Source: a bacterium M00.F.Ca.ET.205.01.1.1 (GTDB lineage Bacteria; Pseudomonadota; Alphaproteobacteria; Rhizobiales; Rhizobiaceae). Taken from it: DNA of 64,000 nucleotides. The position numbers were made by a program, and so were the translations under genes. The stretch spans positions 634,031 through 698,030 of the forward strand of contig SRUQ01000004.1 of the NCBI GenBank assembly GCA_004791255.1, read 5' to 3'. The stretch's first letter is position 1. Each line of letters begins with the position of its first letter. The notes beneath the pieces were generated by a model. It made no database searches, was not told where the DNA came from, and was given only the letters and a program-made list of their open reading frames with translations. Positions 1-64,000 of this stretch are shown here, one piece after another.

Positions 1-268
1 CGGGCAGCGCGTCCTTCATGACAGGGACCTGCGCCAGCGGATCGAAAGGCGAGATGGTCGAGGCAAAGATCGCCGTGAACAGCCAGAACAGGCAGATGCC
101 CACGCCGACGATGCCGACGCCGCTGTCGAACAACTGTCCGTAAAGCGCCAACTTCTTCTTGTAGGCGAAGCTCGCGCCCATGACGATGATGAGTGCGATC
201 CAGACCGGCCAGAAGCGCGACAGCACTTCCAGAATGACGGTAAAGGCACCGAGATATTGAACCTGCAT
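1..268 (-). CDS. ABC peptide transporter permease, DppC-like (N-terminal fragment, cut by window edge)
   Basis: This is the second inner-membrane permease of a peptide/nickel-type (family 5) ABC importer. Only the first 89 residues are inside the window and the C-terminus lies off the left edge. The start is the ATG at 268, with AGGAG about nine bases upstream and 12 bases after the stop of the DppB-like gene. The visible part has a hydrophobic stretch near residues 12-30 and a second one near 46-64, and a loop containing SPFDPLAQ, which resembles the periplasmic loop usual in DppC proteins. The operon order (binding protein, DppB, DppC) supports the call. The substrate cannot be read from this fragment. 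Confidence 0.8.
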   Translation of the reverse strand, partial: MQVQYLGAFTVILEVLSRFWPVWIALIIVMGASFAYKKKLALYGQLFDSGVGIVGVGICLFWLFTAIFASTISPFDPLAQVPVMKDALP

Positions 269-280
269 CCGCCCGATCTC

Positions 281-1315
281 CTACTGAACTCTGATACGCG
301 GATTGAGAAACGCGTAGCCGACATCGGAAATGAGCTGCGTGATCAACACGATGAACACGGAGACCAGCGAGCAACCGAGCAAAAGGTCGATGTCGTTGTT
401 GCCGGCGGCCTCGACCAGCGTGTAGCCGAACCCCTGGTAGCGGAACATCACCTCGACGATGACGACGCCGGTAAGCAGCCAGGGAAACTGCAGCATGATC
501 ACGGTAAACGGCGCGATCAGCGCATTGCGCAACGCGTGCTTGACCACCACACCTTTGAAAGACAGCCCCTTCAGCCGCGCGGTACGAATATATTGCTGCG
601 TCATCACCTCGACCATCGAGGCGCGCGTCATGCGGGCGATATAGCCGATGCCGTAGATAGCCAGCGTCATCACCGGCAGCGTGAAATTATAGAAGGTGAT
701 GCCCTGACTTGCCGACGCCGCCGAACCGTTCAGCCAGCCGAGCCAGGAGGCGAAAATGACGGTGAAGATGACGCCCGACACATATTCGGGCGTCGCCGTC
801 GAGGCGATGGAGGCCACGGACAGCACGCGGTCGGTTCGCGATCCCTCGCGCATACCTGCCAGGATGCCGATCAAGAGCGAGACCGGCACCATCACCGCCA
901 GCACACAGAACATCAGGATGCCGGTGGCGCCGAGGGCGGGGAATAATTTCGAGGCAACCGTGGTCTTGAATTTGGTCGAGCAGCCGAAATCACCTTCAAA
1001 AACGCCGGAGAAGGTCGGCACGATCGGGTCGTTACAGAAGCTGAAACGCTGCGCCGGCTTGCCGGTCGTCGGGTCGGTCACCGGCTGCTTGGGCAGGACG
1101 CCCAGCCACTGGCCGTAGCGGACGAAGAAATTCTGCCGGTAACCATGGCCGGCCAGCCATCCTTCGAGTTGCTCGGCGGACGTGTGCATTTCTGTCTGAC
1201 TGATCGCCAGCTTCTTCAGATTGGGTTCGAGGTTGATCAGGAAGAAGACGACCAGCGTCAGGCACAGCATCGTCAATGCCATGGTGCCGAGACGCCTTAG
1301 AACGAAAGAAAGCAT
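281..1315 (-). CDS. ABC peptide transporter permease, DppB-like
   Basis: This is a 344-residue inner-membrane permease of the DppB/OppB family. It starts with the typical MLSFVLRRL N-terminus and a first membrane helix at about residues 10-30. A long periplasmic segment follows, then the five C-terminal helices. The cytoplasmic EAA-type loop is visible as YIRTARLKGLSFKGVVVKHA, the site that contacts the ATPase. It lies between the binding-protein gene (223 bases upstream) and the DppC-like gene (12 bases downstream), so the three form one operon. The periplasmic insertion between helices 1 and 2 is long (about residues 30-120), as in some alphaproteobacterial OppB-type permeases. The family is clear; the substrate is not. 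Confidence 0.88.
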   Translation of the reverse strand: MLSFVLRRLGTMALTMLCLTLVVFFLINLEPNLKKLAISQTEMHTSAEQLEGWLAGHGYRQNFFVRYGQWLGVLPKQPVTDPTTGKPAQRFSFCNDPIVPTFSGVFEGDFGCSTKFKTTVASKLFPALGATGILMFCVLAVMVPVSLLIGILAGMREGSRTDRVLSVASIASTATPEYVSGVIFTVIFASWLGWLNGSAASASQGITFYNFTLPVMTLAIYGIGYIARMTRASMVEVMTQQYIRTARLKGLSFKGVVVKHALRNALIAPFTVIMLQFPWLLTGVVIVEVMFRYQGFGYTLVEAAGNNDIDLLLGCSLVSVFIVLITQLISDVGYAFLNPRIRVQ

Positions 1316-1498
1316 GGCGGCCCCCTGCCGATGGGGTTGGGGTTTGAGCCGGCTTCAAGCCTTGTCTGCCGTCGCCGGCGGCTGGCTGTCGAACAGGCCC
1401 TCGGATTCGATCAATCCTACTTTGTTGCGCGGCCTTGGCCGGCTAGTCCGCAATTTTCCGCGGGCTACCCGGTGATGGCAAGGTGACGCAGGAGAACG

Positions 1499-1527
1499 AG
1501 GGAAAGGGACAGACAGCCCCTTTCCCT
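1499..1527 (-). terminator. intercistronic stem-loop after the peptide-binding protein gene
   Basis: Two perfect 10-base arms, AGGGAAAGGG and CCCTTTCCCT, surround a 9-base loop just beyond the stop of the binding-protein gene. There is no T-run on the minus strand, so it is unlikely to be a full Rho-independent terminator. The position fits an attenuating or mRNA-stabilising hairpin that lets the binding protein be made in excess over the permeases. Confidence 0.55.
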
Positions 1528-1538
1528 GATCGCTCCGA

Positions 1539-3191
1539 TCAGGCCTGGTCCAGCCAGATCTTGCCGTAGTCGCGTTCGAAGGTCGGGTGCATCTTGTAGT
1601 TCTGCACCGCCTTGACCGAGTGGCTGTAGAGCTTGCGCCAGTAAGGCTGGATGATGATGCCGGAATCCTGCAGGATCTGCTCGATGTCCTTCATCATTTC
1701 CTTGCGCTTGGCGGCGTCGGCAACGGCGAGCGCCGCGTTGAGCTTGGCATCCCAGTCCGGGTTCGACCAGGCAGCCTCGTTCCAGGCCTCGCCCGTGCGA
1801 TAGGCGATGGCCAGAACTTGGACGCCGAGCGGCCGCATGTTCCAGTTCGTCATCGACAGCGGGTACTTGGTCCAGTCGTTCCAGAAGGTCGAACCCGGCA
1901 GCACGGTGCGCTTCACCTTTATTCCGGCGTCGCGCAGTTGGGCGGCGATCGCGTCGCCGGTGTTCTTGTGCCAGTCCTCGTCGACCGTGATCAGTTCGTG
2001 TTCGAAGTCGGCCTGGCCGGCTTCCGCCATCAGCGCCTTTGCCTTGGCCGGATCGCGGGCCACCTTGGGCAGCTCGAAATATTCCGGATGGATCGAGCAG
2101 ACATGGTGGTTTTCGGCGACCGAGCCGGCATTGCCGTAGCCGAGCTGGAGGACGACGTTGTTGTCGACCGCGAGCTGCAACGCGTTACGCACCTTCTGGT
2201 CGCCATAGGGCTTGTTGTTGACGTTGGTCCGGCACACGATCGTCGACGCGGTAACGACCTCCGACTTGACCAGGCTCATGCCGTCGAGGATCGACACATA
2301 GTCGGCCGAGGTCTCGAAGTTCGTGTGCACTTCGCCAGCCTCGAAAGCGCTGACCATGGCTGCCGGATCGGTGCCGTAGTCGATGAACTCGATGCCATCG
2401 AGGAACACTTCGCCGTCCCACCACTTGTTGTCTTCGCGGCGCTTGTAGACGACCTTCTGGCCGACGTCGTAGGAGACGAGTTCGAACGGACCAGTGCCGA
2501 TCGGGCAGGCTTTGAAATCGCCGCCCTTCTCGTCGAAGGACTTGTGCACGATGAGGCCGGGATAGTCGCACATGTTCGGAATGAGCGCGATATCGGCCTT
2601 GCCGAGCTTCAGCTTGACCGTCATGTCGTCAACCTTGGTCACGGCGCTTTCGTCAAGCTTATCGTCCTTGACCAGCGTACCCAGGCGGCCAGGCATCGAA
2701 TTGCCTTCGGCCTTCTTGTCGGCCCAGCGCTTGAGGTTGAAGATGACGTCGTCAGCGGTGAAGGCGTCGCCGTTCGACCAGGTCACGCCCTTGCGCACAT
2801 GCAGCGTGTACTCGGTGGCGTCGTCGTTCACGTCCCAGCTTTCGAGCAGATAAGGCCGGAATGTATATTCGGTGGTGTACTTGACCAGGGGCTCGAGCGC
2901 CTGGCGCTCGGCATTGGCGATCTCCGACCAGTCGGCCTTGCGCGGATCCTTGGGATCCTTGATCCATTGAGCGACCTTCAGCACGCCGCCTTTTTTGCCC
3001 TTGACGTCCTCTGCCCTGGCAGGCGTCGGGTCGGCGAGGCCAAGCAGGCCGTAGGCCATGGCCGTCGACGCGCCAAAGACGCTGGCGAGCGCCAGGAATT
3101 CGCGGCGATCTACTTTGCCTGCCTTGGCTTCTTCGGCCATGGCCAGGATGTGATCCGGAACGCGATCGCCATTGCTCTTGTAAATTGTCAT
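1539..3191 (-). CDS. ABC transporter substrate-binding protein, family 5 (peptide/DppA type), Tat-exported
   Basis: This is a 550-residue periplasmic solute-binding protein of the DppA/OppA family. The start at 3191 is preceded by GGGAG eight bases upstream; an in-frame ATG at 3206 lies just before it but has no better ribosome site. Residues 28-33 read DRREFL, a twin-arginine motif, followed by a hydrophobic stretch ending in an ARA-type cleavage site, so Tat export is likely. The mature part has the family hallmarks, such as [15 protein letters not shown] and a [11 protein letters not shown] segment. It is the first gene of the operon with the two permeases. Di/oligopeptides or another ligand of this family are possible. 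Confidence 0.9.
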
Positions 3192-3330
3192 CACTTTAAC
3201 TCCCATTGTTGGCTTTCCGCCTTTAACATTCCGCATCCGAGCCATGATGTCAAAGACGGCATGGATGAAGAACATGTTAGCGAATGTGCAACTTTGAAAA
3301 GGGAGCGGGTCGCGCGATAACGACAGTCTT

Positions 3331-3365
3331 GGCGCAAAATTGTTAGTGCGCCCAAATTCCGTCAA
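3331..3365 (-). promoter_or_regulatory. candidate promoter with overlapping inverted repeat upstream of the peptide ABC operon
   Basis: On the minus strand TTGACG (3360-3365) is followed after 17 bases by CAATTT (3337-3342), a fair -35 and a weak -10. The inverted repeat GGCGCA-N10-TGCGCC (3331-3352) covers the -10 and part of the spacer, where a repressor could act. The 255-base gap between tamB and this operon has no other gene. The promoter is inferred only from the sequence. Confidence 0.35.
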
Positions 3366-3446
3366 AATCTGGCTGGGCAATTAAATTGAGACATTTGCGC
3401 CGGTTGCGACAGCACCAGTCCCGGCCCATGGTGAGGGCCAGATCCC

Positions 3447-6400
3447 TCAATATTCCTTCTCGTAGAAGATGCCGCCCTTGGCCTCGCCGGCATCGGTCGC
3501 CTCGCCACGCAGTTTGACGCCGCGTCCGACATTGAGATCGATGGTCGCCTTGCCCGAGCCCGGTTTGTCGCCCTTCTGGATCGTCACATAGGTGCGGTCG
3601 TTGAGGTACTTTCCGGCCGAGACCGCGGTGCCGCCCTGGTCGTCGGTGGTGACGTCGAGGTCGTCGACGCCGATGGCGCTGCGCAGGTTCTCAAGCAGCG
3701 ACGTCGATCCGCCGACGCCGGCCAGCTGCGCGGCCGCCTCGGCCAGCTGCGCTATCTGCAGCGGCGACAGGTTCGACATCGAGCGGCCGAAGATCAGTTG
3801 CGCCAGCACCTCGTCCTCGGGCAGCGCCGGCACGGAAGAGAACGTGAATTTTGGATTGGTCGCCTCGCCCGACACGACGATGGTGACGGTGGCGCTTGCC
3901 GTCGTCGTTGTTGCGGTCAGGTTGAGGTAGGGTACCAGCGATCCCGAGAACCCGACCGTGCCCTCGGTGAAGGTCAGCCGCTTGCCCAGGATCGACAGCC
4001 GGCCGCGCTGCAGGGTGAAGGTGCCGACCGCTTGCGGCGACGAAGCCGGTCCGGTCAGCCTGAGCGAGCCGCCGAGTTCGGCATCGACGCCCCTGCCCTG
4101 GATGAAGATCTGATTCGGCGCATTGACGATGACATCGAGGGCAAGGCCGCTGCCGCCGCTCTTGCCGCTCGTCGTCGCCGGTCGTAGCGCCTTGTCCTGT
4201 GCCCGCACCGCGCCCGGCGCATTCTTGTGCTTGACATCGAGGGCCGAGAGCGAGCCCGGCAGTTTGTCCGGAACCGTGACGACTGTTTTGGCAAGGTTGA
4301 TCGTGCCGGCAATCGCCGGCGCCGATGCCAGCGGCCCCTTGATCGTAAGGTCGCCGCCAAGATTGGCGGTCACCACGCGCCCGTCCGTATAACGGCCGTC
4401 GGTGAGCTTGATCGCCAGATCGGCCGGGAAGCCTTGCGCCGGATTGATGCCGACCGTGCCGCTGGCCGACAGGCTGCCGCGCGTCGACAGTGTGCCGGTC
4501 AGCCGGTTGATCCTGGCGACGCCGCCACCGATCGAAACGTCCGCGGCGACGTCGTTGACGGCGAGGCCCGAACGCGCATCGACAAGGCGCGCGCCTGATG
4601 TACTGACGCTGCCGCCGACAACAGGCGAAGTCGCGGGGCCGCGCACCTGCACGTTGACACTAGCGGTTCCGGTCAGCGACAGGCCTTGCGCGGCGAGCTT
4701 GTCGGCCAGCAGCCCGAACGGCACATTGCCGTTGAAATCGAGCACCAGCGCCGGCGTACCCGCCGTCGTTACCGTGCCGCCACCTTTGAGGCCGAGGCCG
4801 GCCCCACCGCTGACATTGGCGTTGAAGCTCAACTTGTTTCCGGCAAAGCTGCCCGACGAGGACACGTTCACCACGCCGAGACCGGCGCCGCGGGTCTGCG
4901 ACGTCTGCACGCCGGCGGCATCGATGTTGAAGGCGACGGCGGGACTGGCCGGCGCGCCGGTCACCTTAACCGTGCCCGAAATCGCGCCGGCAGCATCGAG
5001 GCCAGGCGAAAAACTGTTGGCAAGCGACATCGGCACCCGGGCCAGCACCGCATTGATGTCGAGCGCCTGCCCGACCTTGCCTGTCACCGTCGCCGTACCG
5101 CCGCCGAGGTTCAGCACCAGCCTGTCCAGCGTCGTCGTCCCGTTGGCGATGCTGACGGTCGAGGCCTGCGCGATCGCCGCCTTGATACCCTGGACGGTCG
5201 CCTCGCCGGATGCGAGCTCGATGGTGGTGGTGCCGTTGGCCACTTTCACCCGGCCCGCGGCCTTGGCCGGAACGCCCTTGACGGTGGCGCCGCCGGAAAA
5301 GCCGGTCCAGTCGCCAGCGCGCTTCAGATCGACATCGATGCCGCTGATGACAGTGCCGCCCGAGGTGACGGTGTCGGCGCGGACTTTTCCGGAGATCACC
5401 GGCGCCGCGAGATAGTTGGCGACCAGCGCATCGACCGAGACGGCTTTCGCCCGGAGGTCGCCGCGCACGATCGAGCCTGTCGCCGCCTTGATGGCGACCT
5501 GCGGTGCCGCACCGCTCTTCGAGAACGCGATGGTGCCGCGCACGTCGCCCTCGGCCTTTTCCAGCGCCAGGGCCGCCAGCGGGCCGATGTCGGGCAGGTC
5601 GAGCGAGATGGTGCCGACCGGGACGAACTTTTCGTCCAGCGCCAGATCGCCGGAAATCTTGTTCTGGCCCAGCGACAAAAGCAGGCCGTTGATGGCGCTC
5701 TTGCCATCCGCCGTCGCCAGCACGGCGCTGCCTTGCAATACCTGGCCGGCGACATTGCCGGTGAGCTGCACATTCGCCGCCGGGTTTGCCGCATCGGCCT
5801 TGCCGGTGGCCGTGAGTTTCAGCCCGTTGATCTCACGCGAAGCCACAAGCAGCCGATCGCTGTTGACCGTCAGCGACAGGTCCGGCGCCATCGCAGGCCC
5901 TTGAGCGTTCAGCGCGAAGGCGATGGCGCCCTTGGCGTCCTTCGACAACAGCGAAATGTCTGCCAGCGCGCCGGTGATATCGGCGGCCACCTTATTGTCG
6001 GCGAGGCTAGCCTGACCCTGGGCGCTCAGCGGGCCGGAAACCAGCGTCAAGCCATCGACGGCGATACCGCCTTTGGGGTCGCGCTTCAGCGTGGCGCTGA
6101 TCTCAGCGCGTTCGCCATGCACGCCACGCACCGCACCCGGCAAGGCGGATGAAGGGGCGCCCGCATTCAGCTTCAGCTCGATGGTGCCATCTTTGAGCGA
6201 AACCGTGCCGGCGACCTGGCTGTTCAGCGCATCGGTTTTGAGCGAGCCACTGTCGATGGCGACGGCATCAGCGCTCAGCCGGGCATTGAGCGCAGCCGTT
6301 ACTTTCCCGGCGATCAGAGGCGCGATGGCGGCATTGTCGAGCCCGACCTTGTCCACCGACACAGTGCCGGAAACCGGTCCGGCGCGTTTTTTCAGGTCGA

Positions 6401-9400
6401 AGGCATCCGAATGCAATGCGATGGCAACACCGTCCACCTTCGCCGGGCTGGTGGAGATCGAAGGCAGGATCGCGGAGACATCTAGACGCGCCTTCGTGCT
6501 CTCGCCGGCCACCTTTGCCGAAAGGGACTGGACGTCGATGGTGATCGGGCTTTCGGCGCTGCCGACCGTCAGCGGCAGGCTCGGTCCGGACGAGGTAAGA
6601 TCCAGCGCGAAATCGCTGGCGCCGTTCGGATTGATGGTGCCGGCGGCCTGACCGGAAATCTTGTCGCCGGAGAGCGTCGCATGGTCGAGCACGACGCCGC
6701 CTGATATGGTGTAGCTGCCCGCCGCGTCGACGGCGAGTGCCCCAAGCCCGGCCTGCCGGGTCTGGCTGGTTTCGACGTCGGCCAGTTGGGCGTCGAACCG
6801 GACGTCGGGAGCGGATGGCGCGCCGGTCACTTCAGCCGTGCCGGAGAGCGTGCCCGCGGCATCGAGGCCAGGTGAAAAATCATTGGCGAGTGCCGCTGGC
6901 AGCCCTGAAACCTTTGCCGTGAGATCGAGCGTCTGGCCGGCAGTGCCCGACAGGGTCACCGCTCCGCCGCCGACGTCGAGCGCCAGGCTGTCGATGCTGG
7001 TCGTGCCATTGGCGATCGAGAGCGTGGACGGTGCCGCGATCGCCGCCTTGATGCCGCGAACAGTCGCCTCGCCCGAAGCGATCTCGACGCTCGTCGTGCC
7101 GCCAGCGATCCTCACCCGGCCGGCAGCGGTCGCCGGAATGCCCGCGATCGTGGCGCCGCCGGAGAAATTGGTCCAGTCGCCATCGCGCTTCAGGTCGACG
7201 CCGATGCCGCTGATCTCGGTGCTTCCCGAAGTGACCGCGTCGGCCTTGATGGTGCCGGAGATTGCCGGCGCCTTGAGATAGTTGGCGATCAGCGCATTGA
7301 CGGCGATCGCGTTGGCGGTCACCTCGCCCCGGGCGACCGACGTGCTCTTGGCATCGATGGCAACGGACGGCGTCTCGCCGTCCTTGCCGAAGGCGATGGT
7401 GCCGTTGATGTCGCCCGTCACCGCCTGGCCGGCGAGCGCGGCCAACTGGTCGATTGCGGATGCGGCGAGCGTCAGCGTCCCCGAAGGCAGGAACTTGTCG
7501 TCGAGCGCGAGATCGCCCGAAACCTTGTTGTCGCCGAGCGAGATCAGGAAGCCATTGATCGAACGCTTGCCTTCGCTCGTCACCAGCGCCGCCTTGACGT
7601 CGAGCGGCTGGTCGTTGACGGAGCCGGTCAGCGAGACGGTGGCGGAAGGGCTTGAAATGTCAGCCTTGCCGCTCGCCGTCAGCTTGATGGCCTTCACCGT
7701 CCTGCCCGAGGCCGTAAGACTGTCGCTGTCGGCGGTAATAGTGAAATCTGGCGCCGTGCGCGGACCGCTCGCCGAGAGCGCGAAGTCGACGCCGCCGGCG
7801 ACCGGCACGCCGACCATCGGCGACAGCACCGAGACATCGCCGAGCGTGCCTTTGATGTCGGCCTGGATACCGCTGCCTTGCGCGCTCGCAGTGCCGCTGG
7901 CGCTGAGCGAACCGGAGGTGAACGAGATCGAATTGGCGGCGAAGGAGCCTTGCGGGTCACGGGTCGCGGCGGCCGAGAATTTCACCCGCTCGCCGAGCAC
8001 CGCGCTGATCTGCGGCGGCAAGGCCGTCGAGACCGCATCGGCGTTCATCTTGAGCTTCATCGACAGGTCGGCCAGCGCCACTGTCATCGTCAGCGAGGCG
8101 TTGAGCGCATCGGAGCGCAGCGTGCCCTGATCGATCGATATGGCGTCCTTGCTGAGCGAACCCGTCAGGTCGACATCGACCTTGCCGGTGATCAGCGGCG
8201 TCAGCGTCGCCACGTCGGTCTTCAGGCCACCCGCCGCCAGCTTGACCGCCACGGGCCCGGCGCGGTTCTGGATGTCGAAGCCGTCCGAGTGGATCTGTGC
8301 TGAAAGATCGTTGAGCTGGGTGCCGCCCGCCACCACCGAAGCCAGCGAGGCGCCGATGTTGATGATGGGCGTCTTGCCGTCGCCGAGGGCGCGCGCGGAG
8401 GCATTCCTGATCGCAAGCGTGATCGGTTGGGCGGCACTTCCCACGGTGATCTGCACAGGTGCGCCCTTGGCAGCGATCTCAACCGACAGATCGCTGGCGC
8501 CGGCAGGATCGGCGATACCGGTCGCGGTGCCATGCACGGCATCGCTCTCGATGCTGGCCCGGTCGATGCTGACACCACCGGCCGATGTTGCGGTACCCGC
8601 GACATCGAAGCTGGTCTTGCCGGCAAACAGTGCCTTCAGATTGTCAGGCAGGAAGCGGGCGAAGTCGCCGTCGCCCTTGGCCTCGACATGGCTGCCCTTG
8701 TCCGTCGACTGATGGCGGCCCGTCAGTTGAGTGACGATCTTGCCGTCGACCGTGAATGTGGCGATGCCGTTCCAGTTGGCAAGCGGTCCCGTGCCCGAGA
8801 CGGTTATGTCGACCGGCGGCGCGTCGGGCAGCTTGAGCAGATTGGCGATGATGCCGCCTGCCGGCTCCGAAGCCTTGAGGTCCAGGTCGAGCCTGTTGTC
8901 GGCCGGCGCAAAATGGATTTTGGCGTCGACATTGCCTTGCTTGCCATCATGCCGGGTGACGTTGAGCACCGTTTCCACCGCCAAGGGCGCGGCATCGGCC
9001 TTCACCGACCCCTTGGCTGCGAGGTCCGCGATGCCGCTGCCGGCCAGCTGCTGACCGAGCGCGATCTCGGGCAGGTCGATCTGCTTGATGTCGATGGAGA
9101 CAGGCAGCGTCGTTGCGCCGCCTTGCGAAGGCTGCGTGCTGGCCACCGGCAGCCGCGCCAGTTCGATGCGCCCGGCGGCGATGCGGTCGGCGTTGAAATT
9201 TTTCGAGAGCAGCGCCAGCGGCGACCAGTCGACCGCCACGTGGCGCGCCACCAACCAGGCCCCGTTGCGATCCTCCAGAACCACGTGGTCGACGCTGAGC
9301 GCGCCCGACCAGATGCCGTCAATGCCGCTGACGGTCACCTTGCGCTCGTCGCTCGAGGCCAGGCGCGAAATGATGCCGGCGAGATTGTCGCGCCCGCGCT

Positions 9401-9497
9401 CGGTCTTGGTCAGCACCACCAGCGCGCCGATGGCGCCCGCCACCGCGATCAGCAGCGTGTAGAAAACAATGCGAAGGATGCGCCGAACCGTCTTCAT
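3447..9497 (-). CDS. tamB: TamB, inner-membrane component of the translocation and assembly module
   Basis: TamB is a long periplasm-spanning protein anchored in the inner membrane. It works with TamA in outer-membrane protein assembly or envelope lipid transport. The 2016 residues start with a basic stretch and one membrane helix (about residues 8-30). A very long region of beta-rich repeats follows, and then the conserved C-terminal DUF490/TamB domain with LPEDEVLAQLIFGRS. The gene starts two bases after the tamA stop, so they are translationally coupled. It is much longer than the E. coli protein (about 1260 residues). The extra length comes largely from an internal duplication of about 625 residues, described separately. 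Confidence 0.93.
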   Translation of the reverse strand: MKTVRRILRIVFYTLLIAVAGAIGALVVLTKTERGRDNLAGIISRLASSDERKVTVSGIDGIWSGALSVDHVVLEDRNGAWLVARHVAVDWSPLALLSKNFNADRIAAGRIELARLPVASTQPSQGGATTLPVSIDIKQIDLPEIALGQQLAGSGIADLAAKGSVKADAAPLAVETVLNVTRHDGKQGNVDAKIHFAPADNRLDLDLKASEPAGGIIANLLKLPDAPPVDITVSGTGPLANWNGIATFTVDGKIVTQLTGRHQSTDKGSHVEAKGDGDFARFLPDNLKALFAGKTSFDVAGTATSAGGVSIDRASIESDAVHGTATGIADPAGASDLSVEIAAKGAPVQITVGSAAQPITLAIRNASARALGDGKTPIINIGASLASVVAGGTQLNDLSAQIHSDGFDIQNRAGPVAVKLAAGGLKTDVATLTPLITGKVDVDLTGSLSKDAISIDQGTLRSDALNASLTMTVALADLSMKLKMNADAVSTALPPQISAVLGERVKFSAAATRDPQGSFAANSISFTSGSLSASGTASAQGSGIQADIKGTLGDVSVLSPMVGVPVAGGVDFALSASGPRTAPDFTITADSDSLTASGRTVKAIKLTASGKADISSPSATVSLTGSVNDQPLDVKAALVTSEGKRSINGFLISLGDNKVSGDLALDDKFLPSGTLTLAASAIDQLAALAGQAVTGDINGTIAFGKDGETPSVAIDAKSTSVARGEVTANAIAVNALIANYLKAPAISGTIKADAVTSGSTEISGIGVDLKRDGDWTNFSGGATIAGIPATAAGRVRIAGGTTSVEIASGEATVRGIKAAIAAPSTLSIANGTTSIDSLALDVGGGAVTLSGTAGQTLDLTAKVSGLPAALANDFSPGLDAAGTLSGTAEVTGAPSAPDVRFDAQLADVETSQTRQAGLGALAVDAAGSYTISGGVVLDHATLSGDKISGQAAGTINPNGASDFALDLTSSGPSLPLTVGSAESPITIDVQSLSAKVAGESTKARLDVSAILPSISTSPAKVDGVAIALHSDAFDLKKRAGPVSGTVSVDKVGLDNAAIAPLIAGKVTAALNARLSADAVAIDSGSLKTDALNSQVAGTVSLKDGTIELKLNAGAPSSALPGAVRGVHGERAEISATLKRDPKGGIAVDGLTLVSGPLSAQGQASLADNKVAADITGALADISLLSKDAKGAIAFALNAQGPAMAPDLSLTVNSDRLLVASREINGLKLTATGKADAANPAANVQLTGNVAGQVLQGSAVLATADGKSAINGLLLSLGQNKISGDLALDEKFVPVGTISLDLPDIGPLAALALEKAEGDVRGTIAFSKSGAAPQVAIKAATGSIVRGDLRAKAVSVDALVANYLAAPVISGKVRADTVTSGGTVISGIDVDLKRAGDWTGFSGGATVKGVPAKAAGRVKVANGTTTIELASGEATVQGIKAAIAQASTVSIANGTTTLDRLVLNLGGGTATVTGKVGQALDINAVLARVPMSLANSFSPGLDAAGAISGTVKVTGAPASPAVAFNIDAAGVQTSQTRGAGLGVVNVSSSGSFAGNKLSFNANVSGGAGLGLKGGGTVTTAGTPALVLDFNGNVPFGLLADKLAAQGLSLTGTASVNVQVRGPATSPVVGGSVSTSGARLVDARSGLAVNDVAADVSIGGGVARINRLTGTLSTRGSLSASGTVGINPAQGFPADLAIKLTDGRYTDGRVVTANLGGDLTIKGPLASAPAIAGTINLAKTVVTVPDKLPGSLSALDVKHKNAPGAVRAQDKALRPATTSGKSGGSGLALDVIVNAPNQIFIQGRGVDAELGGSLRLTGPASSPQAVGTFTLQRGRLSILGKRLTFTEGTVGFSGSLVPYLNLTATTTTASATVTIVVSGEATNPKFTFSSVPALPEDEVLAQLIFGRSMSNLSPLQIAQLAEAAAQLAGVGGSTSLLENLRSAIGVDDLDVTTDDQGGTAVSAGKYLNDRTYVTIQKGDKPGSGKATIDLNVGRGVKLRGEATDAGEAKGGIFYEKEY
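4815..8560 (-). repeat. tandem internal duplication in tamB (two units of about 1.87 kb)
   Basis: Two consecutive protein blocks of about 625 residues align along their length: roughly residues 315-940 and 940-1560. Marker pairs include SPGLDAAGTLSG and SPGLDAAGAISG (about residues 872 and 1496), and GASDLSVEIAAKG and GASDFALDLTSSG (about residues 332 and 957). The offset between paired markers is constant at about 624-625 residues. Boundaries are approximate because they were read by eye. Confidence 0.8.
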
Positions 9498-9499
9498 CT

Positions 9500-11428
9500 C
9501 TAGAACGCCTGGCCAATGCCGGCATAGATGCCGAAATGCGGGTCGCCGGGGTCGCGGTTGAGTGGCACCGCGGCATCGATGCGCAATGGGCCGAACGGCG
9601 TCACATAACGCAAGCCGACGCCGGCGCCGACCTTGACGTCGGAAAAATTGGGAACAGACTCGGTCGACACCGAGCCGGCATCGACGAACGGCACGATGCC
9701 GATCGTGTCGGTGACGGCGATGCGCATTTCGACTGATGTTTCGAAGAAGGACAGGCCGCCGATCGGCTGGCCTGTAGGATCCTTGGGGCCGATGCCCTGA
9801 TAGGCATAGCCGCGCACCGAACCGCCGCCACCGGAATAGAAGCGCCGGTCGGCCGGAACGTTCTGGAGCCCCGTACCGACGATCGAGCCAACGGCGACGC
9901 GTTCGGCCAGCACGAATTTCGAGGCCGTGTCCAGCGACTGGTAGGCCGAGCCCTCGCCCTTCAGCTTGAGGAAGGCTGCACCATTCAATATGTCGTAGCT
10001 TGGCTCGGCATAGGCCAGCACCCGGAAGCCGCTGGTCGGGTTCAGCCTGCTGTCCCGGTTGTCATAGACATATTGCAGCGGAACGCTGGCGATCAGATAG
10101 GTGTGCTTGCCGAAGGCATCCGTGATCCTTGAATAGTCGAGCGCCACTTCCGCCGACACGGTCTGCTTCTTGGTCAGCTCATAGGAGAGGCCGGTGCTGC
10201 CCTTGATCGAGAAATGGTCGTAGGCGTCGGGGTGTTCCAACACCGTCTTGACGTTGACGAAGAATTTCGATGCCGGCCCGATCACGCCCGGTTTCTCGAA
10301 CATGATGCCGGCATTGTAGTTCAGCTCGGACAGGTCGTTGCTGCCGATGCCGCTGATGGCGCCCTCGATGCGCAGCTTCTCGGCCCTGCCGAACAGGTTG
10401 CGATGGCCCCAATAGCCTTCCAGCCCAAGGCCTTCCGTGTTGGAAAAGGTGCCGCCAAGCCCGAAATAGCGCGGCTTGCGCTCGCTGACCTGAACATCGA
10501 TCGGAATGTTGCCGTCGGCATCGAGCTTGTCGGCTTCCTTGAACGTTACGCTGTTGAACACTTCGAGCGCCAGCAGCCTGTCGCGCGCATCGCTGATCTC
10601 CTGCGGTGAGTATTGCCGGCCGCGCTTCAGCCCGGTCATGTATTCGGTGAAGTCGCGATCGACCTTTTCGGTGCCTTCCACCGTCGTCGCACCATATCCC
10701 GCGACCGGCCCGGCGGCGACCGTCAGCGTCACGTCGAGCGTCGAGGTGTTGTGGTCAGCGACGATCTGCCGGCCGGTCACCTCAGCCAGCGGCCTTCCCT
10801 GCTCTTTCAGCGTCCGCACGATCAGCGCCTCGGCCTTGAGCACGGCACCGGAACCGGCATCGCCACCTGATATCAGGCCGTAGTCGGCGCTCATCAGCCC
10901 GGCCGCGTCACCCTCCAGCCGGATGTTGCCGAGCGTGAATTTGGGGCCGGTGGCGACAGTGATCGCCACCGGGATCGGTTGCGGGCCTTTGAATTCGGCA
11001 TCGGGAGCCAGCTCATCGATCGGCTTGCCATCGATGGTGATGGTGACCACGCCTTCATAGCGGGCATCGGCGTAAAGCGCTGCGACCAGCTGCTCACGGT
11101 CGCCGCGCGCCTTGGCCATCAGTCCAAGCGAGCCGGACACCGGCCGGTCTTCGTCGCCCTTGAGCGACGAGGCGTTTTCCAGCTTCTTCATCAGCTCCTT
11201 GTCGGCGTCGGGAGCCGAGATGGTCACGGCATAGCGCAGCGGATCGACGATGTCGGCGTCCTCGTCGCTGGGCGATCCCCACAGCTTGATGCCGAAAATC
11301 TCGAAAGCGGCTGCCGGCTTTGATTCGGCGGCCAGCGCGGTAACGCACATCATGGCCAAAAGCAGGGCGCGCGGAAGAGCGCGCCCTGGCGCGTCCCCTC
11401 CTGACATCTGCTTTTCATGCGCCGGCAT
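9500..11428 (-). CDS. tamA: TamA, Omp85-family outer-membrane protein
   Basis: TamA is the outer-membrane half of the translocation and assembly module. The 642-residue protein has a signal peptide (LLLAMMCVTALAA region), N-terminal POTRA-type domains (about residues 50-300) and a C-terminal 16-strand beta-barrel of the bacterial surface antigen family. The barrel carries the GGSVRGY motif of the conserved L6 loop and ends in phenylalanine, as expected for BAM-inserted barrels. The ATG at 11428 is chosen; a TTG lies one codon upstream. It is the first gene of the tamA-tamB operon and is divergent from the alpha-2-macroglobulin gene across a 280-base gap. Confidence 0.92.
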   Translation of the reverse strand: MPAHEKQMSGGDAPGRALPRALLLAMMCVTALAAESKPAAAFEIFGIKLWGSPSDEDADIVDPLRYAVTISAPDADKELMKKLENASSLKGDEDRPVSGSLGLMAKARGDREQLVAALYADARYEGVVTITIDGKPIDELAPDAEFKGPQPIPVAITVATGPKFTLGNIRLEGDAAGLMSADYGLISGGDAGSGAVLKAEALIVRTLKEQGRPLAEVTGRQIVADHNTSTLDVTLTVAAGPVAGYGATTVEGTEKVDRDFTEYMTGLKRGRQYSPQEISDARDRLLALEVFNSVTFKEADKLDADGNIPIDVQVSERKPRYFGLGGTFSNTEGLGLEGYWGHRNLFGRAEKLRIEGAISGIGSNDLSELNYNAGIMFEKPGVIGPASKFFVNVKTVLEHPDAYDHFSIKGSTGLSYELTKKQTVSAEVALDYSRITDAFGKHTYLIASVPLQYVYDNRDSRLNPTSGFRVLAYAEPSYDILNGAAFLKLKGEGSAYQSLDTASKFVLAERVAVGSIVGTGLQNVPADRRFYSGGGGSVRGYAYQGIGPKDPTGQPIGGLSFFETSVEMRIAVTDTIGIVPFVDAGSVSTESVPNFSDVKVGAGVGLRYVTPFGPLRIDAAVPLNRDPGDPHFGIYAGIGQAF

Positions 11429-11708
11429 CAAGACACCCTAGTTCGCAAAACTAAAATTGGAATGAAGTTCTGAAGCGCTCGTAAAGGGGCCACAATCCAA
11501 TTGTCTGAAATAGGACGGGCTTGGAATTCACACCTTCTGCGTTTCCGCAAGAATGCGTGATCCCCTGTCCTATGGAGGTTACTGTTCGCATACCGGCCCT
11601 TGGCCGGAAAATAAACCGTTGGCAGGCGGCACCTGCCGCGTCCGCGCGTTGACAAGCCCGACTGAAGCTTGAACATGCCCGGACGTTTGCACTTGTCTGG
11701 AGGGTGTT

Positions 11709-14700
11709 ATGGCAATGCGCGCGGCTCGTGGTCTGTCTTTTCTGATCCTTCTTTTCTTCGCCTGGGGCACTGTCGCGCAAGCGGCTGAGGCCCGGCGAAT
11801 CGCAACGACCGACAATTCCGATTATTTCGGCTTTGATCTCAGGTCCGACCAGAATGTCACGCTCGACCAGTGCAAAACGACATGCCTTGGCGATCCGGCC
11901 TGCCGCGCCTTCACCTACAACACCAAGGCCAAATGGTGCTTTCTCAAATCCGACTATAACCAGCTAAAGACCTTCAATGGCGCGGTCGCCGGCAAGGTCG
12001 TCAATATCGACGGCGATCCCGACATCGGCGCCCCGCCGGAACTCGCCTTTTTCCCCAACTGGATGGGCGACCAGGCCCAGCAATACCGCAACAAGCTGCT
12101 CGGCCCGGCCTTCGACAAGCCGACCGAGGGCATGGCAGCGCTGCTGTCGTCCGCCGAGCAGGCCGTGCTGACCGGCGATCATCGCTCCGCCATGCAGAAA
12201 TACGAATCCGCCGTCTCGGTCCTGCCGGACGATGGCCAGCTCTGGCTCAACCTGGCGCGTGAAACGCTAGCCGTGCAGCCGGCCCCCAGCACCTCCGAAG
12301 CGTCTACTTTGCCGACGAACGCCACGTCCGCTGCTTTCAACGCCTACAAGCTGCTGCGCACTACCAAGACGCGCGCCGAGGTGCTGGCGCTGCTCGCCGA
12401 CGGCCTCGACAAGCGTGACCTCTATCGTCCGGCGCTGCAGGCCTATGAGGCCAGCCTTGCGCTGGTGCCTTCGCCGGCGGTGCAGGCCGGTTATGCCGAC
12501 CTCAAGGCCCGCAAGGGCTTCCGCGTCATCGACCACAGCGTCGATGCCGACACCAGCGCGCCGCGCATCTGCGCTCAATTCTCCGAGGAACTGGTCAAGA
12601 CCGGCGTCGACTATGCGCAGTTCGTTACTGTCGACAACGCGCCGCCCAAGGGCGTCGAGGCCAAGGACAAGCAGATCTGCGTCGAGGGCCTGGAGCACGG
12701 CCAGCATTATGACGTCACCTTCCGCGCCGGCCTGCCGGCCGCCATCGGCGAAGTGACCGCCGCGCCGACGGTGCTGTCGATCTATGTGCAGGATCGTGCG
12801 CCGTCCGCCCGCTTCACCGGCGACAGCTTCGTGCTGCCGGCCGGCGCGCGCCGCGGCATCCCGGTCGTCACCGTCAACATGAACGCCGCCGAAATGAAGC
12901 TCTACCGCATCGGCGACCGTTCGCTGGCGCAGCTTCTCTCAGGCTATCAGTTCCTGCATCAGCTCGACAGCTATGACATCTCGAACATTGCCGAGCAGAT
13001 CGGGGCGCCGGTCTGGCAAGGCCAGCTCGATATCGTCAACGACCTCAACAAGGAGGTCACCACCTCCTTCCCGGTCGACGAAGCCCTGCCGCAGCGCAAG
13101 CCCGGTGTCTATGTGCTGACGGCGCAAGCCCTCGGCGACAAGAGCGACGACTATGATTCGATGGCGACGCAGTGGTTCGTCGTCTCCGACATCGGTCTGT
13201 CGACCTATACTGGCCAGGACGGGCTCAACGTCTTTGCCCGTTCGCTGGGCAACGCCAAGCCGATAGCCGGTGCGGAACTGACGCTGGTTGCCCGCAACAA
13301 CGAGGTTCTGGGCACCGCGACGTCGGATGCCGATGGTCACGCCGTCTTCAATCCCGGCCTGACGCGCGGCGACAGCGGCATGGCACCGGCCGTGCTGATG
13401 GCCAAGCAGGGCGACAATGACTTCGTCTTCCTCGACATGGCGAAAGCCGGTTTCGATCTCTCCGACCGCGGCGTCACCGGCCGGGCCGCACCTGGCGCGC
13501 TCGACGTCTATGCCTGGACCGAGCGCGGCATCTACCGCGCGGGCGAGGATGTCCATGTCGCCGCCCTTGCCCGCGACGGTGCAGCCAAGGCGGTCGAGAA
13601 CCTGCCGCTGACCTTCATCTTCTCGCGCCCCGACGGCGTCGAGGACCGCCGCATCGTCAGCGACGGCGCATCTGCCGGTGGCCATGCCGTCGACTTGCCG
13701 CTGCAGCCCAACGCCATGCGCGGCACCTGGTCGGTGTCGATCTACACCGATCCCAAGCAGCCGGCGGTCGCCAGCCAGATGTTCCTGGTCGAGGATTTCG
13801 TGCCGGATCGCATCGAATTCGACATGAAGGCTGACAAGCAGGAAATCGCCCAGGGCGAAACCGCCAATATCAACATTGACGGCCGCTTCCTCTATGGCGC
13901 GCCCGCCGCTGGCCTCGCCCTGGAAGGCGAGTTGACCCTGTCGACGGCACGCGACTGGGATCGCTTCCCCAACTATTCCTTCGGCCTCGCCGACGAGCAG
14001 TCGTCGGAGCCGACGGTCACCCCGTTGGCCGATCTGCCCGTGGTTGGCGATGACGGCAAGGTCACCTTCCCGGTTACCGTCGATCAATTGCCGTCGACCA
14101 CCAAACTGGTCGACGCCAAGGTAACCGTGCGCATGCGCGAAACCGGCGGCCGCGCCATCGAGCGCTCGCTTAACATCGGCATTCGCCCGCAAGGCCATAT
14201 GATCGGCATCCGTCCGGACTTCGCCGACGGGGAAGTGCCGCAGGGCGGCACGGCCAAATTCAGCCTGATCGCCGTCGATCCGGAAGGCAAGCGCGAAGCG
14301 TTGAAAGGCGCGCAGTGGACGCTGGTCAAGGTCGAGCGCAATTATCAGTGGTACCGCTCCAACAACTCCTGGAACTACGAACCGGTCACCTTCACCAAGT
14401 CGATCGCCAATGGCCAGGTCGATCTCACCGCCGATGGCGACGCAACCGTGTCCCTGTCCGTGCCGGTCGACTGGGGTCAGTACCGGCTCGAGGTCGAGAC
14501 GGCGGATCCCGAAGGGCCGGCCACCAGCTACGAATTCGATGCCGGCTGGTACGTCGCCTCGACCACGACCGAGACGCCCGACGGCCTGGAAATCGCCCTG
14601 GACAAGGATAATTATGCCGCGGGTGAAGTGGCCAAGCTCAAGGTCTCGCCGCATTTTGCCGGCGAACTACTGATCAATATCGGCTCCGACAAGCTGTTGA

Positions 14701-17195
14701 AGACGGTCACGGCGTCGGTGCCGGCCGGCGGCAGCACCGTCGACATCCCGGTCGGCGACGACTGGGGCGCCGGCGCCTATGTCACGGCCACCTTGTTCCG
14801 CCCCGGTGACGCGCAGGAAAGCCGCATGCCGGCCCGCGCCATCGGCGTGAAGTGGCTCAAGGTCGATCCGGGCTCGAAGAAGCTCGCGATCACGCTGACC
14901 CCGCCGGACAAGACCATGCCGCGCCAGCAGCTGTCGATTCCGGTTTCCGTGGCCGGTGTGCAGCCGGGCACCAATGCCTATGTCACGGTCGCGGCAGTCG
15001 ATGTCGGCATTCTCAACCTGACCAACTACAAGGCGCCGGATCCGGAAAACTGGTTCTTCGGTCAGCGCATGCTGGGCATGGAAATCCGTGACATCTATGG
15101 CCGCCTGATCGATGGCTCGCTCGGCACCATGGGCAAGCTCCGGACCGGCGGCGACGGCGCCAACATGCAGACGCAAGGCAGCCCGCCGACCGAAAAGCTG
15201 GTCGCCTTCTTCTCCGGCGTCGTTCAGCTCGACGCAGACGGCAAGGCGCGTATCGACTTCGACATCCCGCAGTTCAACGGCACCGTGCGCGTCATGGCTG
15301 TCGCCTGGACCAAGGAAGCGGTTGGCCACGCCCAGACCGACGTCATCGTGCGTGACCCGATCGTGATCACCGCCGGCCTGCCGCGCTTCCTGGCGCCCGG
15401 CGATGCCGCCGTCATGCGCCTCGATGTCGCCGACACCGACGGCCCTGCCGGCGACTATGCGCTGTCTATCGACACCACGGGCGACCTGTCGACCGGCGAC
15501 AAGCCCCTGCCCCAGAAGCTGACGCTCGCTCAGGGCAAGCGCCAGACATTGACCGTGCCGCTGATCGCACAGACGGCGGGCAATGCCTCGCTCACCATCA
15601 AGCTGGCACATGCCGACGGCACCAAGGTCGAGCAGACGCTCTATGTGCCGGTGCGCCCGGCGCAGCTGCCGGTCACCACGCGCCTGGTGGTCGACCTCAA
15701 GGGCAATGGCGGTGCATTGCGCGTCGACAAGGAATTGTTGGCGGCAAGCCTGCTCGATGGCGCTTCTGTCTCCGTCGGCGTTTCGCAGACGGCAGCCTTC
15801 GACGTGCCTTCGCTGCTGATGACACTCGACCGCTATCCCTATGGTTGCGCCGAGCAGACCACCAGCCGAGCCATGCCACTTCTCTACGTCAACGAGATGG
15901 CCTCGGGCATCGGTATGGAAGCTGACCCCGACCTGCATGGCCGCATCCAGGATGCCGTCTACAAGGTTCTGAGCTACCAGGCCTCGGCCGGCAGCTTCGG
16001 CCTGTGGGGCCCCGGTTCCGGCGACCTCTGGCTCGACGCCTATGTCACCGAGTTCCTGACCAGGGCACGCGAGCAGAAATACGACGTGCCGGCTCTGGCC
16101 ATGAACCAGGCGCTGAGCAATCTGCAGAACTCGCTCGGCTACGACCAGAGCGTACAGGACCGCGGCAGCGAGATCGCCTACGCGCTCTACGTGCTGGCCC
16201 GCAACAAGAAGGCCTCGATCGGCGACCTGCGTTATTACGCCGATACCCAGCTCGAAGCCTTCTCCAGCCCGATGGCTGTTGCCCAGCTGGCCGCGAGCCT
16301 GGCGCTCTACGGCGATACGCAGCGTTCGGAAGCGACGTTCAAGACCGCGCTGCAGCTCGCCAAGTCGAGCACCGACTACGACTACTACCGCTCCGACTAC
16401 GGCTCGCGGCTGCGTGACGGCGCCGCGATGCTGGCGCTGGCGGCGGAATCGAAGCCGGTTTCCTCTATCGTGCCGGAGCTGATCAAGCTGGTGACCAGGG
16501 AACGCGCCGAAGTCCGCTGGACCAGCACCCAGGACGATTCCTGGATGCTGCTGGCGGCTCGCGCGCTGAAGGAAGGCAATGATTCGATCACGCTGACCGT
16601 CAATGGCACGCCCCATTCCGGCGGCTATTCCAACCAGGTCAATGGCAGCGAGCTGGTCGACAGCCCGCTGACCATCGCCAACACCGGCAAGACCCCGCTG
16701 CAAGCCGTCGTCACCACCGTGGCGTCGCCGATCCAGCCTTTGCCGGCGGGTGGCGAGGGCTTCACCATCGATCGCACCTACTACAAGCTCGATGGCACCG
16801 AAGCCAATGTGACGGAGGCTACCCAGAACGAACGCTATGTCGTTGTGCTCAAGATCAACGAGCAGAACAGCTGGCCGTCGCGTCTGCTGGTCACCGACCT
16901 GTTGCCGGCCGGCTTCGAGATCGACAATCCCGGCCTGGTTTCCAGCGCCCAGCTGTCGAACTTCTCCTGGCTGACGCAGACCGATGCGGCCCATCTCGAA
17001 TTTCGCGACGACCGTTTCGTCGCGGCGTTCAACCCGGCCGACGGAGACCATGACCACAATCTGACGCTTGCCTATGTCGTGCGTGCGGTGACGCCTGGCA
17101 CCTACGCGCATCCGGCAGCCACGATTGAAGACATGTACCGGCCGCAATATTCGGCCCGCACCGCCACCGGCATGATGGAGATCAAGGCGCCGTAA
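11709..17195 (+). CDS. alpha-2-macroglobulin family protein with N-terminal PAN/apple domain
   Basis: This is a bacterial alpha-2-macroglobulin, a periplasmic protease trap thought to guard the cell envelope. It has 1828 residues. A Sec signal peptide ends near AQA-AEA, with no lipobox cysteine, unlike E. coli YfhM, which is a lipoprotein. Residues about 35-90 form a PAN/apple-like domain with paired cysteines (LDQCKTTCLGDPACRAF). A short TPR-like segment follows (about 130-190), then the MG domains. The thioester motif YGCAEQ is intact, with Cys1380 and Gln1383. GGAGGG sits seven bases before the start. The downstream pbpC gene is its usual partner, matching the known yfhM-pbpC pairing. Confidence 0.93.
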   Translation: MAMRAARGLSFLILLFFAWGTVAQAAEARRIATTDNSDYFGFDLRSDQNVTLDQCKTTCLGDPACRAFTYNTKAKWCFLKSDYNQLKTFNGAVAGKVVNIDGDPDIGAPPELAFFPNWMGDQAQQYRNKLLGPAFDKPTEGMAALLSSAEQAVLTGDHRSAMQKYESAVSVLPDDGQLWLNLARETLAVQPAPSTSEASTLPTNATSAAFNAYKLLRTTKTRAEVLALLADGLDKRDLYRPALQAYEASLALVPSPAVQAGYADLKARKGFRVIDHSVDADTSAPRICAQFSEELVKTGVDYAQFVTVDNAPPKGVEAKDKQICVEGLEHGQHYDVTFRAGLPAAIGEVTAAPTVLSIYVQDRAPSARFTGDSFVLPAGARRGIPVVTVNMNAAEMKLYRIGDRSLAQLLSGYQFLHQLDSYDISNIAEQIGAPVWQGQLDIVNDLNKEVTTSFPVDEALPQRKPGVYVLTAQALGDKSDDYDSMATQWFVVSDIGLSTYTGQDGLNVFARSLGNAKPIAGAELTLVARNNEVLGTATSDADGHAVFNPGLTRGDSGMAPAVLMAKQGDNDFVFLDMAKAGFDLSDRGVTGRAAPGALDVYAWTERGIYRAGEDVHVAALARDGAAKAVENLPLTFIFSRPDGVEDRRIVSDGASAGGHAVDLPLQPNAMRGTWSVSIYTDPKQPAVASQMFLVEDFVPDRIEFDMKADKQEIAQGETANINIDGRFLYGAPAAGLALEGELTLSTARDWDRFPNYSFGLADEQSSEPTVTPLADLPVVGDDGKVTFPVTVDQLPSTTKLVDAKVTVRMRETGGRAIERSLNIGIRPQGHMIGIRPDFADGEVPQGGTAKFSLIAVDPEGKREALKGAQWTLVKVERNYQWYRSNNSWNYEPVTFTKSIANGQVDLTADGDATVSLSVPVDWGQYRLEVETADPEGPATSYEFDAGWYVASTTTETPDGLEIALDKDNYAAGEVAKLKVSPHFAGELLINIGSDKLLKTVTASVPAGGSTVDIPVGDDWGAGAYVTATLFRPGDAQESRMPARAIGVKWLKVDPGSKKLAITLTPPDKTMPRQQLSIPVSVAGVQPGTNAYVTVAAVDVGILNLTNYKAPDPENWFFGQRMLGMEIRDIYGRLIDGSLGTMGKLRTGGDGANMQTQGSPPTEKLVAFFSGVVQLDADGKARIDFDIPQFNGTVRVMAVAWTKEAVGHAQTDVIVRDPIVITAGLPRFLAPGDAAVMRLDVADTDGPAGDYALSIDTTGDLSTGDKPLPQKLTLAQGKRQTLTVPLIAQTAGNASLTIKLAHADGTKVEQTLYVPVRPAQLPVTTRLVVDLKGNGGALRVDKELLAASLLDGASVSVGVSQTAAFDVPSLLMTLDRYPYGCAEQTTSRAMPLLYVNEMASGIGMEADPDLHGRIQDAVYKVLSYQASAGSFGLWGPGSGDLWLDAYVTEFLTRAREQKYDVPALAMNQALSNLQNSLGYDQSVQDRGSEIAYALYVLARNKKASIGDLRYYADTQLEAFSSPMAVAQLAASLALYGDTQRSEATFKTALQLAKSSTDYDYYRSDYGSRLRDGAAMLALAAESKPVSSIVPELIKLVTRERAEVRWTSTQDDSWMLLAARALKEGNDSITLTVNGTPHSGGYSNQVNGSELVDSPLTIANTGKTPLQAVVTTVASPIQPLPAGGEGFTIDRTYYKLDGTEANVTEATQNERYVVVLKINEQNSWPSRLLVTDLLPAGFEIDNPGLVSSAQLSNFSWLTQTDAAHLEFRDDRFVAAFNPADGDHDHNLTLAYVVRAVTPGTYAHPAATIEDMYRPQYSARTATGMMEIKAP

Positions 17196-17245
17196 GGCGC
17201 CGATGGTAGCGATCATGCAAATGGCGATTGCGCTTGCGACAGTTT

Positions 17246-17275
17246 CCTTCTCCCCGTCACGATCCGGGGAGAAGG
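17246..17275. repeat. dispersed palindromic repeat (11-bp stem) between the macroglobulin and pbpC genes
   Basis: CCTTCTCCCCG and CGGGGAGAAGG are perfect 11-base arms around an 8-base loop. They are followed by GTGCCGGCAGGCGGATGAG. This arrangement matches what I remember as a common rhizobial intergenic palindrome; its copy number cannot be checked here. It may serve as a hairpin terminator or attenuator. The ATG at 17289 falls inside the tail of this repeat. Confidence 0.6.
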
Positions 17276-17303
17276 TGCCGGCAGGCGGATGAGAGGCGGC
17301 GTC

Positions 17304-19397
17304 ATGCTCTCCAGAAAGTTCCTTCGTCGAACAGCCATCGCGGGAGCCTCGCTGTTCGGGCTTGCGGCAATTGCCGTGGCCTCCCTCTGGGAGCTCGACC
17401 GTGCCTTCCCGCCGCCGCTGCCGCCGACGCTGACCGTCTCGACCGAAGTGCAGGACCGCGACGGCCAGCTGCTGCGCGCCTTCGCCACCTCTGACGGCTA
17501 CTGGCGGCTCGAAACCCGCCTCGACCAGGTAGACAAGCAATTCGTCGACATGCTGGTCACCTATGAGGACAAGCGCTTCTGGGACCATGAGGGCGTCGAC
17601 GTGCTGGCGCTCGGCCGCGCCGCCGGCCAGTTCATCACCAGCGGCCACATCGTGTCGGGCGGCTCGACCCTGTCAATGCAGCTTGCCCGCCTGATCGAGC
17701 CGCGCGAAAGCCGCAGCCTCGGCTCCAAGATCAAACAGATGCTGCGCGCCATCCAGATCGAGCGGCGGCTGTCCAAGCGCGAGATCCTCGAACGCTATCT
17801 GACATTGGCGCCCTATGGCGGCAACCTGGAAGGCGTGCGCGCCGCCTCGCTCGCCTATTTCGGCAAGGAGCCGAAGCGGCTCACCGTTTCCGAGGCCGCC
17901 CTGCTCGTCGCCCTCCCCCAATTGCCGGAAAAGCGGCGGCCCGACCGCAACCTCCAAATCGCCCACGCCGCCCGTGATCGGGTGCTGACCCGCATGGTTT
18001 CGTCAGGCCTGCTTGGCGAACGAGAGGCCGCGCGCGCGGCGCTCGACGACGTGTCCGGCCTGCGCCGCACCTTGCCGGCACTTGCCGCGCACGCGGCCTA
18101 TGCCATGCTGCCCAAGGCGGTTCCCGGTCAGCCGCTGAAACTGACGATCCGCAAAAGCGTCCAGGCAGGGCTGGAGCAGGTGGCGCGCGACGCCGCCACC
18201 AAGCTCGGGCCGCGTCTCTCCGTCGCCATGGTGTTGGCCGATTCCCGCACCGGCGACATTCTGGGCGAAGTCGGCTCGGCCAATTTCTTCGATGCCAGCC
18301 GCTCCGGCTGGATCGATATGACCAAGATCGTGCGTTCGCCCGGCTCGACGCTGAAGCCCTTCATCTATGGCCTCGCCTTCGAGCAGGGGCTGGTGGCGCA
18401 GGAAACGCTGATCGAGGACAGCCCGGTCGATTTCGCCGGCTACCGGCCGAAGAATTTCGACATGGGCTACCAGGGCGATGTCTCGATCCGCCAGGCGCTG
18501 CAGTTGTCGCTCAACGTGCCTGCGATCCGCGTGCTCGACGCGGTCGGGCCGGCGCGGCTGACGGCGCGCTTCCGCCAGGCAGGGGTCAACCCGATCCTGC
18601 CCATCAACGAGGCGCCGGGCTTGGCCATCGGCCTCGGCGGCGTCGGCGTGACGCTGCGCGACCTTGTCCAGCTCTACACGGGGCTCGCCAATGGCGGCAG
18701 GACGCACACGCTGCACGACGGAACCGAGAGCGCAAACGCCGAAAGCGCCACCAGCGCCACGATCCTCAACGATCAGGCCAACTGGCAGATCATAGACATA
18801 CTGTCGGGCGTCAAACCGCCCGAGGGCGCCCTGCAGCGCGGCATCGCCTACAAGACCGGCACCTCCTACGGCTATCGCGACGCCTGGTCGGTCGGCTTCG
18901 ACGGCCGCTATGTCCTGGGCGTCTGGGTCGGCCGCCCCGATGCCGGCGCGGTGCCGGGCCTCTCCGGCTATGTCTCGGCCGCCCCCATCCTGTTCGAGGG
19001 TTTTGTCCGCTCGGGCCTGGCGACGGTGCCGCTACAGGACAAGCCGCCCGGCGTCTTCAGCCCTAAACGTAACGAACTGCCAGTGACGCTCGCCCGCTTC
19101 GGCGCTGGCGCGGACGGGTTGGTGCAGGCAGCCCCCACCGAACCCGCGCCGACCATCATCTTCCCGCCCGATGGCGCCCGTGTCGACCTCGACACCAATT
19201 CGGCCGATGCCTCGCCGCTGGTGCTGAAACTGCAAGGTGGACGCGCACCGTTCCGCTGGCTCGCCAACGGCAAGCCGCTCATCGGCATCGATCGCCGCCG
19301 CACCGCCACCTGGCTGCCCGACGGCGCCGGCTATTCGACCCTGACCGTCATCGACGCGGCGGGACGCGCGGCCAGCGTGAAGGTGTTCGTCGAGTGA
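17304..19397 (+). CDS. pbpC: penicillin-binding protein 1C
   Basis: PbpC is a bifunctional peptidoglycan glycosyltransferase and transpeptidase-like enzyme anchored in the inner membrane. The 697 residues show an N-terminal membrane helix, the GT51 domain with the catalytic motif EDKRFWDHEG, the transpeptidase SxxK motif (STLK, serine about residue 348), a KTGTSYG motif, and a C-terminal BiPBP_C beta domain typical of PbpC. An in-frame ATG at 17289 is possible but lies inside the palindromic repeat, so the ATG at 17304 is preferred. It follows the macroglobulin gene on the same strand by about 110 bases and probably shares its transcript. Confidence 0.93.
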   Translation: MLSRKFLRRTAIAGASLFGLAAIAVASLWELDRAFPPPLPPTLTVSTEVQDRDGQLLRAFATSDGYWRLETRLDQVDKQFVDMLVTYEDKRFWDHEGVDVLALGRAAGQFITSGHIVSGGSTLSMQLARLIEPRESRSLGSKIKQMLRAIQIERRLSKREILERYLTLAPYGGNLEGVRAASLAYFGKEPKRLTVSEAALLVALPQLPEKRRPDRNLQIAHAARDRVLTRMVSSGLLGEREAARAALDDVSGLRRTLPALAAHAAYAMLPKAVPGQPLKLTIRKSVQAGLEQVARDAATKLGPRLSVAMVLADSRTGDILGEVGSANFFDASRSGWIDMTKIVRSPGSTLKPFIYGLAFEQGLVAQETLIEDSPVDFAGYRPKNFDMGYQGDVSIRQALQLSLNVPAIRVLDAVGPARLTARFRQAGVNPILPINEAPGLAIGLGGVGVTLRDLVQLYTGLANGGRTHTLHDGTESANAESATSATILNDQANWQIIDILSGVKPPEGALQRGIAYKTGTSYGYRDAWSVGFDGRYVLGVWVGRPDAGAVPGLSGYVSAAPILFEGFVRSGLATVPLQDKPPGVFSPKRNELPVTLARFGAGADGLVQAAPTEPAPTIIFPPDGARVDLDTNSADASPLVLKLQGGRAPFRWLANGKPLIGIDRRRTATWLPDGAGYSTLTVIDAAGRAASVKVFVE

Positions 19398-19415
19398 AAG
19401 CGCTCCTTCAATAGA

Positions 19416-20138
19416 ATGCGCGATGCGATTCTCCGCATTGGCTTTTGCACCCTGGCGATTGCGGCTTCGGCTGCGCCGGCCCATGCCGATCCGTTGCCTG
19501 CCGGCTTTGTCCGTCTCGCCGATATCGATCCGTCGATCCGCCAGGACATCCGCTATGCCGGAACCGAAAATTTCCTGCACCGCAAGGTGACCGGCTACGA
19601 CGCACCGGTCTGCATTCTCACCAGGCAGGCGGCCGAAGCCCTTGCCGGGGTCCAGCAGGCGATTGCCGCCAAGGACATGACGCTCACCGTGTTCGACTGC
19701 TACCGGCCTGCCCGCGCCGTCGCCGACATGGTCGGCTGGACGGCCGAAGGCGGGCCACAGGACCGGCAATGGTACCCGAAGGTCAGGCGTGGCGATCTCA
19801 TCGCCAAGGGCTATATCGGCGAACTGTCCAGCCATTCGCGCGGCTCGACCGTCGATGTCGCCATCGCCTCGACCGATCACGACGCCAGCCCGACACCGGC
19901 CTGCGGTGCCGTCGATGCCGACACGCTCGATTTCGGCACCGGCTTCGACTGCTTCGACCCGACAAGCGAAACCGCGCACCGCCCGCACGGCACCGAAGCG
20001 GCGGCAAACCGCAAGCTGCTGGTCGACGTCATGCGCGCCGCCGGTTTCAAGAACTATGCGCGCGAATGGTGGCACTTCACGCTGCAGCATGAGCCTTTCG
20101 CGAAGGAGCGCTTCGACTTCCCCGTCTCCGCTGAGTAG
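19416..20138 (+). CDS. D-alanyl-D-alanine dipeptidase, VanX/DdpX family
   Basis: This is a zinc-dependent dipeptidase of the M15D family that cleaves D-Ala-D-Ala. The 240-residue protein has a signal peptide (cleavage near AHA-DPL), which places it in the periplasm. It carries the metal-binding motif [10 protein letters not shown] and the REWWHFTL motif with the catalytic glutamate and third zinc ligand. It lies 18 bases after pbpC, suggesting an operon role in recycling or editing peptidoglycan-derived D-Ala-D-Ala, rather than vancomycin resistance (no vanA/vanH nearby). The catalytic residues look complete. Confidence 0.88.
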
Positions 20139-20221
20139 CTCGACAGCTATATGCCTTGCCTCCGCAACCCCGATCTCTAGATAGCTGGGTGGCGGGCTTG
20201 GATTCCTCGCGGAGCCGCAGA

Positions 20222-20323
20222 GAGGAAAACATTTCCTCAAATAGCCATGCCGCGTCGAAGAATTTCTCCAGGAGGGCAAAAAAGGCAACATTGAATGCAT
20301 CTAATTTCTATCAATTCGGTAGA
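20222..20323 (+). promoter_or_regulatory. sulfate operon control region with two inverted repeats
   Basis: The 212-base gap before the sulfate-binding protein gene has a perfect inverted repeat GAGGAAA-ACA-TTTCCTC (20222-20238). It also has an imperfect one, TCTATC-AATTC-GGTAGA (20307-20323), which ends 27 bases before the start codon in an AT-rich stretch. The second is well placed for an operator or activator site. Sulfur-responsive control is an inference from the downstream genes. Confidence 0.4.
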
Positions 20324-20350
20324 TTTGGCGCGGGTTCAACGGAGGCAGAA

Positions 20351-21379
20351 ATGACCAAACCTCATTTCAGGAAACTGCTCGGCGCACTGGTCGCCACATC
20401 TGTCCAGTTCGGCACACTCGGTTTCGCGTTCGCCGACACCACCATCCTCAACGTGTCCTATGATCCGACACGTGAGCTCTACAAGGCTTATGACGAGGCC
20501 TTCACCGCGCACTGGAAGGCCGAGACCGGCGAGACGGTGACCATCCAGCAGTCGCATGGCGGATCGGGCGCACAGGCCCGCGCCGTCATCGACGGCCTCG
20601 ACGCCGATGTCGTGACGCTGGCACTCGAGGGCGACATCAATGCCATCGTCTCGAAGTCGAAGAAGATCAATCCCGACTGGCGCACCAAATTCGAAAACAA
20701 TTCAGCGCCTTACACCTCGACCATCATCTTCCTCGTCCGCAAGGGTAATCCCAAGGGCATCCACGACTGGAGCGACCTGGTCAAGGACGGCGTCCAGGTG
20801 ATCACACCCAACCCCAAGACATCGGGAGGCGCGCGCTGGAACTATCTCGCCGCCTGGGCTTACGCCAGCGCCAATGACGGCGGCGACGAGGCCAAGACCA
20901 AGGAGTTCGTCGGCAAGCTCTACGCCAACGCCCCCGTGCTCGACACCGGCGCGCGCGGCTCGACGGTGACGTTCGCGCAAAAAGGTCTCGGCGACGTGCT
21001 GATTGCCTGGGAAAACGATGCCTATCTGGCGCTCGACGAATTCGGCGCCGACAATTTCGACATCGTCTACCCGCCGACCTCGATCCTGGCCGAGCCGCCG
21101 GTTGCCGTCGTCGACGCCAATGTCGATGCCAAGGGCACACGCAAGGTCGCCGAAGCCTATCTGACCTACCTCTACTCCAAGGAAGGCCAGACCATCATCG
21201 CCAAGAACCACTATCGGCCTTCCAAGCCCGAACTGGTGCCGCCGGAGGATCTCGCCAAGCTGCCGGCCATCAAGCTGATTACCATCGACGATCCGCTTTT
21301 TGGCGGTTGGAAGAAGGCACAGCCTTATCATTTCGGCGACGGTGGTATATTCGACCAGATCTACAAGCCCGCCCAGTGA
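20351..21379 (+). CDS. sulfate ABC transporter, periplasmic sulfate-binding protein
   Basis: This is the sulfate-binding component of the SulT-type importer (Sbp/CysP family). It has 342 residues with a Sec signal peptide (cleavage near FAFA-DTT). The mature N-terminus reads [13 protein letters not shown], and the protein contains [13 protein letters not shown] and [16 protein letters not shown], all characteristic of sulfate/thiosulfate-binding proteins. The start at 20351 is fixed by GGAGG ten bases upstream. It is the first gene of the sbp-cysT-cysW-cysA operon. A second sulfate-binding gene (25329-26315) lies downstream of the operon and is clearly diverged. Confidence 0.93.
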
Positions 21380-21396
21380 GGTGTGGAAGTCGTGTG

Positions 21397-21420
21397 AGGA
21401 AGCCCGCAAATGGGCTTCTT
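21397..21420 (+). terminator. stem-loop between the sulfate-binding protein gene and cysT
   Basis: GAAGCCC (21399-21405) and GGGCTTC (21412-21418) pair around a 6-base loop, and the flanking AG/TT can extend the stem. There is no strong T-run. It lies 18 bases after the stop codon and could reduce read-through into cysT or protect the upstream mRNA. Confidence 0.5.
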
Positions 21421-21489
21421 GCGTGATAAGCGCCCCGAAGCTTGGCGAAGGGCAATCTGGTTGAGTAAGAAGGGACGATCCAGAACTCC

Positions 21490-22341
21490 ATGACCACAGC
21501 ACCCGCGCAGGCGGGGTGGCGATTCAAGCAGCCGAGTGTCATTCCGGGTTTCGGATTGACGCTCGGCTTCTCGCTTGCCTACCTCACCCTCATCATCCTG
21601 ATCCCCTTGTCGGGGCTGATCTGGCGCTCGGCAGCGCTTGGCTGGACCGACTTCTGGGCGATCGCCGTCGACCGCCGCACCCTGAACGCGCTTGAAACCA
21701 GCTTCGGCACCGCCTTCATCGCGGCCGTCGTCAATGTCGTTTTCGGCACTCTTGTCGCCTGGGTACTGGTGCGCTACCGCTTTCCCGGCCGCCGCATCGT
21801 CGATGCGATGGTCGACCTGCCCTTCGCGCTGCCCACAGCGGTGGCCGGCATTGCGCTGACCACTCTCTATGCGCCGAACGGCTGGATCGGCAAACTGCTG
21901 ATGCCGCTTGGGCTCAAGGTCGCCTACACGCCGCTCGGCATCGTCATCGCGCTGATCTTCATCGGCCTGCCCTTCGTCGTGCGTACCGTGCAGCCGATCA
22001 TGGAGGAGATCGACAAGGAGGTGGAGGAGGCCGCCGCCACGCTCGGCGCCAATCGCTTCCAGATCATCACCCGCGTCCTGTTTCCCGGCCTGGCGCCAGC
22101 CATCATCACCGGCTTTTCGCTCGCCTTCGCGCGCGGCGTCGGCGAATACGGCTCGGTCATCTTCATCGCCGGCAACCTGCCGTACAAATCCGAAATCGCG
22201 CCGCTGCTGATCGTCATTCGCCTGGAGGAATACAACTACCCCGCGGCGACCGCGATCGCGGCGATCATGCTTGCGCTGTCGTTCCTCATGCTTCTGGTCG
22301 TCAATCTCGTGCAGACATGGAGCCGCAAGCGCTATGGCTGA
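21490..22341 (+). CDS. cysT: sulfate ABC transporter permease CysT
   Basis: CysT (also CysU) is one of the two membrane subunits of the sulfate/thiosulfate importer. The 283-residue protein begins with a short cytoplasmic tail ending in [20 protein letters not shown], the typical CysT opening, and has six predicted membrane helices. The EAA loop is visible around [20 protein letters not shown], where the ATPase CysA docks. Its end overlaps the start of cysW by eight bases, which points to coupled translation. Confidence 0.94.
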
Positions 22342-23218
22342 TCCCGAAATCAAATCCTACGAGCCGTATCATGAAAGCCGCTCGGCGGCGGTGACGGAGA
22401 GCCGCCCGGCGCAGGCCGTGCTGATGATCGTCACATTTGCCTTCCTCGGCATCTTCCTGCTCTTGCCGCTGATCATCGTCTTCCACGAGGCTTTGGCCAA
22501 AGGCATCGGTGCCTACACGCATTCGCTCAGCGATGCCGACACGCGCTCGGCGATCCGGCTAACCTTGCTGGTGGCGGCGATCTCGGTGCCGCTGAACGTC
22601 GTCTTCGGCATTTCGGCGGCCTGGGCGATCGCCAAGTTCGAGTTCAAGGGCAAGGCTTTCCTGACCACGCTCATCGACCTCCCCTTCTCGGTGTCGCCGG
22701 TCATATCGGGCCTTGTCTATGTGCTATTGTTCGGTGCCCAGGGGCTGCTCGGCGGCTGGCTCAAGGCGCATGGCATCGTCATCCTGTTCGCAGTGCCGGG
22801 CATCGTGCTCGCCACCGTCTTCGTCACTTTTCCCTTCGTCGCCCGGGAATTGATCCCGCTGATGCAGGAACAGGGCAATGGCGACGAGGAAGCAGCACTC
22901 TCGCTCGGCGCCAATGGCTGGCAGACCTTCTGGTATGTGACGCTGCCCAACGTCAAATGGGGCCTGCTCTACGGCGTGCTGTTGTGTAACGCTCGAGCCA
23001 TGGGCGAGTTCGGCGCCGTCTCGGTGGTGTCGGGCCACATACGCGGCCTGACCAACACCATGCCGCTGCATGTCGAAATCCTCTACAACGAATATAATGC
23101 AGTCGGCGCCTTTGCCGTCGCCTCGCTGCTCGCTGGCCTGGCGCTGGTCACATTGGTCTTGAAAACATTGCTCGAGATGCGCTACGGCGCCGAACTCGCC
23201 GCGACGCGCGGACATTAG
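22334..23218 (+). CDS. cysW: sulfate ABC transporter permease CysW
   Basis: CysW is the second membrane subunit of the sulfate importer. The start is placed at the ATG at 22334, which overlaps the end of cysT by eight bases and gives a 294-residue protein. The N-terminal tail is followed by helices and the family motif [24 protein letters not shown], the EAA loop that contacts Cys[16 protein letters not shown] is a further conserved CysW segment. The cysA gene follows after 12 bases. Confidence 0.94.
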
Positions 23219-23230
23219 AAGGTTCATTAG

Positions 23231-24280
23231 ATGGAAGTTCGCGTTGCCAACGTGCGCAAGGAGTTCGAGCGGTTTCCGGCGCTGCACGACGTCTCGCTCG
23301 ACATCAAGTCGGGCGAGTTGATCGCGCTGCTCGGACCGTCCGGTTCCGGCAAGACGACCCTGCTCAGGCTGATCGCCGGGCTGGAGCGGCCGACCAAGGG
23401 CGCGATCTTCTTCGGCGACGAGGATGCCTCGCAGAAGTCGATCCAGGAGCGCAATGTCGGCTTCGTCTTCCAGCACTACGCACTGTTCCGCCATATGACG
23501 GTGGCCGACAATATCGGCTTCGGGCTGAAGGTACGGCACGGGCCGACACGGCCGCCCGCAGTGGAAATCCGCCGCCGCGCCACCGAGCTTCTCGACCTGG
23601 TCCAACTCTCGGGTCTGGAAAAGCGCTATCCCGCGCAACTCTCCGGCGGCCAGCGCCAACGCGTCGCGCTGGCTCGCGCCATGGCGATCGAACCCAAGGT
23701 GCTTCTGCTCGACGAGCCGTTCGGCGCGCTCGATGCGCAGGTGCGCCGCGAATTGCGCCGCTGGCTGCGCGAAATCCATGACGCCACCGGCCACACAACG
23801 GTCTTCGTCACCCACGACCAGGAAGAGGCGCTGGAACTTGCCGACCGCGTCGTGGTGATGAGCCAGGGCCGTATCGAGCAGGTCGGCACCGCCGACGACA
23901 TCTATGACCGCCCGAATTCGCCTTTCGTCTACGGCTTCATCGGCGAATCGAGCTCGCTTCCCGTCAAGGTCGACAATGGCGAGATCTGGCTCGCCGACCG
24001 TCCGATCGGGCTCGCCGCGCCGGATGCTCCGAGCGGCGAAGCAACGCTCTACTTCCGCCCGCATGATGTCGAATTGTTGGACGGCTGCAGCGGCTGCATT
24101 GCCGGCACCGTGGCCGCCAGCCGCCGTGTCGCCGGCACGCGCCGGGTCGAACTCGAAATCGGCGGCGAACGCCAGCGGGTCGAGATCGAACTGCCGGTCG
24201 ATCATCCGGCGGCACAGAAAAGCCGCGTGGCGTTCCGGCCAGGCCGCTGGAAGCTGTTTCCGACGGCTAACTCGGCCTGA
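23231..24280 (+). CDS. cysA: sulfate ABC transporter ATP-binding protein CysA
   Basis: CysA powers sulfate/thiosulfate uptake. The 349-residue protein has Walker A GPSGSGKTT (about residues 36-44), a Q-loop in FVFQHYALF, the signature LSGGQRQRVALARA, Walker B LLLDEPFGALD and the switch histidine in FVTHDQEEAL. The C-terminal part (about 240-349) is the TOBE-like regulatory domain common in CysA. GAAGG lies about ten bases before the start. It closes the operon and is convergent with the TacT gene, 25 bases away. Confidence 0.95.
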   Translation: MEVRVANVRKEFERFPALHDVSLDIKSGELIALLGPSGSGKTTLLRLIAGLERPTKGAIFFGDEDASQKSIQERNVGFVFQHYALFRHMTVADNIGFGLKVRHGPTRPPAVEIRRRATELLDLVQLSGLEKRYPAQLSGGQRQRVALARAMAIEPKVLLLDEPFGALDAQVRRELRRWLREIHDATGHTTVFVTHDQEEALELADRVVVMSQGRIEQVGTADDIYDRPNSPFVYGFIGESSSLPVKVDNGEIWLADRPIGLAAPDAPSGEATLYFRPHDVELLDGCSGCIAGTVAASRRVAGTRRVELEIGGERQRVEIELPVDHPAAQKSRVAFRPGRWKLFPTANSA

Positions 24281-24305
24281 CGATGGTTGCTCCGCGCGAC
24301 GCCAG

Positions 24306-24791
24306 CTACCGCTTCAGCGCGCCTTTCAATGACAGCACCAAAGTCATCGGATTTTTCGGTGAAGCCGCAAAGCCGTAGTGCTCGTAGAAGGCCTTCGCTT
24401 CATGCGATACCGCGTGAACAAATATTCCGCGAACCCCGAGGATTGTTGCGGCATGGCTGGCGCGCAGAACAGCATCCCGCAACAGCGCGGCGCCCAGCCC
24501 CCTCCCTTGCCAACCTACATCCACGGCGAGGCGCCCGAGCACAATCATCGGAATGGGGTTTGGCATGTTGCGGCGAATGGCGCCGGGCGCTTCCACGAGA
24601 TCAAGCCCGCCCGACGACAGACGGAAGTAACCGACGACGCGCGTGCCTTCGGCCGCCACATAAGTCCGTGACGCACCGCTGACATCGTTGGCGCGTGCCC
24701 TGTGGCGAAGCCATTGGTCGAGGCTTTCCGCTCCACTTCTGAAGAGTTCGAGATCGTGGCCTGCGGCAAGAGGCGCGGGTGCCGACAGCAT
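24306..24791 (-). CDS. TacT-like GNAT acetyltransferase toxin
   Basis: This is a GNAT toxin of the TacT/AtaT type; such enzymes acetylate the amino group of charged tRNAs and block translation. With the start at 24791 it has 161 residues and opens MLSAPAPLAAGHDLELFRSG, the usual TacT start. It contains the acetyl-CoA loop GWQGRGLGAALL and a C-terminal FYEHYGF with the conserved tyrosine. The ATG overlaps the antitoxin stop (TGATG), a classic coupling; an in-frame GTG at 24803 is an alternative start. It is the second gene of the pair with the antitoxin. Confidence 0.88.
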   Translation of the reverse strand: MLSAPAPLAAGHDLELFRSGAESLDQWLRHRARANDVSGASRTYVAAEGTRVVGYFRLSSGGLDLVEAPGAIRRNMPNPIPMIVLGRLAVDVGWQGRGLGAALLRDAVLRASHAATILGVRGIFVHAVSHEAKAFYEHYGFAASPKNPMTLVLSLKGALKR

Positions 24792-25072
24792 CAATCCTGC
24801 CACGGCTTGGGCGCGTTCATGAGGCGCTCAAAACCTTCACCGCTCGGAGGTTCATCCAGGATGTCGAGATAATGCCGATAGCTCTCCGGATCGACCTTGA
24901 TCAGTGCCTGGTCGAGCAGCGCGTCCTCCGCCGCGCGATAAGCGGCGTCGATCATAAAGTCGGAACGGGTTTTCCCGCGTATTTTCGCGGCACGGTCGAT
25001 CAACATCCGTACATCTTCTCGAATGCGCAGATTGACGGGCTTGGCGTGGGTCTCAGGCGTGGTCTTTGTCAT
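24791..25072 (-). CDS. TacA-like (DUF1778) ribbon-helix-helix antitoxin
   Basis: The 93-residue protein is a DUF1778 antitoxin that neutralises the GNAT toxin and represses its own operon. The N-terminal ribbon-helix-helix part reads KPVNLRIREDVRMLIDRAAKIRGK, followed by DFMIDAAYRAAEDALLDQ and a C-terminal toxin-binding tail. The start at 25072 has AAGGAG six bases upstream. A perfect 15-base palindrome lies 33 bases upstream of the start, a likely autoregulatory operator. The pair sits between cysA and the second sulfate-binding gene and probably was inserted there. Confidence 0.88.
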   Translation of the reverse strand: MTKTTPETHAKPVNLRIREDVRMLIDRAAKIRGKTRSDFMIDAAYRAAEDALLDQALIKVDPESYRHYLDILDEPPSGEGFERLMNAPKPWQD

Positions 25073-25104
25073 GGGAGACTCCTTTCCTTCCCATAGCACC
25101 CTGC

Positions 25105-25119
25105 ATACACAATGTGTAT
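25105..25119 (-). promoter_or_regulatory. candidate TacA operator, perfect 15-bp palindrome
   Basis: ATACACA-A-TGTGTAT is a perfect inverted repeat with seven-base arms and one central base, located 33 bases upstream of the antitoxin start. Type II antitoxins of the ribbon-helix-helix class usually bind such palindromes in their own promoter. Binding is inferred from position and symmetry. Confidence 0.75.
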
Positions 25120-25328
25120 CTATTTATCATCTCGCTGAGGGACTGTCGGAACAATCGGCTTTCATAGGTCGCCAAGGCGTTCCTAGTTGAAAGGAAAAAC
25201 TACGATCCACCTTTTTGGGCAACGGTTTTTCTAGCGATAGGCGTCAGACTCTGAACCCATGCCTCGTCGCAGGCCCTGCTCTCCGGCTATGGTCCACCCA
25301 TAGCGCATTGCATCCGGAGCTTGTTTTC

Positions 25329-26315
25329 ATGAAGCGATTTCTTATCGGCCTCGTCACGGTCGCCGGCCTTGCCCTCGCATCCTCCCAGGCCTGGTCGGCC
25401 GACAAGCTGCTCAACGCTTCCTATGACGTCGGTCGCGAGCTTTTCGTCCAGGTCAACAAGGCTTTCATCGCGAAGCATCCCGGTGTGACCGTCGACCAGT
25501 CGCATGCCGGCACCTCGGCCCAGACCCGCGCCATCGCCGAGGGCCTGGGCGCCGATGTCGTCACCTTCAACCAGGTCACCGACATCGATTTCCTGGTAAA
25601 GAAAGGTCTCATCTCCGCCGACTGGCAGAAGGACTTCGCCGATAACGCCTCGCCATTCTATTCGCTTCCGTCCTTCCTGGTGCGCGCCGGCAATCCCAAG
25701 CACATCAAGGACTGGAACGACCTGGTGCGCGCCGACGTGCAAGTGATCTTCCCCAACCCGAAAACCTCGGGCAATGCGCGCTACACCTATCTGGCGGCAA
25801 CAGCCTACGCCAAGGAAGCCTTCAAGGGCGACGACGCCAAGGTGAAGGAGTTCATCACCAAGCTGTTCAACAATGTGCCGATCTTCGACACTGGCGGGCG
25901 CGCCGCGACCACCACCTTCGTGCAGCGCGAGATCGGCGACGTGCTGATCACCTTCGAATCCGAAACGCGCGGCATCCGCAAGGAATATGGCGACGGCAAG
26001 TTCGAGCAGGTCACCCCTTCCGTCAGCCTGCTTGCCGAATTCCCGGTGGCGATCGTCGATAAGGTCGCCGACGAGCATGGCAGCCGCGATCTCGCCAAGA
26101 CCTATCTCGACTTCCTCTACACGCCGGAGGGCCAGGACATAGCCGCTGAAAATGGCCTGCGGGTCCGGGACCCTGCTGTCGCGGCCAAATACAAAGCGGA
26201 GTTCCCAGACGTACGCCTGCTGACCGTGGAAGATGTATTTGGCGGTTGGGACAAGATCCAGAAAGAACATTTCGCTGCCGGCGGCTTGCTCGACCAGACC
26301 TATGGCAGCCGCTAG
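25329..26315 (+). CDS. second sulfate ABC transporter substrate-binding protein
   Basis: This is another periplasmic sulfate-binding protein of the Sbp family. It has 328 residues with a signal peptide (cleavage near AWS-ADK). The mature N-terminus LLNASYDVGRELFVQVN, DQSHAGTSAQTRAIAEGLG and FPNPKTSGNARYTYLAA match the family. It is about as long as the first copy but clearly divergent, so it is not a recent duplicate. It has no permease of its own and may feed the CysTWA complex with a different affinity or ligand (for example thiosulfate or an organic sulfur anion). A strong terminator follows the gene. Confidence 0.9.
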   Translation: MKRFLIGLVTVAGLALASSQAWSADKLLNASYDVGRELFVQVNKAFIAKHPGVTVDQSHAGTSAQTRAIAEGLGADVVTFNQVTDIDFLVKKGLISADWQKDFADNASPFYSLPSFLVRAGNPKHIKDWNDLVRADVQVIFPNPKTSGNARYTYLAATAYAKEAFKGDDAKVKEFITKLFNNVPIFDTGGRAATTTFVQREIGDVLITFESETRGIRKEYGDGKFEQVTPSVSLLAEFPVAIVDKVADEHGSRDLAKTYLDFLYTPEGQDIAAENGLRVRDPAVAAKYKAEFPDVRLLTVEDVFGGWDKIQKEHFAAGGLLDQTYGSR

Positions 26316-26339
26316 CTCGGCCGGCACAAGGAACAGATG

Positions 26340-26375
26340 AAGAAAGCCGGCAGATAGCCGGCTTTCTTGGTTTTT
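26340..26375 (+). terminator. Rho-independent terminator after the second sulfate-binding gene
   Basis: AAGAAAGCCGGC and GCCGGCTTTCTT form a perfect 12-base stem (26340-26351, 26357-26368) with a 5-base loop, followed by GGTTTTTG. This is the clearest intrinsic terminator in the window and isolates the sulfate-binding gene from the Rrf2 gene downstream. Confidence 0.9.
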
Positions 26376-26561
26376 GCAGCCGGGTAAGGCAATTCCGGCG
26401 TTCTGCGTGCAAAACATTGCAAACAATCAACGCGTTTGTGCCTAGATTGCCATCGAGCGGCTTGTTTTGCGCGAAACGGCTCCGTGCGGCCAAACCGTCA
26501 TCATTTGCACACAAACAGTCGCCAGATGCGGGTGGCTGGGGCTTTACGGGTTGATCAGGGC

Positions 26562-27011
26562 ATGCTGACGAAAAAAGGCAAATACGGCCTCAAGGCGCTT
26601 GTACATCTCTCCGGTCTTCCGGCCGGCCAACTGGCCTTCGTCAACGACATCGCGGTCGCCAACAACATCCCGAAGAAATTCCTCGACGCCATCCTGGGCG
26701 AATTGCGCAATGCCGGCTTCGTCCTGAGCCGCAAGGGCAAGGAAGGCGGCTATCGCCTCGCCCGCCCCGCCTCCGAGATCAAGATCGGCCATGTCGTGCG
26801 CGTGCTCGACGGACCGCTGGCGCCGATCCCCTGCGCCAGCCGCACCCAGTACCAGCGCTGCGAGGATTGCGATGAGGCGACGTGCCAGGTGCGGCACATG
26901 ATGCTGGAGGTGCGCCAGGCGATCGCCGAGGTGCTGGACAACAGAAGCCTCGCCGCCATGCGCGACGCCGACAATGACGATTTTCCGGCCGAATTGACCT
27001 CGCAAATATAG
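26562..27011 (+). CDS. Rrf2-family transcriptional regulator with a cysteine cluster
   Basis: This is a 149-residue Rrf2/IscR-type winged-helix regulator. The start at 26562 gives the typical opening LTKKGKYGLKALVHL; the N-terminal HTH includes NNIPKKFLDAILGELRNAG and a wing KGKEGGYRL. Residues 91, 100, 103 and 108 are cysteines, in the region where IscR and NsrR bind an iron-sulfur cluster, but with different spacing. Its place next to sulfate genes makes sulfur- or redox-dependent control of sulfate uptake possible. Members of this family also sense iron and NO, so the signal is not settled. Confidence 0.85.
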   Translation: MLTKKGKYGLKALVHLSGLPAGQLAFVNDIAVANNIPKKFLDAILGELRNAGFVLSRKGKEGGYRLARPASEIKIGHVVRVLDGPLAPIPCASRTQYQRCEDCDEATCQVRHMMLEVRQAIAEVLDNRSLAAMRDADNDDFPAELTSQI

Positions 27012-27093
27012 AACCTTGCCAGTTGCGCGATGCCGCGAGGTTGCGCGGCCCGCGGCAGCACAGTAAATCGGTCTCGATGAAGGGGCTGGACCG

Positions 27094-28224
27094 ATGAGGC
27101 TGTCGTGGTTCGCAAAATCCCGCACCCACAAATCGCCGTCGGCGGGCACCTTCCGCACGGAAATCATCGCCGATGTCACCGTCCCGGAACGGACCGAGGA
27201 CGTCCGTTTCTTCAGCCGCAAGCGGGTTCATCCCGGCAGGCTTCGCCGCTTCTCGAACCGGGATCCTCGTGAAAGCCTGCTGGCCGCCTTCTATCTCATG
27301 GTCGCGGCGGTGTTGCCGGTTCGCTCGTGGCCCCCGATCTGCCGGCAAGTGTCCAGAATCCGCCTGAAGCGCCACATGCGCAAGGAGTTCCCGACCTACG
27401 CCGACGCCGTTCATGCGGTGCTTGGCGCGGGGGCCGATACGCGCAAGATCTTCGAAGAGCAGCTTGCGGCGCGCCATCGCCGCCGCATGCAACTTGCGGC
27501 GCATCTGGTCGCCAGCCGCTGGTCGCCGGCGATCCGGCTGGAAGGTCTCGACGGGCTCAAGTCGGCCCTGGCGCGCGGCCAAGGCGCCATCGTCTGGTGC
27601 GATCAATTCACCGCCCAGACCATGATCGGCAAGCGCGCTTTGCACGAGGCCGGCGTCGAGACGCATCAGGTAAGCGTCAATTCCCACGGCGTTTCGGAAA
27701 CGGCATTCGGCATGCGCTTTCTGAACCGGCCAATAGTCGCTGTCGAGAACCGCTACCTGAAGAGCCGCATCGTCTTCGATCGCGACGACGCCTATCAAGT
27801 CACCATCCGCATCCAGAAGATTCTGAAGCAAAATGGCGTGGTGCTGATGACCAACACCATCCATGCGGGCTCGACCTTCGCCGAGGTGGCGATCGGCGAA
27901 AACGGCTGGACGCACCTTGCCTCCGCGCCGGCGAACTTTGCCGCCCGGGGCAAGGCCGGCCTGTTTGCCATGTCGACCTTCGAAACCGTTCCGTTTGCCG
28001 AATACAGGGCCGTCGTCAGCCCCGAACTGTTGCCGGCTGAGGCGGATACGGCCAGGGAAGGAGCCAAGAACATGGCACTGCAGGCGCGCTACATCCTGCT
28101 CAAGCGTGACCGCCTGCTGGAAGCGCTAAAGCTGTTTCCCGAGCAGATGCTGGTGTGGTCGCGGAGCCAGAGACTGACGCATGCTTCGGGCGACGTCGCG
28201 GTCGGCGACGATGTAGGCTCATGA
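27094..28224 (+). CDS. lysophospholipid-acyltransferase-like protein (putative)
   Basis: This 376-residue protein of uncertain function resembles LpxL/HtrB-type acyltransferase-fold proteins in layout: a basic N-terminus, a hydrophobic stretch near residues 65-85, then GAIVWCDQFTAQ where the family usually has its H(x4)D catalytic motif. The histidine is replaced by cysteine here, so the enzyme may be inactive or belong to another subgroup. Later segments (NGVVLMTNTIHAGSTFAEV and PFAEYRAVV) match the general pattern of the family. Its 3' end overlaps the gluconokinase gene by six bases in convergent orientation. No operon partner is evident. Confidence 0.5.
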   Translation: MRLSWFAKSRTHKSPSAGTFRTEIIADVTVPERTEDVRFFSRKRVHPGRLRRFSNRDPRESLLAAFYLMVAAVLPVRSWPPICRQVSRIRLKRHMRKEFPTYADAVHAVLGAGADTRKIFEEQLAARHRRRMQLAAHLVASRWSPAIRLEGLDGLKSALARGQGAIVWCDQFTAQTMIGKRALHEAGVETHQVSVNSHGVSETAFGMRFLNRPIVAVENRYLKSRIVFDRDDAYQVTIRIQKILKQNGVVLMTNTIHAGSTFAEVAIGENGWTHLASAPANFAARGKAGLFAMSTFETVPFAEYRAVVSPELLPAEADTAREGAKNMALQARYILLKRDRLLEALKLFPEQMLVWSRSQRLTHASGDVAVGDDVGS

Positions 28225-28764
28225 ATCGGCGAGTATCCGGACCGCTTCGGCAACGAGATCGGCAACGGGGCGCGTGGCATCGAACGTCAAAGCCCGCTCG
28301 TCGCCTGCCGGTGGCTCGAGGATCGCGAACTGGCTGTCGACAAGGCTTGCCGGCATGAAATGGCCCTTGCGGCTGCCGACGCGCTGCCGGGCGGTGGCGG
28401 GATCGATTTCCAGATAGAGGAAGACGATGTCTCTCGCGAAACCCCGAAGTCGCTCGCGATAGGTCCGCTTCAAAGCCGAGCAGGTGGCGATCGCGCCCTG
28501 CCCTTTGCCGGCCAAGGCCGAAATGCGCTCGCCGATCGCGTCGAGCCAGCCCTCGCGCAACGCATCAGTCAGTGGCTCGCCACGTGCCATGCGTGCGACG
28601 TTCTCGGTCGGATGCAGCCTGTCGCCTTCGACGAAGGCGACGCCAAGGGCCGCCGCCAGCGCGATTCCCACGGCCGACTTACCACAGCCGGCGACGCCCA
28701 TCACCACCACGACCGGCGCCAGACCGGCATCGCCTGCCGGCGATCGGGCTGTCTTGCCTGCCAC
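28219..28764 (-). CDS. gntK: gluconokinase, GntK family
   Basis: This cytoplasmic kinase phosphorylates D-gluconate (or a close aldonate) to 6-phosphogluconate. The 181 residues contain the P-loop MGVAGCGKSAVG, the sugar-binding EGDRLHPTENVARMARGEPL and CSALKRTYRERLRG, all typical GntK motifs. The start is a GTG at 28764, six bases after the stop of the preceding permease, so it is the last gene of the sugar ABC operon. This location suggests that the importer delivers gluconate or a similar sugar acid. Confidence 0.92.
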   Translation of the reverse strand: MAGKTARSPAGDAGLAPVVVVMGVAGCGKSAVGIALAAALGVAFVEGDRLHPTENVARMARGEPLTDALREGWLDAIGERISALAGKGQGAIATCSALKRTYRERLRGFARDIVFLYLEIDPATARQRVGSRKGHFMPASLVDSQFAILEPPAGDERALTFDATRPVADLVAEAVRILADS

Positions 28765-28770
28765 GACCGT

Positions 28771-29757
28771 CTAGCGGCTTGCCGGCGCACGGCCGTAGAG
28801 CAGGAGCATGGCGACGATGACGACGCCATAGATGATCTGCCGCCCGGCCTCCGGCATCTGCATGACGGAAAGGATGGACTGCAAGAGCGTGATCAGGATG
28901 ACGCCGGCAACGGTGCCAAGATAGGAGCCGCGACCGCCCAGGATCGAAGTGCCGCCAAGCACGACAGCCGCGATCGACGGCAACAGATAGGGATCCCCCA
29001 TCGACTGTGCCGCCTTGGAGGCGTAGCCGGCGAGCAGAACGCCGCCAAAGGCGGACAGGCCACCGGATACCGCAAAGGCGATCATCACCACGCGCCGCGT
29101 ATCGACGCCGGAAAGATAAGCGGCGCGTTCACGGTTGCCGATACCGTAGACCATGCGGCCGAAGCCGGTTCGGGTCAGCACGAACACCGTCGCCGCGCCG
29201 ATCAGCGCCCAGATGATGACGGCGTTGGGCACGCCCGGAATGGTGAAGCCGGTCGCCAGATAGCGCATCGCGCCGGTCGCCGAATCCTGTGGCGAGAAGC
29301 CGCCGGTGTAGACCACCATCAGCCCTTGCGCGACCGCGTTGGTGGCGAGCGTAATGATCATCGAGGGAATGCGCAGATAGGCGACGCCAATGCCGTTGAC
29401 GATGCCGATCATGATGCCGCACAGGATGCCGAACGGAATGGCCAGCGCTACCCCGGCCGGGCCATAGGCCGCGGCGGCACTGGCCATCATCGCGCCCGCT
29501 GCCACGGACCATGGCACCGACAGGTCGATCTGGCCAAGCAGGATCACCAGCATCATACCGGTGGCGATGACGCCGAGGAACGAGGCCACTTTGAGCTGCT
29601 GCAAGAGATATTCGGGCGACAGGAAGCTGCGCGAATAAAGGCTGCCCAGGAACAGCAACAGCACGATGCAGGCGAAGGCGGTCAGCACTGCCGGATCAGC
29701 GCGGCGGATGAATTTGGGCATACGGTTGGCGATGCCGCCCATGGTCGTCTCGCTCAC
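28771..29757 (-). CDS. sugar ABC transporter permease (CUT2/RbsC type), second subunit
   Basis: This is a 328-residue membrane subunit of a ribose-type (CUT2) importer. The start is the GTG at 29757, which overlaps the stop of the upstream permease by four bases (GTGA); an ATG at 29742 is an alternative. It shows the family motif LLGQIDLSVPWSV near residues 80-95 and about ten hydrophobic helices. The operon has two different permeases, like the E. coli ytfQRT-yjfF system. The gluconokinase gene follows six bases later. Confidence 0.9.
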   Translation of the reverse strand: MSETTMGGIANRMPKFIRRADPAVLTAFACIVLLLFLGSLYSRSFLSPEYLLQQLKVASFLGVIATGMMLVILLGQIDLSVPWSVAAGAMMASAAAAYGPAGVALAIPFGILCGIMIGIVNGIGVAYLRIPSMIITLATNAVAQGLMVVYTGGFSPQDSATGAMRYLATGFTIPGVPNAVIIWALIGAATVFVLTRTGFGRMVYGIGNRERAAYLSGVDTRRVVMIAFAVSGGLSAFGGVLLAGYASKAAQSMGDPYLLPSIAAVVLGGTSILGGRGSYLGTVAGVILITLLQSILSVMQMPEAGRQIIYGVVIVAMLLLYGRAPASR

Positions 29758-30734
29758 AGGAACCACTCCAGCCGGTTGCGGACCCGAAACAGGGCAAAGG
29801 CGCCGAGACTGACAGCGACCAGCAGGATAACGCCCTGGAACAGGGGCTGCCAGAGCGGGTCGAAATCGAAGACGAACAGCAGATCGCCGATGGTGCGGAA
29901 GGCGAGCGCGCCGAAGATCGCGCCGAGGGCGCTGCCCTTGCCGCCGAACAGCGAGACGCCGCCAAGCACGACCGCGGCGATCGAAAACAGCGTGTAGGCG
30001 TTGCCGCTGGCATAGGCCGCCTCGCCCGTATAGGTGAAGAAGGTAAGAAACAGCCCGCCGATCGCCGCCAGCAACCCCGCCAGCGCATAGGCGGCGAACT
30101 TGCCGCGGCGGATCGGCACGCCGGACATATAGGCCGCCGTTTCCGACGATCCGGCCGCATAGGCCGCGCGGCCGAGCACCGAGCGGCTGAACGGCACCCA
30201 AATCACCAGCACCACCGCCAACAGCACGACCAGGCTTGCCGGCACCACGCCGAACACGCGGCCGGTCAGCGCGTCGGCCAGATCCTCATTGACCGAGCCG
30301 CCCGGGAACGGCCGCAACAGAAGACCGATGCCGTAATAGACCGCGCCAGTGGCGATGGTGGCGACGATCGGCTGCAGCCGTCCATAGATGACGATGGCGC
30401 CGTTGATCGCACCACAGAGAAGGCCGACCGCAAGCACGGCGATGACGCCAAGCGTCGTCTGCATCGGCGTGCCGACCACCAGCCAGGAGGCCAGACAATT
30501 GGTGAGCAGGAAAATCATGCCGACGGAGAGGTCGATGCCGGCGGTGATCACCACCAATGTCTGCGCCATGGCGACGAAGGCAAGCAGCACGCCCTTGTTC
30601 GCCGCCGTCTGCACCACATTGGCGGTGAAGCCCGCCGGATGGTTTGACGTGTAGATGATGAACATGACGATCAGGATGCCGAGCGCCAGCAGCGTTCCAC
30701 GCTGCTCGGCCAGCCAGTAGCGCCAATCCTTCAC
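29754..30734 (-). CDS. sugar ABC transporter permease (CUT2/RbsC type), first subunit
   Basis: This 326-residue membrane subunit of the same CUT2 importer carries VVITAGIDLSVGMIFLL, the hallmark of RbsC-type permeases, and many hydrophobic helices. The start is a GTG at 30734 overlapping the stop of the ATPase gene by four bases (GTGA), with AGGAG eight bases upstream. It lies between the ATPase and the second permease, and translational coupling runs through the whole operon. Confidence 0.9.
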   Translation of the reverse strand: MKDWRYWLAEQRGTLLALGILIVMFIIYTSNHPAGFTANVVQTAANKGVLLAFVAMAQTLVVITAGIDLSVGMIFLLTNCLASWLVVGTPMQTTLGVIAVLAVGLLCGAINGAIVIYGRLQPIVATIATGAVYYGIGLLLRPFPGGSVNEDLADALTGRVFGVVPASLVVLLAVVLVIWVPFSRSVLGRAAYAAGSSETAAYMSGVPIRRGKFAAYALAGLLAAIGGLFLTFFTYTGEAAYASGNAYTLFSIAAVVLGGVSLFGGKGSALGAIFGALAFRTIGDLLFVFDFDPLWQPLFQGVILLVAVSLGAFALFRVRNRLEWFL

Positions 30735-32278
30735 GCCTCCACTCCTCGGCTCATCGGGCTCTCCTCGCCATGGATATTGAGCGCGCTCGATATCAGCGCT
30801 CGCTCGGTGATCTCGGCGCCAACCAGTTCGCGCTTGACCGCTCCGTCATAGAGCACCAGCACCCGGTCGCAGCAGCCGACAAGCTCGTCATAGTCGGTCG
30901 AATAGAACAGGATCGCGGCTCCGGCGTCCGCCAGCTTGCGCATCAGCTGGTAGAGCTCCTGCTTGGTGCCGACGTCGATGCCGCGTGTCGGGTCGTTGAG
31001 CAGGATAATGCGCGGCTGACGCATCAGCCATTTGGCGATGACCACTTTCTGCTGGTTGCCGCCCGACAGCGCGCCAACGGGAATGTCGAGACCGGCGGTC
31101 TTGATCGCCAGCAGGCCGACCATGTCGTCGATCAGCCGCTGCTCGGCGGCACGGTCGATGATGCCGGCGCGCGACAACTGGTCGAGGGCGGCGAAGGACA
31201 GGTTCTCGCGTACCGTCATCGGCAGCATCAGGCCTTCGGTCTTGCGGTCCTCGGGGATCAGCGCCATGCCGATCCCGTCGTGACGCGCGGCCGCCGGACT
31301 GCCGATCGAGACCTCCTTGCCGTCGATCAGCACCTGGCCGGACAGGCCGCGCAGCACGCCGAAGAAGGCAAGCAGCAATTCACGCTGCCCCTGCCCGTCC
31401 AATCCGCCGAGGCCGACGACCTCGCCGGCGCTGACCGTCAGCGAGATATTGTCCAGCCGGTCGGTCCAGGAGAGCTTGCGGGCCTCGAGCCTGGGCGCGG
31501 CGGGGCTCGCTGCTCGCACCGGCTTTGGAGGAAAGATATGGCTGTATTCGCGGCCGATCATCAGCTCGACGACTTCATTGTCGCTCTTCGAGCCTGCCGC
31601 GTAGCTGGCGACATTGCGGCCATTGCGGAACACTGTGCACTGGTCTGCGAGTTCGGCGATCTCGTTCATGCGATGCGAGATGTAGAGCAACGCCAGTCCT
31701 TCCGACCGCAGCCGCTTCAGCACGTCGAATATCTTGGACACGTCGGTCGCGGTCAGCGCCGAGGTCGCTTCGTCAAGAATCAGGATGCGCGGCTTGCGTG
31801 CCAATGCCTTGGCGATCTCGACCATCTGGCGGCGCGACAGCGGCAGGTCCTTGACCAGCGCCAGCGGATGGATGTCGGCGGCGCCCGCGCGCGCCAGCGC
31901 CTCTTCGGCGATGCGGCGCTGGGCCTTGCGGTCGATCATGCCGAAACGCGTCGGTGGGTCGGAAATGACGATGTTGTCGGCGACGCTGAGTTCGGGAACC
32001 AGCGACAATTCCTGGAATATGCAAACGATGCCGGCCTGGTTGGCGGCTGCCGGCGACGCGAAGGCCACGTCACGGCCGTCCAGGGTCATCTTGCCCTCAT
32101 CGGGCGCCACGACACCGGCCATCACCTTGATCAGCGTCGATTTGCCAGCGCCGTTTTCGCCAAGGATGGCGTGGATGCTGCCCGCCTCGACCGACAGTTC
32201 GGCCTTCTCAAGCGCTCGCACGCCACCATAGCGCTTGGATATGCCCTCCATGCGGAAGAGCGGAGCCGCACCGTCCAT
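30731..32278 (-). CDS. sugar ABC transporter ATP-binding protein (CUT2/RbsA type, two NBDs)
   Basis: This 515-residue ATPase has two fused nucleotide-binding domains. The first has Walker A GENGAGKST and Walker B ILDEATSALT. In the second, the P-loop is degenerate (GLDGQGQREL), as normal for RbsA-type proteins, while signature LSGGNQQKVVIAKWL and Walker B ILLNDPTRGIDVG are retained. The start is the ATG at 32278, preceded by GGGAGG; an in-frame TTG lies four codons upstream. It follows the binding-protein gene after a hairpin and precedes two permeases. Confidence 0.93.
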   Translation of the reverse strand: MDGAAPLFRMEGISKRYGGVRALEKAELSVEAGSIHAILGENGAGKSTLIKVMAGVVAPDEGKMTLDGRDVAFASPAAANQAGIVCIFQELSLVPELSVADNIVISDPPTRFGMIDRKAQRRIAEEALARAGAADIHPLALVKDLPLSRRQMVEIAKALARKPRILILDEATSALTATDVSKIFDVLKRLRSEGLALLYISHRMNEIAELADQCTVFRNGRNVASYAAGSKSDNEVVELMIGREYSHIFPPKPVRAASPAAPRLEARKLSWTDRLDNISLTVSAGEVVGLGGLDGQGQRELLLAFFGVLRGLSGQVLIDGKEVSIGSPAAARHDGIGMALIPEDRKTEGLMLPMTVRENLSFAALDQLSRAGIIDRAAEQRLIDDMVGLLAIKTAGLDIPVGALSGGNQQKVVIAKWLMRQPRIILLNDPTRGIDVGTKQELYQLMRKLADAGAAILFYSTDYDELVGCCDRVLVLYDGAVKRELVGAEITERALISSALNIHGEESPMSRGVEA

Positions 32279-32309
32279 CGATCCTCCCAAGGCGCTTGTC
32301 AGTCCAGCC

Positions 32310-32335
32310 GGCGCCGCGGAACAGGCCGCGGCGCC
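32310..32335 (-). terminator. strong GC stem-loop between the sugar-binding protein gene and the ATPase gene
   Basis: GGCGCCGCGG and CCGCGGCGCC form a perfect 10-base stem with a 6-base loop in the gap after the binding-protein gene. There is no T-run, so it probably stabilises the binding-protein mRNA or partly attenuates the downstream genes rather than stopping transcription fully. Confidence 0.65.
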
Positions 32336-32353
32336 GAGCGATAACCGGAGACG

Positions 32354-33481
32354 TTACTGATCTGCCTTGGTCTGGCCCATGATTTCCTGCGCCGTGAAGT
32401 TGATGCCGCAGGTCGGGAAGGAATTGCCGACGAAGAAATTATCCGACTGATCGGGGAAGAAGTCCTGACCTTCCTTGAAGTTCGGATCCTCGACGATGGC
32501 CAGCGGCAGCTTGACCGACTGCGGCACGACATTGCCTTCGAGCGCGGCAATCGCCGTCTTGATCGCAACCGCCACCTGGGCCGGGCCGGTGCCGGCCGAA
32601 GAGCATTTCAACCCGTCCGCCGCGTGGGCCGCGCAGAACTTGCGGAAGCCGTTTTCGGTTTCGCCGCCGAACGGCACGAAGGCATGCTTGGCATCGATCA
32701 TCGCCTGCACGATGCCGGTGTCGCCGCCTTGCCCGGTGATCCCGACGAAGGGGCCATTGGTGGCGATCGCGTCCGCCGTGACCTTCTGCGCCGTCGGATC
32801 GTCCCACTTGCCGGCGACTTCGGTGACGTCCCACTTCTTGCCGGAAGCGTCCAGGGCCTCATGGATGCCGTTGTGGCGGTCGGTGTCGACCGAGGTGCCG
32901 GCGACGCCGCGCACTTCAAGGATCTTGCCGCCATCGGGGATATGGCTGATCAGCCACTTGCCCCACAGTTCGCCAAGGCCCTTCTGGTCGACATTGACGT
33001 TGATGGCGTCCTTGGTATCGAGAATGTTGTCGAAGGCGACGAGCACGACGCCGGCCTCCTTGGCGCGCTTGATGACAGGCGCGAAAGCGGTCGGGTTCTG
33101 TGCGTTGACGACGATGGCGTCATAGCCGGAATCGATGAAGTTGTTGATCGCCGAAATCTGCGCCGGCACATCTTCGCCGGTCGACACGACCTTGAATTCC
33201 TTCAGCTTGGCTGCGACGTCCTTCTGCGCGGCATAAGCCTTGGCGGTCTGGATCATCTGGATGCGCCAGGTGTTGGCGATATAGCCGTTGGCGAGCGCGA
33301 TGCGGTAAGGGCCGTCCTTCTTGGGGAATTTGAAGAATTGCGTGTCAGCGGCCCAGGGCGCGAAGCAGTCCGGTTCGGCGGCAGGCCCGCTGACGACTTC
33401 CGGACCGGCGGCCATCGCGGCCGAATTGAGCATGACGAATGCAGTGGCGGCAACGATGCCACCAACCAGTGACTTGATCAT
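32354..33481 (-). CDS. sugar ABC transporter periplasmic binding protein (CUT2 type)
   Basis: This is the 375-residue solute-binding protein of the CUT2 importer that ends in gluconokinase. The start at 33481 has GGGAGG about seven bases upstream. A Sec signal peptide is followed by the periplasmic_binding_4 fold, with YRIALANGYIANTWRIQMI, FIDSGYDAIVVNAQNPTAFAP and GPFVGITGQGGDTGIVQ. Two cysteines near the C-terminus (FPTCGINF and DGLKCSS) could form a disulfide. Given the gluconokinase, the ligand may be gluconate or another aldonic acid or sugar; this is an inference. Confidence 0.88.
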   Translation of the reverse strand: MIKSLVGGIVAATAFVMLNSAAMAAGPEVVSGPAAEPDCFAPWAADTQFFKFPKKDGPYRIALANGYIANTWRIQMIQTAKAYAAQKDVAAKLKEFKVVSTGEDVPAQISAINNFIDSGYDAIVVNAQNPTAFAPVIKRAKEAGVVLVAFDNILDTKDAINVNVDQKGLGELWGKWLISHIPDGGKILEVRGVAGTSVDTDRHNGIHEALDASGKKWDVTEVAGKWDDPTAQKVTADAIATNGPFVGITGQGGDTGIVQAMIDAKHAFVPFGGETENGFRKFCAAHAADGLKCSSAGTGPAQVAVAIKTAIAALEGNVVPQSVKLPLAIVEDPNFKEGQDFFPDQSDNFFVGNSFPTCGINFTAQEIMGQTKADQ

Positions 33482-33652
33482 CGATATTCCTCCCATTTGC
33501 AGTTCTGAGTGTCGTTTCACTTCGTGAAATCAGACGCTGGCGACCCAAGGCACCTCCTGCCTTGTCTTCAGCGCCTTTCAGGGCGGCCGTTTGCCGCCCC
33601 GATCCCTCCCCTTGCTGCCCCCTCGGCGCGAGGAAAAGCTATCATATTATCC

Positions 33653-33695
33653 ATAATAAACAAGCATGAGTTGTCGCTTATGTATAATAAACAAG
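33653..33695. repeat. 12-bp direct repeat, 31-bp period, in the sugar operon promoter region
   Basis: ATAATAAACAAG occurs at 33653-33664 and again at 33684-33695, a period of 31 bases or about three helical turns. Each copy is followed within four to seven bases by GAGTTGT. The spacing on one face of the helix suggests a protein-binding pair. Function is not known. Confidence 0.55.
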
Positions 33696-33730
33696 TTTTC
33701 CGAGTTGTTTGGAGCGCCTATTCTCCAGGG

Positions 33731-33746
33731 ATGGTAGCGCTACCAT
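33731..33746. promoter_or_regulatory. candidate LacI-family operator, perfect 16-bp palindrome
   Basis: ATGGTAGC-GCTACCAT is a perfect 16-base palindrome with a central CG step, the usual form of LacI/GntR-type operators. It lies 40 bases beyond the 3' end of the LacI gene and upstream of the sugar ABC operon on the same strand. The adjacent repressor is the natural candidate to bind it. Confidence 0.75.
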
Positions 33747-33786
33747 GACGTAGTGTAAAGTAGCATTTGCGGTCCACGAAAACCTC

Positions 33787-34815
33787 TCAGCGCGCTGTGC
33801 TTTCGCGCGGAATCAGCTCGAATCCGAGGTCTACGACCCGCTGTTCGGGCCGCTCGCCGGCAATCGCCGCCAGCGCCATGCCGACCGAACGCCGGCCGAT
33901 CTCGTAGCGGTGCGTGCGGACGCTTGTGATCGACGGAAATGCCACCTGCATCATGTCGAGATCGTTGAAGCCGACGATGCCCATCGTCTGCGGCACCGCG
34001 ATCGCGGCGCGATGACACTCGAACAGCACGCCGAGCGCGATATCGTCATTGTTGCAGAACACGCCGTCCAGCGCCGGCATCTTGGCCAGCGCATCGCGGA
34101 ACATTTCGCGGCCGAGCGGCACGCTGGACAAAAGCGGCGTGGTGGTGATGAGGCGCGGATCGAACAGGCCGGCCTTCTCCATCGCCGCGCGATAGCCGGC
34201 GAGCCGCCGTTGCGAGCGCGGATCCATGCGCGCGCCGATGAAGCCTATGCGGCGGTAGCCCGCTTCGATCAGATGTTCGGTCGCCGCCCGGCCGCCATCG
34301 AGATGCGAAAAGCCGACCATCATGTCGACGGGATCGGGCCCGGTCTCCATGACCTGCACGACCGGGCAGCCTGATGTCTCCAGCAGCCTGCGCGATGTCT
34401 GCGTCTGGTCGATGCCGGCCACGATCAGTGCTGCCGGACGCTGCGGCCCGAACACCTGCAGCAGCCGCTCTTCCTCGAGGCCGGAATAATGCGTGTTGCC
34501 GAGCTGGACGCGGAACGGGCCGTCCGACAGGCTGTCATAGATGCCGCGCACCACCTCGGCAAAGACGTTGTTGGTCAGCGACGGCACCAGCACGCCAAAC
34601 ACTTCCGCGCGCGCCGAGGCCAGCGCCCGCGCATTGGGATCGGGCACATAGCCGAGTTCGCCGATGGCAGCCTGGATCTGCCGGCGCAATTCTTCCGAGA
34701 CGCGCCCCGGCTCGCGCAGCGCGCGCGACACCGTGATGGCGCCGACGCCGGCCTTGCGCGCCACGTCTGATATCGTCGGGCGGCCGCCGCCCCGGCGCGA
34801 GCGCGGCTTGGTCAA
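33787..34815 (-). CDS. LacI-family transcriptional regulator (GntR gluconate-repressor-like)
   Basis: This 342-residue repressor has an N-terminal HTH (TISDVARKAGVGAITVSRAL), a hinge (YVPDPNARALA) and a periplasmic-binding-like effector domain. The overall sequence resembles the gluconate repressor GntR of the LacI family more than LacI itself. The best start is an unusual TTG at 34815, because no in-frame ATG lies before the HTH. It sits upstream of, and on the same strand as, the sugar ABC-gluconokinase operon, with a perfect palindrome between them. Derepression by gluconate or a related acid is a plausible inference. Confidence 0.88.
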   Translation of the reverse strand: MTKPRSRRGGGRPTISDVARKAGVGAITVSRALREPGRVSEELRRQIQAAIGELGYVPDPNARALASARAEVFGVLVPSLTNNVFAEVVRGIYDSLSDGPFRVQLGNTHYSGLEEERLLQVFGPQRPAALIVAGIDQTQTSRRLLETSGCPVVQVMETGPDPVDMMVGFSHLDGGRAATEHLIEAGYRRIGFIGARMDPRSQRRLAGYRAAMEKAGLFDPRLITTTPLLSSVPLGREMFRDALAKMPALDGVFCNNDDIALGVLFECHRAAIAVPQTMGIVGFNDLDMMQVAFPSITSVRTHRYEIGRRSVGMALAAIAGERPEQRVVDLGFELIPRESTAR

Positions 34816-34992
34816 GAACGTCTTCCACGAGGCAGGCGCCGGCCGCCATCCACTCGCAGAACCATATTCAACGCCTTTGCCACTGTCGCCATGCTAACCG
34901 GCCTGTTGCCGCATCCGCCCACCCCTGGCGTCGCGCAGCCTTGGCGGGTTGTCAAGCCGAGCGGTTGCGCCTTGTCGGGCCGGACAGATCCT

Positions 34993-36228
34993 TCAAGCCG
35001 CCGCCGCGGCGTTGCTCCTCGCCTTCCACATCAGCAGCCCGATCGCCAATATATTCAACAAATTCCAGGCAATGCCGTTCAGGAACGCAACCGCATAGGA
35101 ACCGGTCAGGTCGTAGATCCAGCCCGACATCCAGCCGCCGATCGCCATGCCGAAGATCGTCGCCATCATGACGATGCCGATCCGCTGGCCGGCCTCCTTG
35201 GCGGGCATGTAGTCGCGCACGATGATCGCATAGCAAGGCACGATGCCGCCCTGCGACAGGCCGAACACCAATGAAACGACATAGAGCGAGGCGAGCCCGT
35301 CAAACGGGATATAGAACAGCAGCGACAGGCACTGCAGCACCGAACCGATGAGCAAGGTTTTCACGGCGCCGATGCGATCGGCGAGGAAGCCTGAGGCAAG
35401 ACGGCTGACCACGCCCGCCGCCATCATGATCGACAGCATGTCGGCCCCATGCGCCATGCCGTAACCGAGATCCATGCAATAGGCGACGATGTGCACCTGG
35501 GGCATCGACATCGCCACGCAGCAGCCGAGCCCGGCGACAACCAGCAGCACCTGCAATGCCGCCGGCGACAGCGAAATGGCCTGCACTGGCCGGCTTCCCG
35601 GCGAGCCAGCGGCCGCCCCCTCCGGGGCGCGGCGCCGCAGCATCAGCACCAGCGGCACCATGGTCACTAGGCAGAACACGCCGATGGCCGCATAGGTGAA
35701 GCGCCAGCCTTCCGCCTTCATCAGCGTCGGCATGATGGTTGGCCAGAGCGCTCCTGCGAGATAGTTGCCGGCGGCGGCCGCGGTCACCGCGACGCCGCGT
35801 CTGCGGTTGAACCAGTGCGAGATATCGGCGATCAACGGTCCGAAGATCACCGAGGTGCCGACACCGATGAGCACACCTTGTGCAAGGGTGAATTGCAGGA
35901 TCGAGGTTGACAGCGCCGCGAGCATGAGCCCGGCGGCGAGCGCGACCGAGGAGATCAGCGCCGGGATCCAATAACCCATGCGATCGATGGCGCGGCCGAC
36001 CAGCACGTTGCCAGCTGCGAAACCCACCATGGTCGCGGTGTAAGGCATGGATGCCGCGGCCCGGTCGACGCCGAACTCAGCCTGCACGGCCGGCAGCACG
36101 ACCACGACGGCCCACATGCCGACTGCCCCGATCGTCGCCAGCAACATCGAGATGGCAAGCCGCAGCCACGCATAGGGGCTGTCGACGGCAGCGTTGCCGA
36201 ATGTTGACTGCGAGATGATCGAGTTCAA
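34993..36228 (-). CDS. MFS transporter (OFA-like)
   Basis: This is a 411-residue major facilitator with twelve predicted membrane helices in two halves separated by a cytoplasmic loop (about residues 195-215). The A-motif-like loop GRAIDRMGYWIPA and the second-half counterpart ADRIGAVKTLLIG are visible. The pattern resembles oxalate/formate-antiporter-like permeases, but the substrate is not clear. The start is uncertain: TTG at 36228 is used because no upstream ATG is in frame, while the first ATG is at codon 28. It lies 177 bases upstream of the LacI gene on the same strand and may be part of the same sugar-acid locus. Confidence 0.8.
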   Translation of the reverse strand: MNSIISQSTFGNAAVDSPYAWLRLAISMLLATIGAVGMWAVVVVLPAVQAEFGVDRAAASMPYTATMVGFAAGNVLVGRAIDRMGYWIPALISSVALAAGLMLAALSTSILQFTLAQGVLIGVGTSVIFGPLIADISHWFNRRRGVAVTAAAAGNYLAGALWPTIMPTLMKAEGWRFTYAAIGVFCLVTMVPLVLMLRRRAPEGAAAGSPGSRPVQAISLSPAALQVLLVVAGLGCCVAMSMPQVHIVAYCMDLGYGMAHGADMLSIMMAAGVVSRLASGFLADRIGAVKTLLIGSVLQCLSLLFYIPFDGLASLYVVSLVFGLSQGGIVPCYAIIVRDYMPAKEAGQRIGIVMMATIFGMAIGGWMSGWIYDLTGSYAVAFLNGIAWNLLNILAIGLLMWKARSNAAAAA

Positions 36229-36436
36229 GATATTTCCAATCCGCGGTCATGGACATCGACGGGCTCTGAGCCATGCGACCTGCCGGCTACTGATCCATTT
36301 GCCACTATCGGCGCATTGGCGGCGCCGAGCAGCGCCACACGAGGCAATTCCGTGGTTCCAGTCGCGTATCGGGATTTTCGGAACGCATGACGACAACCGA
36401 CGTTTTGCGGCAGATCAATCCTGAAGGAGTTCCCGC

Positions 36437-36724
36437 ATGACCACGGACCAAAAATGGTCGGCAGACGTAACCGGGCGCAGCAATGCGATGGACCTTGAGG
36501 AGCATGTTTTCGAATCGCATGATGCCAAAAAGATCGCGGCATCGCTGAAGAGATCGGCCGAGCACAGCGACCGGCGCAAGGCCGAGCCGTTCCAGTCCGC
36601 CATGTCGATGCTGAATTTCTACATCAATCGCGCCGGCAAGAACCTGCCGGCGAAGCAGAAGAAGGTGCTGGAGGACGCAAAGGACGAATTGCGCACGGCA
36701 TTTGGACGTCCAAAAGAGAATTAG
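36437..36724 (+). CDS. DUF3175 family protein
   Basis: This 95-residue cytoplasmic protein belongs to the DUF3175 family, of unknown function. The sequence includes WSADVTGRSNAMDLEEHVF and AASLKRSAEHSDRRKAEPFQ, followed by SAMSMLNFYINRAGKNLP, which are the family's conserved features. AAGGAG lies eight bases upstream of the ATG. It is rich in charged residues with no signal peptide or membrane helix. It lies alone between the MFS gene (divergent) and the IolE-like gene. Confidence 0.8.
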   Translation: MTTDQKWSADVTGRSNAMDLEEHVFESHDAKKIAASLKRSAEHSDRRKAEPFQSAMSMLNFYINRAGKNLPAKQKKVLEDAKDELRTAFGRPKEN

Positions 36725-36742
36725 CCGACTTCGCCCGCCAAT

Positions 36743-36784
36743 GGTTCCATCAGCCTTTCCCAGAGTGGACCTAGTGATGGAACC
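36743..36784. promoter_or_regulatory. 10-bp inverted repeat before the IolE-like gene
   Basis: GGTTCCATCA (36743-36752) and TGATGGAACC (36775-36784) are perfect inverted arms with a 22-base spacer; the half-site centres are 32 bases apart, about three turns. It could be a terminator for the DUF3175 gene (the stem is followed by TCTTTG) or a regulator pair for the gene starting 50 bases downstream. Confidence 0.45.
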
Positions 36785-36833
36785 TCTTTGACGCCAGTTT
36801 GCGGCCTCGGCTCACTCTGGCGGCGCTGGCGCA

Positions 36834-37745
36834 ATGACGGTCAGGATCGGCATCAATCCCATCACCTGGAGCAATGACGACGTCCCCGCGCTCGGCGGGG
36901 ACACGCCGCTGGAAACCTGCCTGTCGGAGACGGCCCTGGCCGGCTATCGCGGCACCGAGCTCGGCGGCAAATTCCCCCGGGATAGCGCGGTGCTCGGCCC
37001 GATTCTCGGCGCGCACGGGTTGGAGCTCGTCTCGGGCTGGTATGACGGCCGCATCTTCGACCACACCGTCGAGGAGGAGTTCAACGCGATCAGACCCCAT
37101 CTGACGCTGCTGCGCGATCTCGGAGCGGACCACGTCGTCTATGCCGACACCTCGCGCGGCCGTCACGACAGCATCTTCGCGCCGATTTCGCAGCGCCCTC
37201 GCCTCACGTCAGGCCAATGGCCCACCTATGGCGAAAAGCTGACCCGGCTTGCCGACCGCATGGCGCGGTTCGGCGTCGGCATGGCCTTCCACCACCATAT
37301 GGGCACCATCGTCGAGACCGATGAGGAGGTCGACCGGCTGATGGCGGCGACGGACAGGAGCGTCGGCCTGCTGTTCGACACCGGCCACTGCCTGTTCTCG
37401 GGCGGCGATCCAGCCGCGCTGTTGGCGCGGCATCTCGAGCGCGTCGTCCATTTCCATTGCAAGGATGTTCGGCGCGCGGTGCTCGACCGGGCGCGGCGTG
37501 AGGATATGAGTTTCATGGCCGCGGTGATGGAAGGGATCTTCACCGTTCCCGGTGACGGTTCCGTCGACTTCCCGGCGCTGCTCAAACCGCTGGCCACGCA
37601 TGGCTACCAGGGCTGGCTGGTCGTCGAAGCCGAGCAGGATCCGGCCAGGGCGCATCCATTGACCTATGCCAGGAAGGGATACGCCTCACTGCTTGCCGCG
37701 GCGCGCCAGGGTGGTTTCGAGGTGGCGACAAGAGACATGGCCTGA
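36834..37745 (+). CDS. IolE/MocC-like sugar-phosphate-isomerase-fold dehydratase
   Basis: This 303-residue protein belongs to the TIM-barrel family that includes myo-inosose-2 dehydratase (IolE) and the rhizopine catabolism protein MocC. It has the N-terminal IGINPITWSNDD, a conserved GYRGTELGGKFP, the barrel strand HHHMGTIVETDEEVDRL and a metal-site region LLFDTGHCLFSGGDP, with VHFHCKDVR and PGDGSVDFPALL near the C-terminus. The expected metal ligands (Glu, Asp, His, Glu) appear present. IolE converts 2-keto-myo-inositol to the diketone. The next genes encode a small HTH protein and a MocR-type regulator, which suggests a moc-like locus. Confidence 0.85.
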   Translation: MTVRIGINPITWSNDDVPALGGDTPLETCLSETALAGYRGTELGGKFPRDSAVLGPILGAHGLELVSGWYDGRIFDHTVEEEFNAIRPHLTLLRDLGADHVVYADTSRGRHDSIFAPISQRPRLTSGQWPTYGEKLTRLADRMARFGVGMAFHHHMGTIVETDEEVDRLMAATDRSVGLLFDTGHCLFSGGDPAALLARHLERVVHFHCKDVRRAVLDRARREDMSFMAAVMEGIFTVPGDGSVDFPALLKPLATHGYQGWLVVEAEQDPARAHPLTYARKGYASLLAAARQGGFEVATRDMA

Positions 37746-37880
37746 CCGGCGCCGGGGGGCGGATTGGTCGGCCGGATGGGCGCGCGCCTCGGTGGGGGTC
37801 GCGACGCGAAGCGCCCAACGGTCCGCGCCGCGCAGCTCCCTGGGCGGCGCGGACCGAAGAATTGCCGGGACTGCAGCCCG

Positions 37881-37892
37881 AAGTCCGGACTT
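37881..37892. promoter_or_regulatory. 12-bp palindrome upstream of the small HTH gene
   Basis: AAGTCCGGACTT is a perfect 12-base palindrome with a central CG, 52 bases upstream of the small HTH gene. The form resembles LacI-type operators, so it may be the binding site of the LacI headpiece encoded just downstream. Inference only. Confidence 0.45.
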
Positions 37893-37944
37893 TCGAGCTT
37901 GAGGCTGGCGGGCGGCCGTGCCTTGATGCGGATGGAGGAACGAC

Positions 37945-38151
37945 ATGACTTTCGAGGCTGCCCTTGGCATGGAACGGCTGTGCACGATCCGCGAGATCGC
38001 CGACAAGGCCGAGCTTGGCACGGCGACGGTGCACCGCGCGCTCAAGAACAGCCGCGAGATCCGCCCGCAAACCCGTCGCCTGGTGCTCGACACGGTGTGC
38101 CGGCTGAACGAGGAAAAGATCGCCCGCGCCGCACGGCTTGTCGGGGACTGA
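37945..38151 (+). CDS. stand-alone LacI-type DNA-binding headpiece (68 residues)
   Basis: This small protein contains little more than a LacI-type HTH: TIREIADKAELGTATVHRAL is the recognition unit, and the chain ends near a hinge-like AARLVGD with no effector-binding domain. The strong GGAGG six bases before the ATG suggests it is translated. The stop is eight bases before the MocR-type gene, so the two are probably coupled. It could be a remnant of a truncated LacI regulator or a functional mini-repressor. No frame in the following DNA continues the LacI effector domain, because the MocR gene starts immediately. Confidence 0.7.
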   Translation: MTFEAALGMERLCTIREIADKAELGTATVHRALKNSREIRPQTRRLVLDTVCRLNEEKIARAARLVGD

Positions 38152-38159
38152 CGCCTGAC

Positions 38160-39626
38160 ATGGCCGACCCCATGCGCCTCTCCCTCGATATCATGTCGGT
38201 CGATCGCGCATCGGAAGAACCGATGCACCGGCAGATCTACGGGGCCTTGCGGCGGTTCATCCTCGACGGCCAGATCCCGCAAAACACGCTCCTGCCCTCG
38301 ACGCGTTCGCTGGCCGAGGATCTGAAGGTCGGCCGCAACACGGTGATCGCCGCCTACGACCAGCTCCTCGCCGAAGGCTTCATCGAGGCGCGCGCCGGAT
38401 CCGGCACCTGGGTGGCGCCGATCCAGCGCGACCGGCCGCGGGCTTCGCTGCGCCCCAGGCTAGGCATGCCGCAGAAACTGTCGCGGCGCGGCCAGACCAT
38501 CGTCAACGGGCCGCAGCCGCCGCGCAATGCCGGCGTCATCAACTTCCATCCCGGGGTGCCGGAGACGGCGTCGTTTCCGTTCTCGATCTGGTCGAGCCTT
38601 CTGGTGCGCAACGCGCGCAGCCGCGACGAGAACCTGCTCGGCTACATCTCCTTCGCCGGCCATCCCGGCCTGCGCCAGGCGATTGCTTCGACCATCAGCC
38701 TGTCGCGCGGCATCAACTGTACCGCCGACCAGGTGATCATCGTCACCGGTGCGCAGGCAGCCCTTGACCTCGTCTCGCGCGTCCTGATGGACGAGGGCGA
38801 CCATGTCTGGATGGAGGAGCCCGGCTATCTCGGCGCCAAGAGCGCGTTCCTGGCCAGCGGCGCCAAGCTCGCGCCGCTCAAGGTCGACCGGCGCGGCTGG
38901 CATCTCGCCGACCCGGACCTGCCGCCGCCACGGCTGATCTATGTGACGCCGTCCTGCCAGTGGCCGTTCGGCACCATCATGCGCATCGAGGAGCGACTGC
39001 AACTCCTCGACATCGCCGAACGCAACGGCGCCTGGATCGTCGAGGACGATTATGACGGCGAATACCGCTTCCACGGCCGGCCGGTGCCGGCGCTGCGCGG
39101 CCTCGATCATGCCGACCGCGTCGTCTATATCGGCTCCTTCGGCAAGACGCTGATCCCGGCGCTACGCATCGGCTACCTGATAGTGCCGCGCGAACTTTCC
39201 GTACCTTTCGACAGGGCGGTCTCGATCACCGGCCAGTTCGCGCCGCTGATCCTGCAGGCGACGGTCAACGACTTCATCACCCAGGGCTATTTCGCCACGC
39301 ATCTCAAACGCATGCGCCGGCTCTACGCCCGCCGCCAGGCAAACTTCGTCAAACTCTGCCGGGACCATCTGACGGACTGGATCACCGTGTCGGAAAACGA
39401 TTCCGGCATGCAGCTGCTGGCCAGTTTTGTCAGGCCCTACAGCGATAGCGACGTGGTCGCCGCCGCGCTCAAGGAAGGGCTCGACGTGCAGGGCATCTCG
39501 ATCAACTACCATTCGAGCGAACCCGAACACGGCCTGCTTCTCGGCTACGCCGCGATGGATGAGCGGCAGATCCTGCGCGCCGTGCTGGCCCTGCGCGCCG
39601 CCTTTGTCAGGCTGGACAGAAGCTAG
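38160..39626 (+). CDS. MocR/PdxR-family regulator (GntR HTH fused to aminotransferase domain)
   Basis: This 488-residue regulator joins a GntR-type winged helix (about residues 20-90, with LPSTRSLAEDLKVGRNTVIAAY) to a fold-type-I aminotransferase domain. The PLP lysine is Lys329 in SFGKTLIPALRIGY, and VTGAQAALDLVSRVL together with DDYDGEYRFHG are further PLP-domain motifs. Such regulators sense PLP or amine ligands through the aminotransferase domain; the family is named after the rhizopine regulator MocR. Its gene follows the LacI headpiece and the IolE/MocC-like gene. An amino-cyclitol or another amine could be the effector. Confidence 0.92.
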   Translation: MADPMRLSLDIMSVDRASEEPMHRQIYGALRRFILDGQIPQNTLLPSTRSLAEDLKVGRNTVIAAYDQLLAEGFIEARAGSGTWVAPIQRDRPRASLRPRLGMPQKLSRRGQTIVNGPQPPRNAGVINFHPGVPETASFPFSIWSSLLVRNARSRDENLLGYISFAGHPGLRQAIASTISLSRGINCTADQVIIVTGAQAALDLVSRVLMDEGDHVWMEEPGYLGAKSAFLASGAKLAPLKVDRRGWHLADPDLPPPRLIYVTPSCQWPFGTIMRIEERLQLLDIAERNGAWIVEDDYDGEYRFHGRPVPALRGLDHADRVVYIGSFGKTLIPALRIGYLIVPRELSVPFDRAVSITGQFAPLILQATVNDFITQGYFATHLKRMRRLYARRQANFVKLCRDHLTDWITVSENDSGMQLLASFVRPYSDSDVVAAALKEGLDVQGISINYHSSEPEHGLLLGYAAMDERQILRAVLALRAAFVRLDRS

Positions 39627-39812
39627 CGCCTGGGCGGCCCATTTCATTGACCCGGTTGAAACAATCGCCCGCAGCGTTTAACAATTGCGCCATCGGTCTT
39701 GCTGTTCCACGCGTCAGCGCAACAGCCCCCAGGCCGAACCTCCTGGAAAATTCGAATATGCTGGCCGCCAAACACGGCGGCCAATGGATTCATTCAATCG
39801 AAGAGGATTCTC

Positions 39813-40178
39813 ATGCGAACCGCATCCTGTTCCTGCCGGCAACTGAAAATCTCCTGTGCCGGAGAGCCGCGACTGGTCGCGCTCTGCCATTGCCTCGACT
39901 GCCAGAGACGGACAGGCAGCACATACAGCGTCGCCGCCTTCTTTCAGCGCGACAAGGTGAAGGCCGAAGGCGACGTTGGCACATACAGGCGCTCGGCGCA
40001 GAGCGGCCACCACGTGACTTTCCATTTCTGCCCCAGTTGCGGCTCGAGCGTCTTCTGGGAGCCCGAGCGAAAGCCGGAATGGATTGCCGTCGCGGTTGGC
40101 TGCTTTGCCGACCCGGCATTTCCGGCGCCATCAAATAATGGCTGGGAAGAACGGCGTCACCACTGGGTTTGCCGTTAA
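39813..40178 (+). CDS. GFA family zinc protein (glutathione-dependent formaldehyde-activating enzyme fold)
   Basis: This 121-residue protein has the GFA/CENP-V fold, which holds structural and catalytic zinc. The cysteines fit the family: CSCRQLKISC at the N-terminus, ALCHCLDCQRRTG in the middle and FCPSCGS near residue 75. The ATG at 39813 is preceded by AGAGGA; open frame upstream is not conserved and is not used. Most members have no proven substrate, and formaldehyde activation itself is doubtful for many. It lies after the MocR-type gene with a gap of 186 bases, so it is probably separate. Confidence 0.85.
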   Translation: MRTASCSCRQLKISCAGEPRLVALCHCLDCQRRTGSTYSVAAFFQRDKVKAEGDVGTYRRSAQSGHHVTFHFCPSCGSSVFWEPERKPEWIAVAVGCFADPAFPAPSNNGWEERRHHWVCR

Positions 40179-40338
40179 GCAGTTAAGGGGAGTCAAGTCC
40201 GGCTGCCGGCTGCGAAAGGCGCCAATTGGTCGGCATGCGCCTTGGCGAAGGCCGGCGGCCGTGGCGTGCGCGCCATAGACTCCTCTTCCCATGAAAACAG
40301 AATGAGGAACCTTTCCGGCTGGCGAAGCGATCTTTGTC

Positions 40339-40781
40339 CTATTGGTTGATCTCGGGTTCGACGAGCTTGGCCAGGTTTCGCAGCGATTCCTGCCAGCCGA
40401 GATAGCAAGCTTCCGCCGGAATGACGTCCGGAATGCCGGCCTGCGTGATGTTCACTTCGGTGCCGACAGACACTTTCTTCATGGTAACTGTGACATCCAT
40501 CTGGCCCGGCAGATTGGGATCGTCGAAGCGATCTGTATAGCGCAGGAGCTCACCCGGAACGAGCTCGACATATTCGCCGCCAAGGAGTGGCTGTCGCCGG
40601 TGGTGAAGTTGCGGAACGACATCTTGAACGTGCCGCCGACTTTGCCCTCGAAGTGATGAACCGTGCAGGTGAAGCCGTTCGGCGGCAGCCATTTGGCAAG
40701 CGCATCGGCCTCAAGGAAAGCGCGATAGACCTTCTGCGGGCTGGTTGTCAGGACGCGGTGCAGACGGACGGTGCTGGGCAT
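40339..40781 (-). pseudogene. AHSA1/SRPBCC-domain protein, disrupted by a one-base frameshift
   Basis: A SRPBCC/AHSA1 family protein is encoded here in two frames. The N-terminal part begins at 40781 with AAGGAG upstream (RLHRVLTTSPQKVYRAFLEA through RNFTTGDSHS). The C-terminal part continues in the next frame with GGEYVELVPGELLRYTDRFD through ESLRNLAKLVEPEINQ. The join lies at about 40580-40585, where one base seems missing in CCTTGG, which would normally read TTC-GGC. Either the gene has recently decayed or there is a sequencing error. With one base restored it would give about 147 residues. Proteins of this kind are often activator-of-Hsp90-like or stress-related, but no role is known. Confidence 0.85.
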
Positions 40782-40879
40782 TTCGATACTCCTTGTGTTT
40801 GCTCGATGTCCCAAGGACGAACCGATCCTTGCCGAGCCGACACAGGCTATCCAATTTTTTGCCCCCTCACGACCCCTGC

Positions 40880-42124
40880 CTAATTGACGCTGTCGAACTT
40901 CTGCAAATCCACGGGGGCTGCCTTGCGCAGTTCCACATCGTCCAGCGAGGCATGTTCCAGCGCCACCCGCGCCGCCGCGTCGATGTTGTGGATCATGTCG
41001 TCGATATCGGCATCGCCATGCGCCGGGTTCATGGCGATCATCACCGTGCGGTTGAGGATGTCGAGCGAACCCTTGCCGAGATCGTCGGCATAATCGAGCC
41101 GCAAGCCCTTGTTCTCCGGCAGCGTATAGGGGTTCAGCGCCGGGTGGTGAGCGCCCTCATGCATCAGCACCTGGTCCCACTGGGTGAAATTGTGACGGCC
41201 GGTCTTGCCGGCAATGACGCTCGGAATGGTCTTCGAAAAAATCTGCGCCGCCTGTTCGCTGGGCAGGAGATACATCACCTGCGCCGCGCAATCGTCGTCG
41301 GGGCTGTTCATCGGCGATGCCGTCAGGCCGAGATTGCCGAGATGCCTGGTGCCGGCCAGCACCTTCTTCTTCTCAGCCCGCATCGCCTTGATGATGCCGT
41401 CCAGCCGGTCGAGCTGGACGTTGAGCATCGCCCCCATCAGCTCCGAGGCGCGCGCCCCGATGCCGGCGAACGGCTTGATGCTGTCGTTGCGGCCTTGCCA
41501 GTAGAAATGGCAGGGATCGATGGCGCAGCGCGCCCGTTCCGCCACTCTCGGGTCACTGGTGGCGATGCCGCCGCCCTCGCCCGAGGTCATATTCTTGAAA
41601 TAGTTGAAGGAATAGGCTCCGGCATGACCGATCGAGCCAAGCTTTTTTCCGTCGTAGCTGCCACCAATCCCTTGGCAGACATCTTCCAGCACAAGCAACC
41701 CGCGCTTCTGCGCGATGTCCATGATGGCGTTCATGTTGCAGGCTGCCCCCCACATATGCACCGGGATGACCGCCTTGGTGCGCGGGCCGATAGCGTCGCG
41801 CAGCGCCACGGGATCGACGGTCAGGCTCTCGTCGATGTCGACGATGACGGGAATGGCGCCGACCGACAGCACGGCGGTCGCCGTCGCCATATAGGTGTGC
41901 GCGGGCACCAGCACCTCGTCGCCAGGGCCGATGCCGAGGCCGATCAGCCCGGCGGCAAGCCCATAGGTGCCGCTGGCGGCGAGTGCGAAATGGTCGACGC
42001 CGAGATGGCGGGCATAACGGGCCTCGAAGCGATCGCATTCACTGTCCTTGCCATAGCGGAACAGGGCGCCCGAACGGATCACTTTGGCAATGGCTTCGAT
42101 TTCTTCTTCCCCGGCGCTGTACAT
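40880..42124 (-). CDS. DegT/DnrJ/EryC1/StrS-family PLP aminotransferase
   Basis: This is a 414-residue sugar or cyclitol aminotransferase of fold type I. The start at 42124 has GGAGG seven bases upstream. The N-terminal SGALFRYGKDSECDRFEARY, LVPAHTYMATATAVL, EDVCQGIGGSYDGKKLGSIG and the catalytic Lys177 in YSFNYFKNMTSGEGGG match the family. Such enzymes transaminate keto sugars or keto cyclitols such as scyllo-inosose; MosB of the rhizopine mos locus belongs to the same family. Its gene is divergent from the ChbG-like deacetylase and near an IolE/MocC-like gene, so an amino-cyclitol or amino-sugar role is reasonable. The exact substrate cannot be read from sequence. Confidence 0.88.
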   Translation of the reverse strand: MYSAGEEEIEAIAKVIRSGALFRYGKDSECDRFEARYARHLGVDHFALAASGTYGLAAGLIGLGIGPGDEVLVPAHTYMATATAVLSVGAIPVIVDIDESLTVDPVALRDAIGPRTKAVIPVHMWGAACNMNAIMDIAQKRGLLVLEDVCQGIGGSYDGKKLGSIGHAGAYSFNYFKNMTSGEGGGIATSDPRVAERARCAIDPCHFYWQGRNDSIKPFAGIGARASELMGAMLNVQLDRLDGIIKAMRAEKKKVLAGTRHLGNLGLTASPMNSPDDDCAAQVMYLLPSEQAAQIFSKTIPSVIAGKTGRHNFTQWDQVLMHEGAHHPALNPYTLPENKGLRLDYADDLGKGSLDILNRTVMIAMNPAHGDADIDDMIHNIDAAARVALEHASLDDVELRKAAPVDLQKFDSVN

Positions 42125-42395
42125 AGCGGCCTCCGTCGCTTGATGGTGCGGGAAGATGTACGCTTGGCGGCGCTGTTTGAAAGAACCACTCCGCCGCGAT
42201 CTGACCAAGCCATCCGGTGAAGACGGCAGTCATTGCCAGACCGGCAATTGCAATAGGAGTGAAAAATCGTACCCATCCGATTCCGCAAAAGTGGCCCTGT
42301 CGGAGCAACCGCTTTCGGCGTTCCATTCCGTCCAGTTGGGCAAACGGCGGTTCCATGCGACACGGAACACACTTTGGAAGACCCTCGCGACCGGC

Positions 42396-43376
42396 ATGCC
42401 GGCGAGAAGACTTCCATCCGTGAGCGCGACCGGCTCCAGACGGCGGCTCGTACTGCACGAAGACGATGTCGGCATGTGCCACGGCGCCAACAGCGCCTTC
42501 CTCGAACTGAGCCGGCTCGGTGCCTGCAGTTCGGGCGCGGTCATGGTGCCATGCCCCTGGTTCCTCGAAATCGCTGAGGCGGCCGCCCACGATCCCAGGC
42601 TTGATCTCGGCGTCCACCTCACGCTCAATGCCGAGAAGCAGCATTACAAATGGCGGCCGTTGACCACGCCTTCCCGTGCGGCCGGCCTGACCGACGAGTT
42701 CGGCTTCTTCTGGCCCGATGTGGCAACGACCCGCCGCAAGGCGGTGCCGCAAGCCGTCGAAACCGAATTGCGTGCCCAGATCGACGCCGCCTACCGCGCC
42801 GGCATCGACGTCACCCATCTTGATGCCCATATGGGCGCGGCGCTGTCGCCGGAATTCTGCGACATCTACATCAGGCTCGGCCTGGAATACCGGCTGCCAG
42901 TCCTGCTGACCAAGACGCTGTCCGCCTATTCGCCCAACGACAATCTGGTCGGCGTCACCGAGGAAGCCTTCCAGGGCGGTGTGTCGAAGGCCCGCAAGGC
43001 CGGCTTTGCCATCTTCGACGCCGCCATCCAGACGACCTGGGGCCGGCCGCGCTCCCGCTCCATCGAGCCCGCCTACAAGGCGCTGGTCGACGGCGTGCGC
43101 GACGGCCTCACATTCTTCTGCCTGCACTCCAACGCGCCGGGCGAACTTGAACTGATCGAGCCGCGATCGGCCTATGTCCGCACCGAAGAATACGAGCTGT
43201 TCCGCGATAAGAGTTTTCGCGACTGGCTTGCTGCGCAAGACCTCGACATTTCAGGCATGAGGCCGCTGCGCGACGACCTGCGCGCGGCGCTTTCGACATC
43301 GCACGGCGGCACCGCCGCAGACCATCAATCGGCATCGGCAACGGCCCGCAAAGCGGCCACCCGATCCACGACGTGA
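42396..43376 (+). CDS. ChbG/HpnK (YdjC) family carbohydrate deacetylase
   Basis: This 326-residue protein of the YdjC/ChbG family removes N-acetyl groups from sugars such as chitooligosaccharides or hopanoid-linked glucosamine. It has the metal-site start LVLHEDDVGMCHGANSAF and the histidine-rich THLDAHMGAALSPEF, followed by FCLHSNAPGE. The start is uncertain: ATG at 42396 is used, but GTG at 42420 is closer to the conserved part. It is divergent from the DegT-type aminotransferase across a 271-base gap and upstream of a sugar ABC importer, so it may process an imported N-acylated amino sugar. Confidence 0.82.
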   Translation: MPARRLPSVSATGSRRRLVLHEDDVGMCHGANSAFLELSRLGACSSGAVMVPCPWFLEIAEAAAHDPRLDLGVHLTLNAEKQHYKWRPLTTPSRAAGLTDEFGFFWPDVATTRRKAVPQAVETELRAQIDAAYRAGIDVTHLDAHMGAALSPEFCDIYIRLGLEYRLPVLLTKTLSAYSPNDNLVGVTEEAFQGGVSKARKAGFAIFDAAIQTTWGRPRSRSIEPAYKALVDGVRDGLTFFCLHSNAPGELELIEPRSAYVRTEEYELFRDKSFRDWLAAQDLDISGMRPLRDDLRAALSTSHGGTAADHQSASATARKAATRSTT

Positions 43377-43396
43377 CCCGGTTCCCGCGACCGGGT
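43376..43396 (+). terminator. stem-loop at the end of the deacetylase gene
   Basis: ACCCGGT and ACCGGGT are seven-base inverted arms around a seven-base loop starting at the last base of the deacetylase stop. No T-run follows. It may partly separate this gene from the sugar importer 70 bases downstream. Confidence 0.4.
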
Positions 43397-43466
43397 TCAC
43401 GCCATGAGGAGAGCGAAGGCCTGTCGGTGACGGGCTGCTGCACTGCAACGGCAATGGGAGAGTGAC

Positions 43467-44435
43467 ATGAAGACTGTTCTGAAATTCGCGCTGGGCGCCG
43501 CCCTTTCGATCGGCGTGCTTGCCGGCATCGCGCATGCCGCCGGGTTGAAGGACCCCAAGGACGTCCACATCACCTTCGTGGTGCATGGCTCGGCCTCCGA
43601 TCCCTACTGGTCTGTGGTCAAGCGCGGTGTTGATGACGCGGCCAAGCTCACCGGCGCCAAGGTCGACTACTACGCGCCGCAGGTGTTCGACGTGGTCGAA
43701 CAGGCCCGCCTGCTCGATGCGGCTATCGCCACCAAGCCGGACGGCATCGCCGTCTCGATCGCCGACGCAAACGCGCTCGGCAAATCGGTCAAGGCGGGGC
43801 TGGCCGCCGACATACCGATGGTGGTGCTGGATTCCGGCGAGAAGGAAGGCGCCGAGCTTGGCACGACCATGTATGTCGGCACCGTCTCCGAATATGATTC
43901 CGGCAAGAAGGCCGGCGAGCGCCTGGCCAAGGAAGGCACGCTCAAGGTCGTCTGCATCAACCACGAGGTCGGCAATGTCAGCCTCGACCAGCGTTGCCAG
44001 GGCCTCAATGACGGGCTGAAGCCGTCTGGCGGCGGCACCGAAGTGCTGACTGTTTCACCCGATCCCGCCGATATCCAGCGCCGTACCGAAGCCTATCTGT
44101 CGGCGCATCCCGACACCCAGGCCGTGTTCGCGCTGGGCGCCACCGCCGCCAATCCGCTGATCCCGTTTTTCCGCGATCACGAACTGTTCGGCAAGATCAA
44201 GCTCTACACCTTCGACATCAGCCCGGAAGTGCTGGATTCGGTGGTGGCCGGTGAGATGGGCTTCGGCATGGACGCCCAGCAATATCTGATGGGCTACTTG
44301 CCGGTCGTCTATCTGGTCGAGCATGCCACGAATGGCTTCTGGCCGCAGAACAACGCCTATACCGGCCCGCTGTTCATCGATAGCCCCGACAAGGCGAAGG
44401 CCATCCTGGCGCTGGCCAAGGACGGCATCCGCTGA
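43467..44435 (+). CDS. sugar ABC transporter periplasmic binding protein (CUT2, MocB/RbsB-like)
   Basis: This is a 322-residue solute-binding protein of the ribose/inositol/rhizopine-type cluster. A Sec signal peptide ends near AHA-AGL. The mature part starts with DVHITFVVHGSASDPYWSVV and has DYYAPQVFDVVEQARLLDA, VVLDSGEKEGAELGTTMYVG and VFALGATAANPLIPF. GGGAG lies about eight bases upstream of the start. It begins a three-gene importer operon, followed by a Gfo/Idh/MocA-type dehydrogenase gene. The rhizopine-binding protein MocB is of this family; the ligand here is likely a cyclitol or sugar, but this is not proved. Confidence 0.88.
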   Translation: MKTVLKFALGAALSIGVLAGIAHAAGLKDPKDVHITFVVHGSASDPYWSVVKRGVDDAAKLTGAKVDYYAPQVFDVVEQARLLDAAIATKPDGIAVSIADANALGKSVKAGLAADIPMVVLDSGEKEGAELGTTMYVGTVSEYDSGKKAGERLAKEGTLKVVCINHEVGNVSLDQRCQGLNDGLKPSGGGTEVLTVSPDPADIQRRTEAYLSAHPDTQAVFALGATAANPLIPFFRDHELFGKIKLYTFDISPEVLDSVVAGEMGFGMDAQQYLMGYLPVVYLVEHATNGFWPQNNAYTGPLFIDSPDKAKAILALAKDGIR

Positions 44436-44519
44436 TGGACCAACAGAGCATCTCGGGAACCTCGCAAGCGGTTCCCGGATGTCCGATCGATGTAGCGGTA
44501 GCAGCGTTTGGGGAGCCTA

Positions 44520-45695
44520 ATGGCAGTCGTGGAAGACAAGGCGACACATCCGGACAGCCCGGCCAAGGACCGCTTCGGCATGACGTCGAAGCGGGCGGGC
44601 GGCGCCGATGAGCGGCTGGCCAGCACCGGCCGGCTGACCCAATGGCTGCGACGGCCGGAAGCCGGTGCGGCCGGCGGGCTCGCCGCCACCATCATCATCT
44701 TCGCCATGCTGCCGGGTGCCGCGAACCTCTATTCGCTGCAGGGGTCTATGACCTTCCTGACCTTGTCGGCGGAACTCGGCATCATCGCCACCGCGGCGGC
44801 CCTGCTCATCATCGCCGGCGAGTTCGACCTCTCCGTTGGCTCCATGGTCGGCTTCGCCGGCGTCGTCATCGGCCTGACGGTGAAATACTGGGGCCTGCCG
44901 CTATGGGGCGGCATCGCCTGCGCCTTCGCGGTGGCCATCCTGACAGGCTATCTCAACGGCCTGATCGTGGTGAAGACGCGCCTGCCCTCCTTCATCGTCA
45001 CGCTGGCCTCGCTCTACATCCTGCGCGGCCTGTCGATCGGCATCACCCGTGCCGTTACCGGCCGCACGCAGATCCCCTACATCCTCGATGGCGCGCAGGA
45101 TCCCGGCACCGCTGGGCTGTTCAACGGCCACCTGCTGACCGGCCTGTTCCATTGGATGGGCGCGCAGGGCTGGATCGCCACGCGCAGCGACGGCATTCCC
45201 TTCGTCGTCGGCATGCCGATGTCGATCGTCTGGTGGCTCGGCCTGACGGCGCTCGCCGGCTACGTGCTGACCCAGACCAAATACGGCAACTGGATCTTCG
45301 CCACCGGCGGCGATCTCAACGCCGCCCGCAATGTCGGCGTGCCGGTCGACCGGGTGAAGATCAGCCTGTTCATCTACACCGCCTGCGCCGCGACCTTGCT
45401 TGCCACCATCCAGGTGATGGAAGCCGGCTCGGCCGACACAACGCGCGGCCTGCTCAAGGAATTCGAGGCGATCATCGCGGCCGTTATCGGCGGCGTGCTG
45501 CTCACCGGCGGCTACGGCACCGTCTACGGCGTGCTGTTCGGCGCGCTGATCTTCGGCCTGGTGCAGATGGGCATCTTCTACACAGGCATCGACACCGACT
45601 GGTTCAAGGTCTTCCTCGGCATCGTCATCCTGATGGCGGTGCTGGTGAATAACTACATCCGGCTGAAGGCACTCGGGCGCGGAGGCGGCAAATGA
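44520..45695 (+). CDS. sugar ABC transporter permease (CUT2, FrcC/RbsC type)
   Basis: This 391-residue membrane subunit of a CUT2 importer has a long cytoplasmic N-terminal tail (about 45 residues) before the first helix. The motif [17 protein letters not shown] is the RbsC-type hallmark, and about ten hydrophobic helices follow. The ATG at 44520 has GGGGAG upstream; an in-frame TTG four codons earlier is less likely. It overlaps the ATPase gene by four bases (ATGA) and follows the binding-protein gene by 84 bases. Confidence 0.9.
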
Positions 45696-46522
45696 CCGAA
45701 CCGGCCCAGCATATCCAGCCGGCCATGGAACTGCGCGGCGTTTCGGTCAATTTCGGCTCGGTGCGCGCCCTGCAGGATATCGACATCAAGGTCTATCCCG
45801 GCGAAGTGCACTGCCTGCTCGGCGACAATGGCGCCGGCAAGTCGACGCTGATCAAGGTGCTGTCGGGCGTGCACCGGCCAAGCAAGGGCGAAATCCTTGT
45901 CGACGGCAAACCCGTGACCTTCCGCAGCCCACGCGACGCTCAGGATCTCGGCGTCGCCACGGTGTTCCAGGACCTCGGCATGATCTCCCTGATGTCGATC
46001 ACCCGCAATTTCTTCCTCGGTCGCGAGCCGACGAAGAGCAAACTGCCCTTCTCACGCATCGACAAGGAGCGCGCCAATGCCGTTGCTCGCCAGGCCATGG
46101 CCGATATCGGCATCGACGTGCGCGACCCGACGCAAGCTGTCGGCACGCTGTCGGGCGGCGAACGTCAGTCAGTGGCGATCGCGCGCGCCGTGCATTTCGG
46201 CGCCCGCGTGCTGATCCTCGACGAGCCGACCTCGGCGCTCGGCGTGCATCAGGCGGCGATGGTGCTGAAATTCATCATCGAGGCGCGCATGCGGGGGCTC
46301 GCCGTCATCTTCATCAGCCACAACATCCACCACGCCTATCCCGTCGGCGACACCTTCACCCTGCTCAACCGTGGCCGCAACCGCGGCACCTACGCCAAAT
46401 CGGACATTTCGCGCGACGAGGTCATCTCCATCATGTCAGGCGGGGAGGATCTGAAAGCGGTCGAAGCCGAGATTGCCGGCCTGCTCGCCCAGATCGGCAA
46501 CCGGCCATCGGCAACGCCGTGA
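45692..46522 (+). CDS. sugar ABC transporter ATP-binding protein (single NBD, FrcA-type)
   Basis: This 276-residue ATPase has a single nucleotide-binding domain, unlike the two-domain RbsA type. Walker [10 protein letters not shown], signature [14 protein letters not shown], Walker [13 protein letters not shown] and the switch histidine in [12 protein letters not shown] are present. The layout matches the fructose-type FrcA ATPase. The start overlaps the permease stop (ATGA). It is followed after 21 bases by the Gfo/Idh/MocA-type dehydrogenase gene. Confidence 0.92.
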
Positions 46523-46543
46523 CCATTTGCAGAGAGTAGCAGC

Positions 46544-47650
46544 ATGAGCAGGATAAGGGTCGGCGTCATCGGCGCCGGCATGATTTCGCAGGTCGAGCAC
46601 ATTCCCAACCTTCTGCGTCTCGGCGACCTGTTTGAACTGGTCGGCGTCGCCGATCCCTCGCGAATTTCGCGGCAGTTCGTCACCGACACCCATGGCGTTC
46701 CCGGCTTCGAGACGCCGGAGCAGCTCTTCGACCAGCGCCTCGACGCCGTCGTCATCGGCTCACCCGATCCGCTGCATTACGAGCAGGTGCTGACGGGTCT
46801 TGCGCGCGGCCTGCATGTGTTCTGCGAAAAGCCGCTCTGTTATTCGCCGGCCGAGATATCAGACATCATCGCCGCCCGCGACAAGGCCGGCAAAGTCATG
46901 CAGGTCGGCACTATGAAGCGCTTCGATCCGAGCTACCGGCTGGCGCTGGCATCGCTGCCCGGCATGGCGAAGACGCTTCGCTCAGTGTCGGTCGAGGTCA
47001 ACGACCCCGACGCTTGGCCGTTCATCGCCCATCACCCCTACAGGCGCGGCAGCGACATCCCGAAAGAGCTGATCGCTTCCGCAATTGCCAAGCAGAAAGA
47101 CCAGGTCGAGCACGCCATCGGCCAGCCTCTGACGGATCTGGCTTTTCGTGGCTTTACCGGCGCTTACAGCTCCGCCCTGATTCACGATGTCAACGCCGTG
47201 CATGGCCTGCTCGATGCGCTGGAGGTTCCCGACGGCGAGATCGTCGGCGCGCAGATTTTTGCCAATGGCGATGGTGGCCAGGGCGCCGTAAAACTGCTCG
47301 GCGGCCAGGCGCTGTGGACGATGACGCACCTGACGGTGCCGAAGCTCGCCGATTACAAGGAGCGCATCACGCTGTTCTTCGACGATGCCAGCCTCGAACT
47401 CGAATTCCCCTCACCCTGGCTCAACCACCATCCGACAAGGCTGACGGTCAAGACATCGGACGGCCACACATTGTCGACCAGGGATCTGCGCGCCGGCTAT
47501 GGCGAAGCCTTCGTCGAGGAGTTGCGCGGCTTCTGGGGCGCCATGGTCAACGGTGACCCGGTTGTGAACCGGCCCGAGCACGCCGCCCGCGACCAGGCGC
47601 TGCTCGTCGGGCTGACCCGCCGGCATCTGGCTGCGTCGCCAGCCGAATAG
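46544..47650 (+). CDS. Gfo/Idh/MocA family NAD(P)-dependent oxidoreductase
   Basis: This 368-residue dehydrogenase has an N-terminal Rossmann domain (RVGVIGAGMISQVEHIPNLL) and the conserved EKPLCYS loop with the catalytic lysine. The C-terminal alpha/beta domain contains HDVNAVHGLLDAL with the active-site His/Asp. Family members oxidise sugars, inositols or rhizopine-related compounds; the rhizopine gene mocA gives the family part of its name. It lies 21 bases after the ATPase gene and is probably cotranscribed with the importer, so it may act on the imported ligand. Confidence 0.88.
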   Translation: MSRIRVGVIGAGMISQVEHIPNLLRLGDLFELVGVADPSRISRQFVTDTHGVPGFETPEQLFDQRLDAVVIGSPDPLHYEQVLTGLARGLHVFCEKPLCYSPAEISDIIAARDKAGKVMQVGTMKRFDPSYRLALASLPGMAKTLRSVSVEVNDPDAWPFIAHHPYRRGSDIPKELIASAIAKQKDQVEHAIGQPLTDLAFRGFTGAYSSALIHDVNAVHGLLDALEVPDGEIVGAQIFANGDGGQGAVKLLGGQALWTMTHLTVPKLADYKERITLFFDDASLELEFPSPWLNHHPTRLTVKTSDGHTLSTRDLRAGYGEAFVEELRGFWGAMVNGDPVVNRPEHAARDQALLVGLTRRHLAASPAE

Positions 47651-47661
47651 GCAGGGCTGAG

Positions 47662-47688
47662 ATCCAGGTCAGGCCGGCCTCACTGGAT
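47662..47688. terminator. hairpin between convergent genes (dehydrogenase and FadR-type regulator)
   Basis: ATCCAG and CTGGAT arms enclose the palindromic AGGCCGGCCT in the 44-base gap between convergent genes. The two-part structure can fold on either strand and may act as a bidirectional terminator, though no T-run is present. Confidence 0.45.
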
Positions 47689-47694
47689 ATCGGA

Positions 47695-48471
47695 TTACCG
47701 GGACCTGATCACGCCGTCCGTGTTGGCAAGCAGCTTGCGCACCGCGGCACGCGCCGCGTCGGGCCGCTGCAGGCGGATGTTCTTCTCGATCGCCTCGTGC
47801 AGCTTCTGCGCATGGTTGAGATCGTCGACCTCGCGCGTCGTAAAGGCGAAGAGATGGTCGAAGGCGGATTCGATCAGCACGCCGAGCGGCACGAGCAGAT
47901 CGTTACCGGAGGCGCGCAGGATGGCGAGATGGAAGCGGGTGTCGGCGCGCGTGCGTTCCTGCAGGCTGGAAGCCTCGCCCATTTCGCGGCAGGCCTGGCT
48001 GATTTCGGCCATCTGCTCATCGGTCCGCCGTATGGCGGCGAAAGCGGTCGCTTCCGGCTCGATGATGTGGCGGAATTCCTGCACGGTCTTCAGGAACACC
48101 TCGCGATCCGGCGACGTCGCGTACCAGGCGAGCACGTCACGATCGAGCAGGTTCCAGCGCTCCTTGGGCTCGACCCAGCTGCCGATCTTGGGGCGCGATG
48201 CCAAAAGGCTCTTGGCCATCAGCATCTTGATCGCCTCGCGCACGGCCGAGCGGCTGACGCTGAAAGTTTCCGACCATTTGGCTTCGTTGGGCAGGATAGT
48301 GCCTGGCGGATAGTCGCCGCGCACGATCCTGAGACCAATCTCGCTTGCCAGCGACGTATGCACACTGGCGCCGGGAATGCGCGCCGCATCCGACCGGCGA
48401 ACACCAGCCTGGCGCTCAGTGGCTGCTGTTTTCCCCGGCGATTTTTCCTTGTTCGGCTTCGCGTCCCGCAT
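47695..48471 (-). CDS. FadR/GntR-family transcriptional regulator (paralogue 1)
   Basis: This 258-residue regulator has an N-terminal winged helix (LASEIGLRIVRGDYPPGTIL, SVSRSAVREAIKMLMAKSLL) and a C-terminal FCD effector domain with metal-binding His and Asp in TRFHLAILRASGND. The first 40 residues are a poorly conserved basic tail. It is nearly identical in the core to the gene at 50530-51312. Such regulators control uronate, galactonate or similar sugar-acid catabolism. It lies just upstream, on the same strand, of no obvious partner, but close to SDR and 3-HIBADH-like genes and to palindromic sites of the FadR type. Confidence 0.9.
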   Translation of the reverse strand: MRDAKPNKEKSPGKTAATERQAGVRRSDAARIPGASVHTSLASEIGLRIVRGDYPPGTILPNEAKWSETFSVSRSAVREAIKMLMAKSLLASRPKIGSWVEPKERWNLLDRDVLAWYATSPDREVFLKTVQEFRHIIEPEATAFAAIRRTDEQMAEISQACREMGEASSLQERTRADTRFHLAILRASGNDLLVPLGVLIESAFDHLFAFTTREVDDLNHAQKLHEAIEKNIRLQRPDAARAAVRKLLANTDGVIRSR

Positions 48472-48559
48472 GGTTCCACAAAGGCCGGATTGGCGAAGCT
48501 GTCAAGCGCGGCACTGGTGCTGGCCCGCAAAGCCCCTGGCTATGCACAACCAAGCCGAG

Positions 48560-49450
48560 CTATTTGACGTATTTGCGCCAGCTATGTTCCGGCCGGAAGC
48601 CGAGCATGTCGCGCGCCTTGCGGTTCGACAGCAGCGTCTCGTATTCGCCGAGTTCGGCTTTGACCGGCACGTTGGGATAGAACCGCTTCAAGAGTTCGGC
48701 CGTCGGCAGGTCGGACGAGGTGTCGTCATTGGCGGCGTTGAACACCTGGTAGCCGAGCCCATCCTTCTCGACGGCGCGCAGCGTGATCTGCCCGAGGTCG
48801 CGGGCGTCGATGTAGCTCCAGGCGATGCGCTTGCGGAAGCCCGGATCGGCGAACCATTTGGGGAACAGCGAATAGTCGTGCGGTTCGATGACGTTGCCGA
48901 TCCGAAGCGCGTAGATGTCGGTGCCGTTGCGCTGCGCGAAGGCGCGGGCCGTGTTCTCGTTGACGATCTTGGACAGCGCATAGCTGTCCATCGGATCGAC
49001 GTCATACGCCTCGTCCAGCGGGAAATATTTGGGATCGCGCGGCTCGTTGGCGAAGACCAGCCCGTAGGTCGTCTCGCTGGACGCGATGATCACCTTGCGG
49101 ATGCCGAGCTTCACCGCCGCTTCGATGACATTGTAGGTGCCCATCGCATTGATGCGGAACACCTCGTTGTCGGGCGTGATCATGATGCGCGGGATGGCGG
49201 CGAAATGCACCACGGCATCCACCGGCTGCGGGCGCAGCGACGGGTCGAATTCGTGCAGCCCCATATAGCTCGACAGCGCGTTGAACACCTGCCCGCTGTC
49301 GGTGATGTCGGTGATCAGCGTGCGCACCTTGGGATTGTCGAGCGGCTTGGTGTCGATGTTGAGCACCTGGCAGCCCTGCTCCACCAGATATTGCACGACA
49401 TGGCGCCCGGCCTTGCCGCTGCCGCCGGTGAACATGATCCGCTTCGTCAT
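48560..49450 (-). CDS. NAD-dependent epimerase/dehydratase (extended SDR)
   Basis: This 296-residue extended short-chain dehydrogenase has the Rossmann motif GGSGKAGRHV (GxxGxxG) and the active-site YALSK (YxxxK) around residue 144. DAVVHFAAIPR and VIIASSETTYGL are also typical. The family includes uronate dehydrogenases and sugar epimerases. The ATG at 49450 has GGAG nine bases upstream; GTG at 49462 is an alternative. It is divergent from the 3-HIBADH-like gene across a 119-base region containing a perfect palindrome. A sugar or sugar-acid substrate is likely. Confidence 0.87.
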   Translation of the reverse strand: MTKRIMFTGGSGKAGRHVVQYLVEQGCQVLNIDTKPLDNPKVRTLITDITDSGQVFNALSSYMGLHEFDPSLRPQPVDAVVHFAAIPRIMITPDNEVFRINAMGTYNVIEAAVKLGIRKVIIASSETTYGLVFANEPRDPKYFPLDEAYDVDPMDSYALSKIVNENTARAFAQRNGTDIYALRIGNVIEPHDYSLFPKWFADPGFRKRIAWSYIDARDLGQITLRAVEKDGLGYQVFNAANDDTSSDLPTAELLKRFYPNVPVKAELGEYETLLSNRKARDMLGFRPEHSWRKYVK

Positions 49451-49484
49451 ACTGGTCTCCACAACAGGCTCTGGAACAATCGTC

Positions 49485-49499
49485 TATTGTCAGACAATA
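49485..49499. promoter_or_regulatory. candidate FadR/GntR operator, perfect 15-bp palindrome
   Basis: TATTGTC-A-GACAATA is a perfect inverted repeat with seven-base arms and one central base. It fits the TTGTCnGACAA form typical of FadR-type (FCD) GntR operators. It lies between the divergent SDR and 3-HIBADH-like genes, about 35 bases from one start and 70 from the other, so both could be controlled together. Confidence 0.75.
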
Positions 49500-49569
49500 T
49501 TGCATTCCGCAACCGCATACGGCAAAAACAGCGGCGCTATTATCAATAATCCCGGATAGGACCGAAGAC

Positions 49570-50508
49570 ATGAACACCACTGCCGCGCGCGAGACGATCG
49601 GCTTTATCGGCCTTGGCCTGATGGGGCACGGTATCGCCAAGAACATCGTCGACAAGGGCTATCCCCTGACATTCCTTGGCCGCAAGAACCGCAAGCCGGC
49701 GGAAGACCTGGCTGGCCGGGGTGCCAAGGAGACATCGACATCGGCCGACGTCGCGGCGGCATCTGATATCGTCTTCATCTGCGTCACCGGTTCGCGCGAA
49801 GTCGAAGCCATCATTCGCGGCCCCGGCGGTCTCAAGGAAGGCTTGAAGAAGGGTTCGGTCGTCGTCGACTGCTCGACATCGGATCCGGTCTCGACGGTGG
49901 CGCTCGCCGCCGAACTCAAGGCGCTCGGCGTCGACTATGTCGATGCGCCGCTCAGCCGCACGCCGAAAGAAGCCTGGGAAGGCACGCTCGATGCCATGGT
50001 CGGCGCACCCGACGCCGTCTTTGCCAGGGTCAAGCCGGTGCTCGAGACCTGGGCCGGCCGCATCGTCCATATAGGCGACACCGGCGACGGCCACCGCATG
50101 AAGCTGCTCAACAATTTCATCTCGCTGGGCTACGCCGCCATCTATTCCGAGGCGCTGGCGCTGGCCGAGAAGGTCGGCATCTCGCCGCCGCGCTTCGACA
50201 GCGTCATCCGCAACGGCCGCATGGATTGCGGCTTCTACCAGACCTTCATGCGCTGGACGCTGGAGGGCGACCGTGACGCCCACAAATTCACCATCGCCAA
50301 CGCCTTCAAGGACCTGACCTATCTGGAATCGATGGCGGGTGCGGCCGGCATCGCCAATCCGCTCGGCAACGCCACCAAGAATTCCTTCGCCGGCGCCCAC
50401 GCCACCGGTCCGGCAGAGCAGTTCGTGCCGATGCTGGCGACCCACATTGGCAAGGTCAACGGCGTTGACCTGATGCCGTCAAAGGACGGGAAGAAGCAGA
50501 CGATCTGA
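49570..50508 (+). CDS. 3-hydroxyisobutyrate-dehydrogenase-like NAD(P)-dependent oxidoreductase
   Basis: This 312-residue enzyme of the beta-hydroxyacid dehydrogenase family has an N-terminal Rossmann motif GFIGLGLMGHGIAKNI and a DAPLSRTPKEAWEGTLDAMVG segment that matches the DAPVSGG motif in this family, though not exactly. The catalytic lysine is in HRMKLLNNF. Members act on 3-hydroxyisobutyrate, tartronate semialdehyde or L-threonate-type acids; the substrate here is unknown. It faces the SDR gene across a palindrome and ends convergently with the second FadR-type gene. Confidence 0.87.
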   Translation: MNTTAARETIGFIGLGLMGHGIAKNIVDKGYPLTFLGRKNRKPAEDLAGRGAKETSTSADVAAASDIVFICVTGSREVEAIIRGPGGLKEGLKKGSVVVDCSTSDPVSTVALAAELKALGVDYVDAPLSRTPKEAWEGTLDAMVGAPDAVFARVKPVLETWAGRIVHIGDTGDGHRMKLLNNFISLGYAAIYSEALALAEKVGISPPRFDSVIRNGRMDCGFYQTFMRWTLEGDRDAHKFTIANAFKDLTYLESMAGAAGIANPLGNATKNSFAGAHATGPAEQFVPMLATHIGKVNGVDLMPSKDGKKQTI

Positions 50509-50511
50509 CGC

Positions 50512-50549
50512 TCGAACGGCGGGCCGGCCTTACCGCCGCGACCGTTCGA
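50512..50549. terminator. inverted repeat between convergent genes
   Basis: TCGAACGG (50512-50519) and CCGTTCGA (50542-50549) are perfect eight-base arms, with GCGG/CCGC pairing possible inside. The right arm overlaps the end of the regulator gene. It may terminate both convergent transcripts; no T-run is seen. Confidence 0.5.
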
Positions 50550-51312
50550 TAACCTCGTCGGTGTTGGCGAGCAATTTGTGCACCGCGCCTCTGGCGGCGA
50601 CCGGTCGTTGCAGGCGGATGTTCTTCTCTATGGCCTCATGCAGCGACTGGGCGCGCCGCTGGTCGCTGTGCTCGCGCGTGACGAAGACGAACAGATGGTC
50701 GAGGGCGGATTCGATCAGCACGCCGAGCGGCACCAGCAGATCGTTGCCCGAGGCCCTGAGGATGGCGAGATGGAAGCGCGTGTCGGCGCGCGTGCGCTCC
50801 TGCAGGTTTGTCGCCGCCCCCATCTCGCGGCAGGCCTGGCTGATCTCCGCCATCTGCTCGTCGCTGCGCCGTATGGCGGCAAAGGCGGACGCTTCCGGCT
50901 CGATGATGTGGCGGAACTCCTGCACCGTGCGCAGGAACACTTCGCGGTCGGGCGAGGTCGCGTACCAGGCGAGCACGTCGCGATCGAGCAGGTTCCAGCG
51001 TTCCCTGGGCTCGACCCAGCTGCCGATCTTGGGACGCGAGGCAAGCAGGCTCTTGGCCATCAGCATCTTGATAGCCTCACGCACCGCCGAGCGACTGACG
51101 TTGAAGGTTTCCGACCATTTGGCTTCGTTGGGCAGGATTGTGCCCGGCGGATAGTCGCCGCGCACGATCCTGAGGCCGATTTCACCGGCCAGCGAGGCAT
51201 GCACGCTCGATCCTGGGTTCCACGCCATTTCAGGCCGGCGAACAGTGGCGGCAGGCGGGCTGGGCGGCGCTTCAACCCCAGCGGATCGCTTTCTAGACTT
51301 GTCGTCCGGCAT
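50530..51312 (-). CDS. FadR/GntR-family transcriptional regulator (paralogue 2)
   Basis: This 260-residue regulator is almost the same as the one at 47695-48471 across the whole HTH and FCD domains, differing mainly in the N-terminal tail and in a short segment near residue 220 (TREHSDQRRAQ versus TREVDDLNHAQ). The HTH contains NVSRSAVREAIKMLMAKSLL and the effector domain TRFHLAILRASGND. The gap upstream holds several TTGTC/TGTCC half-sites, which may point to autoregulation. It lies between the 3-HIBADH-like gene and a sugar-binding protein gene. Confidence 0.9.
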   Translation of the reverse strand: MPDDKSRKRSAGVEAPPSPPAATVRRPEMAWNPGSSVHASLAGEIGLRIVRGDYPPGTILPNEAKWSETFNVSRSAVREAIKMLMAKSLLASRPKIGSWVEPRERWNLLDRDVLAWYATSPDREVFLRTVQEFRHIIEPEASAFAAIRRSDEQMAEISQACREMGAATNLQERTRADTRFHLAILRASGNDLLVPLGVLIESALDHLFVFVTREHSDQRRAQSLHEAIEKNIRLQRPVAARGAVHKLLANTDEVIERSRR

Positions 51313-51465
51313 CTTCGTTCCGGCGTCGGCAATCTTGTCTGGGAAACTGTCCGGAATTGTCCGTTCCCGCTATTGTCCATGCCGAATGGCAAGACGCACG
51401 AGCCCGTCAAGCCGGAGCCTTCGCCCCGACAATGCTTGCCTGTCCTTCTCACTGAGGGAGTTGAC

Positions 51466-51491
51466 GGGGCGCCCTGGAAAAAGGACGCCCC
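51466..51491 (-). terminator. stem-loop downstream of the third sugar-binding protein gene
   Basis: GGACGCCCC (51483-51491) and GGGGCGCCC (51466-51474) pair with one mismatch around an eight-base loop. On the minus strand it lies just beyond the binding-protein gene. There is no clear T-run, so strength is uncertain. Confidence 0.45.
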
Positions 51492-51516
51492 GGTATTTCA
51501 ACCTACTTTTGGATGC

Positions 51517-52506
51517 TTACTTCTGGATGCAGGTGTCGACCGTGTCCTTGGTGCATTCGTCGAGGCCGGTGAAGACCGGATCGTCAACCTTCTTGCCCTC
51601 GATCAGGTCGATCATCACCGACGGCGCCTTGTAGCCCATTTCGAACGGCCGTTGGCCGACCAGGGCGGTGACGAGGCCATCCCTGGCGATCGCCACCTCG
51701 TCGCCGATCGTGTCGGCGGCACCGATGACGAAGTCGTTCTTGGCCAGCCGGTCCTTCAGCGGTCCGACCAGGTCGCGATAGGGCTGCGGCGCACCGAACA
51801 AAGGCCAGCCACCCATGATGCCGAAAGCATCGAGCTTGGGATTGGCTGCAAGAATGTCGGTCATCCCCTGCACGCCCTTGGCGCCGTCGTCATTGGTGAA
51901 CACCGGGCAACCGGCGACTTCGGTCCAGCCGCCTTCGCCGGCCAGCGCCGCGAGGCCATCCTTGCCCGACAATGCATCACGCATGCCCTGCGCGCGGCGT
52001 AGGATGTTGTCGGCCGCCGGATTGCCTTCGATGGTGCAGATCGTGCCGCCATTCGGCTTGGCCTTCTTGATGTACTCGCCGATCTTCTTGCCCATCAGGT
52101 AGTTGTCGGTGCCGAGATAGGTCTTGCGCAGCGCCGCGTCTTCCTTGGCGAGGTCGGCGTCGACGGTCATGATCGGGATCGTAGGATTGGCGGTCTTGAT
52201 CGTCTGCGCGATCAGCGGCGCGTTGGACGGCGAAATCGCCATCGCCACCGTGTCGGGCTTGCTCAGCATATCCTGGACGATCTGTGCCTCGCCGGCTTCG
52301 TCGGAAGTCGACGCCGGACCGGTGTAGAAGCACTCATATTCCGAGCTGGCGTTCTCCTTGTTCCATTTCTCGCAGCCCTGATGGATGGCTTCGAAGAACG
52401 GATTGTCGAGACCCTTCACCACGATGACCAGCTGCTTTTTGGCCAAAGCCGGCCCGGCGCCCAGCGCCATGGCGGCGACGGCGGCGAGCAATAGTGTTTT
52501 CCTCAT
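51517..52506 (-). CDS. sugar ABC transporter periplasmic binding protein (CUT2), third system
   Basis: This 329-residue solute-binding protein has a clean signal peptide (cleavage near ALA-KKQ). The mature part begins with KQLVIVVKGLDNPFFEAIHQG and contains MSKPDTVAMAISPSNAPLIAQ, typical of periplasmic_binding_4 proteins. Cysteines near residues 44 and 57 and at the C-terminus suggest a disulfide. The start at 52506 has GGGAGGA upstream. The gene is divergent from its presumed ATPase and permease, an unusual layout. Three FadR-type sites and candidate promoters lie in the shared gap. The ligand is unknown, probably a sugar or sugar acid. Confidence 0.86.
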   Translation of the reverse strand: MRKTLLLAAVAAMALGAGPALAKKQLVIVVKGLDNPFFEAIHQGCEKWNKENASSEYECFYTGPASTSDEAGEAQIVQDMLSKPDTVAMAISPSNAPLIAQTIKTANPTIPIMTVDADLAKEDAALRKTYLGTDNYLMGKKIGEYIKKAKPNGGTICTIEGNPAADNILRRAQGMRDALSGKDGLAALAGEGGWTEVAGCPVFTNDDGAKGVQGMTDILAANPKLDAFGIMGGWPLFGAPQPYRDLVGPLKDRLAKNDFVIGAADTIGDEVAIARDGLVTALVGQRPFEMGYKAPSVMIDLIEGKKVDDPVFTGLDECTKDTVDTCIQK

Positions 52507-52956
52507 GTCAGTCCTCCCTTGGAAACAGACGGACACGGCGTGCCCGCCACACAAATCGACCTGATGCGTGATGGCAGAGCCAACGCTCGTGCCGCCAGGT
52601 AAGGCCGATAAGCATTTTCAGATGCGACCAGACCGGCAACGTGCCTGAACGGCCGATAACCTCCCGCCGGTCCGGCCGCAACGATGGCCTGGGACCGAAT
52701 ATCTTTCTCCGACCGTCAGCTAATAACGGCTCGGCGACAACGTCAATCTCTATTTGTCCTACAAAACGGATTTTTCGAAACCGTCAACCAACATTCGTCC
52801 GACAAATACCCTTTTCTTGTCAATCCGACAATTGACGCCCGCGCGGGCATTCGGGTAAATGCCGGTCAACGTTGCTTCCGGGAGGAATGGGGAGCACGGT
52901 GTATGCGCTGCGACCTGGAACAGGCAGGCAGCAAGGAATGGGGAGGCTATAGGCTG
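52507..52956. other. 450-bp divergent control region of the third sugar importer
   Basis: No gene is assigned to this gap; open frames in it lack family similarity. It holds a candidate minus-strand promoter (TTGACG at 52782-52787, 17-base spacer, TTGTAG at 52759-52764), a candidate plus-strand promoter (TTGACG at 52832-52837, 17-base spacer, GTAAAT at 52855-52860), and three FadR-type sites listed below. The stretch 52510-52740 is otherwise featureless. Confidence 0.55.
52753..52831. promoter_or_regulatory. three candidate FadR/GntR operators in the divergent importer promoter
   Basis: Site 1, TTTGTC-C-TACAAA (52753-52765, one mismatch), covers the minus-strand -10. Site 2, ATTCGTC-C-GACAAAT (52793-52807, one mismatch), lies just upstream of the -35. 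Site 3, TTGTC-AATCC-GACAA (52817-52831, wider spacer), lies just upstream of the plus-strand -35. All three match the half-site TTGTC/GACAA of the perfect palindrome at 49485-49499. This links the two regions to a common FadR-type regulator, most likely one of the two nearby paralogues. Confidence 0.65.
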
Positions 52957-53700
52957 GTGGCGGTTCTCGAACTCACCAATATCTCGAAGCATTTCGGCGC
53001 CATCCAGGCGGTCAACGACGTGTCGCTGTCTATCGAACCCGGCCAGGTCGTCGGCCTGATGGGCGACAATGGCGCGGGCAAGTCGACACTGGTCAAGATG
53101 ATCGCCGGCAATTTCCACCCGAGCCATGGCATCATGCGCATGGATGGCAAGGAGCTGTTGCTGAACAAGCCGGCGGAAGCCCGCCAGCACGGCATCGAGA
53201 TCGTCCACCAGGATCTTGCGCTCTGCAACAATCTGACGGCCGCCGCCAATGTCTATCTCGGCCGCGAGTTGCGGCGTGGCATCGGTCCATTCCGCATCCT
53301 CGACTATGCCGCCATGTACAAGCGCGCCGGCAAGCTCTTTGCCGAGTTGAAATCCGAGACCCGCCCGCGCGATCTCGTCAAGCAGATGTCGGGCGGCCAG
53401 CGCCAGGCGGTTGCGATCGCCCGAACCATGCTGTCGCAGGCCAAGATCGTGCTGATGGACGAACCCACCGCCGCGATCTCGGTGCGACAGGTCGCCGAAG
53501 TACTCAACCTGATCCGCCATTTGCGCGACCAGGGCATCGCCGTGGTGCTGATCAGCCACCGCATGCCCGACGTGTTCGATGTCGCCGACCGCGTCATCGT
53601 CATGCGGCGCGGACGCAAGGTCGCCGACAAGACAATCGCGTCGAGCTCGCCCGAGGAAGTCACCGGGCTCATCACTGGCGCCATCGAGCAGGTCTCGTGA
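52957..53700 (+). CDS. sugar ABC transporter ATP-binding protein (single NBD), third system
   Basis: This ATPase of 247 residues is chosen to start at the GTG at 52957, with GGGAGG sixteen bases upstream (at 52941); an ATG at 52902 with GGGGAG upstream is an alternative and would add 18 residues. It has Walker [10 protein letters not shown], signature MSGGQRQAVAIARTM, Walker B IVLMDEPTAAI and switch histidine LISHRMPDVF. It is a single-domain FrcA-like ATPase. The permease gene follows after 61 bases. It is divergent from the binding-protein gene, with shared regulatory sites. Confidence 0.88.
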   Translation: MAVLELTNISKHFGAIQAVNDVSLSIEPGQVVGLMGDNGAGKSTLVKMIAGNFHPSHGIMRMDGKELLLNKPAEARQHGIEIVHQDLALCNNLTAAANVYLGRELRRGIGPFRILDYAAMYKRAGKLFAELKSETRPRDLVKQMSGGQRQAVAIARTMLSQAKIVLMDEPTAAISVRQVAEVLNLIRHLRDQGIAVVLISHRMPDVFDVADRVIVMRRGRKVADKTIASSSPEEVTGLITGAIEQVS

Positions 53701-53761
53701 GCGCGGCTAATCCGGATTTCACCAGGCTGGCGCGAATCGCTGCCGGCAGGAAAGGTCGATA

Positions 53762-54760
53762 ATGGCAGTCACTCTTGACCAGACGATCGCACAGAAGCAG
53801 CACAGTTTCCTGTCACGGCTGTTTTCCACCCAGACCTTCTGGGTGGTGATAGCCGTCATCCTCGCATGCATCTTCCTGTCGTTCGCCACCGACGCCTTCG
53901 CGACGTCGAAGAACCTCTACAACATCACCCGCAACATCACCTTTGTCGCCATCGTCGCGCTCGGCATGACCTTCGTCATCATCACCGGCGGCATTGACCT
54001 ATCGGTCGGCTCGGTGCTGTGCCTGTCGTCGATGGTGCTGGCCGTCACCATGCATGCCGGCTACTCGATCGAAATCGGCATCCTGGCCTCGATCGCAACC
54101 GCGCTCGCCATCGGCGCCTTCAACGGCACTTTGATCGCCTATCTGGGGTTCCCGCCCTTCGTGGTGACGCTCGGCATGCTGTCGATTGCCCGCAGCCTGG
54201 CCATGGTCGCCTCCAACAACACCGTCGTCTTCCAGTTCGGGCCGGACCATGACAAGCTTCTGGCGCTGGGCGGCGGAGCCTGGCTGTTCGGCATCGCCAA
54301 TCCGGTGCTTTACATGATCCTGCTGGCGCTGATCACCGGCTTCATCCTGCGCTGGACCAAGTTCGGCCGGCACATCTTCGCCATTGGCGGCAACGAGCAT
54401 GCGGCGACGCTGACCGGCGTTCCCGTGAAGCAGATCAAGGTCGCGGTCTACATGATCTCGGCGCTGTCGGCCGGCATTGCCGGCATCATCCAGACCGGCT
54501 GGCTGGGCGCCGTCACCACCAATCTCGGCAACGGTATGGAGCTGCAGGTGATCGCGGCCACCGTCATCGGCGGTGCCGATCTCGCTGGCGGCGTTGGAAC
54601 CGCCTTCGGCGCCATTGTCGGCGCCGCGCTGATCGAAGTGATCCGCAACAGCCTTGGCCTGCTTGGCATCAATGCCTTCTGGCAGGGTGTCTTCATCGGC
54701 GGCGCCATCCTGCTGGCGGTTCTGTTCGACCGCATCCGCAATTTCAGGCGCAGCGACTGA
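53762..54760 (+). CDS. sugar ABC transporter permease (CUT2), third system
   Basis: This 332-residue membrane subunit of a CUT2 importer has the RbsC-type signature ITGGIDLSVGSVLCLSSMV near residues 75-93, and about ten hydrophobic helices. Further conserved parts are FGRHIFAIGGNEHAATLTGV and ADLAGGVGTAFGAIVGA. It follows the single-domain ATPase gene on the same strand. A strong terminator lies 25 bases after its stop. Confidence 0.9.
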   Translation: MAVTLDQTIAQKQHSFLSRLFSTQTFWVVIAVILACIFLSFATDAFATSKNLYNITRNITFVAIVALGMTFVIITGGIDLSVGSVLCLSSMVLAVTMHAGYSIEIGILASIATALAIGAFNGTLIAYLGFPPFVVTLGMLSIARSLAMVASNNTVVFQFGPDHDKLLALGGGAWLFGIANPVLYMILLALITGFILRWTKFGRHIFAIGGNEHAATLTGVPVKQIKVAVYMISALSAGIAGIIQTGWLGAVTTNLGNGMELQVIAATVIGGADLAGGVGTAFGAIVGAALIEVIRNSLGLLGINAFWQGVFIGGAILLAVLFDRIRNFRRSD

Positions 54761-54784
54761 TCGCGACTGAAAACAAGCGCTTCA

Positions 54785-54828
54785 GGCGCTGCTCTCATGT
54801 ATTTGGCACGAGGGCAGCGCCGGTTTTT
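54785..54828 (+). terminator. Rho-independent terminator after the third sugar permease gene
   Basis: GGCGCTGCTCTC (54785-54796) pairs with GAGGGCAGCGCC (54810-54821) through one G-U wobble, with a 13-base loop, followed by GGTTTTT. This is a well-formed intrinsic terminator. An open frame upstream of the AraC start begins inside it, which supports the later AraC start at 54998. Confidence 0.85.
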
Positions 54829-54997
54829 CGAGCCCCAGGCGCTGTGCCGCCGCCTCCTATCGCTCAGTCTGAAAATCCGCCGGCTCGCCGTGTCGGGCAA
54901 GCCTGCCGCGAGCCAGCGCCTTGACGTGCGGCCGCACTCGGCCGCACAATCCCCATGCAGGCGAAGGGAGGCCAGTCGCCTGCGGGAGGATATACCC

Positions 54998-55825
54998 ATG
55001 ACGGAAGCGATCAGGCTCTATTGGGGCCGGTTCGGACATGTTTCTGTCCTGAATGTCGCGAGCGACTTCGTCACCCATGCCCATGTCGAGGCGCATCTCA
55101 TCATCTGGCTGGAAGGCACCGCCGGCGAAATGACCATCGGCCGGGAGACGGTCCGGCTCGGGCCGGGATTCGCCGCCGGCATCAACTCGCTACAGCCGCA
55201 CAGCCATGTCCTGTCACATGACGGCAGGCCGGGGCTGTTCCTCGCCTTCTACATCGATCCGGACTGGGCGCGACGGCGCCGCGACCTGCCTTCCACCGCG
55301 CCGCTGTTTGCACAGGCTGCCATCACGCTCGAGCCGTGGCTGCATCAGGCCGCTGCCGGCCTGCTCGACCATCTGACCGACAATGAGAGCATCGACGACG
55401 TCGCCAATTACGAGATCGAACGGTTCATCGACTCGATGCTCGACGCCGCCGACGCCTCGGCGCCGCAGGAAGGCCGCGTCCGTATCCACACCATGCAGGA
55501 TTTCCGTGTCCGCAAGGCGATCCAGCTGATGAAGGCCAATGTCTGCGAGCGAATTTCCTTCGACGATGTCGCCCGCAGCGTCGGCCTGTCGCGGCCGCAC
55601 TTCTTCGCTCTGTTCAAGGAACAGACCAACCTGACGCCCAATGTCTATTGGAACACACTGCGCATGGAGGAGGCGGTGCGGCAATTGCAGTGGTCCGAGG
55701 CACCGCTGATTTCCGTCGCCTGCAATCTCGGCTTCACCACGCAGGGCAATTTCTCGCGCTTCTTCCGCGACCATGTCGGCGTGCCGCCGACGCTCTATCG
55801 CGAGGCGGCGCGGGCAACGGCCTGA
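54998..55825 (+). CDS. AraC-family transcriptional regulator
   Basis: This 275-residue regulator has an N-terminal cupin-like effector domain (THAHVEAHLIIWLEGT) and a C-terminal pair of HTH motifs (ISFDDVARSVGLSRPHFFALFK and LISVACNLGFTTQGNFSRFFRD). The start at 54998 has GGGAGGA seven bases upstream; open frame before it runs into the terminator of the previous operon. The molybdenum-hydroxylase operon starts 122 bases downstream, with AraC-style direct repeats in between, so this regulator probably controls it. Confidence 0.9.
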   Translation: MTEAIRLYWGRFGHVSVLNVASDFVTHAHVEAHLIIWLEGTAGEMTIGRETVRLGPGFAAGINSLQPHSHVLSHDGRPGLFLAFYIDPDWARRRRDLPSTAPLFAQAAITLEPWLHQAAAGLLDHLTDNESIDDVANYEIERFIDSMLDAADASAPQEGRVRIHTMQDFRVRKAIQLMKANVCERISFDDVARSVGLSRPHFFALFKEQTNLTPNVYWNTLRMEEAVRQLQWSEAPLISVACNLGFTTQGNFSRFFRDHVGVPPTLYREAARATA

Positions 55826-55864
55826 GCCGGCCAGTTTCTTCAAACCGCCAGTTTTTTCATACTG

Positions 55865-55908
55865 ATTGATACGCGGCCAAGACGCATTGATAAGCGTGGA
55901 CGCGGCCA
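55865..55908 (+). promoter_or_regulatory. candidate AraC-type direct-repeat operator
   Basis: The ten-base unit ATTGATA(C/A)GC occurs at 55865-55874 and 55886-55895, 21 bases apart (two helical turns). ACGCGGCCA also repeats at 55871-55879 and 55900-55908. Direct half-sites 21 bases apart are the usual target form of AraC regulators. They lie about 55-80 bases before the SRPBCC gene that begins the operon. Confidence 0.6.
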
Positions 55909-55947
55909 CCGTCCTACCCTTGCTGCGAAGAAGATTTGCAAGGGGAC

Positions 55948-56397
55948 ATGGATATGCCGAAAGTCACCATCTCCAGCGTCATCGACGCGCCGGTCGAACA
56001 AGTCTGGGCGCGCATACGCGACTTCGACGGTCTGCCGGGCTGGCACCCACGCATGGTGGAGAGCCATATCGAAGACGGCAAGGACGCCACCACCATCGGC
56101 TGCGTGCGCAACTTCCAGCTCATCAGCGGCGCCCGCCTGCGCGAAGAACTACTCGACTTCTCCGACGACAATTTCCTCGTCAGCTATTCCATCCTGGAAA
56201 CGCCGCAGCCGATCACCAATCACAAGGCGACGCTGCAGTTGCGGCGCGTCACCGACGGCAACCGCACCTACGGCGAATGGACCGCCAGCTTCGACGCCGC
56301 GCCTGAGGAGGCCGACAAGCTGGCCGAAGGCATGGGCACCAATGTCTTCCAGGGCGGTTTCAACGCGCTGAAAAGCCATTTCGCCGGCCAGAACTGA
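55948..56397 (+). CDS. SRPBCC/START-domain protein (polyketide cyclase-like)
   Basis: This 149-residue small protein has the SRPBCC helix-grip fold: VTISSVIDAPVEQVWARIRDFDGLPGWHP at the start, then strand repeats. The ATG at 55948 has AAGGGG upstream; an in-frame TTG four codons before it is not used. It is the first gene of the molybdenum-hydroxylase operon. The fold can bind hydrophobic ligands, and in related operons similar proteins assist Mo-enzyme attachment or ligand handling. Its precise role is unknown. Confidence 0.8.
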   Translation: MDMPKVTISSVIDAPVEQVWARIRDFDGLPGWHPRMVESHIEDGKDATTIGCVRNFQLISGARLREELLDFSDDNFLVSYSILETPQPITNHKATLQLRRVTDGNRTYGEWTASFDAAPEEADKLAEGMGTNVFQGGFNALKSHFAGQN

Positions 56398-56418
56398 GCC
56401 GCAACGCGGGAGCGTGCC

Positions 56419-57213
56419 ATGGCATTAGCACTGCAGACTTTTGCGACGGTGAAGGACGCCAATGCGGCCCTGAAGATAGAGGGCACGCGCTACCTCGGCG
56501 GCGGCACGCTGGTGGTGCGCGCCGCCAATGAGGGCGACGTTTCGGTTTTCAGCCTGGTCAGGTCGATCGATCCGGCCCTTTCAACCATCGAGGTCGGCGA
56601 CGCCAAGGTCCGTATCGGCGCCTCGGTGACCATGGCCGCGATTACTCGCCATCCCGATCTCGGCGCCCTCGCCAAGGCGGCGCGCGCCGTTGGCGGGCCG
56701 GCCATCCGCAACATGGCAACCGTCGGCGGCAATTTGTTCGCGCCCGCCCCTTACGGTGATTTCGCCGTCGCCTTGCTGGCGCTGGACGCGAGTGTCGACA
56801 CCGGCAAAGGCGAATTGCCACTCGAAACCTTCCTCGCCGGACGTGACGAGACCCGCGCCCTCGTCACTTCGGTAAGCTTCACACCGCCGAAGACCGACAG
56901 CTTGCGCTTCCTCAAAGTGTCGCGGGTCAAACCCAAGGGTGTCTCTGTGCTGAGCATCGCCGCCGTGCTCGAACAGGCCGCCGACGGCACCATAGGCTCG
57001 GCGCGGATCGCGCTTGGCTGCCTGGCCGACCGGCCGATGCGCGCGGTAGCCGCCGAGAAAGCACTGATCGGCCGAAGCCTGACCAGGGACGGCATCGCAG
57101 CGGCGCTGGCCGCTGCCAGCGAAGGCACCTCGCCGATCACCGATCCGATCGCCAGCGCCTGGTATCGCGCCGAAGTTCTGCCGGTCCATCTCGGCCGGCT
57201 GCTGCTGAGCTGA
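56419..57213 (+). CDS. molybdenum hydroxylase FAD-binding subunit (CoxM/XdhB-like)
   Basis: This is the 264-residue medium subunit that binds FAD and passes electrons to the acceptor. It has the FAD motifs YLGGGTLVVRA and GGPAIRNMATVGGNLFAPAPYGD, the typical pyrophosphate-binding region of the xanthine dehydrogenase family, and the C-terminal CO-dehydrogenase flavoprotein domain. It follows the SRPBCC gene by 21 bases. The full operon (FAD, FeS and two parts of the Mo subunit) shows it is part of a three-cofactor hydroxylase. Confidence 0.92.
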   Translation: MALALQTFATVKDANAALKIEGTRYLGGGTLVVRAANEGDVSVFSLVRSIDPALSTIEVGDAKVRIGASVTMAAITRHPDLGALAKAARAVGGPAIRNMATVGGNLFAPAPYGDFAVALLALDASVDTGKGELPLETFLAGRDETRALVTSVSFTPPKTDSLRFLKVSRVKPKGVSVLSIAAVLEQAADGTIGSARIALGCLADRPMRAVAAEKALIGRSLTRDGIAAALAAASEGTSPITDPIASAWYRAEVLPVHLGRLLLS

Positions 57214-57277
57214 AAGAACAACCCGCGGGAGGGCGCGCGTCTGTCCGATCCCTCGGGCAGGCGCGCAAGGAGGAAGA

Positions 57278-57760
57278 ATGGCAAAGGTTCCAGTCCAGTT
57301 CACACTCAACGGCTCCGAAAAAGCCGAATTCATCGACAGCGGCACGACGCTGCTCAACGCCCTCCGCGACAAGATCGGCGACACTTCGCCGAAGGGCGGC
57401 TGTCATCAGGGCACCTGCGGTGCCTGCTCGGTCATCGTCGACGGTGAACTCAGGCTCTCCTGCCTGACGCTGGCCGAAACCTGCAACGGCGCTTCGATCA
57501 CCACCACGTCGGGCCTTGCAGACGGCGGCGTGCTGCATACGCTGCAGCGCGCCTTCCTCGACACCTTCGCCACGCAATGCGGCTTCTGCTCGCCGGGCAT
57601 GATCATTGCCGCCAAGGTGCTGCTCGACCACACGCCCAACCCCAGCCGTGAGGAAGTCGTCGAGGCGCTGTCGGGCAACATCTGCCGCTGCACCGGCTAT
57701 GAGCCGATCATCCAGGCAGTGCTGACCGCCGCCCGCTCCAATTCGCAGAACGCAGCCTGA
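57278..57760 (+). CDS. molybdenum hydroxylase [2Fe-2S] subunit (CoxS/XdhC-like)
   Basis: This 160-residue small subunit carries two [2Fe-2S] clusters. The plant-type cluster motif is GGCHQGTCGACSVIVDG with a later SC cysteine. The second cluster uses QCGFCSPGM and NICRCTGYEPI. Both sets of cysteines are complete. It shuttles electrons between the molybdenum site and FAD. It sits 64 bases after the FAD gene and 11 bases before the large-subunit gene. Confidence 0.94.
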   Translation: MAKVPVQFTLNGSEKAEFIDSGTTLLNALRDKIGDTSPKGGCHQGTCGACSVIVDGELRLSCLTLAETCNGASITTTSGLADGGVLHTLQRAFLDTFATQCGFCSPGMIIAAKVLLDHTPNPSREEVVEALSGNICRCTGYEPIIQAVLTAARSNSQNAA

Positions 57761-57771
57761 GGACCAGAAGA

Positions 57772-59139
57772 ATGGAACTGCGGAAGAACTACTTCGCCGA
57801 TGTGCGCAAGGACGACCTCCACGAGATCGGCCAGCCGCGCGCCCGGCTCGATTCGCCGGGCCATGTCACCGGCAAGACCGCCTATTTCGCCGACCGCAAT
57901 TTTCCCGGCATGCTGCATCTGAAGATGGTGCGCAGCCCGCACCATCACGCCCGCATCCGCTCGATCGACACTTCCGATGCGGAAAAACATCCGGGAGTGC
58001 TGAAAATCCTCACCGCCAGGGACGTGCCGCACAACGTCTACACCATCCTGATCCTGATCCAGGTCGGCCCCGAGGACGAGACAGTGTTGGCCGACGGCAA
58101 GGTACGCTGGAAGGGCGAGGCCGTGGTCGCGGTGCTGGCCGAGACCGAGCGCGCGGCGCAGGAAGCCGCAGCCAAGGTCAAGGTCGACTACGAGGTCCTA
58201 CCGGCCGTCCTCGACATGGAAGAAGCGCTGAAGCCCGGCGCGCCGATCGTCAATGAATATCACGGCCAGAACTATTATCTCTACGACAGCGGCGAGTGCC
58301 GCAAGGTGCGCTTCGGCGATGTCGAGGCAGGCTTTGCTGGCGCCGACCACATCCTGGAACAGAGCTACCAGTCCTCGCCCATCGAGCACGCCCCGACCGA
58401 GACGACGGGCTGTGTGGTGGTGCCCGAGCCCAATGACCGCTTCACCTGCTACACCAACACGCAGGCGATGTTCTTCACGTTGGACAACTCCTCCATCATC
58501 CTGCAGATGCCGGGCTCGAAGCTGCATTTCGTCGGCGGCACCGTCGGCGGCGGTTTCGGCGGCAAGGTCGACGTCATCGTCGAGCCGATCGCCATCCTCG
58601 GCGCTAAGCTCACCGGACGCCCGGTATCCTTCATCTACAGCCGCGAGGAAGAGATGCAGATCTCCTCGCCCCGCGCCGCCGAAAAAGTCATCATCAAGGA
58701 CGGCGTCATGAAGGATGGCCGCATCGTCGCTCGGAAGGTCACCGGCTATACCGACGCCGGCGCCTATTCGCGCCACTCGCCTTACGGAGCGCAGAAAGGG
58801 GCCGCGCACTATCCCGGTCCCTACACGATCCCGAATGTGTGGATCGACACCTACTGCGTTTACACCAACCGTACCCCCTCCTCCGCCATGCGCGGCTTCG
58901 GCGTCACCATCGGCGACTTCGCGCTGGAGGTGCAGATGGACAAGCTGGCGCGGCTGATCGGGATGGATCCGCTCGAGTTCCGCTTCATCAACGCCTATCG
59001 CGACGGGGACATGAAGGCGCATCGCCAGCCGACGGAAGGGGCGGCACTCATCGAATGCATGCAGGAGGCTTCGCGCGCCGCCAACTGGCCGGTGGCGGAG
59101 AAATACATGGCGATGTCCTCCTACGCGAAGGGAGCTTGA
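57772..59139 (+). CDS. molybdenum hydroxylase large subunit, N-terminal half (CoxL/XdhA-like)
   Basis: This 455-residue protein is the first part of the molybdopterin-binding large subunit. It has the N-terminal ald_Xan_dh_C region (GKTAYFADRNFPGMLHLKMV), the glycine motif VGGGFGGKVDV (about residues 257-267) and AMRGFGVTIGDFALE (about 373-387), all cofactor-contacting parts. It lacks the AYRCSFR active-site loop of aerobic CO dehydrogenase, so it is not a form-I CODH. The protein ends where normal homologues continue. The next gene supplies the missing half, one base after the stop. Confidence 0.88.
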   Translation: MELRKNYFADVRKDDLHEIGQPRARLDSPGHVTGKTAYFADRNFPGMLHLKMVRSPHHHARIRSIDTSDAEKHPGVLKILTARDVPHNVYTILILIQVGPEDETVLADGKVRWKGEAVVAVLAETERAAQEAAAKVKVDYEVLPAVLDMEEALKPGAPIVNEYHGQNYYLYDSGECRKVRFGDVEAGFAGADHILEQSYQSSPIEHAPTETTGCVVVPEPNDRFTCYTNTQAMFFTLDNSSIILQMPGSKLHFVGGTVGGGFGGKVDVIVEPIAILGAKLTGRPVSFIYSREEEMQISSPRAAEKVIIKDGVMKDGRIVARKVTGYTDAGAYSRHSPYGAQKGAAHYPGPYTIPNVWIDTYCVYTNRTPSSAMRGFGVTIGDFALEVQMDKLARLIGMDPLEFRFINAYRDGDMKAHRQPTEGAALIECMQEASRAANWPVAEKYMAMSSYAKGA

Positions 59140-59140
59140 G

Positions 59141-60145
59141 ATGGCGATCAGGCGCGGACGCGGCGTCGCCGCAATTAACTATCCGACCGGCATGAACCTC
59201 GGCGGCGACCCGACGCAGGCGCTGGTCCACTCGACGCCGACCGGCAATTTCATGGTGACATTGTCGTCCGTCGATCTCGGCCAGGGCATGAAGCAGATCA
59301 TGGCGCAGATCTGCGCCGAGGCCATCGGCGTGCCGACCGACCGCGTCGTCGTCGACACCGCCGACACCGACACCGGCCCGCACTGCATGGGCACCTTCGC
59401 CTCGCGCGGCACCCACCGCGCCGGCAACGCCGTCATCCAGGCTGCCAGGGAAGCCCGCCAGGTGATGCTCGAGGTGGCGGCCGAGGAACTGGAAGTGAAC
59501 GCTTCCGACCTCGAGACCGACGGCCAGGGCAACATACTGGTCAAGGGCGCGCCGCAAAAGTCGATCTCGATCTTCGACGTCGCGCTGTCGGCGCATTTCA
59601 AGCGCGGCCGCTCGATCTCGGGCCGCGGCATGTTCCTGATCCCGCGTTCCTATCCCGAGAAAGAAACCGGAGCGATGAAGCCATCGACCTGCTACGCGCA
59701 TGCCTGCACCGTGGCCGAGGTCGAGGTCGACGACGAGACCGGCGAAGTGACGGTGCTGAACGTCAAGAACGTCTTCGAGATCGGCCGCGCCCTGAACCCG
59801 AAGATGGTCGAGCAGCAACTCGTCGGCGGCTCGTGGATGGGCATCAGCCACGCGCTCTATGAGACGACAGAGCCTTACTACCCCAACCGCGACCATGGCG
59901 GCACCGACTTCAACCAGTATCTGATGCCGGGGCCGGGTGACCTTGCCCAGACCGAGATCATCGTGCTGGAGCGGCCTTCCGCTGATGGGCCTTACGGCGC
60001 CAAGGGACCGGGCGAGATGTGCGCCAATCCGCAGATACCGGCGGTGGCCAACGCCGTCTTCGACGCGGTCGGCGTGCGCATCGACACGCTGCCGATCACG
60101 CCGGAACGCATCCTGCGCGCGCTCAAGGCGCAAGCCGCGAACTGA
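59141..60145 (+). CDS. molybdenum hydroxylase large subunit, C-terminal half (CoxL/XdhA-like)
   Basis: This 334-residue protein is the second half of the molybdopterin-binding subunit. It begins with RGRGVAAINYPTGMNLGG and carries VDLGQGMKQIMAQ, and ends with GAKGPGEMCANPQIPAVANAV, which holds the catalytic glutamate (about residue 289). The start codon has AAGGGAG six bases upstream, placed inside the end of the preceding gene, so it is likely translated as a separate chain. The +1 frame shift between the halves could also be a sequencing error or a mutation, but the ribosome site argues for a natural split. Confidence 0.87.
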   Translation: MAIRRGRGVAAINYPTGMNLGGDPTQALVHSTPTGNFMVTLSSVDLGQGMKQIMAQICAEAIGVPTDRVVVDTADTDTGPHCMGTFASRGTHRAGNAVIQAAREARQVMLEVAAEELEVNASDLETDGQGNILVKGAPQKSISIFDVALSAHFKRGRSISGRGMFLIPRSYPEKETGAMKPSTCYAHACTVAEVEVDDETGEVTVLNVKNVFEIGRALNPKMVEQQLVGGSWMGISHALYETTEPYYPNRDHGGTDFNQYLMPGPGDLAQTEIIVLERPSADGPYGAKGPGEMCANPQIPAVANAVFDAVGVRIDTLPITPERILRALKAQAAN

Positions 60146-60154
60146 GTGGCCGCG

Positions 60155-61036
60155 ATGACCCGCGCTGACGCCGACCAGGTCGCGGCTTCGCCGGAAGCCG
60201 TGGCGGCGCGCCTTGCCACCTCGCGCTATCTGGCCGACGACAGCCTCGCGACCGCTATCTTCCTGGCGATCCACTTGGGCAAACCACTGCTGCTCGAAGG
60301 TGCGCCGGGCGTCGGCAAGACGGAAGCAGCAAAGGCGATTGCCGAGTTGCTCGGACGCGATCTGGTGCGGCTGCAATGCTATGAAGGCATCGATGCCGCG
60401 CACGCGCTCTACGAATGGAATTACCAGCGCCAGTTGCTCGCCATCCGCCATGCCGGCGACCAGGAAGTCGACATCTACGACGACCGCTTTTTGATCGCGC
60501 GGCCGCTGCTGCAAGTGCTGCGGGCGCCACAGCAGCGCGTGCTTCTGGTCGACGAGATCGACCGTTCCGACCATGAATTCGAAGCGCTGCTCCTGGAATT
60601 CCTCTCCGATTTCCAGATCAGCATTCCCGAACGCGGCACCATCCGCGCCGAAGCACTGCCGATCGTCATCCTGACCTCCAACCGCACCCGCGAACTGGCC
60701 GAAGCGCTGCGCCGCCGCTGCGTCTACCACTGGATCGGCTATCCCGATGCCGAACGCGAGGCGGAGATCATCATGCTGCGCGCCAGCGATGTGGCGCAGA
60801 CGACGGCGCGCGCCGTGGCGTCCGCCGTGCAGGCCATCCGCGCCCGCCCGCTCGCCAAGCCGCCAGGGATCGCCGAGGCGGTCGAATGGGCCAATGCCGC
60901 GACCATCCTGGAAAGAGGCGGCAGTCCCTGGCCGGAAGCCTTCCGCCGCGCCATCGGCGTACTGATCAAGGACGAGGAGGACCTCTCCTACATCGCGCCA
61001 GAACTCGGCCGCATCGTCGAAGAGGCGCTGGGGTGA
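60155..61036 (+). CDS. MoxR-type AAA+ ATPase (CoxD-like)
   Basis: This 293-residue AAA+ ATPase has Walker A GAPGVGKTEAAKA (about residues 48-60), Walker B RVLLVDEIDRSD, sensor ILTSNRTREL and an arginine-rich C-terminal lid. MoxR-type ATPases work as chaperones that insert metals or activate enzymes, usually with a VWA partner; CoxD helps mature CO dehydrogenase. The ATG at 60155 is used; a GTG three codons upstream is possible. The VWA gene follows with a four-base overlap. Confidence 0.9.
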   Translation: MTRADADQVAASPEAVAARLATSRYLADDSLATAIFLAIHLGKPLLLEGAPGVGKTEAAKAIAELLGRDLVRLQCYEGIDAAHALYEWNYQRQLLAIRHAGDQEVDIYDDRFLIARPLLQVLRAPQQRVLLVDEIDRSDHEFEALLLEFLSDFQISIPERGTIRAEALPIVILTSNRTRELAEALRRRCVYHWIGYPDAEREAEIIMLRASDVAQTTARAVASAVQAIRARPLAKPPGIAEAVEWANAATILERGGSPWPEAFRRAIGVLIKDEEDLSYIAPELGRIVEEALG

Positions 61037-62160
61037 GCGCGTTACCTCGCGAGGCTGCCCCATTCCTCGGCTTCGGCCGGCTGCTGCGCCGATACGGCTT
61101 CGCCATCGCCCCCGAACAGGTCACCGGATTCATGCAGGCGGTGACTCTGCTTGGGCCGCGCTCGATGAATGACATCCGCGAAGCTGCCCTTGCCACGCTG
61201 GCGCCGCCGCCTGATCGCCGTGCCGAATTCGAGGCGCATTTCCAAAGCCATTTCTACGGCAACACGTCGGCCGTGAGCGCAAGCGAGGCGGACGAGGAAA
61301 CGCGCATCAAGGATGATGGCGGTGCCGACGACGAGCAAATCAAAGCCGAGCACAGCCGAGAAGGCGGTGAGCTGTCTTCGGCCCTGGAGCAGCTGAGCAC
61401 CCGAGACTTCCAGCGCAACGACAACGGCTTGACGGCCTTTCGCCGAAAACTGTCGGCCGCCCTACCCGCGCGCCGATCCTTCCGCACCGTGCACACCCAT
61501 TCGCGCGGCAAGCTCGACCTGCGCCGGTCGCTCAGGGAAATCGTCAGTGCCGATGGCGATATCCCTTCGCCGCTGCTGCGCCGCCGCCAGACCGTGCCGC
61601 GCAAGCTGCTCATTCTCATCGACGTGTCCGGCTCGATGAAGTTACACACGGCTGATTATCTCAAACTGGCGCATGCAGCGGTGCAAGGCACGGATCGCGC
61701 CGAGATATTCACCTTCGGCACGCGGCTCACCCGCATTACCACGGCACTGCGCATCCGCGACCGTGACCGGGCGCTGGCGCGGGCGTCAGCGCAGGTCGAT
61801 GACTGGGACGGCGGCACCCGCATGGGACCGACATTGCTCGCCTTCCTGTCGGTGCCGCGTTTTTCCGCCTTCGCGCGCGGGGCGGCGGTCGTCATCCTGT
61901 CCGACGCGCTGGAGCGCGGTGGCCATGCCGAAATGGAGACCGCCATGCGGCGGCTAAGCGCCCGCGCCTTCCGGCTGTCGCTGGCGACGCCGCTGGCCGG
62001 CGATCCGCGCTTCCGCCCTGTGACGGCGGCGCTCAGCGCCATCCTGCCCGTACTCGACGATCTGGTCGACGGCTCGTCAGTAAAAGGCCTCACCGATTTC
62101 ATCCTGTCGCTCGCCCGCCCTGCGCCAGCGGCCAAGACCATCTGGAAAAGGGTATCGTGA
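61033..62160 (+). CDS. VWA-domain protein (CoxE-like)
   Basis: This 375-residue protein has a helical N-terminal region, an acidic middle (about residues 75-120) and a C-terminal VWA domain with the MIDAS motif LIDVSGSMK (about residues 195-203). It is the usual partner of a MoxR ATPase, as CoxE is of CoxD. The start is a GTG overlapping the ATPase stop by four bases (GTGA). The pair probably supports maturation or metal insertion of the molybdenum hydroxylase encoded upstream. The stop overlaps the next gene (TGATG). Confidence 0.9.
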   Translation: MSALPREAAPFLGFGRLLRRYGFAIAPEQVTGFMQAVTLLGPRSMNDIREAALATLAPPPDRRAEFEAHFQSHFYGNTSAVSASEADEETRIKDDGGADDEQIKAEHSREGGELSSALEQLSTRDFQRNDNGLTAFRRKLSAALPARRSFRTVHTHSRGKLDLRRSLREIVSADGDIPSPLLRRRQTVPRKLLILIDVSGSMKLHTADYLKLAHAAVQGTDRAEIFTFGTRLTRITTALRIRDRDRALARASAQVDDWDGGTRMGPTLLAFLSVPRFSAFARGAAVVILSDALERGGHAEMETAMRRLSARAFRLSLATPLAGDPRFRPVTAALSAILPVLDDLVDGSSVKGLTDFILSLARPAPAAKTIWKRVS

Positions 62161-63047
62161 TGCAGAAAGCCATCGACTCGCATTTCCACATCTGGCGCCA
62201 AAAGGATCAGCCCTGGCTTGTCGGCCCCATGGTGCCGCGTATCTTCGGCCCCTACGAGCCTATCCGCCGCGACTACCCGATCACGGAGTTCCTCGAAGAC
62301 CAGAAAGGCGCCGGCGTCGAAAAATCAGTCTATGTCCAGACCAACTGGGCGAAGGAGGATTTCGAAAAGGAAGTCGCCTTCCTGCAAAAGACAGCTGACG
62401 AAACCGGCTGGCCGCACGCCATCGTCGGCTATGCCGACATGACGGTCGACGATGTCAGACCACAGATCGACCGGCTGATGAAATACCGCCTGCTGCGCGG
62501 CGTGCGCATGCAACTGCATTGGCATGAGACGCCGGCCTTCCGCTTCGCCGCCTCGGCCGATCAGGTGATCGATCCCAAGGTCCGCGCCAATATCGCGAGG
62601 TTGAAGGATTATGGGTTGTCCTTCGACCTGCAGCTTTTCCCTGCCCAGATGAAGGACGGGCTGACGCTGGTCGGCGAAAACCCGCAAACCAATTTCATCC
62701 TTACCCATGCCGGCATGCTGACCGGCATGGAGCCGGAAACCACCGAAGCCTGGAAAACCGGCCTGCGCACGCTGGCGGCGGCACCGAATTTCTACGCCAA
62801 GCTCTCCGGCCTCGGCACCTTTGTCCACCGCAACGACCCTGCGCTGATTGCCTACATCGTCGACAATGCGATTGATATTCTGGGCTCGGAACACCTGATG
62901 TTCGGCTCTAACTTCCCGATCGAGAAGCTGTGGACCAGCCATGCCGAACTGATCAAAGCGCACCGCGACGCAGTAGCGAAACACGGCGCGGCGGCAGAGG
63001 CGGATATCTTCTGGAATACGGCGGATAAGGTGTATCGGCCGGTGTGA
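62160..63047 (+). CDS. amidohydrolase family protein (LigI/lactonase-like, COG3618)
   Basis: This 295-residue TIM-barrel hydrolase of the amidohydrolase superfamily is close to the LigI and L-fuconolactonase/rhamnonolactonase group. It has the N-terminal HFHIW motif, YVQTNWAKEDFEKEV, TNFILTHAGM and MFGSNFPIEKLW, where many relatives have an aspartate. The ATG at 62160 overlaps the VWA stop by one base; GTG at 62157 is the alternative. It is the last gene of the Mo-hydroxylase operon, so a lactone or carboxylic ring formed by oxidation may be its substrate. This is an inference. Confidence 0.85.
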   Translation: MQKAIDSHFHIWRQKDQPWLVGPMVPRIFGPYEPIRRDYPITEFLEDQKGAGVEKSVYVQTNWAKEDFEKEVAFLQKTADETGWPHAIVGYADMTVDDVRPQIDRLMKYRLLRGVRMQLHWHETPAFRFAASADQVIDPKVRANIARLKDYGLSFDLQLFPAQMKDGLTLVGENPQTNFILTHAGMLTGMEPETTEAWKTGLRTLAAAPNFYAKLSGLGTFVHRNDPALIAYIVDNAIDILGSEHLMFGSNFPIEKLWTSHAELIKAHRDAVAKHGAAAEADIFWNTADKVYRPV

Positions 63048-63050
63048 AGC

Positions 63051-63458
63051 TCACTTCACCTCGAACTGCGGATCGACCGGAATCTGCATCGCCGTGACCA
63101 GATGGTTGGTCTGGCCAGCCAACCCGATGATCGACACCAGTTCGCCATGCTGGACATCGGTCATGCCCTTGGCCCGCGCCGCCGCCGTATGCGAGTGGAC
63201 GCAGTACGAACAGCCATTGGCGGTCGATACCGCGATATAGATCATTTCCTTGGTCAGTGGATCGATGGCGCTGTCGGCGACCATAACCGTCTTCAACTGT
63301 TCCCATGTCCGCTTCAGCGAGGCCGGATCGTTCGCCAGCCCGCGCCAGAAATTGTTGACGAAATCCGATTTGCGCGTCGCCCTGATATCGTCGAACACGG
63401 CCTTCACCGCCGGGATCTTTTCGACCTCGGCATCGCTCAGGAGTTTTGTGGTGGCCAT
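63051..63458 (-). CDS. carboxymuconolactone decarboxylase (AhpD-like) family protein
   Basis: This 135-residue all-helical protein has the CxxC pair in STANGCSYCVHSHTAAARAKG, the active-site motif of AhpD-type peroxidase-related proteins. The C-terminal part contains GLAGQTNHLVTAMQIPVD. Its function may be in peroxide or alkylhydroperoxide defence; true carboxymuconolactone decarboxylation is unlikely with a CxxC. It is convergent with the amidohydrolase gene (3-base gap) and separate from that operon. Confidence 0.87.
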   Translation of the reverse strand: MATTKLLSDAEVEKIPAVKAVFDDIRATRKSDFVNNFWRGLANDPASLKRTWEQLKTVMVADSAIDPLTKEMIYIAVSTANGCSYCVHSHTAAARAKGMTDVQHGELVSIIGLAGQTNHLVTAMQIPVDPQFEVK

Positions 63459-63594
63459 GGTGTTTCCCTTCGTTAAGTCGATGGACTGGTCTTTGAATCA
63501 GAGGCGGAGCAAAAGCTGCTAACTGGCTTTGCTGATTCAGTTTTCGATGCGGACTGGAGCAAACCCCGGGGGAAGTTGGCCGAAGCCCCTCCGG

Positions 63595-63672
63595 TTCGTC
63601 ATCCCTGGGCGGAGCAGTTCCAGGGGTCTGCGCCGCGTCGCTTCGCTCCGTGCTCCGTCCGTGGATGACGAA
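63595..63672. repeat. long imperfect inverted repeat in the gap before the last ATPase gene
   Basis: Arms of 20 bases (63595-63614 and 63653-63672) match at 17 of 20 positions: TTCGTCATCCCTGGGCGGAG and the reverse complement of CTCCGTCCGTGGATGACGAA. The core is 38 bases. This style of imperfect palindrome is typical of rhizobial intergenic mosaic elements, but copy number cannot be checked from this window. The remainder of the 259-base gap shows no gene. Confidence 0.65.
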
Positions 63673-63717
63673 TGGAGCGGCATCCCAGCTAATTGTCGAC
63701 CTTCGCATCGGCCACCC

Positions 63718-64000
63718 CTAGTGAACCGCAGCATACATGATCTTCTCTTCCGTCGCCTTCGCCGGTGAAAACTCCTCGACGATACGGCCCTGCCTACAGA
63801 CCAGAATCCGGTCCGACAAATTCATGATTTCCGGCAGGTAAGACGAGATCACCACCACGGCCAGCCCCTCGTCGGCCAGCCGATTGATGATCTGGTGGAT
63901 CTCTGCAATTGCGCCTACGTCGACGCCGCGCGTCGGTTCGTCGAGGATGACGATGCGCGGCTGCTGGACGAGTCCCTTGCCGATCACCACCTTCTGCTGG
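63718..64000 (-). CDS. sugar ABC transporter ATP-binding protein, C-terminal fragment (CUT2/RbsA type)
   Basis: Only the last 93 residues of an RbsA-type ATPase lie inside the window; the rest runs off the right edge. The part contains the end of the second signature (QQKVVIGKGLVQQP) and Walker B IVILDEPTRGVDVG, then VISSYLPEIMNLSDRI, as in two-domain CUT2 ATPases. This is the fourth such importer in the window. Its partners must lie outside to the right. Confidence 0.88.
   Translation of the reverse strand, partial: QQKVVIGKGLVQQPRIVILDEPTRGVDVGAIAEIHQIINRLADEGLAVVVISSYLPEIMNLSDRILVCRQGRIVEEFSPAKATEEKIMYAAVH

Follow-up and report, generated by a model that had tools for sequence, protein, structure and literature searches.

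The question raised by this locus is whether a molybdenum hydroxylase whose catalytic large subunit is encoded by two adjacent genes is made as two separate chains and, if so, what kind of enzyme it is and whether the neighboring MoxR ATPase and VWA genes serve its maturation. It lies in a 64,000-nucleotide stretch of DNA (here called the window) from a Mesorhizobium-like genome, in which bp 55948–63047 constitute an operon of SRPBCC, FAD subunit, 2Fe-2S subunit, MoN and MoC (the N- and C-terminal halves of the Mo large subunit), MoxR, CoxE-like VWA and amidohydrolase genes (Table 1). We read it as encoding a xanthine oxidase family molybdenum hydroxylase of FAD, 2Fe-2S, MoN and MoC chains that is matured by the MoxR-VWA pair and acts on a heterocyclic or aromatic substrate, a whole reading to which we give a probability of roughly 0.7. 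The enzyme is probably cytoplasmic.

The operon and its MoxR-VWA pair

The genes are tightly packed, with successive spacings from the SRPBCC gene to the hydrolase gene of 21, 64, 11, 1, 0, -4, and -1 bp. The FAD, 2Fe-2S, Ald_Xan_dh_C, MoCoBD_1, and MoCoBD_2 domains all score above their Pfam cut-offs, which places the enzyme in the xanthine oxidase family. Pfam recovered every gene named in the initial annotation at or very near the position it had assigned, but that annotation had missed the SRPBCC/Polyketide_cyc2 gene, a match to which is present at 22 of the 28 loci of the window's family (defined by the trees below). Pfam and NCBIfam scans of the VWA frame had the same outcome whether it was started at 60886 or at 61033. 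The AraC-family protein encoded upstream is likely the regulator of the operon; judged from its translation, a start at the ATG at 54998 appears likelier than the listed one at 54797. Its gene adjoins the operon in most of the 80 retained close-relative loci that have enough flank, and among the 28 family loci a match was found at L138 and L185 and at none of the other 26.

Table 1 Features of the molybdenum hydroxylase locus, in window coordinates
Feature	Coordinates	Strand	Evidence
AraC-family regulator (listed ORF)	54797–55825	+	HTH_18 1.4e-19, HTH_AraC 3.5e-9
SRPBCC protein, Polyketide_cyc2, CoxG-like by superfamily	55948–56397	+	PF10604 1.4e-24
FAD subunit	56419–57213	+	FAD_binding_5 2.1e-24, CO_deh_flav_C 2.8e-17
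[2Fe-2S] subunit, nine Cys	57278–57760	+	Fer2_2 7.7e-29, Fer2 7.9e-7
MoN, N-terminal half of Mo large subunit, 455 aa	57772–59139	+	Ald_Xan_dh_C 7.4e-33, MoCoBD_1 2.2e-69
Shine-Dalgarno-like AAGGGAG within MoN end, ahead of MoC start	59128–59134	+	Sequence
MoC, C-terminal half of Mo large subunit, 334 aa	59141–60145	+	MoCoBD_2 1.7e-60
MoxR-class AAA+ ATPase, CoxD-like	60146–61036	+	AAA_5 1.7e-12; Walker A GAPGVGKT, Walker B VLLVDEID
CoxE-like VWA protein	61033–62160	+	VWA_CoxE PF05762 1.1e-43; MIDAS DVSGS
Amidohydro_2 protein, COG3618 lactonase fold	62160 (or 62157)–63047	+	PF04909 1.2e-35

The AAA+ ATPase with Walker motifs adjoins a VWA_CoxE protein with a MIDAS motif, so the CoxDE-like pair first proposed from the sequence is indeed present. 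The MoxR protein has weak sequence matches to the CbbQ and NorQ structures and stronger but short ones to midasin, and PADLOC returned only weak AAA+ hits for it and none for the VWA protein. The further proposal that the pair belongs to this enzyme is borne out by gene order; MoxR and VWA matches each occur near 26 of 28 family loci versus none of nine other Mo hydroxylase loci, where a match means similarity to the window's own proteins and distant versions could be missed. In the window's own genome a VWA_CoxE gene adjoins one of eight MoCoBD_2 loci.

By analogy with CoxD and CoxE, we infer that the pair matures this hydroxylase: the MoxR ATPase and the VWA protein would sulfurate the Mo cofactor or insert it. 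CoxD has a role in sulfuration of the Mo site (PMC4240915), and carboxidotroph CoxE is tied to a copper step. The latter is a step that the window enzyme should not need, which counts against the maturation reading; no copper is expected in its active site because the Cys-bearing loop described below is absent. Should this enzyme depend on the pair, the central task of MoxR-VWA would be Mo sulfuration or cofactor insertion rather than copper loading, and the enzyme provides a copper-loop-free setting in which to ask what MoxR-VWA pairs of the CoxD/CoxE type do.

It is unlikely, though by no means fanciful, that the pair has some other function, for instance in a process at the membrane or linked to flotillin, and is only carried along with the operon. 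No MoxR-VWA match lies near two of the 28 family loci, those of Salinigranum (L142) and of genome G154 (L157), so the pair either is not an absolute requirement or works in trans; the G154 genome has other VWA_CoxE proteins elsewhere, and the Salinigranum plasmid has none. The split NDH-type locus L190 likewise has no match nearby, and two XdhC_CoxI proteins, encoded on other contigs of the window's own genome, are available in trans and could mature the hydroxylase instead. Against such an independent role, the MoxR and VWA genes follow immediately 3′ of MoC (spacings 0 and -4 bp), and the pair is kept from alphaproteobacteria to Nonomuraea.

Relation to nicotinate and CO dehydrogenases

The division of the large subunit is not new in itself, since NdhL and NdhM of the Eubacterium barkeri nicotinate dehydrogenase NdhFSLM (3HRD) are bisected at the same linker. 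These are also the best solved matches of the two window chains: MoN residues 15–436 match residues 4–414 of NdhL (3hrd_A; 5.7e-66), and MoC residues 4–331 match residues 3–328 of NdhM (3hrd_B; 7.2e-50). NdhFSLM comprises FAD and 2Fe-2S subunits together with two Mo chains of a reported 50 and 37 kDa, and catalytic residues lie on both of these chains. In spite of this four-chain make-up and these matches, it is very unlikely that the window enzyme is a true nicotinate dehydrogenase, and we reject that identity on tree and gene context. In the first tree the window family is one clade with 100/100 support in which all 29 rows are split; this tree leaves out L138, with MoN broken across two frames, L188 and L189, with disrupted frames, and L176, a window copy. 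The clade returns in a resampled tree (19/19 rows split), from which 13 further rows were excluded, namely near-duplicates and the exceptionally long L171. In both trees 3HRD lies outside this clade, grouping with other enzymes that include fused ones next to 6-hydroxynicotinate reductase. A single clade of all split enzymes is disfavored (AU p 0.019, and p 0.010 for all but L190); gene structure defined which rows counted as split, and the tests were run after the trees had been inspected. Among the 126 sources searched, no 6-hydroxynicotinate reductase match was found in the window or the family loci; matches occur at L188, L194, and L173, and the last two are one gene of the window's own genome, which thus has a separate nicotinate-type enzyme.

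The window family further differs from NdhFSLM in having Val rather than Leu at the site taken as the Glu802 equivalent and AMRGFG rather than AFRGFG at the active-site Arg, and in the window operon the MoxR-VWA pair is adjacent. The best fused solved match of both halves is 4-hydroxybenzoyl-CoA reductase (1RM6), in which Met also precedes the active-site Arg, but its large subunit is fused and it belongs to another clade. A MadB/MadC identity was rejected on NCBIfam scores of 266.8 bits (cut-off 475) and 79.8 bits (cut-off 600), and a literature search found no paper combining three of MadB, MadC, MoxR, and VWA. Among the papers listed in literature searches, none dealt with the window's split Mo hydroxylase family, which is not proof of absence.

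The catalytic residues are distributed over both chains, Gln231 and Arg374 on MoN and Glu292 on MoC. MoN Gln231, Lys265, and Arg374 occupy family active-site positions, and MoC Gln48 and Glu292 are present in 29/29 family rows; the catalytic Arg is likewise found in all 29, and the catalytic Gln in 28 (the remaining row has an X). From their motifs we take the catalytic Glu and Gln to be the equivalents of Glu1261 and Gln767 in bovine numbering. The residues Ala372 to Gly377 (AMRGFG) are invariant in 24/24 sequences.

The absence of the form-I CO dehydrogenase loop, remarked on from the start, was confirmed: where 8UEM has AYACSFR, an example of the AYxCSF(R) loop with its Cu-binding Cys, all 29 rows have Met-Arg-Gly. 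The operon does resemble that of Oligotropha CoxMSL with CoxDEFG in placing MoxR ATPase, CoxE-like VWA, and SRPBCC genes beside a Mo hydroxylase, but its large subunit is split and no XdhC_CoxI match lies near it. Although CoxD-, CoxE-, and CoxG-like proteins share one operon, an aerobic CO dehydrogenase-like enzyme whose Cu-S-Mo site is assembled by the CoxD/CoxE pair is extremely improbable: the loop is missing, for which we reject this identity, 8UEM sits in a different clade in both trees, and the XdhC_CoxI matches are on other contigs. The site taken as Glu802, a residue that presumably has a purine-related role, is Val in 29/29 rows, and a purine substrate was rejected on this basis. His417 was matched to the Phe914 region, in an uncertain alignment on which we place no weight. 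Argued from residues and neighboring genes only, and with low certainty, the substrate would be heterocyclic or aromatic and not a purine, CO, or nicotinate.

Conservation of the divided large subunit

In the window, MoN stops at a TGA (bp 59137–59139) and MoC begins at an ATG (bp 59141) in a different frame, and the cut falls in the linker between MoCoBD_1 and MoCoBD_2. MoC was said to have its own AAGGGAG site six bases before the ATG, and the sequence agrees. Translational coupling at the MoN stop would allow the MoC start to be reached and yield both chains in roughly equal amounts, and MoN and MoC would then assemble around the cofactor, jointly forming the Mo active site.

The same split, which the initial annotation had suggested seeking in related genomes, is widespread. 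From 264 close-relative loci found, 80 were kept (78 titled Mesorhizobium, two only Rhizobiales or Hyphomicrobiales); in all 80 the MoC ATG has a stop one base upstream (stop-n-ATG), and 78 match AGGAGG at four or more letters within 16 nt of the MoC start, a count made without a chance control. The two-gene form also occurs in 43 further genomes or records, among them the actinobacterium Nonomuraea and the archaeon Salinigranum, with no fused family member among these 43. Their MoN-MoC spacing varies between -8 and +4 bp and covers every frame, which argues against a single conserved recoding signal. Seven genomes carry an unrelated gene between MoN and MoC (EamA in five, GFA in two), which excludes a fused chain there; both findings support the earlier suggestion of two separately made chains. 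A recent frameshift, sequencing error, pseudogene, or programmed frameshift yielding one chain, as the 1-bp separation and different frames in the window might suggest, is rejected as having next to no probability in the face of this conserved two-gene form, variable spacing, and separating genes. Judged from these sequences, the split is real and old, and no family member read is fused. Bisection at this linker probably arose more than once, and a Mo catalytic subunit cut at one particular linker is a stable, widely kept design.

The companion hydrolase and a tailed sister clade

The model of the amidohydrolase-fold protein (mean pLDDT 89.1) aligns with 4dlf over 274 residues (Z 31.2, rmsd 2.4), which identifies a COG3618 TIM-barrel fold. 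The description of this protein as lactonase-like holds for the fold, and it shares the HxH motif with the COG3618 lactonases (4DLF, L-fuconolactonase-like, and LigI, 4D8L), but it does not extend to the β-8 Asp. This residue of 4dlf, which we take to be the catalytic one of these lactonases, aligns to Asn252 (counted from 62157), and Asn occupies the position in 27/27 sequences, the window included; 6UVZ, a solved relative with no assigned function, also has Asn there. The L-fuconolactonase NCBIfam score is 97.2 bits, below the cut-off of 400. A simple lactonase was rejected because of this replacement, and the idea that the hydroxylase yields a lactone or ring acid is correspondingly weak. 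The hydroxylated product would, with low certainty, pass to this protein, and the Asn variant is retained next to the enzyme.

In a large alphaproteobacterial sister clade, MoN is extended by a Pro-rich tail of 72–163 residues that ends in RF(S/A)SxxGxRRR (RFSSxxGxRRR). A flotillin gene lies near 19/19 tailed loci versus 0/9 tailless loci; no flotillin match was found within the 64-kb window or in the 80 kept loci, whose flanks are at most 6 kb and in some cases truncated where the contig stops. In the first tree the tailed loci make up a single clade (19 rows, 100/100), so the link between tail and flotillin counts as one event. Tentatively, bisection may free a chain end at the linker that evolution has put to use as a handle, and the tail may dock the enzyme, complete or half-assembled, on a partner from its own gene cluster, either the flotillin scaffold or MoxR-VWA, with maturation at a membrane microdomain; the tailless window enzyme would then be the simpler form. 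As this clade suggests, a membrane scaffold may recruit some molybdenum hydroxylases, and a flotillin-linked, tethered enzyme of this kind would, if real, be a new arrangement; none of the papers listed in literature searches dealt with a flotillin-linked Mo hydroxylase, which is not proof of absence. The RRR end of the tail partly overlaps the AGGAGG ribosome site; in L149–L151, where another gene lies between the halves, RRR is kept, and the codons used in L149 and L150 break AGGAGG.

The operon and its divided large subunit

The molybdenum hydroxylase operon lies downstream of an AraC-type regulator, and its gene coordinates confirm the genes listed in the initial annotation, which left out only the SRPBCC gene. 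The large subunit, of the xanthine oxidase family, is encoded by two genes, here called MoN and MoC for its N- and C-terminal halves. The MoN stop codon TGA is followed by one base and then the MoC ATG, and AAGGGAG lies six bases 5′ of that ATG, so both the two-gene subunit and this motif, proposed earlier, are borne out by the window sequence.

Operon genes and neighboring features in the window
Feature	Position	Strand	Spacing to next operon gene (bp)
Regulator, GntR/FCD type by eye	47695-48471	-	
Regulator, GntR/FCD type by eye	50530-51312	-	
SRPBCC	55948-56397	+	21
FAD subunit	56419-57213	+	64
2Fe-2S subunit	57278-57760	+	11
MoN	57772-59139	+	1
AAGGGAG	59128-59134		
MoC	59141-60145	+	0
MoxR	60146-61036	+	-4
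VWA	61033-62160	+	-1
Amidohydrolase	62160-63047	+	
AhpD/CMD family	63051-63458	-	

Coding sequences of MoC relatives were located at 264 places, and the junction was read in the best 80 of these (78 titled Mesorhizobium, the closest named kin of the source genome). All 80 have an ATG start for MoC with a stop codon one base 5′ of it, and in 78 of them four or more letters of AGGAGG fall within 16 nt of that start, a count made without a chance control. The reading also covered 43 further genomes or records (L111-L142 and L159-L169, which may overlap the 80) and 16 broader regions of these genomes, with the weak locus L170 excluded. None of the 43 carries a fused MoN-MoC. Two contigs (L131, L132) begin within the MoN tail, the rest of MoN being outside the record, and in L138 (Sinorhizobium sp. 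BG8) the MoN frame is broken, which may reflect either a pseudogene or a sequencing error.

In six of the 43 (L121, L122, L124, L130, L135, L136) the halves are 582 to 1147 bp apart, and the gap contains a complete gene from an unrelated family, in four cases an EamA transporter and in two GFA. For three of the six, longer stretches place MoN 5′ of the EamA gene (only partly in L210, which is cut by a contig end), and they do likewise for a seventh genome, G100; these seven are every genus-g61 genome with a MoC match in the order-wide search. Because a whole unrelated gene separates the halves in these seven genomes, MoN and MoC cannot be one chain there, and the split is real. Programmed frameshifting would have kept the two frames in a fixed relation, but MoN-MoC spacing in wider relatives is 0, 1, 2, 3, 4, -1 or -8 bp, which counts against it.

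The family of split enzymes is found in 29 of 36 same-genus relatives, source genome not counted (E < 1e-200). MoC matches occur in 43 of 249 genomes and 19 of 111 genera across the order (E < 1e-100), and the phylum-wide search matched 17 of 398 genomes, source genome included (E < 1e-55), although one of the 17 (G578, 41% identity) is fused and not a member of the family. Records from a plasmid collection extend the family to Sinorhizobium, Shinella, Yoonia, the actinobacterium Nonomuraea and the haloarchaeon Salinigranum (62-92% identity). The 2Fe-2S gene of the Yoonia locus (L140, about 6673-7154) is unlisted, though matching frames exist.

Relation to nicotinate dehydrogenase

The closest solved structures, matched nearly end to end, are NdhL (for MoN) and NdhM (for MoC) of Eubacterium barkeri nicotinate dehydrogenase (3HRD); a Mo subunit divided at this linker thus has a known precedent. 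One review gives the masses of the two Mo-binding chains NdhL and NdhM as 50 and 37 kDa (PMC10331938). All 29 family rows form one clade (100/100) in a first tree of 46 rows, as do 19 family rows (100/100) in a second tree of 38 rows, to which five further fused enzymes were added. 3HRD groups with the split enzyme L190 and with fused enzymes that adjoin 6-hydroxynicotinate reductase. L190 (G053:C9, about 7405-10457) is built differently from the window family, with 2Fe-2S fused to MoN and a separate MoC joined by an ATGA overlap. A single clade of all split rows, labeled from gene structure, is rejected (p 0.019; 0.010 without L190). Because these tests followed inspection of the trees, and because the trees contain long branches, we take two separate origins of the split as likely rather than proven; a single old split followed by fusions is also possible. 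The window enzyme is a variant of the known four-chain Mo hydroxylases, whose split is old and probably its own and which has a MoxR-VWA pair alongside.

The catalytic Glu (MoC Glu292) and an Arg (MoN Arg374) are present in 29/29 family rows and a Gln (MoN Gln231) in 28/29, with one X; since these residues are divided between MoN and MoC, both chains are needed. Among loops listed for several enzymes in a paper on Kdh are AFRGFG in NdhL and AYRCSF in CO dehydrogenase (PMC8305194). The family has AMRGFG (invariant, 24/24) where the CO dehydrogenase row 8UEM has AYACSFR, and the earlier statement that the CO dehydrogenase loop is absent holds. All 29 family rows have Val at the position taken as the equivalent of Glu802 in xanthine dehydrogenase. 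From this loop and Val, neither CO nor purine is expected as substrate. Nicotinate is also unlikely, since the source genome has a separate nicotinate-type enzyme (L194, G000:C110, 7773-12286; fused 2Fe-2S and Mo subunit) and no 6-hydroxynicotinate reductase gene was found near the window operon. L194 adjoins a protein that shares 67% identity with an annotated 6-hydroxynicotinate reductase, and the two likely belong to a nicotinate pathway of this genome. On a Haloterrigena plasmid (L198, 1947-8907), Mo hydroxylase genes adjoin yqeB, selD and DsrE-type sulfur carriers, likely an archaeal selenium-dependent set.

The MoxR-VWA pair

Gene content was compared among 28 family loci, all of 19-19.5 kb except one of 11.5 kb, with the window's own MoxR and VWA proteins as queries, which distant versions may escape. 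Each has a match in 26 of 28, the exceptions being Salinigranum L142 and L157 of G154, and with these queries neither is matched in nine other Mo-hydroxylase loci (L184, L188-L195); the CoxDE-like pair reported initially is present in the window. In the source genome, which has eight loci for MoCoBD_2 and five matches to VWA_CoxE, the two come together only at the window operon. The chaperones that usually serve this enzyme family are XdhC proteins (PMC2997495); the two XdhC_CoxI copies of the source genome lie elsewhere, and one CoxE-like VWA protein (G000:C177:553669-554734) adjoins an XdhC_CoxI protein, about 134 kb from the nearest MoCoBD_2 locus of that contig. For CO dehydrogenase, CoxD is reported to take part in Mo-site sulfuration and CoxE with CoxF in the copper step, CoxG being dispensable for the cluster (PMC4240915). 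By analogy, the pair would sulfurate or insert the Mo cofactor of the window enzyme.

The MoN tail, the hydrolase and other neighbors

In a flotillin-bearing clade, MoN carries a Pro-rich extension of 72-163 residues that ends in RF(S/A)SxxGxRRR or a close variant; among the 43 genomes or records, 29 have the strict pattern, two RFISGxRRR, one RRR only and 11 none. Flotillin is in the cluster of all 19 tailed loci (L139, L140, L145-L153, L155, L156, L158-L160, L162, L186, L187) versus 0/9 tailless ones, and was not seen in the best 80 of the 264 MoC-relative loci, within flanks of at most 6 kb. The tailed loci are one clade, so this link counts as one event. The window MoN is tailless. The RRR end is partly the MoC ribosome site (AGG AGG CGC TGA), but tailed loci with an intervening gene retain it, two of them as AGG CGG CGG or CGG CGG AGG; these codons suggest that it is the peptide itself that is conserved. 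The boldest reading, which we consider improbable, is that the split freed a chain end for use as a docking tag, which would hold the enzyme to the flotillin scaffold or the MoxR-VWA machinery and let it mature at a membrane microdomain.

The amidohydrolase model (mean pLDDT 89.1) best matches COG3618 lactonases (4dlf, Z 31.2, rmsd 2.4, 274 aligned). However, all 27 hydrolase sequences, the window's included, have Asn in place of the Asp found where strand 8 ends, and so does the solved relative 6UVZ. A plain lactonase function is therefore doubtful, and the lactone product suggested initially has little behind it. Wider-clade neighbors include a metallo-beta-lactamase fold protein, UPF0261, PEP_hydrolase, flotillin and a fusion of an SMP-30 lactonase-like with an isochorismatase-like domain; three hydrolase types near a Mo hydroxylase might, at a guess, fit heterocycle ring opening.

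The end of the convergent AhpD/CMD-family gene adjoins that of the operon, and this gene is found in only part of the best 80 of 264 MoC-relative loci, some with short flanks. The two GntR/FCD-type regulators closely resemble each other, with a dehydrogenase and an epimerase-like gene between them, and look like a duplication.
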